A DNA stretch of 64,000 nt from Rugalucina vietnamica (lineage: Eukaryota; Mollusca; Bivalvia; Lucinida; Lucinidae): contig OZ024869.1 of NCBI GenBank assembly GCA_964017185.1, positions 60,848,761 to 60,912,760 of the forward strand, read 5' to 3'. Position numbers and translations under genes: made by a program. The number at the start of each line of letters is the position of its first letter. Within the stretch, counting starts at the first letter, position 1. Below are positions 1 through 64,000 of this stretch, piece by piece. The notes beneath the pieces are model-generated. The model ran no database searches, was not told the DNA's origin, and saw nothing but the letters and a program-made list of their open reading frames with translations.

Positions 1-2660
1 TTAACACTGCTATTCAGTACTATAATGTTATATGATTTTGTTAACTGATTTTCAAAATTTGTGTTGAACTTTTTAGAGATCAAGAAATGCAGTGGGAAAA
101 CAATATCAGATACATTTCCCTGTTGCTGTTTTTGAACTGGTGAATAGCTAAAAAGGTAGGGTTTAAGAATGCTTGGTTGAAGTACAGTATGGTTATTTAT
201 GAAGATTTGGTCATGAAGATATTTATACATTTCTTCTTTCCTCATATTCTGCTTCCCCTGATCCAAGAACAGATGTCAGTAAAAAGTATACTGGTAAAGC
301 CCTGTATATCTGTAATGCAACCAAATTTCTTAAGCACAGATTGATGCAACATTCCATCATGACAAAATAGAGTGTAGTGTTTGGAAGCCAGGTTGATTTG
401 AGTGCAACTTACGGTGAGGCATATACCTACAGAGAGACAATGACCTCTTTGCTGTAGGTTGAATCCTAATGGATCATTTAACTTCCAATCACTGGGCTGC
501 TTGTCATGTGTCGTGAAATGCTGCATCAGTCTGCACTGTAAAAATCACAGGTATACAGGATGGTAATAACTGCCTCATATCTGACCACCCTAATAACACA
601 GCTGAGCAGCAATTGTCTGCGAATGTAAAACATTAAGTCAAGCAAATATGCATCTAATAAATTTGTACTTGTACATCTATGATTTAAAACTTAATCATAA
701 GTCTATAGTTTTGGAATATCCATCTTAATTGCTAAAATATGAAATCTTTTACAGCATATAGAGTGAATTTATATGCACTTTACTTTTATAGAACCTTGGT
801 AAGGTTTCATGTAATTTATTAGAGGTTTTTAAATCTGTTTCAGATTTATTTACGGTTTGATCTTTGAAGTGGGAATACAGTATTGACCAGTGTCAAATGC
901 ATCATTGACCGTGGAAACTTGAACATTGTTAACAGTACACATTACCAGAGAAATGCTCAGTCAGCATAAACATTATGGACTGATTTAGATTCAATTCTGA
1001 CTTTCTGAGACTCCCCATCTTGCCAGCAAGTTCATTCATTCAGGATTCTGTTTACAGTTGAATCATCAAACTACTTTACTGTTTTTCAAATATTCTTAGT
1101 AAAAGTTAGCAGATCTACTTTTCATGTAAAAGTTGTCTGTTTTAGCTGAAGAAAATGCACTTTATTTATTAAATTGTACAGACCTGTGAAGGTGTCACTT
1201 AAATATTAAAACTTAATTTCAAGAATCTTAGTTAGAAAAGTGAGACATTAGAACTTTCCATATAGGAGTTCTGTTATGCAAAACATTTCAGAAATGTAAT
1301 AGACTTACTATTAAATGAGCCATGACACCAGAAAATTGGTCTCCAGGGTTTCCGACCAGGTCTTACACAAACTGGTCTGTTCAGTCACAGGAAAAGGAAA
1401 GAAGCTTGAAAATTTGAGTTTAAGTAGAAAAGGGATTGTACTATATGTTTAGCGAAAACAAGGGTACTAATCAGACGTACAGTCACTACTCAGCTGATCT
1501 GCGGCTTTGTTTTCACATTTGCAAAAATGCTGTTTTTCTCATGATGTGGCTCAAATTGTAAATGTTAAAGGAAATGATATGTTTATTTTAAAAGAATAAA
1601 TTCTACACACCCATATACTTGCTGTGTTTATATACAGTTTGTACCTGTGACTCTGTGCCAGATATTTAATCAAAAATCATTTCCATTATATTGACTACAT
1701 TTACTTGTACATGTAGCTCGATAGAAAGGTTGTAGTTCAAATCCTGCTTCTAAGACATAAGTACTAGGATGTGTTGTTGAACAACGCTTTTGTAACAATC
1801 AAGTATCCAAAAATGTGGCCCGTCTTGTAATAATGAAAAATGGTTGACTGTACTGTTCAGCCTGAATGCTAACAAAACTGAAACATGGCTTCTGTGAACA
1901 CTGATGACGAATTTAAAATGGGAAGTAAAATAAATGGGAGGCCTGGTGGCGTATAGGCTCAATATACAACTTGAGATAAGTGTCTTGGAACAGAAAAGCT
2001 ATAGAATTGCAGACTGGTTATTTAATAATACATTTTTGATGCCTTGTTGAATACTATGATGCATATCCGTATTCTGGTCATGTAAACCAGTTTGAAAGTC
2101 CATTTTGCATACAGTTTAATGATGAGAGCCATACGTTTTTGTAAGTAAAGGCATCTAAGTTACGTTCACAAAAGGAAATTTGATGCACAGATATGACCAT
2201 TGACCAATTTGAAAGTTGATCATTTGGTTAAGCAACAAAACAAACAAACTAATGTACACACAAAAATCATGAATTCAAGCGTGCGGTATCCTGATAGATT
2301 GGTTGGTTGCCCATTAGGTGTGCCTATTTCATATTAGAAGTAGCAGTTAAAACATCTGTCCAATTAATAATATTTTTCAAATAAAAAAGAACAAAGCAGA
2401 CAGTTTCGATTTTTTTTCTATTTTTCCGTTCATTGATGAAATATGCAAATTTCTTCTGCCATATGATTTTCATCACAATAAATGTTGTCTGTATAAAATC
2501 ATTCAACCGCAGCACCTGAAATAACGACAACTCTTGTTTTTTGAGCTCTTAACAGTTGTCTTATTTATTGATATCGAGGCGCCATAAGATAAAGGCAACA
2601 CTTTGGCGGTTGAAGGTCTGTGTGTCACGATGGACGAAATGTCATAGCGTCGACATCGTT
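1..2660. other. Intergenic DNA, no firm gene
   Basis: AT-rich sequence without a long open frame on either strand. There are two possible polyadenylation hexamers AATAAA on the + strand, near 656 and 1,597, so part of it may be the 3' untranslated region of a gene lying upstream of the window. A minus-strand open frame at 242-526 has no recognisable domain and is not accepted as a gene. Confidence 0.5.
203..370 (+). CDS. Possible terminal exon of an upstream gene (weak)
   Basis: A short + strand frame open for about 55 codons ends in TAG at 368-370. It has no ATG near its start and is preceded by a pyrimidine-rich tract with AG dinucleotides (around 228-270) that could be a splice acceptor. 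The last residues read KALYICNATKFLKHRLMQ and then SIMTK, which looks protein-like but matches no family I can name. An AATAAA at about 656 could serve as its poly(A) signal. This is a weak call; the frame could equally be chance. Confidence 0.15.
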   Translation, partial: RFGHEDIYTFLLSSYSASPDPRTDVSKKYTGKALYICNATKFLKHRLMQHSIMTK

Positions 2661-2666
2661 TTCAAG

Positions 2667-3642
2667 ATGGCGTCGCTGGTAGGTGTGTGGTCCTATCACA
2701 CAGTACTAAAGATCGACAGAAGCAAATAAACGGATCGCTTTTAAGGTTAATTTACGAACAGACGCATTATAAAGAAGAGAATAGAAGATCTATTACTACA
2801 ATCAGTCGAATCAGTGTTATTGTCTGTTACAGACCTTGGATAGTCAGCTACATACTTTTCTCCCAGTTGGTGAACCAAAATCTGCAACCGAATCCTACAT
2901 TACTGCTGCCATAGATTTCTGTTGGTTGCTGAATCTTCAGGACCCCCCTGGCACCATAAGCTGTGACCTCCGTAAAGGTGAACCGTTCCAAACAGATAAA
3001 TACAGAGTCTACAAGCACAGCGGAAAACATGTTGACTATATCGTCTTGCCCGTTTTGTACTCACACAAAGGAGGCGTTGTGTTGTCAAAGGGTGTAGCCC
3101 AGGCCATACATGAGCCATCTGACGGGAACGAAGATGAAACGATTATAGTTACCACAGTAATGCCTGTGAATTCTGATTTGGCAGACCACCGTCCCAGGGC
3201 AGCTAAAGAGTCAAGACACTCAAATTCCACCGCAGAAGTTAAAACAAACGAATCTGGTATAAGTATTGATAATTCGGCAATGGATAAAGGTATAATATCT
3301 TCAACTAAAGCAAAGGACACAACCCTCTCCGACCCTATGTACATGGATGATATTGAAATAAAAGTAGATGCTCCAAAACACCCGCCAATAAAAACTAATT
3401 CCAAGGAAGAGGTGCATCATCCATACGAATACGTGGCTGTTTCAAGTTTGCCAGATACCCAACAACAGACTGATGCTGAAATCTTAGGAGCAAATGTTCC
3501 ATCAATTGATGAAATGTATGCAAGAGTAAATAAAATAAGGGGGGATAAGACATTCGATTTCAATACTGGTAAACATTCGACTGACGTTGAATACGAAGAA
3601 ATGGAATATGTAGCTGAAGAGGAATGTATTACCAGGTTTTAA
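2667..3642 (+). CDS. Mieap-domain protein (mitochondria-eating protein C-terminal domain) with tyrosine-rich tail
   Basis: The coding exon runs from 2,833 to TAA at 3,640-3,642. It starts just after a good acceptor (TTATTGTCTGTTACAG ending at 2,832). An upstream ATG at 2,667 in a favourable context (TTCAAGATGG) is followed after four codons by GTAGGT, a plausible donor at 2,679. Joining them keeps the frame and gives MASL, then TLDSQLHTF, about 274 residues with a 154-bp intron; this join is inferred. Residues about 20-95 carry the conserved core of the Mieap (SPATA18) C-terminal domain: FCWLLNLQDPP, the aromatic-basic stretch YRVYKHSG, then VDYIVLPVLY and GGVVLSKGVAQ. In vertebrates Mieap acts in p53-dependent mitochondrial quality control; the role here is unknown. 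Only the distal part of the domain is present, so more exons may lie upstream. The remaining 170 residues are acidic and disordered-looking with tyrosine motifs (HPYEYVAV, DEMYARVNK, EYEEMEYV) resembling receptor tails. Antisense frames over this exon are shadows. Confidence 0.72.
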
Positions 3643-3763
3643 GATCCACTGAAAGAAACTGTTCATTACTTTTTAAAGATAGTTTTAATCAAGTCATGAC
3701 GATATGATTATCGGTGGATTACACATATTACCTACTCGTAAACTGTGAATGGTATCGCCTGAA
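3643..3763. other. Probable 3' UTR of the Mieap-like gene
   Basis: A-T-rich sequence immediately after the TAA. No AATAAA lies in the first 400 bases; the nearest on the + strand is at about 4,065, inside the foldback element that follows, so the transcript may use a poly(A) signal supplied by that element. Confidence 0.35.
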
Positions 3764-4486
3764 TTTGATCTTATACACCCGGACGGTGAAATGGTCACAA
3801 CACTGGTGAAATGGTAGTTTTGCTACAAAATTTTGATGGACGCGAACACACCCGGTAAGACTTTCGCTGTTATATAAATGTTTGCGATGAAGTAAAAAGC
3901 GCGTCTGGTGGAGAATTAACATGAAGTTTCATTTCTGCTTGAATGAAAAGCTGTTTTTGTATAATTTCTCCAAACATTTGATCCGAAGTTGGTAAACAAC
4001 GTTCGGCCCAAGCCTTTTCGGCCGATTTCTACAAAAACGTTTCGTACTTTCGAAAGTATATGTAAATAAAAACAAAATCCGCATTTTGTAAAGCTAGACC
4101 ATCTATCTAACAATCCATGTAATTCTTGTGCCGTTGTAACCGGTGTTGTTTTTTCTTTTTGCCATAAAATTCTTCCTGTACATTTTTTATGGAAAAACAA
4201 ATATCAAAAACGATGAAAACGTCCCACAGTATTGCCTATAAGTCATTGCAAAATGCTCGTTTGCTTATATTTTGTGTAAATGTTTGAAAGTACGAGTATT
4301 CATTACACACAGGTTAATTCTCAACCGGACGCGCTTTTACTTCATCGCAAACATTTATATAACAGCGAAATTCTTACCGGGTGTGTTCTTATCAATCACA
4401 ATTTTGTAGCAAAACTACCATTTTACCGGTGTTGTGACCGTCTCATCGTCCGCAACGTCGGTCAGGGTGTTAAACGTATCAAAAGT
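3764..4486. repeat. Foldback (inverted-repeat) element
   Basis: The arm at 3,764-3,921 reappears as its reverse complement at 4,313-4,486 at roughly 80-85% identity by eye. Shared blocks include GGTAGTTTTGCTACAAAATT and TATATAAATGTTTGCGATGA. About 390 bp of non-repeated sequence separates the arms. No coding capacity is evident: the short opposed open frames in the two arms encode similar peptides (LLHRKHLYNSE, NFVAKLPF) only because the arms are copies of each other. It fits a non-autonomous foldback or MITE-like DNA element. Exact outer ends and a target duplication could not be fixed. Confidence 0.7.
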
Positions 4487-5196
4487 CATACAGAGTAACG
4501 AAGAGGTACATGAAATATGAATCTGCTAAAGTACTGGGGTTGTTCTAAAATACTTGCCATTTACCTTATAACTTTCCTCGTAGAAGAACAATAAGAATGC
4601 TATTCATATGTGGTAAAAGCCCAGATTAGTATCAAAATTAGTATTCGCTTTCTAGAACAACAGGGTATAGTTGTTCTACTGCGTTGTTTTACAGTCAATT
4701 AACAATATGCAATCCTGGTTATTAATATGGAAAAACGACATTCGAAATAGTATGTTCAAATCCATTTTCATTTTAGTCATAAACTTGCTATTCATATGAG
4801 CCCCAGGAAACACTTTCGTGTAATGTATTCACTTTGACTATGCAGAGTACGTGGCCTTGTTTTATGACGTCGCGCTATTAAAATCACTGCACATGTTATG
4901 CAATTTTATCTAAAATGGTCTATGTGGGTAATCGTTGTACTAAACGATTAGCAATTCAACATTTTGTCCGCGCTAATGTGAAGCAGTCGCTTAATAGTTT
5001 CTAAGAGAAGTGCTCATCGCTATCGTAGCAAAGCCAAAATTCTTCATTCAAACGCCTATCAAAAAGGTTTTTTTTTATAAAAAAAAATCAAGTTTATAAA
5101 TTTCGAGAGTTTTTTTTTATGGATGGGAGTTTTTTATGTAGTAATTAATAACATTATTGTAAGGATTCCTCATCTAAGGGAATTAAGTGTCTTCTT
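4487..5196. other. Intergenic DNA with a possible small inverted-repeat element
   Basis: No gene is seen. Around 4,531-4,667 the ends GGGGTTGTTCTAAAA and CTAGAACAACAGGG are loosely inverted, suggesting a degraded small MITE of about 135 bp. GCTATTCATATG occurs at about 4,598 and 4,788. Runs of T and A at 5,067-5,120 are simple sequence. Confidence 0.3.
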
Positions 5197-5335
5197 TAAC
5201 AAGTTCTGTGCCACGGTCCACCTACACCGTTCTTCCGCAGGACTATTTGACGTCGTTGTTAACAACGTCAACGTCACACAGAAATGGCGCAATTCTAACG
5301 TCGAAATGACTGCGCTAGCGGTATCGTTCAAATCG
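5197..5335 (+). repeat. Dispersed repeat, copy 1 (inverted copy at 7.80-7.92 kb)
   Basis: This segment, with TTAACAAGTTCTGTGCCACGG, GTTCTTCCGCAGGACT, AACGTCACACAGAAATGG and TGCGCTAGCGGT in order, matches the reverse complement of 7,805-7,925 over about 120 bp at roughly 80-85% identity. This copy has an extra dozen bases around GTTGTTAACAACGTC. No coding potential is visible. The two copies are probably pieces of one short interspersed element inserted in opposite directions. Confidence 0.65.
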
Positions 5336-5428
5336 AAATTTTTATGCTTGATATTTTTTCTTCATGTTTTAAAAATATGCAAGACTAGTGCAAGACTAGC
5401 AAGCGGCCAAATACGATTCTCTTCAACG

Positions 5429-5475
5429 ATAATGATAATAATAACAATAATAATAATAATAATAATATTAATAAC
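5429..5475. repeat. AAT-type microsatellite
   Basis: An interrupted run of AAT trinucleotides (AATAATAATAATAATAAT with single changes). Simple sequence, no coding meaning. Confidence 0.9.
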
Positions 5476-5743
5476 CCAAATCTATGATAGCGCCCAAGAC
5501 ACCACTTCCTTTATAGACTAGTTATTGGAATTCTTGACTTATCATTGACTCGTCACCAGGACACACACATGGTCATTTGGTAGGCTGGTAATCCCGATTT
5601 TCCCACCTCTACCTCTCATACACTACTTCTACGGCCCGCCTGCTGTTTTCTAACTTAGCAGCTGCGATGCGATATTATAATGTGGGTGGGGGCACTGTAT
5701 AAAATGGCTCCATTTGTAAAACCTTTTTACAAACAATTACTTC

Positions 5744-5808
5744 GTACGGGCGCCTTACGGAAACCCTGCGATGATCGCGCGGTCACCGCACGGTTTTATG
5801 ATAATTAC
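5744..5808 (+). repeat. Fragment of the CGTAG-rich TIR element
   Basis: TACGGGCGCCTTACGGAAAC followed by CCGCACGGTTTTATGATAAT matches 8,237-8,300 almost exactly. It is a solo piece of the subterminal region of the element cluster at 8.0-9.7 kb, with no TIR end of its own. Confidence 0.75.
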
Positions 5809-7752
5809 TATTATATGGACATATTTTGAAAATGACTGCCACTTTTGTTCTGAGTAATCATTGTAGAGTATGTAAAAGGTAAATGTCAGCAATGATCAGG
5901 AACTGGTGTAATCGGAACCAAAGTCCGACTTTCATTTATAGGCATGCATGCCTATCTTTTTTTATTAAGTCCATTTTTATTGATGTACACTGGTGACGAT
6001 TTAGTTCGACAAACAAGGCTATTTTACTGATGTATTTCGACAAACACCAGACACCTTCCGTTATCAGACCAATAATGAAAAAACTTAAACACTTATTTTA
6101 GCAAGGATTGAATACGAACTACGAGAATAAATAAGACCATGCTTAACCATTGAATAACAAAATCTTGAACATTGCAAACAGATACAAGACCTCTAATTGT
6201 GAGGCAGACAGTTGTTTAGAATACCAGTTCTGCATTTTCCAAGCACTTGTGGAAATACTGCAATTTTACCATTATTTACATGTATCTTAAACTACCATTA
6301 CCGACAAGATCAACTCTGCATTACTAAAAAGACAGACAAACCCGACTGATGAAACTCCACGCGAAACTCCGGTGAATGAAACATATGGTCATATTCCATA
6401 AGATCATGCAAAATGAAACTAAACACTTTGGAAAACAAAAAGAATCCTAATGAATTTCCAAATGCTACCAAATTAGTAAAATAGAATTGTTCCAAAAAGC
6501 ATAATAGAAGCGTGGTCCCGGAGATCGTAGCAAGGTCGCAACAGCAACTGGACTAAAAGTAGGCTTCAATCCTACGCCGTGAAGAAGCGGTTTGCGAACT
6601 TAGTTCCAAAGCATAGAAGAAGCTCAGTGACAGCCCGATAAGATCATAACCAGCGTAGCACCAACTACCAATTTTAGACTGTAAAAATTATGAAGAATAT
6701 TTTGACAATTTGTCAGAATCTGTAGTGTCAAAAGTTGCTTCTATTCGAAAATGGTTAGCATCAAACACAAACTGCTGCGGACAGCGGACATCTTTGATTC
6801 AGATTTTTTTTGCTAGAATTATGGAGTGCGCTGATATTCATTGCGATAACTTCATTCTGTGAACTCGCGTTGTCGTAATTTGTCGTAAGCATAAAGCTGT
6901 GACATTTGTTGTGGAATCTTTATTTTCCGACCGACTTTCGGCGGTAGATCCATACTTTTCCGGGGGTAGGTTTCATGAATACGTTTTGTTCTTGGGCCAT
7001 ACATTTTGCGGGTTGTAAATGTAGGCCATATTGACATTCAATTTAAGATATTGTATCTTGTATATTGTATCTTCAATATGACCAAATAGGGATTTAAACA
7101 TGCACGTTCTGGTCATGGTGCCATTTCGGAATTATTCTTTTACGGCTTTATTTGCAAAAAATCCAGGAATTTTGTTTTTCATAGAAACCAATGCAAACTG
7201 CAGATTTTGTATGGTTTGGAGGTGAGATCCGAAGTCGTTTATTCATCGAGAACGATCAGATTCAACATTTTATTTCTGTTTGGTTTCAAAAATTAAATTT
7301 TGCGGAGTCCAGAAGCAAAAAGGCAAACTCGTATTCAGTATTTTCATATATGACACTGTGTAACCTCCGTAGCAAAAGGATAAAATGTTATGAATTTCCA
7401 TGAATTGGTCTGTAGCTAGACCACAGTATGAAGTATATGTGATAAAAATTTCAGTATCGTCAGAAAAAAGGAAAATGGATTTTTTCAAAGTTTTTCCCAG
7501 GAATCCCAAAGAAATACAAGTCGGATTTATGGTTTTGACTAAATCGCCACATTGTTAATTGGTCCTATATTGATTTAGAATAGAATGCTGTAGATAATAC
7601 CGGATTGTGGCTGCAGTATCAAAGAAATTCCCCCATGTTATAACGCTTGTAATAAATGCTTATTCTTAAACGGATCTTCACTGCGTGCGTTATTTCAAAC
7701 GCGAAAGCAGTGCAATACATACAAAGGTAAAATGTAATTTTGCAAGCGATTT

Positions 7753-7754
<2 letters not shown>
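5809..7754. other. Intergenic DNA, no recognised gene
   Basis: Both strands hold only short open frames without recognisable domains, for example minus 6,852-7,037 (a basic peptide containing RKMYGPRTKR) and minus 6,310-6,495. No splice-site pattern, paralogy or repeat structure supports any of them. No tandem or inverted repeat stands out. Confidence 0.5.

Positions 7755-7808
<54 letters not shown>
7755..7808 (+). repeat. A54 homopolymer
   Basis: An uninterrupted run of 54 A residues directly abutting the reversed copy of the 5.2-kb repeat. This could be the tail of a retroposed sequence or slippage expansion. Confidence 0.85.
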
Positions 7809-7810
<2 letters not shown>

Positions 7811-7925
7811 GACCGCTAGCGCCGTCATTTCGACTTTAATTTGCACCATTTCTGTGTGACGTCAACGTCGTAAAAGTCCTGCGGAAGAACGTAGGTGGCC
7901 CGTGGCATAGAACTTGTTAATGCCT
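7805..7925 (-). repeat. Dispersed repeat, copy 2 (reverse of 5.20-5.34 kb)
   Basis: Reverse-complement partner of the repeat at 5,197-5,335; the blocks ACCGCTAGCGCCGTCATTTC, GTGTGACGTCAACGTCG and GTCCTGCGGAAGAACG are shared. It follows the A54 run immediately. Confidence 0.65.
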
Positions 7926-8007
7926 CCGAGAAGCCCTTCGGGCTTATCCGACATTAAAACAGCCTGATGGTTTTTATAATCCAGGAAAGCTAAACATCAG
8001 TCCTTAA

Positions 8008-9693
8008 GCCTAGGTTACATTTGCCCTACGATTATCTTGCGATGATCGTACTATACAATTTTTTTTGCATTATCGTGCGGTCTCCGCAGGGTGACCCTAC
8101 GATGCCCCTACGATTCTACGGCTTCCTACGGCTTCCTACGATCTCCGTAGCCTCTACGATTTTGTAGTAGTCTGCACTTTTACAAATTTTAAAAATCGTA
8201 AAACCGTAGCCCGTAGACACGTCGTAGGTAGCATCATCGTACGGGCGCCTTACGGAAACCCTGCGGTAATCGTGCGGTCACCGCACGGTTTTATGATAAT
8301 TTGGGAACTAAAATAGTAAGATAATCGTAGACCTTTAGGGTGATCGTGCGGCATCCGTACGGTTATATCGCAAGTTTATTAAAATCGTACGGAAATCGTG
8401 CGGTCATCATACGGACATACTACGGCGTCCGCACGTTTATCGTGCGGCCGCCCTGTGATTGCTACGCATTTTTATGGGATATGGTTGCATTTCACAATTA
8501 GGTTACAATAGGCGCCACAAGCCTCATTGAAAACGATCGTCTGAGTAGATTAAAAATAAAACTATTTGCGTGTTTCCTATGTAAATTCAAAAGTATGTCC
8601 CGCTAAACGGAAACACCATCAACAACAATATTTCGTGATCCGAGTGTGTCTTTAAAGGGGCACACGAAGAAAAATCGGTCCCGTTCCCCACCGGTACCGG
8701 AATTTTTCGACTTAACAAACATATATCGTAGAAGTAAGGCCGGTCTTCGAAAAACTGCACGATTCTGTCGTTCATTGCATGCGGCTTGTTTCTCTCCAGG
8801 TTCGTCTTCCTCATCTGTATAATGCTGTGGCGTTTCCTTTTTTGAACGCTTGCCTTTTCCTTTTGGGGGAGCCATGATGTACTGTGAGGTTGTACACGTT
8901 TGGGTACACCTACGTCGTAGCCCATGATCACATTCCATGTCTAAAAATCGTAGGGAAATCGCGGACCGAAAAATCATACAATGATCGGGGCAAATGTAAC
9001 CTACTAGGCATGACCCCTTGCAGCCTCCCTACGATGGCTGTACGATGTTTGTTCCCAAATTATCATAACAAATCGTGCGGTGACCGCTCGATTATCGCAG
9101 GGTATCCGTACGGTGCCCGTATGATGCCCTACGACGTGCCTACGGGCTACGGTCTTCCGATTTTAAAATTTGTAATAGCGCAGACTATTACAAGATCGTA
9201 GAGGCTACGGAGATCGTAGGAAGTCGTAGAATCGTAGGGACATAGTAAGGTCACCCTGCGGAGGCCGCACGAAAATGCAAAAAATGGCATCGTACGATCA
9301 TCGCAAGCTTATCGTAGGCCAAATGTAACCAAGGCATCAGTCAGAAGTCCAAAGGACTCCGTACGATATCCACTAACAGTCTGCGGAGACCCTATGACTA
9401 CCGTGCGGCCTCCTTGCGTTTTGTATTAAAACGTATAGGGACTCCGTACGGACAACGCACGGCATCGGTACGATCGGTACGTACTATCTGAGGAGACATA
9501 CGACTACCGTACGATCGCCTTGCGTTTTTGTATGAGAACGTCGACAAATGGCAGATCAAAAAATCGCACGATGCCCGTATGAATTGTAAACATATATACG
9601 TCGTAGCCCACGATCTCCTACGGTGTCTAAAAATCGTAGAGAAAATCGCAGACCGAAAAATCGTACGATGATCGGGGCAAATGTAACCTAGGC
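8008..9693. mobile_element. CGTAG-rich TIR DNA element cluster, TTAA-flanked, nested
   Basis: The outer ends are a perfect 19-bp inverted repeat, GCCTAGGTTACATTTGCCC at 8,008 and its reverse complement ending at 9,693. Each end is flanked by TTAA (8,004-8,007 and 9,694-9,697), consistent with a 4-bp target duplication. The same terminus also occurs internally, in reverse, near 8,988-9,007 and 9,318-9,335, so two or more copies are nested. Segment 8,013-8,312 is the inverted copy of 9,043-9,331 (about 75-80% by eye), giving a foldback with a coding remnant in its loop. The whole unit is dense in short palindromic motifs of the CGTACGG / CCGCACG type, as expected for repeated transposase-binding sites. 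The TTAA target recalls piggyBac and Kolobok families, but no transposase is present, so the family is unassigned. Confidence 0.75.
8640..8875 (-). pseudogene. MADF-like DNA-binding protein remnant inside the TIR element
   Basis: On the minus strand an ATG at 8,875 opens a basic, lysine-rich N terminus (MAPPKGKGKRSKKETPQHYT, then DEEDEPGE). About 35 codons on, in another frame, comes NDRIVQFFEDRPYFYD, which resembles the start of an MADF domain (pattern hydrophobic-x-x-F-x-x-RP-x-L/F-YD). MADF proteins are small Myb-like DNA binders, and some DNA transposons carry one beside the transposase. Here the frame changes at least once and the remainder of the domain (expected W and second and third helices) is not recognisable. 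The minus-strand leader lies between it and an internal TIR end at about 9,005, so it was probably the first gene of the original element. Confidence 0.45.
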
Positions 9694-9870
9694 TTAATTA
9701 CCAAGTTTCTTCTGATGCAGGTGATGGTCAAAGACAAGTATTAAAGAACAACCGTCGTAATCCCTATGATTACAAAACGAAAAGTTTGTAACAGATTTCA
9801 GAAATATACCAGCATGTCTTTTCATGTGCTGATCGTGCATGTAGTATGCGCATTAGAAAAAAAAAAAAAA
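9694..9870. other. Short spacer with A-run
   Basis: Starts with the right-hand TTAA of the preceding element and ends in an A14 tract (9,857-9,870) directly against the next mobile element. No gene. Confidence 0.5.
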
Positions 9871-11548
9871 CAAGAGGACCAATGGTCCTGTAAACGCTCA
9901 CCTGAGATCTGCTTCATATACCAATAAACATATTTGAATATTATGGTATTTAACCCCAGTGCAGAGGCAGATGAAGCCCTTGTGCCATTTTCTTTTTTCA
10001 GAATAATCAATATTCTTTCCATTTGCCAATTTCCTGCTGATTTTCCTCTTCAAATAATATTTTAAAAGCAGATAAGCCCCTGGGGTCCATTTTTTCAGAA
10101 TCATTAATATTCAGTCCTACTGCCCATTTCCTGCAAGACTTTCACTTAGAATGACATCTTAAAAGTTTTCCCCATTCAAATGCATTGACGAACTATGTTG
10201 ACCTTGCCATAAAATAGGTCAAGGTCACCACAGGGTAATGTTTTATATATACGTTGTAGTACTTGCGTCATCCATACTTCTTGCAAAGTTTCGTTGAAAT
10301 CGGTTCACAGGTTCTGGAGAAGAAGATATTTTAAGGGTTTTTACCATATATGGGCATGGCGGCAATCTTGGTCATGTGACCTGGATTATTTATATACACA
10401 TTGGTTCCCACTTCCTATAGATGCTTCATATAAAATTTGGCTTTGATTGGCCGAGTGGTTTCAGAGAAAAAAATCTTTGAAAAGTGTGTATGGACGACAG
10501 ACCGGCCAAGGTCAAGATATGACCTTGACCTAAATTAATCATATACCTTCATCTAATCCATTAGTTGTTTGCATCTACCACTTTTCAGATCTCAGGCTGC
10601 AAAAGTTTTCAAAAAATAGCTAATTTCCACTTTTCCCATTATAAGTCTATGGAAACTTAAAGTTACCATAGCAACCAGAGTTCTTATCCGACTGGAAATA
10701 AAAAACATAAATTATGTAGAGGCTACTGTCAGGAACATGTATACAAAGTACAGGATTCATCCACTTGACAGTTTCTGAGGAGAAGATTTTTGAATGTTTT
10801 TTTTTTTCAAAATTTTGCCCTTTATGGGGCCCCAGCAACCAATCAAAATAAAGGATTAGGACAAAACTCGCAAGAAACGTCAAACCCTACTCACTCAATA
10901 AACATTTCTGCAAAAACAAAATTTAAATGTGTGCAATTTTAGCGGAAAAATAGCCGATTTCCACTTTTCCCATTTTAAGTCTATGGAAACTTTAAGTTGC
11001 CATAGCAACCAGAGTTCTTATCCGCCTGGAATAAAAAACACAAATTATGTAGCGGCCACTGTCAGGAACATTTATACAAAGTATAGGCTTCATCCCCTTG
11101 ACAGTTTCTGAGAAGAAGATTTTTGAATGCTTTTCGAAATTTTGCCCTATATGGGGCCCCTGCAACCAATCAAAATGAAGGATTAGGACAAAAGTCACAT
11201 GAAACGTAGAGGACTACTCAATAAACATTTCTGCAAAAACAAAATTCAAATATCTCCAACAAGACAGCAAAAACTGGCAATTTTCACTTTTTTCCATTAT
11301 AAGTCTATGGGAAGCATAAGTTGCCATAGCAACCAGAGTTCTTATCCGATCGAGATAAAAAAACACAAATATTCGTCCCCCCACCTGTAGATGCTATTTG
11401 TGAAATATGAAAAGATTCGGCCTGGCAGCTTCAGAGGAGAAGTCGTTTGAAAATATTGATGACGGACGACGACGACGACGCACGGACGCCGGCTCGACTA
11501 CTATACTATAAGCTCACCTTGTGAGCCTTAGGCTCAGGTGAGCTAAAA
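9871..11548 (+). mobile_element. Non-autonomous AGCTCACCTGAG-family element, copy 1
   Basis: The left end carries the palindrome AGGACCAATGGTCCT and CGCTCACCTGAGA; the right end reads AGCTCACCTTGTGAGCC and then GGCTCAGGTGAGCTAAAA. The CTCACCTGAG / CTCAGGTGAG cores are inverted. The right end is preceded by GACGACGACG repeats (11,461-11,482). Inside are one module with GACCTTGACC / GGTCAAGGTCA motifs (about 10,180-10,520) and three tandem units of about 325-335 bp marked by AAGTCTATGG and ATAGCAACCAGAGTTCTTAT (starting near 10,643, 10,977 and 11,301). No protein gene is present; all open frames are short. I recognise this as a common type of molluscan dispersed repeat, but cannot name its transposase. 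Confidence 0.75.
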
Positions 11549-12378
11549 ACAAATACCAGTCGGCATATAATTATTTTGTATAATTGACGAGTGGGCGTCG
11601 AAATAGTAAAGTAACAACCCTAGAGCTAAAGTTAAATAGATGTATTTATTTAATGACATTGCATCAAAATGTATTCCAGGCTACATGCAGTGTTAGTAAA
11701 ATGTTTTGTAGGTAATGTCCTTGGAGTGTCATTACTGTTATTTTCACATAGATTTTTCTAACTTTTTATTATATTCATGTGCTATGTTTGACTGATGGTG
11801 AAACAATTTCATAAAAATGGGTTGTGGTTGTACGTTGTTCATTATTATTCGAGTTTAACGATTTTTCCCATTTTAGCTTGCCTTAGCTGTATGGCCTACC
11901 AGTTGAGCTGAAGTAGTATAGAAATGACATTGCATCCTTCGACGTCGGCATTCGTCATCAGCTACATGTAGTTTCAAAATTGTTTTCCCGAAAGCGTTTG
12001 TCAATGCCGATTATATACTCAAAATCCTTAAAGGAACACTGCAAATGTTCCATATACTGCAATATAAAATACGCTAACTTTGACACACATTTTAAGATAT
12101 GTCAGAATGGTCCAGGTTGTCAGTTCTTTTCGCACAATTTTAATATTGCCTCGCAGTTTCTGATTACAAGAACTGCAGTTTTTTCCGGCTAAGGTCCATG
12201 GACCGTTTTACTTTTGCAGTTTTTTTGAAAATTGTGAACTTTAGGCATATTTCTCTGTGAGAGTCCACAGATTCAAAGAACATTTAGTGTTTAAAATTAG
12301 TCTGAAATGCATTCTGGCAAATAATGGCAGTGTTTGATTCAAAGTTCCTTGCCGCGGCCTTGTTTGACGTCATTTTTG
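11549..12378. other. Intergenic spacer between two opposed elements
   Basis: No gene or strong repeat. Two loosely similar stretches (GACATTGCATC at about 11,656 and 11,926, each followed by a CTACATG motif) suggest an old partial duplication. Confidence 0.4.

Positions 12379-12411
<33 letters not shown>
12379..12411 (+). repeat. A33 homopolymer
   Basis: Thirty-three A residues directly against the left end of the next element, as in copy 1, where an A14 run occupies the same relative position. Confidence 0.85.
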
Positions 12412-12412
<1 letters not shown>

Positions 12413-12414
12413 AT

Positions 12415-14990
12415 TTTTAGCTCACCTGAGCCGAATGCTCACAGGCGAGCTTATAGTATACCCATGCTCCGGCGTCCGTCCGTCGTCCGTCCGTCGTCCG
12501 TCCGTCCGTCGTCCACAATTTCAAAGATCTTCTCCTCTGAAACCGCTTGGCCAATCAAAGCCAAACTTCATGTGGAGCATCCTTAGGAAGGGGGAACGAA
12601 AGTTTATATAAATGGTCAAGGTCACATGACCAAGATGGCCGCCATGGCTATAAATAGCAAAAACCTTTAAAATCTTCTTCTCCAGAACCAGTGGGCCGAT
12701 TTCCACGAAACTTGGTATGTAGTATCGGGGACGCGGGCCTATCATAGTTTATATAAATCATGACCCTAGGATGACCTTGACCTATTTTACGGGAAGGTCA
12801 ACTTAGATCGCCAGTGCATTTGAATGGGAAAAAATGGTAAAATGCTATTTAATGGGTAAAACTTACTGGGAATAGGCAAATGGACAGAAGATTAATGTTA
12901 ATGGGAAATTTTAGCCCCTGGGGGTTGTCTGCCCCTGCCCCGGGGCTATATACATGTATATGACCATAATATTCAAACATCTTCTCTGAAACCGCTAGGC
13001 CAATCAAAGCCAAACTTCACATGGAGCATCCTTGGGAAGGGGGAATGAAAGTTTATATAAATGGTCAAGGTCACATGACCAAGATGGCCGCCATGGATAT
13101 AAATAGCAAAATCATTTAAAAATCTTCTTCTTCAGAACCAGAAGGCCTATGATTTTGAAACTTAGTTTGAAGCATCTGGGAATAGAGCTCTACAAAGTTT
13201 ATATAAATCATGACCCTGGGATGACCTTGACCTATTTTACGGTAAGGTCAACTAAGGTCTCCCATGCATTGAAATGGGAAAAAATAGGAAAATGTAATCA
13301 AATGGCAGAAAACTTGCTAGAAATGAGCAAATAGTCAGAAGATTTATGTTTATGAAAATATTTTGGGCCCAGGGGGTTGTCTGCCACTGCCCCGGGGCTA
13401 TATACATGTATATGACCATAATATTGAAACATCATCTTCTCTGAAACCGCTAGGCCAATCGAAGCCAATATTTTTGTGGAACATCCTTAGGAAGAGGGAA
13501 TGAAAGTTTATATAAATGGTCAAGGTCACATGACCAAGATGGCCGCCATGGCTATAAATAGCAAAAACGTTTAAAAATCTTCTTCAGTCTTCACAACCAG
13601 ATGGCCTATGATTTTGAAACTTGGTATAAAGCATCTGGGAATGGAGCTCTACAAAGTTAATATAAATCATGACCCTGTGATGACCTTGACCTATTTTACG
13701 GCAAGGTCAACTTAGGTCTCCCATGCATTGGAATGGGAAAAAATAGGAAAATGTCATGTAATGGCAGAAAACTTGCTAGGAATGAGCAAATGGACAGAAG
13801 ATTTATGGTTATGAAAATATTTTAGGCCCAGGGGTTGGCTGCCCCTGCCCCGGAACTATATACATGTAGATGACCATGATATTCAAACAGCTTTTTCTCA
13901 GAAACTGCTTACCCAATTAAAGCCAAACTTTATGTGGAGCATCCTTAGGAAGAGGAAATGAAAGTTTATATAAATTGTCATGGTCACATGACCAAGATGG
14001 CCGCCATGGCTATAAATAGCATTTTTTTTTTAAAAATCTTCTTCTTCTTCAGAACCAGAAGGCTTATGATTTTGAAACTTGGCATGAAGCATTAAGGAAC
14101 GGAGGTCTACAAAAGGCCTAGGGAATTTAAGGCCTGATTTCGGCCTCATGTATTGGTAAAAAATTGAATTTTGGAATTTTGAGGGAAAAAGTATGGCAAA
14201 TAGCAGGTATATGTCCCTGCTTATAAAATCTAGCACAACTATCACATTCAAATTACACATGTTGCCATGGCAACGCACCGAAAAGCATAGAAATACCACT
14301 TTTTGCAATTTTGGGACTATTTTTCACTATTCAACATCATTTTCAACTACCGGCCCACGCTACGAACAATTTCTTATTATGAAATAATTATGAAGTATCA
14401 TCCAGAGATATTGTATGCTAAGTATCATTTTGTTCGTCGTGTGGGCTGGCACTTAAAAATTAAAAAATATGTTCAGAAATGGCCAAAAATAGACCAAAAG
14501 CTGCAGAATTTGCTCTATCTATGGTTCTTCTGCGCATTGCCATGGCAACGCTTGTAGTATAAATGAAGTACTTGTTCTTGTTTTAATAGAGGAGACATAT
14601 GGCTGTTTTAAGGAATAGTTTTCTCACCTAAATTCCAAAATTTAGTTTTTAACAAAATCCGAGGCCAAAATCAGGCATTAAATGGTCTAGTCCTTTGTAT
14701 AAATCATGACACTGGGATGACCTTGACATATTTCACGGCAAGGTCAACTTAGATCGCCCATGCATTTGAATGGAGAAAATTGTTAAAATGTCATTTGAAG
14801 GACAAAACTTGCAGTTAATTGGCAAATGGACTGAATTTTTATGATTTGAAAAAGACATCGACTCCAGGAGTTATTCTGACCCTGCCCTAGGGTTATATAC
14901 ATGCATTGTACCATTCTAGTCTAACAAGTTTATTGGTACATGTATATATCTCAGGTCTCAGGTGAGCGTTAACAGGACCATTGGTCCTCT
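12415..14990 (-). mobile_element. Non-autonomous AGCTCACCTGAG-family element, copy 2 (reverse orientation, interrupted)
   Basis: The ends are those of copy 1 reversed: TTTTTAGCTCACCTGAGC on the left, and on the right CTCAGGTGAGCGTTAACAGG followed by ACCATTGGTCCTCT. GTCCGTCCGTCGTCC repeats lie at 12,475-12,514. The interior is four tandem units of about 450-458 bp, recognisable by GAAACCGC near 12,539, 12,988 and 13,443 and GAAACTGC at 13,901. Each holds GGTCAAGGTCACATGACC, AAGATGGCCGCCATGG, a GATGACCTTGACC block and TATATACATGTATATGACC. The fourth unit is split by a separate TIR element at about 14,110-14,697. No coding sequence. Confidence 0.78.
14110..14697. mobile_element. MITE nested in copy 2
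   Basis: Imperfect inverted ends of about 36 bp: AAAAGGCCTAGGGAATTTAA with GGCCTGATTTCGGCCTC on the left, against the reverse complement of GAGGCCAAAATCAGGC and ATTAAATGGTCTAGTCCTTT on the right. The flanks TA-CAAA and TTTG-TA are consistent with insertion at TA, as in Tc1/mariner-derived MITEs. The interruption is visible because the neighbouring 450-bp units run through this site without it. The interior holds two copies of the palindrome GTTGCCATGGCAAC or its near relative, and no gene. Confidence 0.6.
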
Positions 14991-15119
14991 GGTTACAAAA
15001 TGGACTTAAGCAGGACGTGTCCCTATCATTTCCTAAAAACCGGTTACGTCGAGTCAATGCGCAAATGACTGAAATGTAGCGTAGATCATGTTTGAGGTAA
15101 CCTAAATGAAATGGTTTTT

Positions 15120-15800
15120 AAAATTAAAGGTTTTAGCAAACCAAGCATTTTGATATAATTTTGACGAAAATTGGGGGCCTAATACGAAAGTTATGGGTAA
15201 TTAAGTATGAAACATCGACGGTCGCCATTTTGTTTACTATTTGAGATTAAAAATGAGGGATGAAATCAAAATTAAAAGGATTCTTTTACCATAGAACGTG
15301 TTCCAATTCTATTTACAATATTGCTTGTTTCTAGAAATAAACATCTGTCAAAAGTTTGATACAGAAATATGTTTAAAAATCATTTAATTTGATTTGAAAA
15401 AAAAAAAAAAAAAAAAAATTTAGACTCCATGCATTACCAACAGTAGACTCCTGGCGGCCAATTTAAATATTTTCAAACTCCTGTTTTTGCTCTATTTCTT
15501 GGACGATTCCGAAAATTCTTTCTCCAGAATGTATAACTAGCTGATCCCAATGCTTGAAGAACTTATTATTAGGTGTTTATTCTAATACGGTTTAGCGTTT
15601 ATTTTGATTTTAATAAAAATATGAAAACTAACAAAGTAAACAAAATGGTAATATGTTTTAGCGTTTATTTTGATTTTAATAAAAATATGAAAACTAACAA
15701 AGTAAACAAAATGGCGGCCTCCATATTGTCATTGTTTGCACGTTGAATTGCCTATAACTTTCTTATTTTTCATCCGATTTCTATCATCTTTTAGCCTTTT
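15120..15800. repeat. Diverged inverted-repeat element with A22 run
   Basis: Blocks near the left (CGAAAGTTATGGGTAATT at about 15,184; GTCGCCATTTTGTTTACT at about 15,224) recur inverted near the right (AGTAAACAAAATGGCGGC at about 15,700; GCCTATAACTTTCTTATT at about 15,750). The order is consistent with a degraded foldback of about 680 bp. An A22 tract lies at 15,397-15,418. Confidence 0.45.
15591..15714 (+). repeat. 66-bp tandem duplication
   Basis: The block beginning TTTAGCGTTTATTTTGATTT and ending AAGTAAACAAAATGG occurs at 15,591 and again at 15,657 with about 58 bases identical by eye. The duplication is very recent or an assembly artefact. Confidence 0.9.
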
Positions 15801-16343
15801 GATTTGACATACAAACCAATGAAGGGTACCAAAACACCTTTATCAAAAAATATTACTTTTTGCGAAATTTAAAGTTTAACAGATAATGTTCCTCTGACTG
15901 AAAAATGACATCTTCCAATCGAATTTCCTATAGTTCAACAAATACCTACCAAGTAATGAAAAATAAACAAGTATCTTGGATCATTGCGGGCTCTCTGAAG
16001 TTGGGCGTAATGTTACAGTTTGTCTTAAATATTTTGAGCAATGTACTATACATATGCATTCATAATACACACCGGTTATCCTGCCACAATCGCCGCGACA
16101 GAGCACAACTAACGCTACACGCGTAAATGACAAAGACTTGTTTTGTTAGTATATGTTTATGTTTATCTAGACGAAACGAGCCATGAAATATGCCAGTGAT
16201 CTTTGCCGAGGGGAAGATGCATAAGAATCATATTCTGTCTCAAAATCCTGGAGTATAACACTTTCGTATAGATAAATGACAGTCTGCGAAAGTCTTAAAA
16301 CAAGTCGAAACAATTGAATTCGTGGCTTCTAGGGGCTGTAAAT
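15801..16343. other. Intergenic DNA, no recognised gene
   Basis: Only short open frames, for example + 15,905-16,126, with no recognisable domain or splice pattern. Confidence 0.45.
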
Positions 16344-16492
16344 ATAGGGATCAACCATGGTTTTCAGTGTTCAAACATTCGATGGATCACGAGGAAGGCG
16401 TTTGAACACAAGGCCGCAGGCCGCGTGTTCAAACGCCTTCCGAGTGATCCATCGAATGTTTGAACACTGTAAAAATCATGGTTGATCGCTAT
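16344..16492. repeat. 149-bp near-perfect palindrome
   Basis: Arms 16,344-16,415 and 16,419-16,492 are reverse complements at about 90% identity with a 3-base centre (GCA between GGCC and GGCC). Shared arm blocks are GATCAACCATG, GTGTTCAAACATTCGATGG, and AAGGCGTTTGAACAC. It is a compact foldback element able to form a long hairpin. Confidence 0.85.
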
Positions 16493-17166
16493 TCTTGCAT
16501 AATAAGGAATTTTATACCCGTTTATTGAGAAAACAAATAATAACATAAGTTATTAATTCAGAAAAACGCCCACAAAATAAGAAACAAAAAATGAAGTCCG
16601 GCGTAGGAATACCGTATTGATTTGACACGATTTTATTTATGCTGTTCCGGGGCCGCATCAGGTCTATTTTAGGCGCCATTGTCATTCTTCGATTTCGTAT
16701 CGATCTCGTTTGGAAAAAGAAAACTCGTTTTAAACCATTTTGTGTGTAAATTTTCGGATTTAGAAGCTGTAAACGTATAAAAAACATTCGATAATGTGCT
16801 CGAGTGTCTCTCTTTCCGACGGATATATGAAGAAATTGAGAAAATTCACGGAAACAAAACCGTCAGTCGATAAAATGTGTGAATTTACACGTGGTGTGTG
16901 AAAAAAAACAACAAAACAAATGGACAAAAAAGTGGAATTTGATATTGGCAGACCACATAGATAAGACCGGTTATCCTTGTTAGCTTCGAAGGAACAAAAT
17001 CATCGCAAAGAACACGAATAATTTAAAAATGACAGGTAAGACTTATTTTGAGACCAGAAACTTGAGAAAGGGGAATTTTATTATAAGCTGATCATTTAAT
17101 ATTATCAGCTGATTTGAGTTAAAATTCTAGTTACATTGTATTCTTCAGATTTATTATATGTATCAG
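16493..17166. other. Intergenic DNA, no recognised gene
   Basis: A minus-strand frame at 16,512-16,787 has no recognisable domain. On the + strand ATGACAG followed by GTAAGA near 17,031 imitates a first exon, but joining it to the acceptor at 18,180 closes the frame at once, so I do not call it. Confidence 0.4.
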
Positions 17167-17201
17167 GGTCTCTATAGAAGGGGCCCCATTCTATAGAGAC
17201 C
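17167..17201. repeat. Perfect 13-bp-arm hairpin
   Basis: GGTCTCTATAGAA, then GGGGCCCCA, then TTCTATAGAGACC. It is followed by a T-rich tract (17,211-17,284). Possibly the end of a small inverted-repeat element. Confidence 0.7.
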
Positions 17202-17410
17202 ATGCATGGATTTTTTTTTATTTATTTATTTTATTTTTTTTATTTATTTTTTTTTTTTATTTATTTTGTTTTATTTTTTTTTTTGCTGTCATTCACCTTT
17301 TTCAATAATTAATGTTGAAACTTCAGTCCAGCAAATTTTGATCAATAGTCGTAAGTTATTCACGTGTAAGATGCAGTTTACCACAGCTTTGTGCAAATTT
17401 TTTTCATTTG

Positions 17411-17497
17411 CGCTGGATAGCTCAGTCGGTAGCATGTTTGACTTCTGACTAGCTATGAACACTGGCGATGTCAGTAAAGTATTGCTTATTGAGAAAC

Positions 17498-17546
<49 letters not shown>
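17411..17546 (+). repeat. tRNA-derived SINE remnant with A48 tail
   Basis: GGATAGCTCAGTCGGTAGCA at 17,415 is a good Pol III A box of the tRNA type. No convincing B box follows. The unit ends in 48 consecutive A residues (17,499-17,546), as expected for a retroposed SINE. Confidence 0.55.
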
Positions 17547-17549
<3 letters not shown>

Positions 17550-18120
17550 CAATGGTTCCTGTATCAGTATGTACATGTACCAATGGTTTGACTGTCACCT
17601 TCCAGGCGCGGTGGTTTCACCGGATATTTCCGGACAAAGCATCAAGAGCTGCCCTGGCTTTCCCCCACCACTAGACAGTCGGCGTCTAAGAAGCAGAATT
17701 GCTAAGCTAAGGAGAAATTAATGCTTGATATCTATCTCCAGTAGGTAAGTTAAATAGAAGCAGTTGTACAAATGTCATATATTTCTACGACCAAATCTCA
17801 CGGAAAGAAATGAGATGGTGAGACCAAAATCAGAATAGTTTACTGGTGAAACGCCAAACTGACAATACCATACCCACTGTAATGAAGTGTATTTAATTGT
17901 CAGTTATTGAGAAAACAACACAATACATCAAGAAGTTGTTTTTTTTTTTTTTTTTTTTTCATTTTAGTACAAACATATTTTGAACCAGGTGGTCTATTCT
18001 GATAAATCTTTTCATGCTCAAGGAAGCACAAAATTTGTATTGGGGTAATAAGTTCATGACATGACATGTCATTTTCATGCTTTATAATTACCAAAGCCAG
18101 TTACTAGATTCTGCTATTAA
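17547..18120. other. Intergenic DNA with T21 run
   Basis: No gene seen. A run of T at 17,939-17,959 is simple sequence. This could be the 3' side of the minus-strand recombinase gene. Confidence 0.4.
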
Positions 18121-18180
18121 TAATAAATTAATAATTAAATAAATTTTAAACTGATACCATTTCTGGCATTTCTTTTGCAG

Positions 18181-18384
18181 GATGATATTCATGCTCGACA
18201 GAATTTGAGAAACACCATCAGATCTGACCATCAGGATTTAGACAAAACTGGAGTGGATTGTTCAACAAAAATGACCACCTTTTGGAAATATAGAAACAGA
18301 ACATTTGATAAATTGACCACAAACTATGTAGCACAAACTAGGAAGCTACATTTTTGGCAAGTTGGGTACACTACTTGTGCTTAG
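18181..18384 (+). CDS. Possible terminal exon, unknown product, overlapping the recombinase gene tail
   Basis: A textbook acceptor (CTGGCATTTCTTTTGCAG ending at 18,180) is followed by 67 open codons to TAG at 18,384. The peptide starts DDIHARQNLRNTIRS and contains TTFWKYRNRTFDKLT; I do not recognise it. It runs opposite to, and overlaps by 39 bp, the end of the minus-strand recombinase frame, which would be a tail-to-tail arrangement. No upstream exon in this window joins it convincingly. Confidence 0.25.
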   Translation, partial: DDIHARQNLRNTIRSDHQDLDKTGVDCSTKMTTFWKYRNRTFDKLTTNYVAQTRKLHFWQVGYTTCA

Positions 18385-19596
18385 ATGGAAGTGAAAGTTG
18401 CATGTTCCACCACTGACATTGAAATTGAATGTTTGTGGAAGATGCAAGGGAAATGTCAATGACTGGTTGGAATTGTAAACCTGTGTGTTGCTTATTGGCT
18501 GAGAAGGGAGTATTGGCTGGTCCTCTTCATGTTCAAGATTCTGGGTGGATGGCTTAGTGGAAGGGTTAGATTTTGTTGTGATATGATTTGGGGGATTGAC
18601 CTCTGACTGTGCAGCAGAAGTTTCAACTTGAAATGCTGAGGATAGCACTTCTGAACAAAACCTCTTTTGAGCAGAAGACTGATCATCAATATAGTGCTTA
18701 AGTGTTTCCTCAGCTTTGTGTTTAGAAATTTTACATATTTGTTTTGTATCCACCCCACCGCGGTACATGACAGTTATAGCTGTGGCTCTAACAGAGTGGT
18801 TAGTGTATGTCTTAGATAAATGTGCAGACTCTGAGATTGTTTTCATGATAACATTGATTTTGTTGACACCAAGAGGCACATTATCAAACCATACTGAATC
18901 TTCAGACATGCCCCATTTCTTGTATTTTGGCTTCTGGAATAGGGCTGAACATTCAGGATGAAGCTTGCTAACATAAAACTGAAATACTTCCACAATGTTA
19001 AGACTCACACCCTCTACATTTATACCATAGGCCCTAATATCACTATAGTCCCAAGCTTTTGATGAACTCCCCCCCCTGCCAATTTTTGTTTTTTTCAGTG
19101 TGTTTCATAAAAAGGTATTGTTTTCCCTGATCATCTTTGGCTACACCAAAGGATTCCTTGGTTAATTCCCTCCACCCCTCACCTCCCCTCCTGGCAAAAT
19201 TATAACATAACAAAAACCAAAAACAATGGAGAAGGGTTTCTCGGGATGACTTGTAGCTGTTGATATATTGGGAAATTCTCCTAAGATCACCATTTTCAAT
19301 TGAGGGATGATGCTTTGGTTTGACATTAGCTTTTTGTACATAAGTTTTGCAAATGGCACCCAGCATTTTGTTTGCTTGGTTGAACTCTCTATCTGATAGA
19401 ATGTTGATATCTCTGGCCAAAGGTGGGGATGTTATGGTTCTATGTAAAGCGGCTCTAAGGCCCTTGAGTCCACTGGGAGACATCATATTTCCATCCTTGG
19501 TTTTTACTTCTGCATAGAATTTACGCAGAAGTTTTGCTAATTCTGCAGACTCGATACTATCGAGGTCAATTACGAGACCTCTCTTATTCTGCCATT
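18346..19596 (-). CDS. Crypton-type tyrosine recombinase (DUF3504) 3' exon, frame broken once
   Basis: The minus-strand exon begins after an acceptor (TTGTTTTTTATTTCAG, exon starts 19,596) and ends at the stop at 18,346-18,348. Domain order fits DUF3504 / Crypton recombinases, cut-and-paste DNA transposons that some animals have domesticated (ZMYM, QRICH1 and KCTD1 relatives). An N-terminal helical part (SPSGLKGLRAALHR) is followed by the first catalytic-arginine box NFARRGGEGWREL with EKNKNWQGG. Then come KLHPECSALFQKP, the HxxR box TNHSVRATAITVMYRGG and the distal H...Y box SKHKAEETLKHYID, whose Tyr would be the nucleophile. A 120-residue low-complexity tail follows. The frame shifts once, within a run of eight C at 19,069-19,076, so this is either a decayed copy or a homopolymer sequencing error. 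The upstream exons are missing: 200 bp further the satellite begins. Confidence 0.82.
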
Positions 19597-19672
19597 CTGA
19601 AATAAAAAACAAAGTGTGGCATAAATTATGGCAGAAACTTAACGCAAGGTGGAAAGGAGATGGGTGAAGTTA

Positions 19673-19765
19673 GCCGAAGTAGCCTGACCAGCCGAGGTAG
19701 GCTACTTCGGCTGGCCGGAGTAGCCTGACCAGCCGAGGTAGGCTACTCCGGCCAGCCGAAGTAGC
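19673..19765. repeat. 41-bp tandem hairpin repeat at the satellite boundary
   Basis: 2.3 copies of a 41-bp unit start at 19,673, 19,714 and 19,755. Each complete unit is a perfect hairpin with 12-bp arms and the loop TGACCAGCCGAGGTA. In unit 1 the arms are GCCGAAGTAGCC / GGCTACTTCGGC; in unit 2 they are GCCGGAGTAGCC / GGCTACTCCGGC, so both sides of the stem changed together. Confidence 0.85.
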
Positions 19766-19798
19766 AGAAATTGCTGGCATATGTAGCCGAAACAGCTG

Positions 19799-22700
19799 CA
19801 TTGACATGCGCGGAGTTTAGGGAGCAAGCGACCTAGTGGGATTTACAGTAGAAGGGATGTACTTTCAGACCACATAAGCGGCTATGTCGGGAAAACTTTG
19901 ATGACCGAAAATGGAAATTTCTGTATAGTATTGCAATGTGTCGGTACCAACTCGGGCTGGTTTCTCACGGAACCCCAACGAGTTTAGGGAGTTCGAGACC
20001 CAGTGGGGCTTGTAGTCTATACAAGTGCCTTTACAGCCCATAGGTCGGTTATATTGGGAAAACTCTGGTTTGTCGGAAATTTCAACTCAAACATTGGGAA
20101 ACGTGAACATTCATGGGTTTGCGGGTGGGGTAAGAGGCACCCCTGTCATTGACGTGCGCGGAGTTTAGGGAGCAAGCGACCTAGTGGGATTTACAGTAGA
20201 AGGAATGTACTTTCAGACCACATAAGCGGCTATGCCGGGAAAACTCTAGTTTTCGAGAAATAGGGGTACAAAAATGACCAAAAATGGAAATTTCTGTATA
20301 GTATTGCAATGTGTCGGTACCAACTCGGGCTGGTTTCTCACAGAACCCCACCGAGTTTAGGGAGTTCGAGACCCAGTGGGTCTTGTAGTCCATACAAGTG
20401 CCTTTACAGCCCATAGGTCGGTTATACTGGGAAAACTCTGGTTTGTCGAAAATTTCAACTCAAACATTGGGAAACGTGAACATTCATGGGTTTGGGGGTG
20501 GGGTATAAGGCACCCCTGTCATTGACGTGCACGGAGTTAAGGGAGCAAGCGACCTAGTGGGATTTACAGTAGAAGGGATGTATTTTTAGACCACATAAGC
20601 GGCTATGCCGGGAAAGCTCTAGTTTTCTAGAAATAGGGGTACAAAAATGACCAAAAATGGAAATTTCTGTACAGTTTTGCAATGTGTTGGTACCAACTCG
20701 GGCTGGTTTCTCACAGAACCCCACCGAGTTTAGGGAGTTCGAGACCCAGTGGGGCTTGTAGTCCATACAAGTGCCTTTACAGCCCATAGGTCGGTTATAC
20801 TGGGAAAACTCTGGTTTGTCGGAAATTTCAACTCAAACATTGGGAAACGTGAACATTCATGGGTTTGGGGGTGGGGTAAGAGGCACCCCTGTCATTGACG
20901 TGCGCGGAGTTTAGGGAGCAAGCGACCTAGTGGGATTTACAGTAGAAGGGATGTACTTTTAGACCACATAAGCGGCTATGCCGGGAAAACTCTAGTTTTC
21001 GAAAAAATAGGGGTACAAAAATGACCAAAAATGGAAATTTCTGTACAGTATTGCAATGTGTCGGTACCAACTCGGGCTGGTTTCTCACAGAACCCCACCG
21101 AGTTTAGGGAGTTCGAGACCCAGTGGGGCTTGTAGTCCATACAAGTGCCTTTACAGCCCATAAATCGGTTATACTGGGAAAACTCATGTTTGTCGGAAAT
21201 TTCAACTCAAACATTGGGAAACGTGAACATTCATGGGTTTGGGGGTGGGGTATGAGGCACCCCTGTCATTGACGTGCGCGGAGTTTAGGGAGCAAGCGAC
21301 CTAGTGGGATTAACAGTAGATGGGATGTACTTTCAGACCATATAAACGGCTATGTCGGGAAAACTCTGGTTTTCGAGAAATAGGGGTACAAAGATGACCG
21401 AAAATGGAAATTTCTGTATAGTATTGCAATGTGTCGGTACCAACTCGGGCTGGTTTCTCACAGAACCCCACCGAGTTTAGGGAGTTCGAGACCCAGTGGG
21501 GCTTGTAGTCTATACAAGTGCCTTTACAGCCCATAGGTCGGTTATACTGGGAAAACTCTGGTTTGTCGGAAATTTCAACTCAAACATTGGGAAACGTGAA
21601 CATTCATGGTTTTGGGGGTGGGGTAAGAGGCACCCCTGTCATTGACGTGCGCGGAGTTTAGGGAGCAAACGACCTAGTGGGATTTACAGTAGAAGGAATG
21701 TACTTTCAGACCACATAAGCGGCTATGCCGGGAAAACTCTAGTTTTCGAGAAATAGGGGTACAAAAATGACCAAAAATGGAAATTTCTGTATAGTATTGC
21801 AATGTGTCGGTACCAACTCGGGCTGGTTTCTCACAGAACCCCACCGAGTTTAGGGAGTTCGAGACCCAGTGAGGCTTGTAGTCCATACAAGTGCCTTTAC
21901 AGCCCATAGGTCGGTTATACTGGGAAAACTCTGGTTTGTCGAAAATTTCAACTCAAACATTGGGAAACGTGAACATTCATGGGTTTGGGGGTGGGGTATG
22001 AGGCATCCCTGTCATTGACGTGCGCGGAGTTTAGGGAGCAAACGACCTAGTGGGATTTACAGTAGAAGGGATGTACTTTCAGACCATATAAGCGGCTATG
22101 TCGGGAAAACTCTGGTTTTCGAGAAATAGGGGTACAAAGATGACCGAAAATGGAAATTTCTGTATAGTATTGCAATGTGTCGGTACCAACTCGGGCTGGT
22201 TTCTCACAGAACCCCACCGAGTTTAGGGAGTTCGAGACCCAGTGGGGCTTGTAGTCTATACAAGTGCCTTTATAGCCCATAGGTCGGTTATACTGGGAAA
22301 ACTCTGGTTTGTCGGAAATTTCAACTCAAACATTGGAAAACGTGAACATTCATGGGTTTGCGGGTGGGGTAAGAGGCACCCCTGTCATTGACCTGCGCGG
22401 AGTTTAGGGAGCAAGCGACCTAGTGGGATTTACAGTAGAAGGAATGTACTTTTAGACCACATAAGCGGCTATGCCGGGAAAACTCTAGTTTTCGAGAAAT
22501 AGGGGTACAAAAATGACCAAAAATGGAAATTTCTGTATAGTATTGCAATGTGTCGGTACCAACTCGGGCTGGTTTCTCACAGAACCCCACCGAGTTTAGG
22601 GAGTTCGAGACCCAGTGGGTCTTGTAGTCCATACAAGTGCCTTTACAGCCCATAGGGCGGTTATACTGGGAAAACTCTGGTTTGTCGAAAATTTCAACTC

Positions 22701-25700
22701 AAACATTGGAAACCGTGAACATTCATGGGTTTGGGGGTGGGGTATGAGGCACCCCTGTCATTGACGTGCGCGGAGTTTAGGGAGCAAGCGACCTAGTGGG
22801 ATTTACAGTAGTAGGAATGTTCTTTCAGACCACATAAGCGGCTATGCCGGGAAAACTCTACTTTTCGAAATAATACGGGTACAAAAATGACCAAAAATGC
22901 AAATTTCTGTACAGTATTGCAATTTGTCGGTACCAACTCGGGCTGGTTTCTCACAGAACCCCACCGAGTTTAGGGAGTTCGAGACCCAGTGGGGCTTGTA
23001 GTCCATAAAAGTGCCTTTACAGCCGATAGGTCGATTATACTGGGAAAACTCTGGTTTGTCGGAAATTTCAACTCAAACATTGGGAAACGTGAACATTCAT
23101 GGGTTTGGGGGTGGGGTATGAGGCACCCCTGTCATTGACGTGCGCGGAGTTTAGGGAGCAAGCGACCTAGTGGGATTTACAGCAGAAGGGATGTACTTTC
23201 AGACCATATAAGCGGCTATGTCGGGAAAACTCTGGTTTTCGAGAAGTAGGGGTACAAAGATGACCGAAAATGGAAATTTCTGTATAGTATTGCAATGTGT
23301 CGGTACCAACTCGGGCTGGTTTCTCACAGAACCCCACCGAGTTTAGGGAGTTCGAGACCCAGTGGGGCTTGTAGTCTATACAAGTGCCTTTACAGCCCAT
23401 AGGTCGGTTATACTGGGAAAACTCTGGTTTGTCGGAAATTTCAACTCAAACATTGGGAAACGTGAACATTCATGGTTTTGGGGGTGGGGTAAGAGGCACC
23501 CCTGTCATTGACGTGCGCGGAGTTTAGGGAGCAAGCGACCTAGTGGGATTTACAGTAAAAGGAATGTACTTTCAGACCACATAAGCGGCTATGCCGGGAA
23601 AACTCTAGTTTTCGAGAAATAGGGGTACAAAAATGACCAAAAATGGAAATTTCTGTATAGTATTGCAATGTGTCGGTACCAACTCGGGCTGGTTTCTCAC
23701 AGAACCCCACCGAGTTTAGGGAGTTCGAGACCCAGTGGGTCTTGTAGTCCATACCAGTGCCTTTACAGCCCATAGGTCGGTTATACTGGGAAAACTCTGG
23801 TTTGTCGAAAATTTCAACTCAAACATTGGGAAACGTGAACATTCATGGGTTTGGGGGTGGGGTATAAGGCACCCCTGTTATTGACGTGCACGGAGTTTAA
23901 GGAGCAAGCGACCTAGTGGGATTTACAGTAGAAGGAATGTATTTTCAGACCACATAAGCGGCTATGCCGGGAAAACTCTAGTTTTCTAGAAATATGGGTA
24001 CAAAAATGACCAAAAATGGAAATTTCTGTACAGTATTGCAATGTGTCGGTACCAACTCGGGCTGGTTTCTCACAGAACCCCACCGAGTTTAGGGAGTTCG
24101 AGACCCAGTGGGGCTTGTAGTCCATACAAGTGCCTTTACAGCCCATAGGTCGGTTATACTGGGAAAACTCTGGTTTGTCGGAAATTTCAACTCAAACATT
24201 GGGAAACGTGAACATTCATGGTTTGGGGGTGGGGTATAAGGTACCCCTGTGATTGGCGAGCGCGGAGTTTAGGGAGCAAGCGACCTAGTGGGATTTACAG
24301 TAGAAGGGATGTACTTTTAGACCATATAAGCGGCTATGTCGGGAAAACTCTAGTTTTCGGGAAATAGGGGTACAAAGATGACCGAAAATGGAAATTTCTG
24401 TACAGTATTGCGATGTGTCGGTACCAACTCGGGCTGGTTTCTCACAGAACCCCACCGAGTTTAGGGAGTTCGAGACCCAGTGGGCCTTGTAGTCCATACA
24501 AGTGCCTTTACAGCCCATAGGTCGGTTATACTGGGAAAACTCTGGTTTGTCAGAAATTTCAACTCAAACATTGGGAAACGTGAACATTCATGGTTTTGGG
24601 GGTGGGGTAAGAGGCACCCCTGTCATTGGCGTGCGCGGAGTTTAGGGAGCAAGCGACCTAGTGGGATTTACAGTAGAAGGGATGTACTTTTAGACCACAT
24701 AAGCGGCTATGCCGGGAAAACTCTAGTTTTCGAGAAAATAGGGGTACAAAAATGACCAAAAATGCAAATTTCTGTACAGTATTGCAATGTGTCGGTACCA
24801 ACTCGGGCTGGTTTCTCACAGAACCCCACCGAGTTTAGTGAGTTCGAGACCCAGTGGGGCTTGTAGTCCATACAAGTGCCTTTACAGCCCATAGATCGGT
24901 TATACTGGGAAAACTCTGGTTTGTCGGAAATTTCAACTCAAACATTGGGAAACGTGAACATTCATGGGTTTGGGGGTGGGGTATGAGGCACCCCTGTCAT
25001 TGACGTGCGCGGAGATTAGGGAGCAAGCGACCTAGTGGGATTAACAGCAGAAGGGATGTACTTTCAGACCATATAAGCGGCTATGTCGGGAAAACTCTGG
25101 TTTTCGAGAAATAGGGGTACAAAGATGACCGAAAATGGAAATTTCTGTATAGTATTGCAATGTGTCGGTACCAACTCGGGCTGGTTTCTCACAGAACCCC
25201 ACCGAGTTTAGGGAATTTGAGACCCAGTGGGGCTTGTAGTCTATACAAGTGCCTTTACAGCCCATAGGTCGGTTATACTGGGAAAACTCTGGTTTGTCGG
25301 AAATTTCAACTCAAACATTGGGAAACGTGAACATTCATGGTTTTGGGGGTGGGGTAAGAGGCACCCCTGTCATTGACGTGCGCGGAGATTAGGGAGCAAG
25401 CGACCTAGTGGGATTTACAGTAGAAGGAATGTGCTTTCAGACCACATAAGCAGCTATGCCGGGAAAACTCTAGTTTTCGAGAAATAGGGGTACAAAAATG
25501 ACCAAAAATGGAAATTTCTGTATAGTATTGCAATGTGTCGGTACCAGCTCGGGCTGGTTTCTCACAGAACCCCACCGAGTTTAGGGAGTTCGATACCCAG
25601 TGAGGCTTGTAGTCCATACAAGTGCCTTTACAGCCCATAGGTCGGTTATACTGGAAAAACTCTGGTTTGTCGGAAATTTCAACTCAAACATTGGGAAACG

Positions 25701-28700
25701 TGAACATTCATGGGTTTGGGGGTGGGGTAAGAGGCACCCCTGTCATTGACGTGCGCGGAGTTTAGGGAGCAAACGACCTAGTGGGATTTACAGTAGAAGG
25801 GACGTACTTTTAAACCACATAAGCGGCTATGCCGGGAAAACTCTAGTTTTCGAAAAAATAGGGGTACAAAAATGACCGAAAATGGAAATTTCTGTACAGT
25901 ATTGTAATGTGTCGGTACCAACTCGGGCTGGTTTCTCACAGAACCCCACCGAGTTTAGGGAGTTCGAGACCCAGTGGGGCTTGTAGTCCATACAAGTGCC
26001 TTTACAGCCCATAGATCGGTTATACTGGGAAAACTCTGGTTTGTCGGAAATTTCAACTCAAACATTGGGAAACGTGAACATTCATGGGTTTGGGGGTTGG
26101 GTATGAGGCACCCCTGTCATTGACGTGCGCGGAGTTTAGAGAGCAAGCGACCTAGTGGGATTAACAGCAGAAGGGATGTACTTTCAGACCATATAAGCGG
26201 CTATGTCGGGAAAACTCTGGTGTTCGAGAAATAGGGGTTCAAAGATGACCGAAAATGGAAATTTCTGTATAGTATTGCAATGTGTCGGTACCAACTCGGG
26301 CTGGTTTCTCTAAGAACCCCACCGAGTTTAGGGAATTTGAGACCCAGTGGGGCTTGTAGTCTATACAAGTGCCTTTACAGCCCATAGGTCGATTATACTG
26401 GGAAAACTCTGGTTTGTCGGAAATTTCAACTCAAACATTGGGAAACGTGAACATTCATGGTTTTGGGGGTGGGGTAAGAGGCACCCCTGTCTTTGACGTG
26501 CGCGGAGTTTAGGGAGCAAGCGACCTAGTGGGATTTACAGTAGAAGGAATGTACTTTCAGACCACATAAGCGGCTATGCCGGGAAAACTCTAGTTTTCGA
26601 GAAATAGGGGTACAAAAATGACCAAAAATGGAAATTTCTGTATATTATTGCAATGTGTCGGTACCAACTCGGGCTGGTTTCTCACAGAACCCCACCGAGT
26701 TTAGGGAGTTCGAGACCCAGTGAGGCTTGTAGTCCATACAAGTGCCTTTACAGCCCATAGGTCGGTTATACTGGGAAAACTCTGGTTTGTCGAAAATTTC
26801 AACTCAAACATTGGGAAACGTGAACATTCGTGGGTTTGGGGGTAGGGTAAGAGGCACCCCTGTCATTGACGTGCGCGGAGTTTAGGGAGCAAACGACCTA
26901 GTGGGATTTACAGTAGAAGGAATGTACTTTCAGACCATATAAGCGGCTATGTCGGCAAAACTCTGGTTTTCGAGAAATAGGGGTACAAAGATGACCGAAA
27001 ATGGAAATTTCTGTATAGTATTGCAATGTGTCGGTACCAACTCGGGCTGGTTTCTCACAGAACCCCACCGAGTTTAGGGAGTTCGAGACCCAGTGGGGCT
27101 TGTAGTCTATACAAGTGCCTTTACAGCCCATAGGTCGGTTATACTGGGAAAACTCTGGTTTGTCGGAAATTTCAATTCAAACATTGGGAAACGTGAACAA
27201 TCATGGTTTTGGGGGTGGGGTAAGAGGCACCCCTGTCATTGACGTGCGCGGAGTTTAGGGAGCAAGCGACCTAGTGGGATTTACAGTCGAAGGAATGTAC
27301 TTTCAGACCACATAAGCGGCTATGCCGGGAAAACTCTAGTTTTCGAGAAATAGGGGTACAAAAATGACCAAAAATGGAAATTTCTGTATAGTATTGCAAT
27401 GTGTCGGTACCAACTCGGGCTGGTTTCTCACAGAACCCCACCGAGTTTAGGGAGTTCGAGACCCAGTGGGTCTTGTAGTCCATACAAGTGCCTTTACAGC
27501 CCATAGGGCGGTTATACTGGGAAAACTCTGGTTTGTCGAAAATTTCAACTCAAACATTGGGAAACGTGAACATTCATGGGTTTGGGGTGGGATATGAGGC
27601 ACCCCTGTCATTGACGTGCGCGGAGTTTAGGGAGCAAGCGACCTAGTGGGATTTACAGTAAAAGGAATGTACTTTCAGACCACATAAGCGGCTATGCCGG
27701 GAAAACTCTAGTTTTCGAAATAATAGGGGTACAAAAATGACCAAAAATGGAAATTTCTGTACAGTATTGCAATGTGTCGGTACCAACTCGGGCTGGTTTC
27801 TCACAGAACCCCACCGAGTTAAGGGAGTTCGAGACCCAGTGGGGCTTGTAGTCTATACAAGTGCCTTTACAGCCCATAGGTCGGTTATACTGGGAAAACT
27901 CTGGTTTGTCGGAAATTTCAACTCAAACATTGGGAAACGTGAACATTCATGGTTTTGGGGGTGGGGTAAGAAGCACCCCTGTCATTGACGTGCGCGGAGT
28001 TTAGGGAGCAAGCGACCTAGTGGGATTTACAGTAGAAGGAATGTACTTTCAGACCACATAAGCGGCTATGCCGGGTAAACTCTAGTTTTCGAGAAATAGG
28101 GGTACAAAAATGACCAAAAATGGAAATTTCTGTATAGTATTGCAATGTGTCGGTACCAACTCGGGCTGGTTTCTCACAGAACCTAACCGAGTTTAGGGAG
28201 TTCGAGACCCAGTGGGACTTGTAGTCCATACAAGTGCCTTTACAGCCCATAGGTCGGTTATACTGGGAAAACTCTGGTTTGTCGAAAATTTCAACTCAAA
28301 CATTGGGAAACGTGAACATTCATGGGTTTGGGGGTGGGGTATAAGGCACCCCTGTCATTGATGTGCACGGATTTTAGGGAGCAAGCGACTTAGTGGGATT
28401 TACAGTAGAAGGGATGTATTTTCAGACCACATAAGCGGCTATGCCGGGAAAACTCTAGTTTTCTAGAAATAGGGGTACAAAAATGACCAAAAATGGAAAT
28501 TTCTGTACAGTATTGCAATGTGTCGGTACCAACTCGGGCTGGCTTCTCACAGAACCCCACCGAGTTTAGGCAGTTCGAGACCCAGTGGGGCTTGTAGTCC
28601 ATACAAGTGCCTTTACAGCCCATAGGTCGGTTATACTGGGAAAACTCTGGTTTGTCGGAAATTTTAACTAAAACATTGGGAAACGTGAACATTCATGGGT

Positions 28701-31625
28701 TTGCGGGTGGGGTATAAGGTACCCCTGTGATTGGCGAGCACGGAGTTTAGGGAGCAAGCGACCTAGTGGGATTTACAGTAGAAGGGATGTATTTTAGACC
28801 ATATAAGCGGCTATGTCGGGAAAACTCTGGTTTTCGAGAAATAGGGGTACAAAGATGACCGAAAATGGAAATTTCTGTACAGTATTGCAATGTGTCGGTA
28901 CCAACTCGGGCTGGTTTCTCACAGAACCCCACCGAGTTTAGGGAGTTCGAGACCCAGTGGGCCTTGTAGTCCATACAAGTGCCTTTACAGCCCATAGGTC
29001 GGTTATACTGGGAAAACTCTGGTTTGTCGGAAATTTCAACTCAAACATTGGGAAACGTGAACATTCATTGGTTTGGGGATGGGGTAAGAGGCACCCCTGT
29101 CATTGACGTGCGGGGAGTTTAGGGAGCAAGCGACCTAGTGAGATTTATAGAAGAAGGAATGTACTTTCAGACCACATAAGCGGCTATGCCGGGAAAACTC
29201 TAGTTTTCTAGAAATAGGGGTAAAAAAATGACCAAAAATGGAAATTTCTGTACAGTATTGCAATGTGTCGGTACCAACTCGGGCTGGTTTCTCACAGAAC
29301 CCACCGAGTTTAGGGAGTTCGAGACCCAGTGGGGCTTGTAGTCCATAAAAGTGCCTTTACAGCCCATAGGTCGGTTATACTGGGAAAACTCTGGTTTGTC
29401 GGAAATTTCAACTCAAACATTGGGACACGTGAACATTCATGGGTTTGGGGGTGGGGTAAGAGGCACCCCTGTCATTGACGTGCGCGGAGTTTAGGGAGCA
29501 AACGACCTAGTGGGATTTAGAGTAGAAGGGACGTACTTTTAAACCACATAAGCGGCTATGCCGGGAAAACTCTAGTTTTCGAAAAAAATAGGGGTACAAG
29601 AATGACCGAAAATGGAAATTTCTGTACAGTATTGCAATGTGTCGGTACCAACTCGGGCTGGTTTCTCACAGAACCCCACCGAGTTTAGGGAGTTCGAGAC
29701 CCAGTGGGCCTTGTAGTCCATACAAGTGCCTTTACAGCCCATAGGTCGGTAATCCTGGGAAAACTCTGGTTTGTCGGAAATTTCAACTCAAACATTGGGA
29801 AACGTGAACATTCATGGTTTTGGGGGTGGGGTAAGAGGCACCCCTGTCATTGACGTGCGCGGAGTTTAGGGAGCAAGCGACCTAGTGGGATTTACAGTAG
29901 AAGGAATGTACTTTCAGACCACATAAGCGGCTATGCCGGGAAAACTCTAGTTTTCGAGAAATAGGGGTACAAAAATGACCAAAAATGGAAATTTCTGTAT
30001 AGTATTGCAATGTGTCGGTACCAACTCGGGCTGGTTTCTCACAGAACCCCACCGAGTTTAGGGAGTTCGAGACCCAGTGGGCCTTGTAGTCCATACAAGT
30101 GCCTTTACAGCCCATAGGTCGGTTATACTGGGAAAACTCTGGTTTGTCGGAAATTTCAACTCAAACATTGGGAAACGTGAACATTCATTGGTTTGGGGGT
30201 TGGGTAAGAGGCACCCCTGTCATTGACGTGCGCGGAGTTTAGGGAGCAAGCGACCTAGTGGGATTTACAGAAGAAGGGATTTACTTTCAGACCATTTAAG
30301 CGGCTATGTCGGGAAAACTCTGGTTTTCGAGAAATAGGGGTACAAAGATGACCGAAAATGGAAATTTTTGTATAGTATTGCAATGTGTCGGTACCAACTC
30401 GGGCTGGTTTCTCACAGAACCCCACCGAGTTTAGGGAGTTCGAGACCCAGTGGGGCTTGTAGTCTATATAAGTGCCTTTACAGCCCATAGGTCGGTTATA
30501 CTGGGAAAACTCTGGTTTGTCGGAAATTTCAACTCAAACATTGGGAAACGTGAACATTCATGGTTTTGGGGGTGGGGTAAGAGGCACCCCTGTCATTGAC
30601 GTGCGCGGAGTTTAGGGAGCAAGCGACCTAGTGGGATTTACAGTAGAAGGAATGTACTTTCAGACCACATAAGCGGCTATGCCGGGAAAACTCTAGTTTT
30701 CGAGAAATAGGGGTACAAAAATGACCAAAAATGGAAATTTCTGTATAGTATTGCAATGTGTCGGTACCAACTCGGGCTGGTTTCTCACAGAACCCCACCG
30801 AGTTTAGGGAGTTCGAGACCCAGTGGGCCTTGTAGTCCATACAAGTGCCTTTACAGCCCATAGGTCGGTTATACTGGGAAAACTCTGGTTTGTCGGAAAT
30901 TTCAACTCAAACATTGGGAAACGTGAACATTCATTGGTTTTGGGGTAAGGTGAGAGGCACCCCTGTCATTGACGTGAGCGGAGTTTAGGGAGCAAGCGAC
31001 CTAGTGGGATTTACAGAAGAAGGAATGTACTTTTAGACCACACAAGCGGCTATGCCGGGAAAACTCTAGTTTTCTAGAAATAGGGGTACAAAAATGACCA
31101 AAAATGGAAATTTCTGTACAGTATTGCAATGTGTCGGTACCAACTCGGGCTGGTTTCTCACAGAACCCCACCGAGTTTAGGGAGTTCGAGACCCAGTGGG
31201 GCTTGTAGTCCATACAAGTGCCTTTACAGCCCATAGGTCGGTTATACTGGGAAAACTCTGGTTTGTCGGAAATTTTAACTCAAACATTGGGAAACGTGAA
31301 CATTCATGGGTTTGGGGGTTGGGTATAAGGTACCCCTGTGATTGGCGAGCACGGAGTTTAGGGAGCAAGCGACCTAGTGGGATTTACAGTACAAGGGATG
31401 TAATTTTAGACCATACATGTATATGCGGCTATGTCGGGAAAACTCAGGTTTTCGAGAAATAGGGGTACAAATATGACCGAAAATGGAAATTTCTGTACAT
31501 TATTGCAATGTGTCGGTACCAACTCGGGCTGGTTTCTCACAGAACCCCACCGAGTTAAGGGAGTTCGAGACCCAGTGGGGCTTGTAGTCTATACAAGTGC
31601 CTTTACAGCTCATCGGTCGGTTATA
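19799..31625 (-). repeat. 373-bp satellite array A, about 32 units
   Basis: Head-to-tail units of 372-374 bp (for example ATTGACGTGCGCGG at 20,148 and ATTGACGTGCACGG at 20,521). Identity between units is mostly above 90% by eye. Landmarks in order on the + strand: GCGGAGTTTAGGGAGCAAGC, GCGGCTATGCCGGGAAAACT, GTGTCGGTACCAACTCGGGC, GAGTTCGAGACCCAGTGG, CTTGTAGTCCATACAAG, CGGTTATACTGGGAAAACTC, GTGAACATTCATGGG. Two subtypes, ACCACATAAGC with ATGCCGGG and ACCATATAAGC with ATGTCGGG, are intermixed and often alternate. The first unit is shortened by about 25 bp, as expected at an array edge. Each unit carries open frames on both strands (about 77 codons minus, 86 plus), judged non-coding. The strand given is that of the recurrent 77-codon frame. 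The array is cut at 31,625 by the 6-kb element. Confidence 0.95.
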
Positions 31626-31819
31626 GACATTTTTCACTTTTGAACGTAAATGCTGCTGGCGCTTGCGGTTACGACTTTGTGTGTGATGGGCGACGACTCG
31701 TGAGGGCATATTTGAGACGAAGGCGAGGGGCGATATGAAGAATTACCTAGTCAAAACTACCAACAGCCCACCGGAGGTGTATTAAATGAGACACGCAAAA
31801 AACGAAATTGTCCGAGACG

Positions 31820-31893
31820 CCTAGCTGAATAGTTCAGTAGGTAGAGAGTAAGACATAGAATCGAAAGGTCCTGGGTTCGAGTCCGGGTAGGAC
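31820..31893 (+). repeat. tRNA-like module in left TIR
   Basis: A-box-like TAGTTCAGTAGGTAG at 31,830 and B box GGTTCGAGTCC at 31,874, with a T-arm that can pair (CCTGG with CCGGG). The acceptor and anticodon arms are degenerate, so it is not a working tRNA. It matches the inverted module at 37,340-37,415. Confidence 0.65.
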
Positions 31894-32265
31894 AAAAATT
31901 ATTTTTCCTTTTCTTTGTTTCTTCCTTTTTTCGCACCTGTGACATTAAAGCTTAAAAAATTAAAAAGAAATAAAAAAAGGAAAAAAGAAAATAAAATTTT
32001 ATCTATTGGCAAATGCAAGAATCACAAAATGCAATGCTGCATTTAATACTAAAATCGTAAGTTTCTGGATTAAACTGTCTAGTGAGAAGGCAGACCGCAT
32101 GTATAGGTTTTTTATAGGTCTTGTTGGAAGCCGAGATATTGATCGTCATTAGAAGAACGGATCAGCGACCGATCCTAACGTCAACATTTATTTCCTGACT
32201 GGCTGGTACAGATAATGTGGATAGGATAAGCTGACCGCCTCTAATGACTAAAAATATACGCAAGC

Positions 32266-32506
32266 GTCCCCCGTGGCCGAGCAGTTCAGAGCGCTGTTTC
32301 ATAATCACTTAATCATCTCACCGTTGTGTCTGGTGTGAGTTCGAGACCCACAATGGCCACATGTGAGACAGGCCAAGTTCTGTTTGCGGGTGTGCCAGAC
32401 GGTTTTTCTCGGGGTACTCCCGTTTTCGCCCCACCTACTGTTTGGCGCTTTTCATATGAGCTGAAATAATCTTGAAAGGGACGTAAAACTGAATTTTAAC
32501 AAATAC
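32266..32506 (+). repeat. tRNA-derived SINE, nearly complete
   Basis: The head has the A box GTGGCCGAGCAGTTCAGAGC (32,273) and B box GTGTGAGTTCGAGACCC (32,334). The body contains GGTTTTTCTCGGGGTACTCC and TTTTCGCCCCACC, a central block seen in many invertebrate SINEs. The 3' end GAAAGGGACGTAAAACTG is typical of bivalve SINE tails. It lies inside the 6-kb element. Confidence 0.75.
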
Positions 32507-34014
32507 ACAAGACACCAAATCAAAAAGTATAGTCACGGTACATGTTCAGATATATGTGTATTACGTATTAGATGTAAAACTACAGTTTCACGTGCTATCT
32601 CGTGAGCGAACGATGTTTATTTTGTCGATGTCTCGTTTTGAGTCCATTCGACAGTAGGAAGAGCGATGGGGGCAATACCCTACATGTAGCTACAATATGC
32701 CTAGCCACACAACTGTTTTTGTTAATTGTAGACTTTCAACAGTATTTCTGCCATATCGAGTGCGATGGTTACGATGTAGAAAATTAATTTGGCAAGACAT
32801 AAGCTTTCGTTCTGATCCTCATTTATTCTGTGTGATAGTATGCGTGTTGTTTCACCTGGTTGAATTCAAATAAATAAATTAAAATCAAACTAACACAATT
32901 ATATTATTTTCATGAGTTTCTAAAGTGTTTCCGTAGAGGACGCATAGTGTTTCAGTCGCCCCATAGTTTACTTTTGATGTTCGCCATTTTCACATACACG
33001 TAGAAGCAATTTTGGACACTACACATTCTGTCAAAGTGCACAAATTATTCATTTGTTTCACAAATAATGGTGTATACAGTCTTCACATTGACACGTGTTT
33101 TCTTAAGATTATTGCCTCGTGTATTGTCCCTTTTAACAGAATGGACGCTGGTCTTGTTTGGAAAGAGCTAGTAATTTTGTTTTTTATGCCTGTTGTTAAA
33201 TTGCTTGTGATGTGTTGCACCGCCATGTCTCTCCCGCCTGGCGTCTATGTTATGATGGGAAATTTAATTGTATAGATACTTGGTCATTCCATTGTTACTT
33301 GATTACAGATAAGGGTCTCATTGTGCTCATTTCTGATCATAATGATGCGTTTTTATACAATTTTCGGCCCGTTCAAGATTATTTTAGTTCATATGAGACG
33401 GGTAAATCAGTAACAGGAGGAAAAGAGGAGAACCCTAAGAAAACGAACTTGCACACCCACAAGCAGAACTTGGTTTTGTGTCACCCTTGATTGTAAGACT
33501 GATCAGTTGGGCAGCTACCTAAGGCGAAGAGTTCATTGTCTTGGTGTTGGTAGTTGCCAAAGCGATATTGCTGCGCTGAAGGTTGTTTTAATCCATTTTA
33601 TCACATGTTGTGTGATGTTGCATCAATCTTTGTTGTAAGGACTTTGATTGTATCGCAAGCATATACGATGGTGCTGACACTGATAGACAATACTCGAATA
33701 CACATATTCATGTACAGTATACCACGCAGACATTTCACGTGTCCATTTACCGACCTTTTATACAAACGTACCGCCATTCAAGATTCTAATATATATACAT
33801 GTAACAGGGGAAATTTAATTGTGTTGTGTTTGGCTATTGAAATTTTGTCCTAGGGCCCATCGACAAAACAAAGATCATATCAAGCCGGATCAGTTATCAA
33901 ACCACATTGCAGCTTGAAAGACGAACGCAGTTGGTGTTAAGGGCATGCGTTCTTTTGTCCTTTTTTAACATTTAAAAGTACGATTTCTATCATGATAAAG
34001 TTTATACTGAACCT
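32507..34014. other. Interior of the 6-kb element, no recognised gene
   Basis: Open frames of 60-100 codons (for example + 33,012-33,275 and + 33,554-33,853) show no motif, and no splice-site framework links them. No transposase signature (DDE or DDD spacing, HUH, tyrosine recombinase box) was found by eye. Confidence 0.5.
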
Positions 34015-34165
34015 ATTAAGTGCAGTGGTTATTTCACGTGCCTTATAAACCAGAGATGGTAGGTTTGATCCGAGTCTGCTTGCGTCTGTCGGATGAGACT
34101 ATAAACTGAGGTCTCGTTTCCATTTGACCTTTGCTGTTGGATTAACGCTCAAATCAACAAACCGA
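34015..34165 (+). repeat. SINE fragment
   Basis: B-box-like TAGGTTTGATCCGAG at 34,060 followed by GTCGGATGAGACTATAAACT and GAGGTCTCG, a block frequent in the bodies of invertebrate tRNA-derived SINEs. The A-box side is degraded. Confidence 0.6.
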
Positions 34166-34458
34166 TTCAATTTATTATTTATTTAAATTCAGATTGAGTA
34201 AGAAGCTTATGTGCTTATATGCTTGCCCGATTCCGGACGCAAAGATGGGTCCGAATGAGTAAGGTTGAGAATGATCAAATGTTGTAGATCTGCCGTCAGC
34301 ATGTGTAATACATGTGCACTAAAACGGTACCCTATATCATGACGATATCATTACAAAACAACCTTATCAAGCAAAATACAGTGTTTTTTTTTTTTTTAAG
34401 TTGAAAAAAAACAATGAAAATTTTCAATTCAACAGTTTTGATATTTTCTTATTTGTTC

Positions 34459-34510
34459 AAAACATAGATTGTGGACACAAGATAGAACGAATACTCACAA
34501 TCTATGTTTT
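34459..34510. repeat. Perfect 15-bp-arm hairpin
   Basis: AAAACATAGATTGTG and its exact reverse complement CACAATCTATGTTTT are separated by 22 bases. It sits just upstream of the truncated AGCTCACCTGAG-family piece and may mark a small separate element. Confidence 0.75.
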
Positions 34511-35314
34511 CAGAAGCATAGACAACCTAAGTTGACCTTGTCTTATAATAGGTTAATGTAATCCCTGGGTCATATATAGACTTTGTAGATGCTTCATGCC
34601 AAGTTTCAAAATCATAGGCCTTTTGGTTCTGAAGAAGAACAATTTTAAAGGTTTTTCAATTTATAGCCATGGCGGCCATTTTGGTCAAGTTACCTTGACC
34701 ATTAATACAAACTTTCGTTCCCCTTCCATGAAGTTTGGCTTTGATCGGCCATGCGGTTGTAGAGAAGATGTTTAAATATTATAGTCATATACATGTATAT
34801 ATCCCCCCAGACAGGAGCTGACAACCACCCGGGTCTTAATGTTTTCATAAATATAAATCTGCCCATTTGTATTATCATAGCAAGTTTCCACCTATTTAAT
34901 TACATTTAACTAATTTCCCCATTTAAATGCATGGGCGACCTACATGTAAGTTGATCTTACCGTAAAATAGGTCAAGGTCATCCCAGCGAAATGATTTATA
35001 CAAACTTTGTAGTGCTTTTAATATTGTTTGATGCTTCATGCAAAGTTACAAAATCATAGGCCTTCTGGTTCTGGAGAAGAAACATTTTAACGGTTTTTGC
35101 TATTTATAGCCAAGGCGGCCATCTTGGTCATGTGACCTGGTCCATTTATGCAAATTTCGTTCCCCCTTCCTAAGAATGCTCCGCAAACAGTTTTAACTTT
35201 GATTGGCCAAGCTGTTTCAGAGAAGAAGATCATGGTAATTGTTGACAGACGACGACGGACGGACGACGGGGCATGGCCATCCTATAAGCTCACCGGGCTC
35301 ATGTGAGCTAAAAC
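34511..35314 (+). mobile_element. Truncated AGCTCACCTGAG-family element, copy 3
   Basis: The right end is ATAAGCTCACCGGGC and then CTCATGTGAGCTAAAA, preceded by GACGACGACGGACGG repeats. The interior is nearly two of the about 450-bp units (GGCGGCCATTTTGGTCA, TATACATGTATATATCC, AGGTCAAGGTCATCCC). No left end with the AGGACCAATGGTCCT palindrome is present. Confidence 0.7.
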
Positions 35315-36100
35315 TAGATATACCCCTGAATACTCAAGTTTTGCTTTATAAAAGCGTTGTTCAATGGGGTAAACATGTCACGGACATGTTATCCTGATGA
35401 GGATAACAGACCATGCTCGATATTACTTAAAATGTGTCAAAACGTTGTAAGGCGTAGAATAAAAAAAAAACTGCACATAAAATTAAAGATCAACTAAATG
35501 TTTCAAATCGTAAATCTTGCCATGTTTACATGTAAAAGGAATTCTGTGTGTTCACGAAAAACATGTGAAATGTAGCTAAACAGAACCAATGTACGTATAT
35601 ACATGCACCAGTATGTTGAAAGTCACATGGCGATAACAAATAGTTGATAGTTGTTTTCCCACCAACAGTTATCGTCATATGCAGACGGGATCTCGGTTTA
35701 TAGTGTCACCATAAAGCCATGGGCAGCTCAGAATTGAACAAGCGATCCCTAGTTATACACACGAGTGTCAAGAAATAATATTCTGCATTGGAAGCTGTTT
35801 TATTCGCGCCAAGCATTTGTAAGGCCGACTCGCGTTGAACGCGTAATGTATCTTTAATGGCAATCATGACAGTTGATGATGCGATTTTGTAAACATGTCG
35901 TGTCAAAGGCCACTTCTGGTTCATTGTTCAATTAGAATCAGACAGTTAAACGGGAAGACAACAATAATCATTGTTACCATTGCATATGATAACATTGTTT
36001 ACGATTTATATGTTTAATTGCTGTCTGGATTTCTTTATTTTTGCATTTTACCAATGCATATAGGTTTTAAGTTTTTATTTGTTTTATTTTTTTTTGTTTT
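35315..36100. other. Interior of the 6-kb element, no recognised gene
   Basis: A minus-strand frame at 35,706-35,924 has no recognisable domain. A short hairpin GTTATCC-TGATGA-GGATAAC lies near 35,389. Confidence 0.45.
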
Positions 36101-36103
36101 GTC

Positions 36104-36280
36104 CCAGTCAACATTTTTTTTTCAGTCATGTCGGGACGGAGCCAACGCTTCCTGGGTTTAACCAGTTAGTAAGGAGTTAATGTGTCTTGCTCAAGGACAC
36201 AACACGGCTGGCGCCTGTGGGGATCGAACCCAGGACCTCTCAGGAGTCAGACGCCCTACCACTACGCCACCGCGCTCCCT
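36104..36280 (-). repeat. tRNA-derived SINE, minus strand
   Basis: Read on the minus strand from 36,280: a head AGGGAGCGCGGTGGCGTAGT (A box), a B box GGTCCTGGGTTCGATCC (36,224-36,240), then a body with TGTGTCCTTGAGCAAGACAC, and an A-rich end at about 36,113. The A and B boxes are well preserved. Confidence 0.75.
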
Positions 36281-36390
36281 AATAATTTTGTACCAGTCTT
36301 ATATCAACTACATGTACGTATTTATTCTCGACATGTGATTTTACGAAGCGACTGACTGAACCACTGCGACATGAAGTCATCTACGGAACT

Positions 36391-36393
<3 letters not shown>

Positions 36394-36430
<37 letters not shown>
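36394..36430. repeat. TG dinucleotide microsatellite
   Basis: An uninterrupted (TG)n run of about 18 repeats. Confidence 0.95.
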
Positions 36431-36432
<2 letters not shown>

Positions 36433-37339
36433 CGCATAAAGAATATTGTCGTCCTGTTTTAGGGTAAGCAAGATACGTTATGGAAAAACGAACTGTATGT
36501 TTCTCAGTCTATAAACATTCATTTTCTTGAAAATGATACTGTTTTAGTTTGAAGTTTAATTATACTCGTATTTATTTGAATTCACCCAGATAAACATCAC
36601 GCATAGTTCAAGAGAATAAAGGAGGATCAGAAAGAAAGCCTTTGACTTGGAAAAAACATCCCAAAAATCGTAATTATCGCATTCAAAATGCTGAAATACT
36701 GTGGAAGGTCTACAAAACCTCAACTTATTTCTATGTCTATGCAAAATGTAGCTAGGATATCGCACATGACTTGCAGATGATTGTCTAATGGACTCAAAAC
36801 GAAACATCAACCGTATAAATAACATCAAGATTTCGAGTATCTGTTTGAAGTACATGTATAAACATGCCAAAATAAATTATGTTCTCTCACGAGACAGCAC
36901 GTGGAACTGTACATGTAGGTCTTACACCTAATAAATATACATATATCTTTACATGTACACTATACAGTGTACTGTTTGAGTTAGTGCCTACGTCCGCGGA
37001 AAACATTTTTAAGTCGTTCAGGGTGGCAATCCTTATCCTAGCCACATTATGCCTGTACAAGCCTTCAGTATATTCATATTTTTATGTCTCACAGAGAGAA
37101 ATATTGACGCGAGGATAGATCAGCTCTTATACCAAAAATACGATCGAGCTCCCAATACAAGAGAAAACATACATGTGGGCTGCCGTCCCAAACTTCAATT
37201 CCTTTACGATTTAAGAATTTAATGTAGTAGGGCATTTCATGATTCTTGCATTTGCCAAAAATATAATCAGCTGATAATATATGTTTTATTTCCAAAGCTT
37301 TTTTGTCACAAGAGAGACAAATAAAGAAAAGAAAAAAGT

Positions 37340-37415
37340 GATACGTCCGGGACTCGAACCCAGCACCTTTCGTTTTCAATTCCAAGCACGCTAGCTACTG
37401 AGCTACAGAGATAGA
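37340..37415 (-). repeat. tRNA-like module in right TIR
   Basis: On the minus strand TGTAGCTCAGTAGCTAGC (A box) and GGTGCTGGGTTCGAGTCCC (B box, 37,347-37,365). It is better preserved than the left-arm module. The homology between the two TIRs continues on both sides of the module, so it is part of the TIR and not two independent insertions. Confidence 0.65.
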
Positions 37416-37609
37416 CGTCCTACGCTGTAGCATTTATTGCATGTCTTATTTAATTCGTCTTCGTCGGGCTATTGGTAGTTTTGACTAAGTAATTCTTCAT
37501 ATCGTCCCTCGTCTTCGTCTCAAATATGCCCTCACGAGTCGTTCCCCATCACACGGAAAGTCATAACCGCAAGCGCCAGCAGCAGTTACGTTCAAAAGTG
37601 AAAAATGTC

Positions 37610-40600
37610 TTATACTGGGAAAACTCTGGTTTGTCGGAAATTTCAACTCAAACATTGGAAAACGTGAACATTCATGGTTTTGGGGGTGGGGTAAGAGGCA
37701 CCCCTGTCATTGACGTGCGCGGAGTTTAGGGAGCAAGCGACCTAGTTGGATTTACGGTAGAAGGAATGTACTTTCAGACCACATAAGCGGCTATGCCGGG
37801 AAAACTCTAGTTTTCGAGAAATAGGGGTACAAAAATGACCAAAAATGGAAATTTCTGTATAGTATTGCAATGTGTCGGTACCAACTCGGGCTGGTTTCTC
37901 ACAGAACCCCACCGAGTTTAGGGAGTTCGAGACCCAGTGGGTCTTGTAGTCCATACAAGTGCCTTTACAGCCCATATGTCGGTTATACTGGGAAATCTCT
38001 GGTTTGTCGAAAATTTCAACTCAAACATTCGGAAACGTGAACATTCATGGGTTTGGGGGTGGGGTATAAGGCACCCCTGTCTTTGACGTGCGCGGAGTTT
38101 AGGGAGCAAGCGACCTAGTAGGATTTACAGTAGAAGGGATGTATTTTCAGACCATATAAGCGGCTATGTCGGGAAAACTCTGGTTTTCGAGAAATAGGGG
38201 TACAAAGATGACCAAAAATGGAAATTTCTGTATAGTATTGCAATGTGTCGGTACCAACTCGGGCTGGTTTCTCACAGAACCCCACCGAGTTTAGGGAGTT
38301 CGAGACCCAGTGGGCCTTGTAGTCCATACAAGTGCCTTTACAGCCCATAGGTCGGTTATACTGGGAAAACTCTGGTTTGTCGGAAATTTCAGCTCAAACA
38401 TTGGGAAACGTGAACATTCATTGGTTTGGGATTGGGGTAAGAGGCACCCCTGTCATTGACGTGCGCGGAGTTTAGGGAGCAAGCGACCTAGTGGGATTTA
38501 CAGAAGAAGGAATGTACTTTCAGACCACATAAGCGGCTATGCCGGGAAAACTAGTTTTCTAGAAATAGGGGTATAAAAATGACCAAAAATGGAAATTTCT
38601 GTACAGTATTGCAATGTGTCGGTACCAACTCGGGCTGGTTTCTCACAGAACCCCACCGAGTTTAGGGAGTTCGAGACCCAGTGGGGCTTGTAGTCTATAC
38701 AAGTGCCTTTACAGCCCATAGGTCGGTTATACTGGGAAAACTCTGGTTTGTCGGAAATTTTAACTCAAACATTGGGAAATGTGAACATTCATGGTTTTGG
38801 GGGAGGGGTAAGAGGCACCCCTGTCTTTGACGTGCGCGGAGTTTAGGGAGCAAGCGACCTTGTGGGATTTACAGTAGAAGGAATGTACTTTCAGACCACA
38901 TAAGCGGCTATGCCGGTAAAACTCTAGTTTTCGAAAAAATAGGGGTACAAAAATGACCAAAAATGGAAATTTCTGTACAGTATTGCAATGTGTCGGTACC
39001 AACTCGGGCTGGTTTCTCACAGAACCCCACCGAGTTTAGGGAGTTCGAGACCCAGTGGGTCTTGTAGTCCATACAAGTGCCTTTACAGCCCATAGGTCGG
39101 TTATACTGGGAAAACTCTGGTTTGTCGAAAATTTTAACTCAAACATTGGGAAACGTGAACATTCATGGGTTTGGGGGTGGGGTATAAGGCACCCCTGTCA
39201 TTGACGTGCGCGGAGTTTAGGGAGCAAGCGACCTAGTGGGATTTACAGTAGAAGGGATGTAATTTCATACCATATAAGCGGCTATGTCGGGAAAACTCTG
39301 GTTTTCGAGAAATAGGGGTACAAAAATGACCAAAAATGGAAATTTCTGTATAGTATTGCAATGTGTCGGTACCAACTCGGGCTGGTTTCTCACAGAACCC
39401 CACCGAGTTTAGGGAGTTCGAGACCCAGTGGGTCTTGTAGTCCATACAAGTGCCTTTACAGCCCATATGTCGGTTATACTGGGAAATCTCTGGTTTGTCG
39501 AAAATTTCAACTCAAACATTCGGAAACGTGAACATTCATGGGTTTGGGGGTGGGGTATAAGGCACCCCTGTCTTTGACGTGCGCGGAGTTTAGGGAGCAA
39601 GCGACCTAGTAGGATTTACAGTAGAAGGGATGTATTTTCAGACCATATAAGCGGCTATGTCGGGAAAACTCTGGTTTTCGAGAAATAGGGGTACAAAGAT
39701 GACCAAAAATGGAAATTTCTGTATAGTATTGCAATGTGTCGGTACCAACTCGGGCTGGTTTCTCACAGAACCCCACCGAGTTTAGGGAGTTCGAGACCCA
39801 GTGGGCCTTGTAGTCCATACAAGTGCCTTTACAGCCCATAGGTCGGTTATACTGGGAAAACTCTGGTTTGTCGGAAATTTCAGCTCAAACATTGGGAAAC
39901 GTGAACATTCATTGGTTTGGGGGTGGGGTAAGAGGCACCCCTGTCATTGACGTGCGCAGAGTTTAGGGAGCAAGCGACCTAGTGGGATTTACAGAAAAAG
40001 GAATGTACCTATAGACCACATAAGCGGCTATGCCGGGAAAACTCTAGTTTTTTAGAAATAGGGGTACAAAAATGACCAAAAATGGAAATTTCTGTACAGT
40101 ATTGCAATGTGTCGGTACCAACTCGGGCTGGTTTCTCACAGAACCCCACCGAGTTTAGGGAGTTCGAGACCCAGTGGGGCTTGTAGCCTATACAAGTGCC
40201 TTTACAGCCCATAGGTCGGTTATACTGGGAAAACTCTGGTTTGTCGGAAATTTCAACTCAAACATTGGGAAACGTGAACATTTATGGTTTTGGGGGAGGG
40301 GTAAGAGGCATCACTGTCTTTGACGTGCGCGGAGTTTAGGGAGCAAGCGACCTAGTGGGATTTACAGTAGAAGGAATGTACTTTCAGACCACATCAGCGG
40401 CTATGCCGGGAAAACTCTAGTTTTCGAAAAAATAGGGGTACAAAAATGACCAAAAATGGAAATTTCTTTACAGTATTGCAATGTGTCGGTACCAACTCGG
40501 GCTGGTTTCTCACAGAACCCCACCGAGTTTAGGGAGTTCGAGACCCAGTGGGGCTTGTAGTCCATACAAGTGCCTTTACAGCCCATAGGTCGGTTATACT

Positions 40601-43600
40601 GGGTTAACTCTGGTTTGAGGAAATTTTAACTCAAACATTGGGAAACGTGAACATTCATGGGTTTGGGGGTGGGGTATAAGGTACCCCTGTGATTGGCGAG
40701 CACGGAGTTTAGGGAGCAAGCGACCTAGTGGGATTTACAGTAGAAGGGATGTACTTTTAGACCATATAAGCGGCTATGTCAAGAAAACTCTGGTTTTCGA
40801 GAAATAGGGGTACAAAGAGGACCGAAAATGGAATTTTCTGTACAGTATTGCAATGTGTCGGTACCAACTCGGGCTGGTTTCTCACAGAACCCCACCGAGT
40901 TTAGGGAGTTCGAGACCCAGTGGGCCTTGTAGTCCATACAAGTGCCTTTACAGCCCATAGGTCGGTTATACTGGGAAAACTCTGGTTTGTCGGAAATTTC
41001 AACTCAAACATTGGGAAACGTGAACATTCATTGGTTTGGGGGTGGGGTAAGAGGCACCCCTGTCATTGACGTGAGCGGAGTTTAGGGAGCAAGCGACCTA
41101 GTGGGATTTACAGAAGAAGGATTGTACTTTCAGACCACATAAGCGGCTATGTCGGGAAAACTCTAGTTTTCTAGAAATAGGGGTACAAATATGACCAAAA
41201 ATGGAAATTTCTGTACAGTATTGCAATGTGTCGGTACCAACTCGGGCTGGTTTCTCACAGAACCCCACCGAGGTTAGGGAGTTCGAGACCCAGTGGGGCT
41301 TGTAGTCCATACAAGTGCCTTTACAGCCCATAGGACGGTTATACTGGGAAAACTCTGGTTTGTCGGAAATTTTAACTCAAACATTGGGAAACGTGAACAT
41401 TCATGGTTTTGGGGGTGGGGTATAAGGTACCCCTGTGATTGGCGAGCACGGAGTTTAGGGAGCAAGCGACCTAGTGGGATTTACAGTAGAAGGAATGTAC
41501 TTTTAGACCATATAAGCGGCTATGTCGGGAAAACTCTGGTTTTCGAGAAATAGGGTACAAAGATGACCGAAAATGGAAATTTCTGTACAGTATTGCAATG
41601 TGTCGGTACCAACTCGGGCTGGTTTCTCAAAGAACCCCACCGAGTTTAGGGAGTTCGAGATCCAGTGGGGCTTGTAGTCTATACAAGTGCCTTTACAGCC
41701 CATAGGTCGGTTATACTGGGAAAACTCTGGTTTGTCGGAAATTTCAACTCAAACATTGGGAAACGTGAACATTCATGGGTTTGGGGGTGGGGTATGAGGC
41801 ACCCCTGTCATTGGCGTGCGCGGAGTTTAGGGAGCAAGCGACCTAGTGGGATTTACAGTAGAATGTATGTACTTTTAGACTACATAATTGGCTATGCCGG
41901 GAAAACTCTAGTTTTCGAGAAACAGGGGTACAAAAATGACCAAAAATGGAAATTTCTGTACAGTATTGCAATGTGTCGGTACCAACTCGTGCTGGTTTCT
42001 CACAGAACCCCACCGAGTTTAGGGAATTCGAGACCCAGTGGGGCTTGTAGTCCATACAAGTGCCTTTACAGCCCATAGGTCGGTTATACTGGGAAAACTC
42101 TGGTTTGTCGGAAATTTTAACTCAAACATTGGACAACGTGAACATTCATGGATTTGGGGGTGGGGTATAAGGTACCCCTGTGATTGGCGAGCACGGAGTT
42201 TAGGGAGCAAGCGACCTAGTGGGATTTACAGTAAAAGGGATGTACTTTTAGACCATATAAGCGGCTATGTCGGGAAAACTCTTGTTTTCGAGAAATAGGG
42301 GTACAAAGATGACCGAAAATGGAAATTTCTGTACAGTATTGCAATGTGTCGGTACCAACTCGGGCTGGTTTCTCACAGAACCCCACCGAGTTTAGGGAGT
42401 TCGAGACCCAGTGGGCCTTGTAGTCCATACAAGTGCCTTTACAGCCCATAGGACGGTAATACTGGTAAAACTCTGGTTTGTCGGAAATTTCAACTCAAAC
42501 ATTGGGAAACGTGAACATTCATGGGTATGGGGGTGGGGTATGAGGCACCCCTGTCATTGACGTGCGCGGAGTTTAGGGAGCAAGCGACCTAGTGGGATTT
42601 ACAGTAGAATGGATGTTCTTTTAGACCACATAATTGGCTATGCCGGGAAAACTCTAGTTTTTCGAGAAACAGGGGTACAAAAATGACCAAAAATGGAAAT
42701 TTCTGTATAGTATTGCAATGTGTCGGTACCAACTCGGGCTGGTTTCTCACAGAACCCCACCGAGTTTAGGGAGTTCGAGACCCAGTGGGGCTTGTAGTCC
42801 ATACAAGTGCCTTTACAGCCCATAGGTCGGTTATACTGGGAAAACTCTGGTTTGTCGGAAATTTTAACTCAAACATTGGGAAACGTGAACATTCATGGGT
42901 TTGGGGGTGGGGTATAAGGTACCCCTGTAATTGGCGAGCACGGAGGTTAGGGGGCAAGCGTCCTAGTGGGATTTGCAATAGAAGGGATGTACTTTTAGAC
43001 CATATAAGCGGCTATGTCGGGAAAACTCTGGTTTTCGAGAAAAAGGGGTACAAAGATGACCTAAAATGGAAATTTCTGTACAGTATTGCAATGTGTCGGT
43101 ACCAACTCGGGCTGGTTTCTCACAGAACCCCGCCGAGTTTAGGGAGTTCGAGACCCAGTGGGGCTTGTAGTCTATACAAGTACCTTTACAGCCCATAGGT
43201 CGGTTATACTGGTAAAACTCTGGTTTGTCGGAAATTTCAACTCAAACATTGGGAAACGTGAACATTCATCGGTTTGGGGTTGGGTAAGAGGCACCCCTGT
43301 CATTGACGTGCGCGGAGATAAGGGAGCAAGCGACCTAGTGAGATTTACAGAAGAAGGAATGTACTTTCAGACCACATAAGCGGCTATGCCGGGAAAACTC
43401 TAGTTTTCTAGAAATAGGGGTACAAAAATGACCAAAAATGGAAATTTCTGTACAGTATTGCAATGTGTCGGTACCAACTCGGGCTGGTTTCTCACAGAAC
43501 CCCACCGAGTTTAGGGAGTTCGAGACCCAGTGGGGCTTGTAGTCCATACAAGTGCCTTTACAGCTCATAGGTCGGTTATACTGGGAAAACTCTGGTTTGT

Positions 43601-46600
43601 CGGAAATTTTAACTCAAACATTGGGAAACGTGAACATTCATGGGTTTGGGGGTGGGGTATAAGGTACCCCTGTCATTGGTGTGCACGGAGTTTAGGGAGC
43701 AAGCGACCTAGTGGGATTTAGAGTAGAAGGGATGTACTTTTAGACCATATAAGCGGCTATGTCGGGAAAACTCTAGTTTTCGAGAAATAGGGGTACAAAG
43801 ATGACCGAAAATGGAAATTTCTGTACAGTATTGCAATGTGTCGGTACCAACTCGGGCTGGTTTCTCACAGAACCCCACCGACTTTAGGGAGTTCGAGATC
43901 CAGTGGGGCTTGTAGTCCATACAAGTGCCTTTACAGCCCATAGGTCGGTTATACTGGGAAAACTCTGGTTTGTCGGAAATTTTAACTCAAACATTGGGAA
44001 ACGTGAACATTCATGGGTGTGGGGGTTGGGTATGAGGCACCCCTGTCATTGACGTGCGCGGAGTTTAGGGAGCAATTGACCTAGTGGGATTTACAGTAAA
44101 ATGGATGTACTTTTAGACCACATAATTGGCTATGCCGGGAAGACTCTAGTTTTCGAGACACAGGGGTACAAAAATGACCAAAAATGGAAATTTCTGTATA
44201 GTATTGCAATGTGTCGGTACCAACTCGGGCTGGTTTCTCACAGAACCCCACCGAGTTTAGGGAGTTCGAGACCCAGTGGGGCTTGTAGTCCATACAAGTG
44301 CCTTTACAGCCCATAGGTCGGTTATACTGGGAAAACTCTGGTTTGTCGGAAATTTTAACTCAAACATTGGGAAACGTGAACATTCATGGGTTTGGGGGTG
44401 GGGTATAAGGTACCCCTGTGATTGGCGAGCACGGAGTTTAGGGAGCAAGCGACCTAGTGGGATTTACAGAAGAAGGGATGTACTTTTACAGTATTGCAAT
44501 GTGTCGGTACCATTTGGGCTGGTTTCTCACAGAACCCCACCGAGTTTAGGGAGTTCGAGACCCAGTGGGGCTTGTAGTCTATACAAGTGCCTTTACAGCC
44601 CATAGGTCGGATATACTGGGAAAACTCTGGTTTGTTGGAAATTTCAACTCAAACATTGGTCAACGTGAACATTCATGGGTTTGGGGGTGGGGTATGAGGC
44701 ACCCCTGTCATTGACGTGCGCGGAGTTTAGGGAGCAAGCGACCTAGTGGGATTTACAGTAGAATGTATGTACGTTTAGACCACATAATTGGCTATGCCGG
44801 GAAAACTCTAGTTTACGAGAAATAGGGGTACAAAAATGACCAAAAATGGAAATTTCTGTACAGTATTGCAATGTGTCGGTACCAACTCGTGCTGGTTTCT
44901 CACAGAACCCCACCGAGTTTAGGGAGTTCGAGACCCAGTGGGGCTTGTAGTCCATACAAGTGCCTTTACAGCCCATAGGTCGGTTATACTGGGAAAACTC
45001 TGGTTTGTCGGAAATTTCAACTCAAACATTGGGAAACGTGAACATTTATGGGTTTGGGGGTGGGGTATGAGGCACCCCTGTCATTGACGTGCGCGGAGTT
45101 TAGGGAGCAAGCGACCTAGTTGGATTTACAGTAGAAGGGATGTACTTTCAGAACATGTAAGCGGCTATGTCGGGAAAACTCTGGTTTTCGATAAATAGGG
45201 GTACAAATATGACCGAAAATGGAAATTTCTGTATAGTATTGCAATGTGTCGGTACCAACTCGGGCTGGTTTCTCACAGAACCCCACAGAGTTTAGGGAGT
45301 TCGAGACCCAGTGGGGCTTGTAGTCCATACAAGTGCCTTTACAGCCCATAGGTCGGTTATACTGGGAAAACTCTGGTTTGTCGGAAATTTCAACTCAAAA
45401 CATTGGACAACGTGAACATTCATGGGTTTGGGGGTGGGGTATAAGGTACCCCTGTCATTGGCGTGCACGGACTTTAGGGAGCAAGCGACCTAGTGGGATT
45501 TACAGTAGAAGGGATGTACTTTCAGACCATATAAGCGGCTATGTCGGGAAAACTCTGGTTTTCGAGAAATAGGGGTACAAATATGACCGAAAATGGAAAT
45601 TTCTGTATAGTATTGCAATGTGTCGGTACCAACTCGGGCTGGTTTCTCACAGAACCCCACCGAGTTTAGGGAGTTCGAGACCCAGTGGGCCTTGTAGTCC
45701 ATACAAGTGCCTTTACAGCCCATAGGTCGGGAATACTGGGAAAACTCTGGTTTGTCGGAAATTACAACTCAAACATTGGAAAACGTGAACATTCATGGGT
45801 TTGGGGGTGGGGTATGAGGCACCCCTGTCATTGACGTGCGCGGAGTTTAGGGAGCAAGCGACCTAGTGGGATTTACAGTAGAATGTATGTACTTTTAGAC
45901 CACATAATTGGCTATGCCGGGAAAACTCTGGTTTTCGAGAAACAGGGGTACAAAAATGACCAAAAATGGAAATTTCTGTATAGTATTGCAATTTGTCGGT
46001 ACCAACTCGGGCTGGTTTCTCACAGAACCCCACCGACTTTAGGGAGTTCAAGACCCAGTGGGGCTTGTAGTCCATACAAGTGCCTTTACAGCCCATAGGT
46101 CGGTTATACTGGGAAAACTCTGGTTTGTCGGAAATTTTAACTCAAACATTGGGAAACGTGAACATTCATGGGTTTGGGGGTGGGGTATAAGGTACCCATT
46201 TGATTGGCGAGCACGGAGTTTAGGGAGCAAGCGACCTAATGGGATTTACAGTAGAAGGGATGTACTTTTAGACCATATAAGCGGCTATGTCGGGAAAACT
46301 CTGGTTTTCGAGAAATAGGGGTACAAAGATGACCGAAAATGGAAATTTCTGTACAGTATTGCAATGTGTCGGTACCAACTCGGGCTGGTTTCTCACAGAA
46401 CCCCACTGAGTTTAGGGAGTTCGAGACCCAGTGGGCCTTGTAGTCCATACAAGTGCCTTTACAGCCCATAGGTCGGGAATACTGGGAAAACTCTGGTTTG
46501 TCGGAAATTACAACTCAAACATTGGAAAACGTGAACATTCATGGGTTTGGGGGTGGGGTATGAGGCACCCCTGTCATTGACGTGCGCGGAGTTTAGGGAG

Positions 46601-49600
46601 CAAGCGACCTAGTGGGATTTACAGTAGAATGTATGTACTTTTAGACCACATAATTGGCTATGCCGGGAAAACTCTGGTTTTCGAGAAACAGGGGTACAAA
46701 AATGACCAAAAATGGAAATTTCTGTATAGTATTGCAATTTGTCGGTACCAACTCGGGCTGGTTTCTCACAGAACCCCACCGACTTTAGGGAGTTCAAGAC
46801 CCAGTAGGGCTTGCAGTCCATACAAGTGCCTTTACAGCCCATAGGTCGGTTATACTGGGAAAACTCTGGTTTGTCGGAAATTTCAACTCAAACATTGGGA
46901 AACGTGAACATTCATGGGTTTGGAGGTGGGGTAAGAGGCACCCCTGTCATTGACGTGCGCGGAGTTTAGGGAGCAAGCGACCTAGTGGGATTTACAGTAG
47001 AAGGGATGTACTTTTAGACCACATAAGCGGCTATGCCGGGAAAACTCTAGTTTTCGAAAAAATAGGGGTACAAAAATGACCAAAAATGGAAATTTCTGTA
47101 CAGTATTGCAATGTGTCGGTACCAACTCGGGCTGGTTTCTCACAGAACCCCACCGAGTTTAGGGAGTTCGAGACCCAGTGGGTCTTGTAGTCCATACAAG
47201 TGCCTTTACAGCCCATAGGTCGGTTATACTGGGAAAACTCTGGTTTGTCGGAAATTTCAACTCAAACATTGGGAAACGTGAACATTCATGGGTTTGGGTG
47301 TGGGGTATGAGGCACCCCTGTCATTGACGTGCGCGGAGTTTAGGGAGCAAGCGACCTAGTGGGATTTACAGTAGAAGGGATGTACTTTCAGACCATATAA
47401 GCGGCTATGTCGGGAAAACTCTGGTTTTCGAGAAATAGGGGTACAAATATGACCGAAAATGGAAATTTCTGTATAGTATTGCAATGTGTCGGTACCAACT
47501 CGGGCTGGTTTCTCACAGAACCCCACCGAGTTTAGGGAGTTCGAGACCCAGTGGGGCTTGTAGTCTATACAAGTGCCTTTACAGCCCATAGGTCGGTTAT
47601 ACTGGGAAAACTCTGGTTTGTCGGAAATTTCAACTCAAACATTGGGAAACGTGAACATTCATGGGTTTGGGGGTGGGGTAAGAGGCACCCCTGTCATTGA
47701 CGTGCGCGGAGTTTAGGGAGCAAGCGACCTAGTGGGATTTACAGTAGAAGGAATGTACTTTCAGACCACATAAGCGGCTATGCCGGGAAAACTCTAGTTT
47801 TCGAGAAAAAGGGGTACAAAAATGACCAAAAATGGAAATTTCTGTATAGTATTGCAATGTGTCGGTACCAACTCGGGCTGGTTTCTCACAGAACCCCACC
47901 GAGTTTAGGGAGTTCGAGACCCAGTGGGTCTTGTAGTCCATACAAGTGCCTTTACAGCCCATAGGTCGGTTATACTGGGAAAACTCTGGTTTGTCGAAAA
48001 TTTCAACTCAAACATTGGGAAACGTGAACATTCATGGGTTTGGGTGTGGGGTATAAGGTACCCCTGTCATTGGCGTGCACGGAGTTTAGGGAGCAAGCGA
48101 CCTAGTGGGATTTACAGTAGAAGGGATGTACTGTTAGACCATATAAGCGGCTATGTCGGGAAAACTCTGGTTTTCGAGAAATAGGGGTACAAGGATGACC
48201 GAAAATGGAAATTTCTGTATAGTATTGCAATGTGTCGGTACCAACTCGGGCTGGTTTCTCACAGAATCCCACCGAGTTTAGGGAGTTCGAGACCCAGTGG
48301 GCCTTGTAGTCCATACAAGTGCCTTTACAGCCCATAGGTCGGTTATACTGGGAAAACTCTGGTTTGTCGGAAATTTCAACTCAAACATTGGGAAACGTGA
48401 ACATTCATGGGTTTGGGGGTGGGGTATGAGGCACCCCTGTCATTGACGTGCGCGGAGTTTAGGGAGCAAGCGACCTAGTGGTATTTACAGTAGAAGGGGT
48501 GTACTTTTAGACCACATAATTGGCTATGCCGGGAAAACTCTAGTTTTCGAGAAACAGGGGTACAAAAATGACCAAAAATGGAAATTTCTGTATAGTATTG
48601 CAATGTGTCGGTACCAACTCGGGCTGGTTTCTCACAGAACCCCACCGAGTTTAGGGAGTTCGAGACCCAGTGGGTCTTGTAGTCCATACAAGTGCCTTTA
48701 CAGCCCATAGGTCGGTTATACTGGGAAAACTCTGGTTTGTCGAAAATTTCAACTCAAACATTGGGAAACGTGAACATTCATGGGTTTGGGGGTGGGGTAT
48801 AAGGTACCCCTGTCATTGGCGTGCACGGAGTTTAGGGAGCAAGCGACCTAGTGGGATTTACAGTAGAAGGGATGTACTGTTAGACCATATAAGCGGCTAT
48901 GTCGGGAAAACTCTGGTTTTCGAGAAATAGGGGTACAAGGATGACCGAAAATGGAAATTTCTGTATAGTATTGCAATGTGTCGGTACCAACTCGGGCTGG
49001 TTTCTCACAGAATCCCACCGAGTTTAGGGAGTTCGAGACCCAGTGGGCCTTGTAGTCCATACAAGTGCCTTTACAGCCCATAGGTCGGTTATACTGGGAA
49101 AACTCTGGTTTGTCGGAAATTTTAACTCAAACATTGGGAAACGTGAACATTCATGGGTTTGGGGGTGGGGTATAAGGTACCCATTTGATTGGCGAGCAAG
49201 GAGTTTAGGGAGCAAGCGACCTAATGGGATTTACAGTAGAAGGGATGTACTTTTAGACCATATAAGCGGCTATGTCGGGAAAACTCTGGTTTTCGAGAAA
49301 TAGGGGTACAAAGATGACCGAAAATGGAAATTTCTGTACAGTATTGCAATGTGTCGGTACCAACTCGGGCTGGTTTCTCACAGAACCCCACTGAGTTTAG
49401 GGAGTTCGAGACCCAGTGGGCCTTGTAGTCCATACAAGTGCCTTTACAGCCCATAGGTCGGGAATACTGGGAAAACTCTGGTTTGTCGGAAATTACAACT
49501 CAAACATTGGAAAACGTGAACATTCATGGGTTTGGGGGTGGGGTATGAGGCACCCCTGTCATTGACGTGCGCGGAGTTTAAGGAGCAAGCGACCTAGTGG

Positions 49601-52440
49601 GATTTACAGTAGAATGTATGTACTTTTAGACCACATAATTGGCTATGCCGGGAAAACTCTGGTTTTCGAGAAACAGGGGTACAAAAATGACCAAAAATGG
49701 AAATTTCTGTATAGTATTGAAATTTGTCGGTACCAACTCGGGCTGGTTTCTCACAGAACCCCACCGACTTTAGGGAGTTCAAGACCCAGTAGGGCTTGCA
49801 GTCCATACAAGTGCCTTTACAGCCCATAGGTCGGTTATACTGGGAAAACTCTGGTTTGTCGGAAATTTCAACTCAAACATTGGGAAACGTGAACATTCAT
49901 GGGTTTGGAGGTGGGGTAAGAGGCACCCCTGTCATTGACGTGCGCGGAGTTTAGGGAGCAAGCGACCTAGTGGGATTTACAGTAGAAGGGATGTACTTTT
50001 AGACCACATAAGCGGCTATGCCGGGAAAACTCTAGTTTTCGAAAAAATAGGGGTACAAAAATGACCAAAAATGGAAATTTCTGTACAGTATTGCAATGTA
50101 TCGGTACCAACTCGGGCTGGTTTCTCACAGAACCCCACCGAGTTTAGGGAGTTCGAGACCCAGTGGGTCTTGTAGTCCATACAAGTGCCTTTACAGCCCA
50201 TAGGTCGGTTATACTGGGAAAACTCTGGTTTGTCGGAAATTTCAACTCAAACATTGGAAAACGTGAACATTCATGGGTTTGGGTGTGGGGTATGAGGCAC
50301 CCCTGTCATTGACGTGCGCGGAGTTTAGGGAGCAAGCGACCTAGTGGGATTTACAGTAGAAGGGATGTACTTTCAGACCATATAAGCGGCTATGTCGGGA
50401 AAACTCTGGTTTTCGAGAAATAGGGGTACAAATATGACCGAAAATGGAAATTTCTGTATAGTATTGCAATGTGTCGGTACCAACTCGGGCTGGTTTCTCA
50501 CAGAACCCCACCGAGTTTAGGGAGTTCGAGACCCAGTGGGGCTTGTAGTCTATACAAGTGCCTTTACAGCCCATAGGTCGGTTATACTGGGAAAACTCTG
50601 GTTTGTCGGAAATTTCAACTCAAACATTGGGAAACGTGAACATTCATGGGTTTGGGGGTGGGGTAAGAGGCACCCCTGTCATTGACGTGCGCGGAGTTTA
50701 GGGAGCAAGCGACCTAGTGGGATTTACAGTAGAAGGAATGTACTTTCAGACCACATAAGCGGCTATGCCGGGAAAACTCTAGTTTTCGAGAAAAAGGGGT
50801 ACAAAAATGACCAAAAATGGAAATTTCTGTATAGTATTGCAATGTGTCGGTACCAACTCGGGCTGGTTTCTCACAGAACCCCACCGAGTTTAGGGAGTTC
50901 GAGACCCAGTGGGTCTTGTAGTCCATACAAGTGCCTTTACAGCCCATAGGTCGGTTATACTGGGAAAACTCTGGTTTGTCGAAAATTTCAACTCAAACAT
51001 TGGGAAACGTGAACATTCATGGGTTTGGGGGTGGGGTATAAGGTACCCCTGTCATTGGCGTGCACGGAATTTAGGGAGCAAGCGACCTAGTGGGATTTAC
51101 AGTAGAAGGGATGTACTGTTAGACCATATAAGCGGCTATGTCGGGAAAACTCTGGTTTTCGAGAAATAGGGGTACAAGGATGACCGAAAATGGAAATTTC
51201 TGTATAGTATTGCAATGTGTCGGTACCAACTCGGGCTGGTTTCTCACAGAATCCCACCGAGTTTAGGGAGTTCGAGACCCAGTGGGCCTTGTAGTCCATA
51301 CAAGTGCCTTTACAGCCCATAGGTCGGTTATACTGGGAAAACTCTGGTTTGTCGGAAATTTCAACTCAAACATTGGGAAACGTGAACATTCATGGGTTTG
51401 GGGATGGGGTAAGAGGCACCCCTGTCATTGACGTGCGCGGAGTTTAGGGAGCAAGCGACCTAGTGGTATTTACAGTAGAAGGGGTGTACTTTTAGACCAC
51501 ATAATTGGCTATGCCGGGAAAACTCTAGTTTTCGAGAAACAGGGGTACAAAAATGACCAAAAATGGAAATTTCTGTATAGTATTGCAATGTGTCGATACC
51601 AACTCGGGCTGGTTTCTCACAGAACCCCACCGAGTTTAGGGAGTTCGATACCCAGTGGGTCTTGTAGTCCATACAAGTGCCTTTACAGCCCATAGGTCGG
51701 TTATACTGGGAAAACTCTGGTTTGTCGAAAATTTCAACTCAAACATTGGGAAACGTGAACATTCATGGGTTTGGGGGTGGGGTATAAGGTACCCCTGTCA
51801 TTGGCGTGCACGGAGTTTAGGGAGCAAGCGACCTAGTGGGATTTACAGTAGAAGGGATGTACTGTTAGACCATATAAGCGGCTATGTCGGGAAAACTCTG
51901 GTTTTCGAGAAATAGGGGTACAAGGATGACCAAAAATGGAAATTTCTGTATAGTATTGCAATGTGTCGGTACCAACTCGGGCTGGTTTCTCACAGAATCC
52001 CACCGAGTTTAGGGAGTTCGAGACCCAGTGGGCCTTGTAGTCCATACAAGTGCCTTTACAGCCCATAGGTCGGTTATACTGGGAAAACTCTGGTTTGTCG
52101 GAAATTTCAACTCAAACATTGGGAAACGTGAACATTCATGGGTTTGGGGGTGGGGTATGAGGCACCCCTGTCATTGACGTGCGCGGAGTTTAGGGAGCAA
52201 GCGACCTAGTGGTATTTACAGTAGAAGGGGTGTACTTTTAGACCACATAATTGGCTATGCCGGGAAAACTCTAGTTTTCGAGAAACAGGGGTACAAAAAT
52301 GACCAAAAATGGAAATTTCTGTATAGTATTGCAATGTGTCGGTACCAACTCGGGCTGGTTTCTCACAGAACCCCACCGAGTTTAGGGAGTTCGAGACCCA
52401 GTGGGGCTTGTAGTCCATACAAGTGCCTTTACAGCCCATA
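37610..52440 (-). repeat. 373-bp satellite array B, about 40 units
   Basis: This array continues the same monomer and the same interrupted unit as array A, so A and B were one array before insertion. From about 41.8 kb a local subtype appears with CATAATTGGCTATGCC in place of CATAAGCGGCTATGCC (for example 41,886, 42,630, 44,120, 45,905, 48,510, 52,247). One unit at about 44,466 lacks some 84 bp between GTACTTTTA and CAGTATTGC. Recent block duplications occur: 37.90-38.44 kb repeats at +1,491 bp, and 46.06-49.04 kb repeats at +2,985 bp. Confidence 0.95.
46060..52029 (-). repeat. Higher-order repeat: 2,985-bp octamer, two tandem copies
   Basis: Rare variants recur in the same order exactly 2,985 bp apart. 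GACCTAATGGGATT occurs in both copies, GGTCGGGAATACTGG is at 46,471 and 49,456, and GGGTGTGGGGTATGAGG and TAGTGGTATTTACAG also recur at this offset. Copy 1 spans about 46,060-49,044, copy 2 about 49,045-52,029. Eight 373-bp units make 2,984 bp. The copies differ by only scattered bases. Confidence 0.9.
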
Positions 52441-55400
52441 GGTCTCGAACTCCCTAAACTCGGTGGGGTTCTGTGAGAAACCAGCCCGAGTTGGTACCGA
52501 CACATTGCAATACTGTACAGAAATTTCCATTTTTGGTCATTTGTGTACCCCTATTTCTAGAAAACTAGAGTTTTCCCGGCATAGCCGCTTATGTGGTCTG
52601 AAAATACATTCCTTCTACTGTAAATCTCACTAGGTCGCTTGCTCCATAAACTCCGTGCACGTCAATGACAGGGGTGCCTTATACCCGACCCCCAAACCCA
52701 TGAATGTTCACGTTTCCCAATGTTTGAGTTGAAATTTTCGACAAACCAGAGTTTTCCCAGTATAACCGACCTATGGGCTGTAAAGGCACTTGTATGGACT
52801 ACAAGGCCCACTGGGTCTCGAACTCCCTAAACTCGGTGGGGTTCTGTGAGAAACCAGCCCGAGTTGGTACCGACACATTGCAATACTATACAGAAATTTC
52901 CATTTTTGGTCATTTTTGTACCAATATTTCTCGAAAACTAGAGTTTTCCCGGCATAGCCGCTTATGTGGTCTGAAAGTACATTCCTTCTACTGTAAATCC
53001 CACTAGGTCGCTTGCTTCCTAAACTCCGCGCACGTCAATGACAGGGGTGCCTCTTACCCCACCCCCAAAACCAATGAATGTTCACGTTTTCCAATGTTTG
53101 AGTTGAAATTTCCGACAAACCAGAGTTTTCCCAGTATAACCGACATATGGGCTGTAAAGGCACTTGTATGGACTACAAGCCCCACTGGGTCTCGAACTCC
53201 CTAAACTCGGTGGGGTTCTGTGAGAAACCAGCCCGAGTTGGTACCGACACATTGCAATACTGTACAGAAATTTCCATTTTTGGTCATTTTTGTACCCCTA
53301 TTTTTTCGAAAACTAGAGTTTTCCCGGCATAGCCGCTTATGTGGTCTAAAAGTACATTCCTTCTCCTGTAAATCCCACTAGGTCGCTTGCTCCCTAAACT
53401 CCGCGCACGTCAATGACAGGGGTGCCTCATACCCCACCCCCAAACCCATGAATGTTCACGTTTCCCAATGTTTGAGTTAAAATTTCCGACAAACCAGAGT
53501 TTTCCCAGTATAACCGACCTATGGGCTGTAAAGGCACTTGTATAGACTACAAGCCCCACTGGGTCTCGAACTCCCTAAACTCGGTGGGGTTCTGTGAGAA
53601 ACCAGCCCGAGTTGGTACCGACACATTGCAATACTATACAGAAATTTCCATTTTCGGTCATCTTTGTACCCCTATTTCTCGAAAACCAGAGTTTTCCCGA
53701 CATAGCCGCTTATATGGTCTGAAAGTACATCCCTTCTACTGTAAATCCCACTAGGTCGCTTGCTCCCTAAACTCCGCGCACGTCAATGACAGGGGTGCCT
53801 CATACCCCACCCCCAAACCCATGAATGTTCACGTTTCCCAATGTTTGAGTTGAAATTTCCGACAAACCAGAGTTTTCCCAGTATTACCGACCTATGGGCT
53901 GTAAAGGCACTTGTATGGACTACAAGGCCCACTGGGTCTCGAACTCCCTAAACTCGGTGGGGTTCTGTGAGAAACCAGCCCGAGTTGGTACCGACACATT
54001 GCAATACTGTACAGAAATTTCCATTTTCGGTCATTTTTGTACCCCTATTTTTTCGAAAACTAGAGTTTTCCCGGCATAGCCGCTTATGTGGTATAAAAGT
54101 ACGTCCCTTCTACTGTAAATCCCACTAGGTCGTTTGCTCCCTAAACTCCGCGCACGTCAATGACAGGGGTGCCTCTTACCCCACCCCCAAACCCATGAAT
54201 GTTCACGTTTCCCAATGTTTGAGTTGAAATTTCCGACAAACCAGAGATTTCCCAGTATAACCGACCTATGGGCTGTAAAGGCACGTGTATGGACTAAAAG
54301 CCCCACTGGGTCTCGAACTCCCTAAACTCGGTGGGGTTCTGTGAGAAACCAGCCCGAGTTGGTACCGACACATTGCAATACTGTACAGAAATTTCCATTT
54401 TCGGTCATTTTTGTACCCCTATTTTTTCGAAAACTAGAGTTTTCCCGGCATAGCCGCTTATGTGGTTTAAAAGTACGTCCCTTCTACTGTAAATCCCACT
54501 AGGTCGTTTGCTCCCTAAACTCCGCGCACGTCAATGACAGGGGTGCCTCTTACCCCACCCCCAAACCCATGAATGTTCACGTTTCCCAATGTTTGAGTTG
54601 AAATTTCCGACAAACCAGAGTTTTCCCAGTATAACCGACCTATGGGCTGTAAAGGCACTTGTATGGACTACAAGCCTCACTGGGTCTCGAACTCCCTAAA
54701 CTCGGTGGGGTTCTGTGAGAAACCAGCCCGAGTTGGTACCGACACATTGCAATAGTGTACAGAAATTTCCATTTTTGGTCATTTTTGTACCCCTATATCT
54801 AGAAAACTTGAGTTTTCCCGGCATAGCCGCTTATGTGGTCTGAAAGTACATTCCTTCTTCTGTAAATCCCACTAGGTCGCTTGCTCCCTAAACTCCGCGC
54901 ACGTCAATGACAGGGGTGCCTCTTACCCCACCCCATGAATGTTCACGCTTCCCAATGTTTGAGTTGAAATTTCCGACAAACCAGAGTTTTCCCAGTATAA
55001 CCGACCTATGGGCTGTAAAGGCACTTGTATAGACTACAAGCCCCACTGGGTCTCGAACTCCCTAAACTCGGTGGGGTTCTGTGAGAAACCAGCCCGAGTT
55101 GGTACCGACACATTGCAATACTATACAGAAATTTCCATTTTCGGTCATTTTTGTACCCCTGTTTCTCGAAAACTAGAGTTTTCCCGGCATAGCAAATTAT
55201 GTGGTCTAAAAGTACATGCATTCTACTGTAAATCCCACTAGGTCGCTTGCTCCCTAAACTCCGCGCACGTCAATGACAGGGGTGCCTCATACCCCACCCC
55301 CAAACCCATGAATGTTCATGTTTCCCAATGTTTGAGTTGAAATTTCCGACAAACCAGAGTTTTCCCAGTATTACCGACCTATGGGCTGTAAAGGCACTTG

Positions 55401-58400
55401 TATGGACTACAAGGCCCACTGGGTCTCGAACTCCCTAAACTCGGTGGGGTTCTGTGAGAAACCAGCCCGTTTTGGTACCGACACATTGCAATACTGTACA
55501 GAAATTTCCATTTTCGGTCATCTTTGTACCCCTATTTCTCGAAAACCAGAGTTTTCCCGGCATAGCCGCTTATGTGGTCTGAAAATACATTCCTTCTACT
55601 GTAAATCCCACTAGGTCGCTTGCTCCCTAAACTCCGTGCACGTCAATGACAGGGGTGCCTTATACCCGACCCCCAAACCCATGAATGTTCACGTTTCCCA
55701 ATGTTTGAGTTGAAATTTTCGACAAACCAGAGTTTTCCCAGTATAACCGACCTATGGGCTGTAAAGGCACTTGTAAGAACTACAAGGCCCACTGGGTCTC
55801 GAACTCCCTAAACTCGGTGGGGTTCTGTGAGAAACCAGCCCGAGTTGGTACCGACACATTGCAATACTATACAGAAATTTCCATTTTTGGTCATTTTTGT
55901 ACCCCTATTTCTCGAAAACTAGAGTTTTCCCGGCATAGCCGCTTATGTGGTCTGAAAGTACATTCCTTCTACTGTAAATCCCACTAGGTCGCTTGCTCCC
56001 TAAACTCCGCGCACGTCAATGACAGGGGTGCCTCTTATCCCACCCCCAAAACCAATGAATGTTCACGTTTCCCAATGTTTGAGTTGAAATTTCCGACAAA
56101 CCAGAGTTTTCCCAGTATAACCGACATATGGGCTGTAAAGGCACTTGTATGGACTACAAGCCCCACTGGGTCTCGAACTCCCTAAACTCGGTGGGGTTCT
56201 GTGAGAAGCCAGCCCGAGTTGGTACCGACACATTGCAATACTGTACAGAAATTTCCATTTTTGGTCATTTTTGTACCCCTATTTCTAGAAAACTAGAGTT
56301 TTCCCGGCATAGCCGCTTATGTGGTCTGAAAATACATCCCTTCTACTGTAAATCCCATTAGGTCGCTTGCTCTCTAAACTCCGTGCACGTCAATGACAGG
56401 GGTGCCTTATACCCGACCCCCAAACCCATGAATGTTCACGTTTCCCAATGTTTGAGTTGAAATTTTCGACAAACCAGAGTTTTCCCAGTATAACCGACCT
56501 ATGGGCTGTAAAGGCACTTGTATGGACTACAAGACCCACTGGGTCTCGAACTCCCTAAACTCGGTGGGGTTCTGTGAGAAACCAGCCCGAGTTGGTACCG
56601 ACACATTGCAATACTATACAGAAATTTCCATTTTTGGTCATTTTTGTACCCCTATTTCTCGAAAACTAGAGTTTTCCCGGCATAGCCGCTTATGTGGTCT
56701 GAAAGTACATTCCTTCTACTGTAAATCCCACTAGGTCGCTTGCTCCCTAAACTCCGCGCACGTCAATGACAGGGGTGCCTCTTACCCCACCCCCAAATCC
56801 AATGAATGTTCACGTTTCCCAATGTTTGAGTTGAAATTTCCGACAAACCAGAGTTTTCCCAGTATAACCGACATATGGGCTGTAAAGGCACTTGTATGGA
56901 CTACAAGCCCCACTGGGTCTCGAACTCCCTAAACTCGGTGGGGTTCTGTGAGAAACCAGCCCGAGTTGGTACCGACACATTGCAATACTGTACAGAAATT
57001 TCCATTTTTGGTCATTTTTGTACTCCTATTTTTTCGAAAACTAGAGTTTTCCCGGCATAGCCGCTTATGTGGTCTAAAAGTACATTCCTTCTACTGTAAA
57101 TCCCACTAGGTCGCTTGCTCCCTAAACTCCGCTCACGTCAATGACAGGGGTGCCTCATACACCACCCCCAAACCCATGAATGTTCACGTTTCCCAATGTT
57201 TGAGTTGAAATTTCCGACAAACCAGAGTTTTCCCAGTATAACCGACCTATGGGCTGTAAAGGCACTTGTATAGACTACAAGCTCCACTGGGTCTCGAACT
57301 CCCTAAACTCGGTGGGGTTCTGTGAGAAACCAGCCCGAGTTGGTACCGACACATTGCAATACTATACAGAAATTTCCATTTTCGGTCATCTTTGTACCCC
57401 TATTTCTCGAAAACCAGAGTTTTCCCGACATAGCCGCTTATATGATCTAAAAGTACATCCCTACTACTGTAAATCCCACTAGGTCGCTTGCTCCCTAAAC
57501 TCCGTGCTCGCCAATCACAGGGGTACCTTATACGCCACCCCCAAACCCATGAATGTTCACGTTTCCCAATGTTTGAGTTAAAATTTCCGACAAACCAGAG
57601 TTTTCCCAGTATAACCGACCTATGGGCTGTAAAGGCACTTGTATGGACTACAAGCCCCACTGGGTCTCGAACTCACTAAACTCGGTGGGGTTCTGTGAGA
57701 AGCCAGCCCGAGTTGGTACCGACACATTGCAATACTGTACAGAAATTTCCATTTTTGGTCATTTCTGTACCCCTATTTCTAGAAAACTAGAGTTTTCCCG
57801 GCATAGCCGCTTATGTGGTCTAAAAATACATCCCTTCTACTGTAAATCCCACTAGGTCGCTTGCTCCCTAAACTCCGTGCACGTCAATGACAGGGGTGCC
57901 TTATACCCCACCCCCAAACCCATGAATGTTCACGTTTCCCATTGTTTGAGTTGAAATTTTCGACAAACCAGAGTTTTCCCAGTATAACCGACCTATGGGC
58001 TGTAAAGGCACTTGTATAGACTACAAGCCCCACTGGGTCTCGAACTCCCTAAACTCGGTGGGGTTCTGTGAGAAACCAGCCCGAGTTGGTACCGACACAT
58101 TGCAATACTGTACAGAAATTTCCATTTTTGGTCATTTCTGTACCCCTATTTCTAGAAAACTAGAGTTTTCCCGGCATAGCCGCTTATGTGGTCTAAAAAT
58201 ACATCCCTTCTACTGTAAATCCCACTAGGTCGCTTGCTCCCTAAACTCCGTGCACGTCAATGACAGGGGTGCCTTATACCCCACCCCCAAACCCATGAAT
58301 GTTCACGTTTCCCATTGTTTGAGTTGAAATTTCCGACAAACCAGAGTTTTCCCAGTATAACCGACCTATGGGCTGTAAAGGCACTTGTATGGACTACAAG

Positions 58401-61400
58401 CCCCACTGGGTCTCAAACTCCCTAAACTCGGTGGGGTTCTGTGAGAAACCAGCCCGAGTTGGTACCGACACATTGCAATACTGTACAGAAATTTGCATTT
58501 TTGGTCATTTTTATACCCCTATTTTTTCGAAAACTAGAGTTTTCCCGGCATAGCCGCTTATGTGGTCTAAAAGTACATCCCTTCTACTGTAAATCCCACT
58601 AGGTCGCGTGCTCCCTAAACTCCGCGCACGTCAATGACAGGGGTGCCTTATACCCCACCCCCAAACCCAAGAATGTTCACGTTTCCCAATGTTTGAGTTG
58701 AAATTTCCGACAAACCAGAGTTTTCCCAGTATAACCGACCTATGGGCTGTAAAGGCACTTGTATGGACTACAAGGCCCACTGGGTCTCGAACTCACTAAA
58801 CTCGGTGGGGTTCTGTGAGAAACCAGCCCGAGTTGGTACCGACACATCGCAATACTGTACAGTTTCCATTTTCGGTCATCTTTGTACCCCTATTTCTCGA
58901 AAACCAGAGTTTTCCCGACATAGCCGCTTATATGGTCTAAAAGTACATCCCTTCTACTGTAAATCCCACTAGGTCGCTTGCTCCCTAAACTCCGTGCTCG
59001 CCAATCACAGGGGTACCTTATACCCCACCCCCAAACCCATGAATGTTCACGTTTCCCAATGTTTGAGTTAAAATTTCCGACAAACCAGAGTTTTCCCAGT
59101 ATAACCGACCTATGGGCTGTAAAGGCACTTGTATGGACTACAAGCCTCACTGGGTCTCGAACTCCCTAAACTCGGTGGGGTTCTGTGAGAAACCAGCCCG
59201 AGTTGGTACCGACACATTGCAATACTATACAGAAATTTCCATTTTTGGTCATTTTTGTACCCCTATTTCTCGAAAACTAAAGTTTTCCCGGCATAGCCGC
59301 TTATGTGGGCTGAAAGTACATTCCTTCTACTGTAAATCCCACTAGGTCGCTTGCTCCCTAAACTCCGCGCACGTCAATGACAGGGGTGCCTCTTACCCCA
59401 CCCCCAAAACCATGAATGTTCACGTTTCCCAATGTTTGAGTTGAAATTTCCGACAAACCAGAGTTTTCCCAGTATAACCGACCTATGGGCTGTAAAGGCA
59501 CTTGTATAGACTACAAGCCCCACTGGGTCTCGAACTCCCTAAACTCGGTGGGGTTCTGTGAGAAACCAGCCCGAGTTGGTACCGACACATTGCAATACTA
59601 TAAAGAAATTTCCATTTTCGGTCATCTTTGTACCCCTATTTCTCGAAAACCAGAGTTTTCCCGACATAGCAGCTTATATGGTCTGAAAGTACATTTCTTC
59701 TACTGTTAATCCCACTAGGTCGCTTGCTCCCTAAACTCCGCGCACGGTGCCTCATACCCCACCCCCAAACCCATGAATGTTCACGTTTCCCAATGTTTGA
59801 GTTGAAATTTCCGACAAACCAGAGTTTTCCCAGTATGACCGATCTATGGGCTGTAAAGGCACTTGTATGGACTACAAGCCCCACTGGGTCTCGAACTCCC
59901 TAAACTCGGTGGGGTTCTGTGAGAAACCAGCCCGAGTTGGTACCGACACATTGCAATACTGTACAGAAATTTGCATTTTTGGTCATTTTTGTACCCCTAT
60001 TTTTTCGAAACCTAGAGTTTTCCCGGCATAGCCGCTTATGTGGTCTAAAAGTACATCCCTTCTCATGTAAATCCCACTAGGTCGTTTGCTCCCTAAACTC
60101 CGCGCACGTCAATGACAGGGGTGCCTCTTACCCCACCCCCAAAACCATGAATGTTCACGTTTTCCAATGTTTGAGTTGAAATTTCCGACAAACCAGAGTT
60201 TTCCCAGTATAACCGACCTATTGGCTGTAAAGGCACCTGTATGGACTACAAGGCCCACTGGGTCTCGAACTCCCTAAACTCGGTGGGGTTCTGTGAGAAA
60301 CCAGCCCGAGTTGGTACCGACACATCGCAATACTGTACAGAAATTTCCATTTTCGGTCATCTTTGAACCCCTATTTCTCGAAAACCAGAGTTTTCCCGAC
60401 ATAGCCGCTTATATGGTCTAAAAGTACATCCCTTCTACTGTAAATCCCACTAGGTCGCTTGCTCCCTAAACTCCGTGCTCGACAATCACAGGGGTACCTT
60501 ATACCCCACCCCCAAACCCATGAATGTTCACTTTTCCCATGTTTGAGTTGAAATTTCCGACAAACCAGAGTTTTCTTAGTATAACCGACCTATGGGCTGT
60601 AAAGGCACTTGTATGGACTACAAGCCTCACTGGGTCTCGAACTCCCTAAACTCGGTGGGGTTCTGTGAGAAACCAGCCCGAGTTGGTACCAACACATTGC
60701 AATACTATACAGAAATTTCCATTTTTGGTCATTTTTGTACCCCTATTTCTCGAAAACTAGAGTTTTCCCGGCATAACCGCTGATGTGGTCTGAAAGTACA
60801 TTCCTTCTACTGTAAATCCCACTAGGTCGCTTGCTCCCTAAACTCCGCGCACGTCAATGACAGGGGTGCCTTATACCCCACCCCCAAACCCATGAATGTT
60901 CACGTTTCCCAATGTTTGAGTTGAAATTTTCAACAAACCAGAGTTTTCCCAGTATAACCGACCTATGGGCTGTAAAGGCACTTGTATGGACTACAAGACC
61001 CACTGGGTCTCGAACTCCCTAAACTCGGTGGGGTTCTGTGAGAAACCAGCCCGAGTTGGTACCGACACATTGCAATACTATACAGAAATTTCCATTTTTG
61101 GTCATTTTTGTACCCCTATTTCTCGAAAACTAGAGTTTTCCCGGCATAGCCGCTTATGTGGTCTGAAAGTACATTCCTTCTACTGTAAATCCAACTAGGT
61201 CGCTTGCTCCCTAAACTCCGCGCACGTCAATGACAGGGGTGCCTCTTACTCCACCCCCAAAACCATGAATGTTCACGTTTCCCAATGTTTGAGTTGAAAT
61301 TTCCGACAAACCAGAGTTTTCCCAGTATAACCGACCTATGGGCTGTAAAGGCACTTGTATAGACTACAAGCCCCACTGGGTCTCGAACTCCCTAAACTCG

Positions 61401-64000
61401 GTGGGGTTCTGTGAGAAACCAGCCCGAGTTGGTACCGACACATTGCAATACTGTACAGAAATTTCCATTTTCGGTCATCTTTGTACCCCTATTTCTCGAA
61501 AACCAGAGTTTTCCCGACATAGCCGCTTATATGGTCTAAAAGTACATCCCTTCTACTGTAAATCCCACTAGGTCGCTTGCTCCCTAAACTCCGTGCTCGT
61601 CAATCACAGGGGTACCTTATACCCCACCCCCAAACCCATGAATGTTCACGTTTCCCAATGTTTGAGTTGAAATTTCCGACAAACCAGAGTTTTCCCAGTA
61701 TAACCGACCTATGGGCTGGAAAGGCACTTGTATGGACTACAAGCCTCACTGGGTCTCGAACTCCCTAAACTCGGTGGGGTTCTGTGAGAAACCAGCCCGA
61801 GTTGGTACCGACACATTGCAATACTGTACAGAAATTTCCATTTTCGGTCATCTTTGTACCCCTATTTCTCGAAAACCAGAGTTTTCCCAACATAGCCGCT
61901 TATATGGTCTAAAAGTACATCCCTTCTACTGTAAATCCCACTAGGTCGCTTGCTCCCTAAACTCCGTGCTCGTCAATCACAGGGGTACCTTATACCCCAC
62001 CCCCAAACCCATGAATGTTCACGTTTCCCAATGTTTGAGTTGAAATTTCCGACAAACCAGAGTTTTCCCAGTATAACCGACCTATGGGCTGTAAAGGCAC
62101 TTGTATGGACTACAAGCCTCACTGGGTCTCGAACTCCCTAAACTCGGTGGGGTTCTGTGAGAAACCAGCCCGAGTTGGTACCGACACATTGCAATACTGT
62201 ACAGAAATTTCCATTTTCGGTCATCTTTGTACCCCTATTTCTCGAAAACCAGAGTTTTCCCAACATAGCCGCTTATATGGTCTAAAAGTACATCCCTTCT
62301 ACTGTAAATCCCACTAGGTCGCTTGCTCCCTAAACTCCGTGCTCACCAATCACAGGGGTACCTTATACCCCACCCCCAAACCATAAATGTTCACGTTTCC
62401 CAATGTTTGAGTTGAAATTTCCGACAAACCAGAGTTTTCCCAGTATAACCGACCTATGGGCTGTAAAGGCACTTGTATGGACTACAAGCCCCACTGGGTC
62501 TCAAACTCCCTAAACTCGGTGGGGTTCTGTGAGAAACCAGCCCGAGTTGGTACCGACACATTGCAATACTGTACAGAAATTTGCATTTTTGGTCATTTTT
62601 ATACCCCTATTTTTTCGAAAACTAGAGTTTTCCCGGCATAGCCGCTTATGTGGTCTAAAAGTACATCCCTTCTACTGTAAATCCCACTAGGTCGCTTGCT
62701 CCCTAAACTCCGCGCACGGCAATGACAGGGGTGCCTTATACCCCACCCCCAAACCCAAGAATGTTCACGTTTCCCAATGTTTGAGTTGAAATTTCCGACA
62801 AACCAGAGTTTTCCCAGTATAACCGACCTATGGGCTGTAAAGGCACTTGTATGGACTACAAGGCCCACTGAGTCTCGAACTCACTAAACTCGGTGGGGTT
62901 CTGTGAGAAACCAGCCCGAGTTGGTACCGACACATCGCAATACTGTACAGTTTCCATTTTCGGTCATCTTTGTACCCCTATTTCTCGAAAACCAGAGTTT
63001 TCCCGACATAGCCGCTTATATGGTCTAAAAGTACATCCCTTCTACTGTAAATCCCACTAGGTCGCTTGCTCCCTAAACTCCGTGCTCGCCAATCACAGGG
63101 GTACATTATACCCCACCCCCAAACCCATGAATGTTCACGTTTCCCAATGTTTGAGTTAAAATTTCCGACAAACCAGAGTTTTCCCAGTATAACCGACCTA
63201 TGGGCTGTAAAGGCACTTGTATGGACTACAAGCCTCACTGGGTCTCGAACTCCCTAAACTCGGTGGGGTTCTGTGAGAAACCAGCCCGAGTTGGTACCGA
63301 CACATTGCAATACTATACAGAAATTTCCATTTTTGGTCATTTTTGTACCCCTATTTCTCGAAAACTAAAGTTTTCCCGGCATAGCCGCTTATGTGGGCTG
63401 AAAGTACATTCCTTCTACTGTAAATCCCACTAGGTCGCTTGCTCCCTAAACTCCGCGCACGTCAATGACAGGGGTGCCTCTTACCCCACCCCCAAAACCA
63501 TGAATGTTCACGTTTCCCAATGTTTGAGTTAAAATTTCCGACAAACCAGAGTTTTCCCAGTATAACCGACCTATGGGCTGTAAAGGCACTTGTATAGACT
63601 ACAAGCCCCACTGGGTCTCGAACTCCCTAAACTCGGTGGGGTTCTGTGAGAAACCAGCCCGAGTTGGTACCGACACATTGCAATACTATAAAGAAATTTC
63701 CATTTTCGGTCATCTTTGTACCCCTATTTCTCGAAAACCAGAGTTTTCCCGACATAGCAGCTTATATGGTCTGAAAGTACATTTCTTCTACTGTTAATCC
63801 CACTAGGTCGCTTGCTCCCTAAACTCCGCGCACGGTGCCTCATACCCCACCCCCAAACCCATGAATGTTCACGTTTCCCAATGTTTGAGTTGAAATTTCC
63901 GACAAACCAGAGTTTTCCCAGTATGACCGATCTATGGGCTGTAAAGGCACTTGTATGGACTACAAGCCCCACTGGGTCTCGAACTCCCTAAACTCGGTGG
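52441..64000 (+). repeat. 373-bp satellite array C, about 31 units, inverted
   Basis: The same monomer, but reverse-complemented from 52,441 to the window end, so the array is at least 11.5 kb and continues outside. Both subtypes are present, and variant composition resembles array A more than the adjacent end of array B. Small shared deletions mark duplicated blocks: CTGTACAGTTTCC (58,856 and 62,944) and CGCGCACGGTGCC (59,739 and 63,827). Confidence 0.95.
58330..64000 (+). repeat. Satellite block repeated at 4,088-bp offset
   Basis: Units at 58,330-59,912 recur at 62,418-64,000 with the same rare variants and small deletions in order; for example CGCACGGTGC is at 59,741 and 63,829. 4,088 bp is 11 units, some shortened. 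The second copy runs off the window, so whether this is a full tandem 11-mer cannot be told. Confidence 0.8.

Follow-up and report, generated by a model that had tools for sequence, protein, structure and literature searches.

Results and Discussion

An insertion in satellite DNA

In the 64-kb window (the whole stretch of DNA that was analysed), a unit of a 373-bp satellite is cleanly split by an element of about 6 kb, which has matching inverted termini (GACATTTTTCAC...GTGAAAAATGTC, at 31626 and 37609) with TTATA repeated on either side (Table 1). The 120-bp join of the two flanks rebuilt ordinary satellite, with 96.7-97.5% identity and no gaps among the ten matches listed (five per side of the array). 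It was also found that the rejoined unit was 97.6% identical to the satellite consensus, the average of the 100 full units compared being 96.7% (five of 105 hits, which were not full units, were dropped). The proposal of an earlier note on this DNA, that the satellite was interrupted by a real insertion, is therefore borne out by the rebuilt empty site, the symmetric termini and the repeated TTATA. Inverted termini, together with a short duplication of the target at an insertion site whose empty state can be rebuilt, are the characters of a class II TIR DNA transposon. Satellite arrays are difficult to assemble, and in the same array a further jump in length lies near 44200-44490 and an inversion near 52441; nevertheless, it is extremely improbable that two unrelated stretches were joined at the satellite by chance or as an assembly artefact, as symmetric termini, a target present twice and an empty site that can be cleanly rebuilt are not what one would expect of a random join.

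At 92.3%, the satellite unit directly preceding the insertion (31242, 379 bp) diverged more than any other of the 100 units, a point that weighs against the reading as a transposon insertion. No 373-bp bivalve satellite was found in a literature search of open-licence papers.

It had been suggested that the ends are fixed to the base by a 5-bp TTATA duplication. TTATA does stand on both sides, and its two outer copies agree at 5/5 positions, but two parses fit the junctions equally well. In the first, the target-site duplication (TSD) is TTATA, the tip is GACATT and the element (31626-37609, 5984 bp) has a TIR of 24 bp, while in the second the TSD is the 3-bp TAT, the tip is AGACATT and the element (31625-37610) has a perfect TIR of 25 bp. 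The second parse also fits because TTATA starts with T and ends with A. Seven parses matched in one or more terminal bases; TIRs of 24 and 25 bp were given by the two above, and TIRs of 1-2 bp by the remaining five. Targets with complementary outer bases can mask the true length of a duplication in this manner.

Table 1. Positions, within the 64-kb window, of the element and of the features in and beside it
Feature	Position	Strand	Basis or remarks
Whole element, 5984 bp (5-bp parse)	31626..37609	.	31625-37610 in 3-bp parse
Left target-site copy TTATA	31621..31625	+	Junction parses, satellite consensus; TAT 31622-31624 in 3-bp parse
Right target-site copy TTATA	37610..37614	+	Junction parses
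Left inverted arm, including nested SINE-like insertion	31626..32945	+	Arm alignments
Right inverted arm	36453..37609	-	Arm alignments
Left tip, outer 166 bp	31626..31791	+	Arm alignment; gapless, 149/166 identical to right tip
Right tip, partner of left tip	37444..37609	-	Arm alignment
Left tRNA-like module	31830..31906	+	A box 31830-31841, B box 31874-31884, T-run 31902-31906
Right tRNA-like module, inward-reading	37332..37405	-	A box 37405-37394, B box 37360-37350, T-run 37337-37332
Nested tRNA-derived SINE-like insertion, left arm	32265..32500	+	Gap in right arm; A box 32274, B box 32338
Inverted second copy of the tail of this insertion	33361..33473	-	75.7% identity, 115 columns
Candidate remnant inverted pair with 35662-35708	34094..34140	+	Flanks beyond do not align above controls
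Dispersed repeat block, family of 459-bp tandem array at 12523-14113	34525..35269	.	77% to array (element 2900-3644)
Another tRNA-derived SINE-like head	36140..36295 (approximate)	-	A box 36269, B box 36230

Inverted arms and their tips

The inverted repeats, which had been put at about 420 bp, turned out to be considerably longer. When the SINE-like stretch in the left arm is left out of the comparison, the arms measure about 1.1 kb and reach about 32945 and 36453, with a homology far above that of shuffled sequence: their alignment scored 857, the maximum in 40 base shuffles being 61, and the inner part of the arms alone scored 424 (maximum of 64 in 100 shuffles). The outer 166 bp were 90% identical without gaps, whereas further in the arms were 81% identical with 53 gap runs. 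The inner rate predicts 9.6 gap runs for the outer 166 bp, in which none was found (P 7e-5), and identity was higher there (Fisher P 0.009), both P values being optimistic as the 166-bp boundary was drawn with the alignment already in view. In successive 40-bp windows from the tip, 39/40, 35/40 and 38/40 positions were identical over the first 120 bp and 32/40 in the fourth window; some inner windows reached 90-92%, and under other gap costs the alignment was gapless well beyond 166 bp. Tips more alike than the inner arms would be expected if mainly the tip were needed for movement, and we infer that the outer 166-bp tips are likely the ends recognised by a transposase. A recent gene-conversion tract could be an alternative source of the similarity.

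Between the arms, an extra inverted pair of 47 bp (34094-34140 and 35662-35708) scored 36.5 bits, the maximum in 100 controls being 29.2. Taken together with its close flanks the pair gave a z of 4.7, but a wider comparison including it gave 0.5 and the stretches on either side gave -0.3 and -2.3. A palindrome spanning the whole element was rejected on account of these three lower values. The pair hints, as a remnant only, that the arms were formerly longer.

At E up to 0.01, the 64-kb window held no second copy of the tip. In viral contigs no exact match was obtained for words from the tip, the sub-tip or the satellite, and in prokaryote genomes none for the tip word, neither collection being expected to contain the host.

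tRNA-like modules of the arms

Each arm carries one A-box/B-box pair, as the earlier note had described for a position about 195 bp from the tip; the A box starts at arm position 205 in both arms, and the left and right modules, which align over 106 columns (E 2.9e-7), share an exact B box (GGTTCGAGTCC). With at most one mismatch allowed in the A box and an exact B box, four pairs were found at three sites of the element (31822 and 31830, with a common B box, 37405 and 36269), while 200 simulated sequences held a mean of 0.005 and a maximum of one. The tRNA-like character of the modules is confined to these boxes, without a recognisable tRNA. ARAGORN at default reported no tRNA in the element, and with thresholds lowered to 95, 85, 75, 65 and 55% it made 0, 1, 8, 35 and 41 calls there; one of the eight calls at 75% (37340-37435, minus strand) overlapped the right module, with no amino acid assigned. 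The lowered-threshold calls were too unspecific to be accepted as evidence of a tRNA. The Rfam tRNA model gave the left module 11.3 bits, below the cut-off of 29, and did not list the right module, and nothing in the searched sequence exceeded a curated Rfam cut-off. A Phe_leader match (31860-32003, minus strand; 26.7 bits, cut-off 55) in the T-/A-rich stretch behind the left module was taken as chance. An intact tRNA gene was thus rejected, as only the A and B boxes are present and neither ARAGORN at default nor the Rfam cut-off recognised one.

Promoters, captured SINEs and passengers had all been offered as explanations of the modules. If the modules were working Pol III promoters, they would be part of the biology of the element and yield short inward RNAs from both arms, with a role, for example, in keeping the ends open or in making regulatory RNA. 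Their shared position and direction, the exact B box and the T-run just downstream in both arms are consistent with such a role, as is the analogy with tRNA-like promoters in the LTRs of Helenus (PMC10886601). However, the 23-bp stretch around the B box, identical at 22/23 positions, stands out from the 81% background only at P 0.055, and three exact words elsewhere in the inner arms (19, 16 and 16 bp) exceed the 14-bp one that includes the B box, for which reason promoters are less favoured. Furthermore, the A boxes agree at only 10/12 positions, no cloverleaf was formed, and the structural stability of the module RNAs (z of -1.25 and -1.71) was not convincing. We therefore regard working promoters as unlikely, and favour captured tRNA-type sequence that is carried as a passenger.

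Coding content and affiliation

The element contains 43 stop-to-stop frames that are 50 aa or longer; all of them were scanned with Pfam, and no family reached its cut-off, although a transposase decayed to fragments shorter than 50 aa could escape such a scan. Matches with E up to 1, all below the cut-offs, were obtained for 11 of the 43 frames, and none was a transposase domain by name. The lowest E-values were those of NPCBM (0.0095) and Znf_SCAND3 (0.018), the latter a weak SCAND3-like zinc finger match in an arm frame at 32006-32161 on the minus strand (15.4 bits, cut-off 27).

It had been argued that no described superfamily combines the features of this element. Among the matches listed from open-licence papers, the titles and opening abstract lines named no DNA transposon whose TIRs hold tRNA-like modules; this agrees with that claim but is weak evidence of absence. 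As the 3-bp TSD fits the junctions just as well as the 5-bp one, the step from an odd TSD to the lack of any described superfamily is weak. Three of four sequence words occurred in the literature only in 15 papers apparently unrelated by title, and the satellite word occurred in none.

A known superfamily with 3-4-bp duplications, such as an Academ-like one, would make TAT the true TSD, AGACATT the tip and the 5-bp reading a coincidence of the target. The 3-bp parse has the longer perfect TIR (25 vs 24 bp) and fits the 3- or 4-bp TSDs given for AcademX (PMC10045372), and Academ is described as expanded in bivalves with a mean length of 5565 bp (PMC10294476). On the other hand, the one additional base of match is a consequence of TTATA having T and A as its outer bases, and no Academ domain was found in the 43 frames. 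We regard this affiliation as rather unlikely. A superfamily with 5-bp duplications, namely Transib/RAG-like or Ginger2/TDD, would agree with the 5-bp parse, as 5-bp TSDs are given for ProtoRAG and also for TDD-4/5 (the latter in PMC2836005). Such an assignment is very improbable, since the tip GACATT is neither CACTATG nor TGTNR and TTATA is not GC-rich. The terminal heptamer CACTATG of Transib and ProtoRAG is likewise absent from the tip AGACATT. Ginger2/TDD resembles the element, under the 5-bp parse, in its 4-5-bp TSD, and also in its AT-rich target and its TIRs, reported at up to 297 bp (PMC2836005), but its TGTNR termini are lacking here, and the arms of the element exceed 1 kb.

Other groups were compared and set aside. 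IS3EU/GingerRoot has TA..TA termini (in GingerRoot occasionally TG..CA) and a 6-bp TSD, whereas the TA..TA parse of the element has no TSD and a TIR of 2 bp. The TNT..AYA termini of IS481EU are absent, and neither was the 6-bp TSD of Polinton (PMC10045372) present among the seven junction parses, nor was the 6-7-bp TSD of Dada found; Dada-U6 and Dada-U1 have no TIRs.

The element has the long inverted arms of Foldback and Mutator-type transposons. Like the Foldback-type Tetris (PMC4079207), it combines such arms with a non-coding-looking middle and no transposase of its own, but Tetris has TSDs of 8-10 bp, not the 5 or 3 bp seen here, and arms that contain tandem repeats of about 220 bp, whereas a tandem-repeat scan found short simple repeats only within the element.

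Origin of the element and its modules

Taken as a whole, the element is probably a non-autonomous cut-and-paste DNA transposon with long, foldback-like TIRs that is moved in trans, in which the modules are captured tRNA-type sequence and most likely passengers now. Its mobility is deduced from the anatomy of one copy, and it is probably unable to move without help. A transposase encoded elsewhere would have bound the tips and excised the element, and would then have inserted it where the two target strands were cut with an offset of 5 (or 3) bp. The tRNA-type sequence, a SINE head or a tRNA pseudogene, may already have been part of an arm when the two arms were not yet mirror images, and the modules would since have been carried along. 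If Pol III transcribed them, transcription would run inward and stop at the T-run, each module yielding a short RNA of some 80-100 nt.

Partial parallels exist for such a cargo. A precedent is the MITE MER6, a non-autonomous DNA transposon that has captured part of a SINE, although this part comprises the body and tail but not the tRNA head, and MER6 has a 24-bp TIR and a TA duplication (PMC6887750). Helenus and TRIMp3 share with the element a tRNA-like module in both terminal repeats, attributed in their case to SINE capture; however, they have direct LTRs, a length of 311-1263 bp and a presumed reverse transcription (PMC10886601). Membership in that group, in which the direct LTRs are accompanied by a PBS and a PPT, was rejected, as the repeats of our 6-kb element are inverted. 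A group of DNA transposons not yet described, which would make 5-bp duplications and produce paired inward RNAs from both ends by means of working Pol III promoters in the TIRs, would be the counterpart of the tRNA-promoter LTR elements, but we consider it quite improbable. Should many copies share the plan of this element, the capture of Pol III promoters, as proposed for LTR elements in PMC10886601, would extend to the ends of DNA transposons, and TFIIIC sites could spread through the genome; if not, the element would still illustrate the fixation of tRNA-type sequences in long inverted arms.

Inspection by eye suggests that an imperfect repeat (AAATATACGCAAG / AAATACACAAG) flanks the SINE-like insertion of the left arm, while the outer target copies of the element match throughout.

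Results and Discussion

To judge by its SINE-like repeats and satellite, the window is probably eukaryotic. From position 19901 to its end the window is filled by a 373-bp satellite, excepting one insert of about 6 kb, which splits a single satellite unit at 31625/37610. The termini of the insert are mirror images, perfect over 24-25 bp, with TTATA on either side. Joined without the insert and minus one TTATA, the flanks gave an ordinary unit with 97.6% identity to the consensus, where full units (n=100, five of 105 hits having been excluded as incomplete) had a mean identity of 96.7%; the 120 bp at the insertion site matched other units gaplessly at 96.7-97.5% (ten matches listed). The insert is a precise insertion into a satellite unit, and these observations bear out the earlier note, in which an interrupted satellite and matching termini were described. 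The element is real, tidy and moderately unusual.

That note had also held the ends to be fixed to the base, which they are not. When satellite-restoring choices of element ends were enumerated (starts 31618-31631, ends 37604-37615), seven had at least one matching terminal base, and a real terminal inverted repeat (TIR) was found in two of the seven: 31626-37609, with TTATA duplicated and a perfect 24-bp TIR, and 31625-37610, where the duplicated bases are TAT and the perfect TIR is 25 bp long. Both fit equally, and are indistinguishable at the insertion site because TTATA begins and ends with complementary bases. A 5-bp target-site duplication (TSD) therefore does fit, but so does one of 3 bp, and the case for a new superfamily drawn from the former is much weakened.

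Features of the element and its surroundings
Feature	Position	Strand	Remark
MIEAP-matching open frame	2785-3639	+	
Tandem array of central repeat	12523-14113		459-bp
Two frames adjoining satellite start	18349-19669	-	
41-bp repeats	19672-19765		beside these frames
Satellite unit immediately 5' of insertion	31242-31620		379 bp
Satellite word GAGTTCGAGACCCA (example)	31561-31574		
Left arm	31626-32945	+	
Left module	31830-31906	+	
Short frame in left arm	32006-32161	-	
SINE-like stretch in left arm	~32265-32500		flanked by AAATATACGCAAG / AAATACACAAG
Second copy of its tail	33361-33473		inverted
Additional tRNA-type head	36140-36295		
Right arm	36453-37609	-	
Right module	37332-37405	-	
Seemingly shortened satellite unit	44200-44490		289 bp
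Apparent inversion of array orientation	~52441		

The first inverted block found by BLAST spans 436 columns (73.6%) and is followed inward by further colinear blocks. With the SINE-like stretch of the left arm left out, alignment of the two arms extends for about 1.1 kb (775/935 aligned positions identical, 53 gap runs), so that they exceed the 420 bp or so previously assigned to them. Identity is 149/166 in the outer 166 bp and 626/769 in the inner arms (Fisher P 0.009), and all 53 gap runs lie in the latter (none in the tips vs 9.6 expected, P 7e-5), for a tip boundary chosen post hoc on inspecting an alignment. The contrast sits mostly in the first 120 bp (39/40, 35/40 and 38/40 identical; 32/40 in the next window), certain inner-arm windows reach 90-92%, and under other gap costs the ungapped stretch extends past 166 bp. 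Most simply, the transposase would require the tip in particular; a gene-conversion tract as the source of this similarity would look similar. Closer to the centre, a 47-bp inverted pair, whose flanks gave no alignment above controls, hints that the arms may formerly have been longer.

Each inverted repeat does carry an A-box/B-box module, as had been claimed. An A box with one mismatch starts at arm position 205 in both arms; an identical B box, GGTTCGAGTCC, lies 32-33 bp past it, reading inward, with a T-run of 5 or 6 downstream. The modules align over 106 columns (69.8%, E 2.9e-7), and the element holds four A/B-box pairs at three sites, one of them a SINE-like head at 36269, vs a mean of 0.005 in 200 simulated sequences. 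Common descent of the two modules is suggested by their homology, their T-runs and their matching distance from the tip. As tRNA genes they were ruled out: ARAGORN at default found none, and the tRNA model gave the left module 11.3 bits (cut-off 29) and is not among the models listed for the right. The model of mascRNA, a tRNA-like RNA, scored 14.2 bits on the right module (cut-off 42.5), and many shuffled sequences folded as well as the RNAs predicted from the modules (z -1.25 and -1.71). Between the arms the B-box stretch is identical at 22/23 positions (P 0.055 at arm background) and the A boxes at 10/12, and exact words of 19, 16 and 16 bp elsewhere in the inner arms exceed the 14-bp B-box word; these comparisons thus do not establish that the modules are under selection.

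The SINE-like stretch faces a gap in the right arm, and its flanking repeat was identified by eye. The centre of the element is a dispersed repeat, which also builds a tandem array. Since the repeats flanking the SINE-like stretch seem decayed whereas the outer target copies agree at 5/5 bases, we infer that the arms diverged and the passengers arrived prior to the jump into the satellite, five bases being little evidence. The jump could also be older and masked by satellite homogenisation, and a simple order of events is at odds with the unit preceding the insertion, the most divergent of the 100 compared (92.3%).

Long arms without coding capacity, as found here, follow the foldback plan, but Tetris has TSDs of 8-10 bp (PMC4079207) vs 5 or 3 bp. 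TSDs of 5 bp are reported for ProtoRAG, with ends CACTATG (PMC8289069), and for Ginger2/TDD, with ends TGTNR (PMC2836005); neither end is present in the element. IS3EU, IS481EU and Polinton likewise do not fit by termini or TSD (PMC10045372), nor Dada by TSD and TIR (PMC3706591). AcademX is described with TSDs of 3 or 4 bp (PMC10045372) and Academ as expanded in bivalves (PMC10294476), so that membership in Academ is possible, by TSD length, if the 3-bp reading holds. Helenus has Pol III-type modules in its terminal repeats (PMC10886601), which are LTRs, whereas ours are inverted arms; the DNA transposon MER6 is said to carry part of a SINE (PMC6887750). None of the literature matches listed names Pol III-type modules combined with inverted arms.

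No Pfam family reached its cut-off in the 43 element frames of at least 50 aa; weak matches in 11 of the 43 included none named transposase. The short left-arm frame weakly resembles a SCAND3-like zinc finger, below the cut-off (E 0.018). The element likely moves in trans: a related element would supply a transposase that binds the tips and cuts, with pasting at a stagger of 5 or 3 bp. For the modules, we infer a route by capture, in which an ancestral arm would have caught tRNA-type sequence at a stage when the two arms were not yet a mirror pair.

Within the satellite unit, two stretches of about 101 bp, 72% alike and at a spacing of 192 bp, form a diverged internal duplication, which suggests a dimeric unit. 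The B-box-like word GAGTTCGAGACCCA of the units matches the SINE-like stretch exactly, and part of the satellite may come from a SINE. One of the frames adjoining the array start matches the Phage_integrase family (E 7.5e-8) and has what we take to be a tyrosine-recombinase, Crypton-like look. The open frame at 2785-3639 hits the family of the mitochondria-eating protein, MIEAP (E 3e-7), and is probably a host exon.
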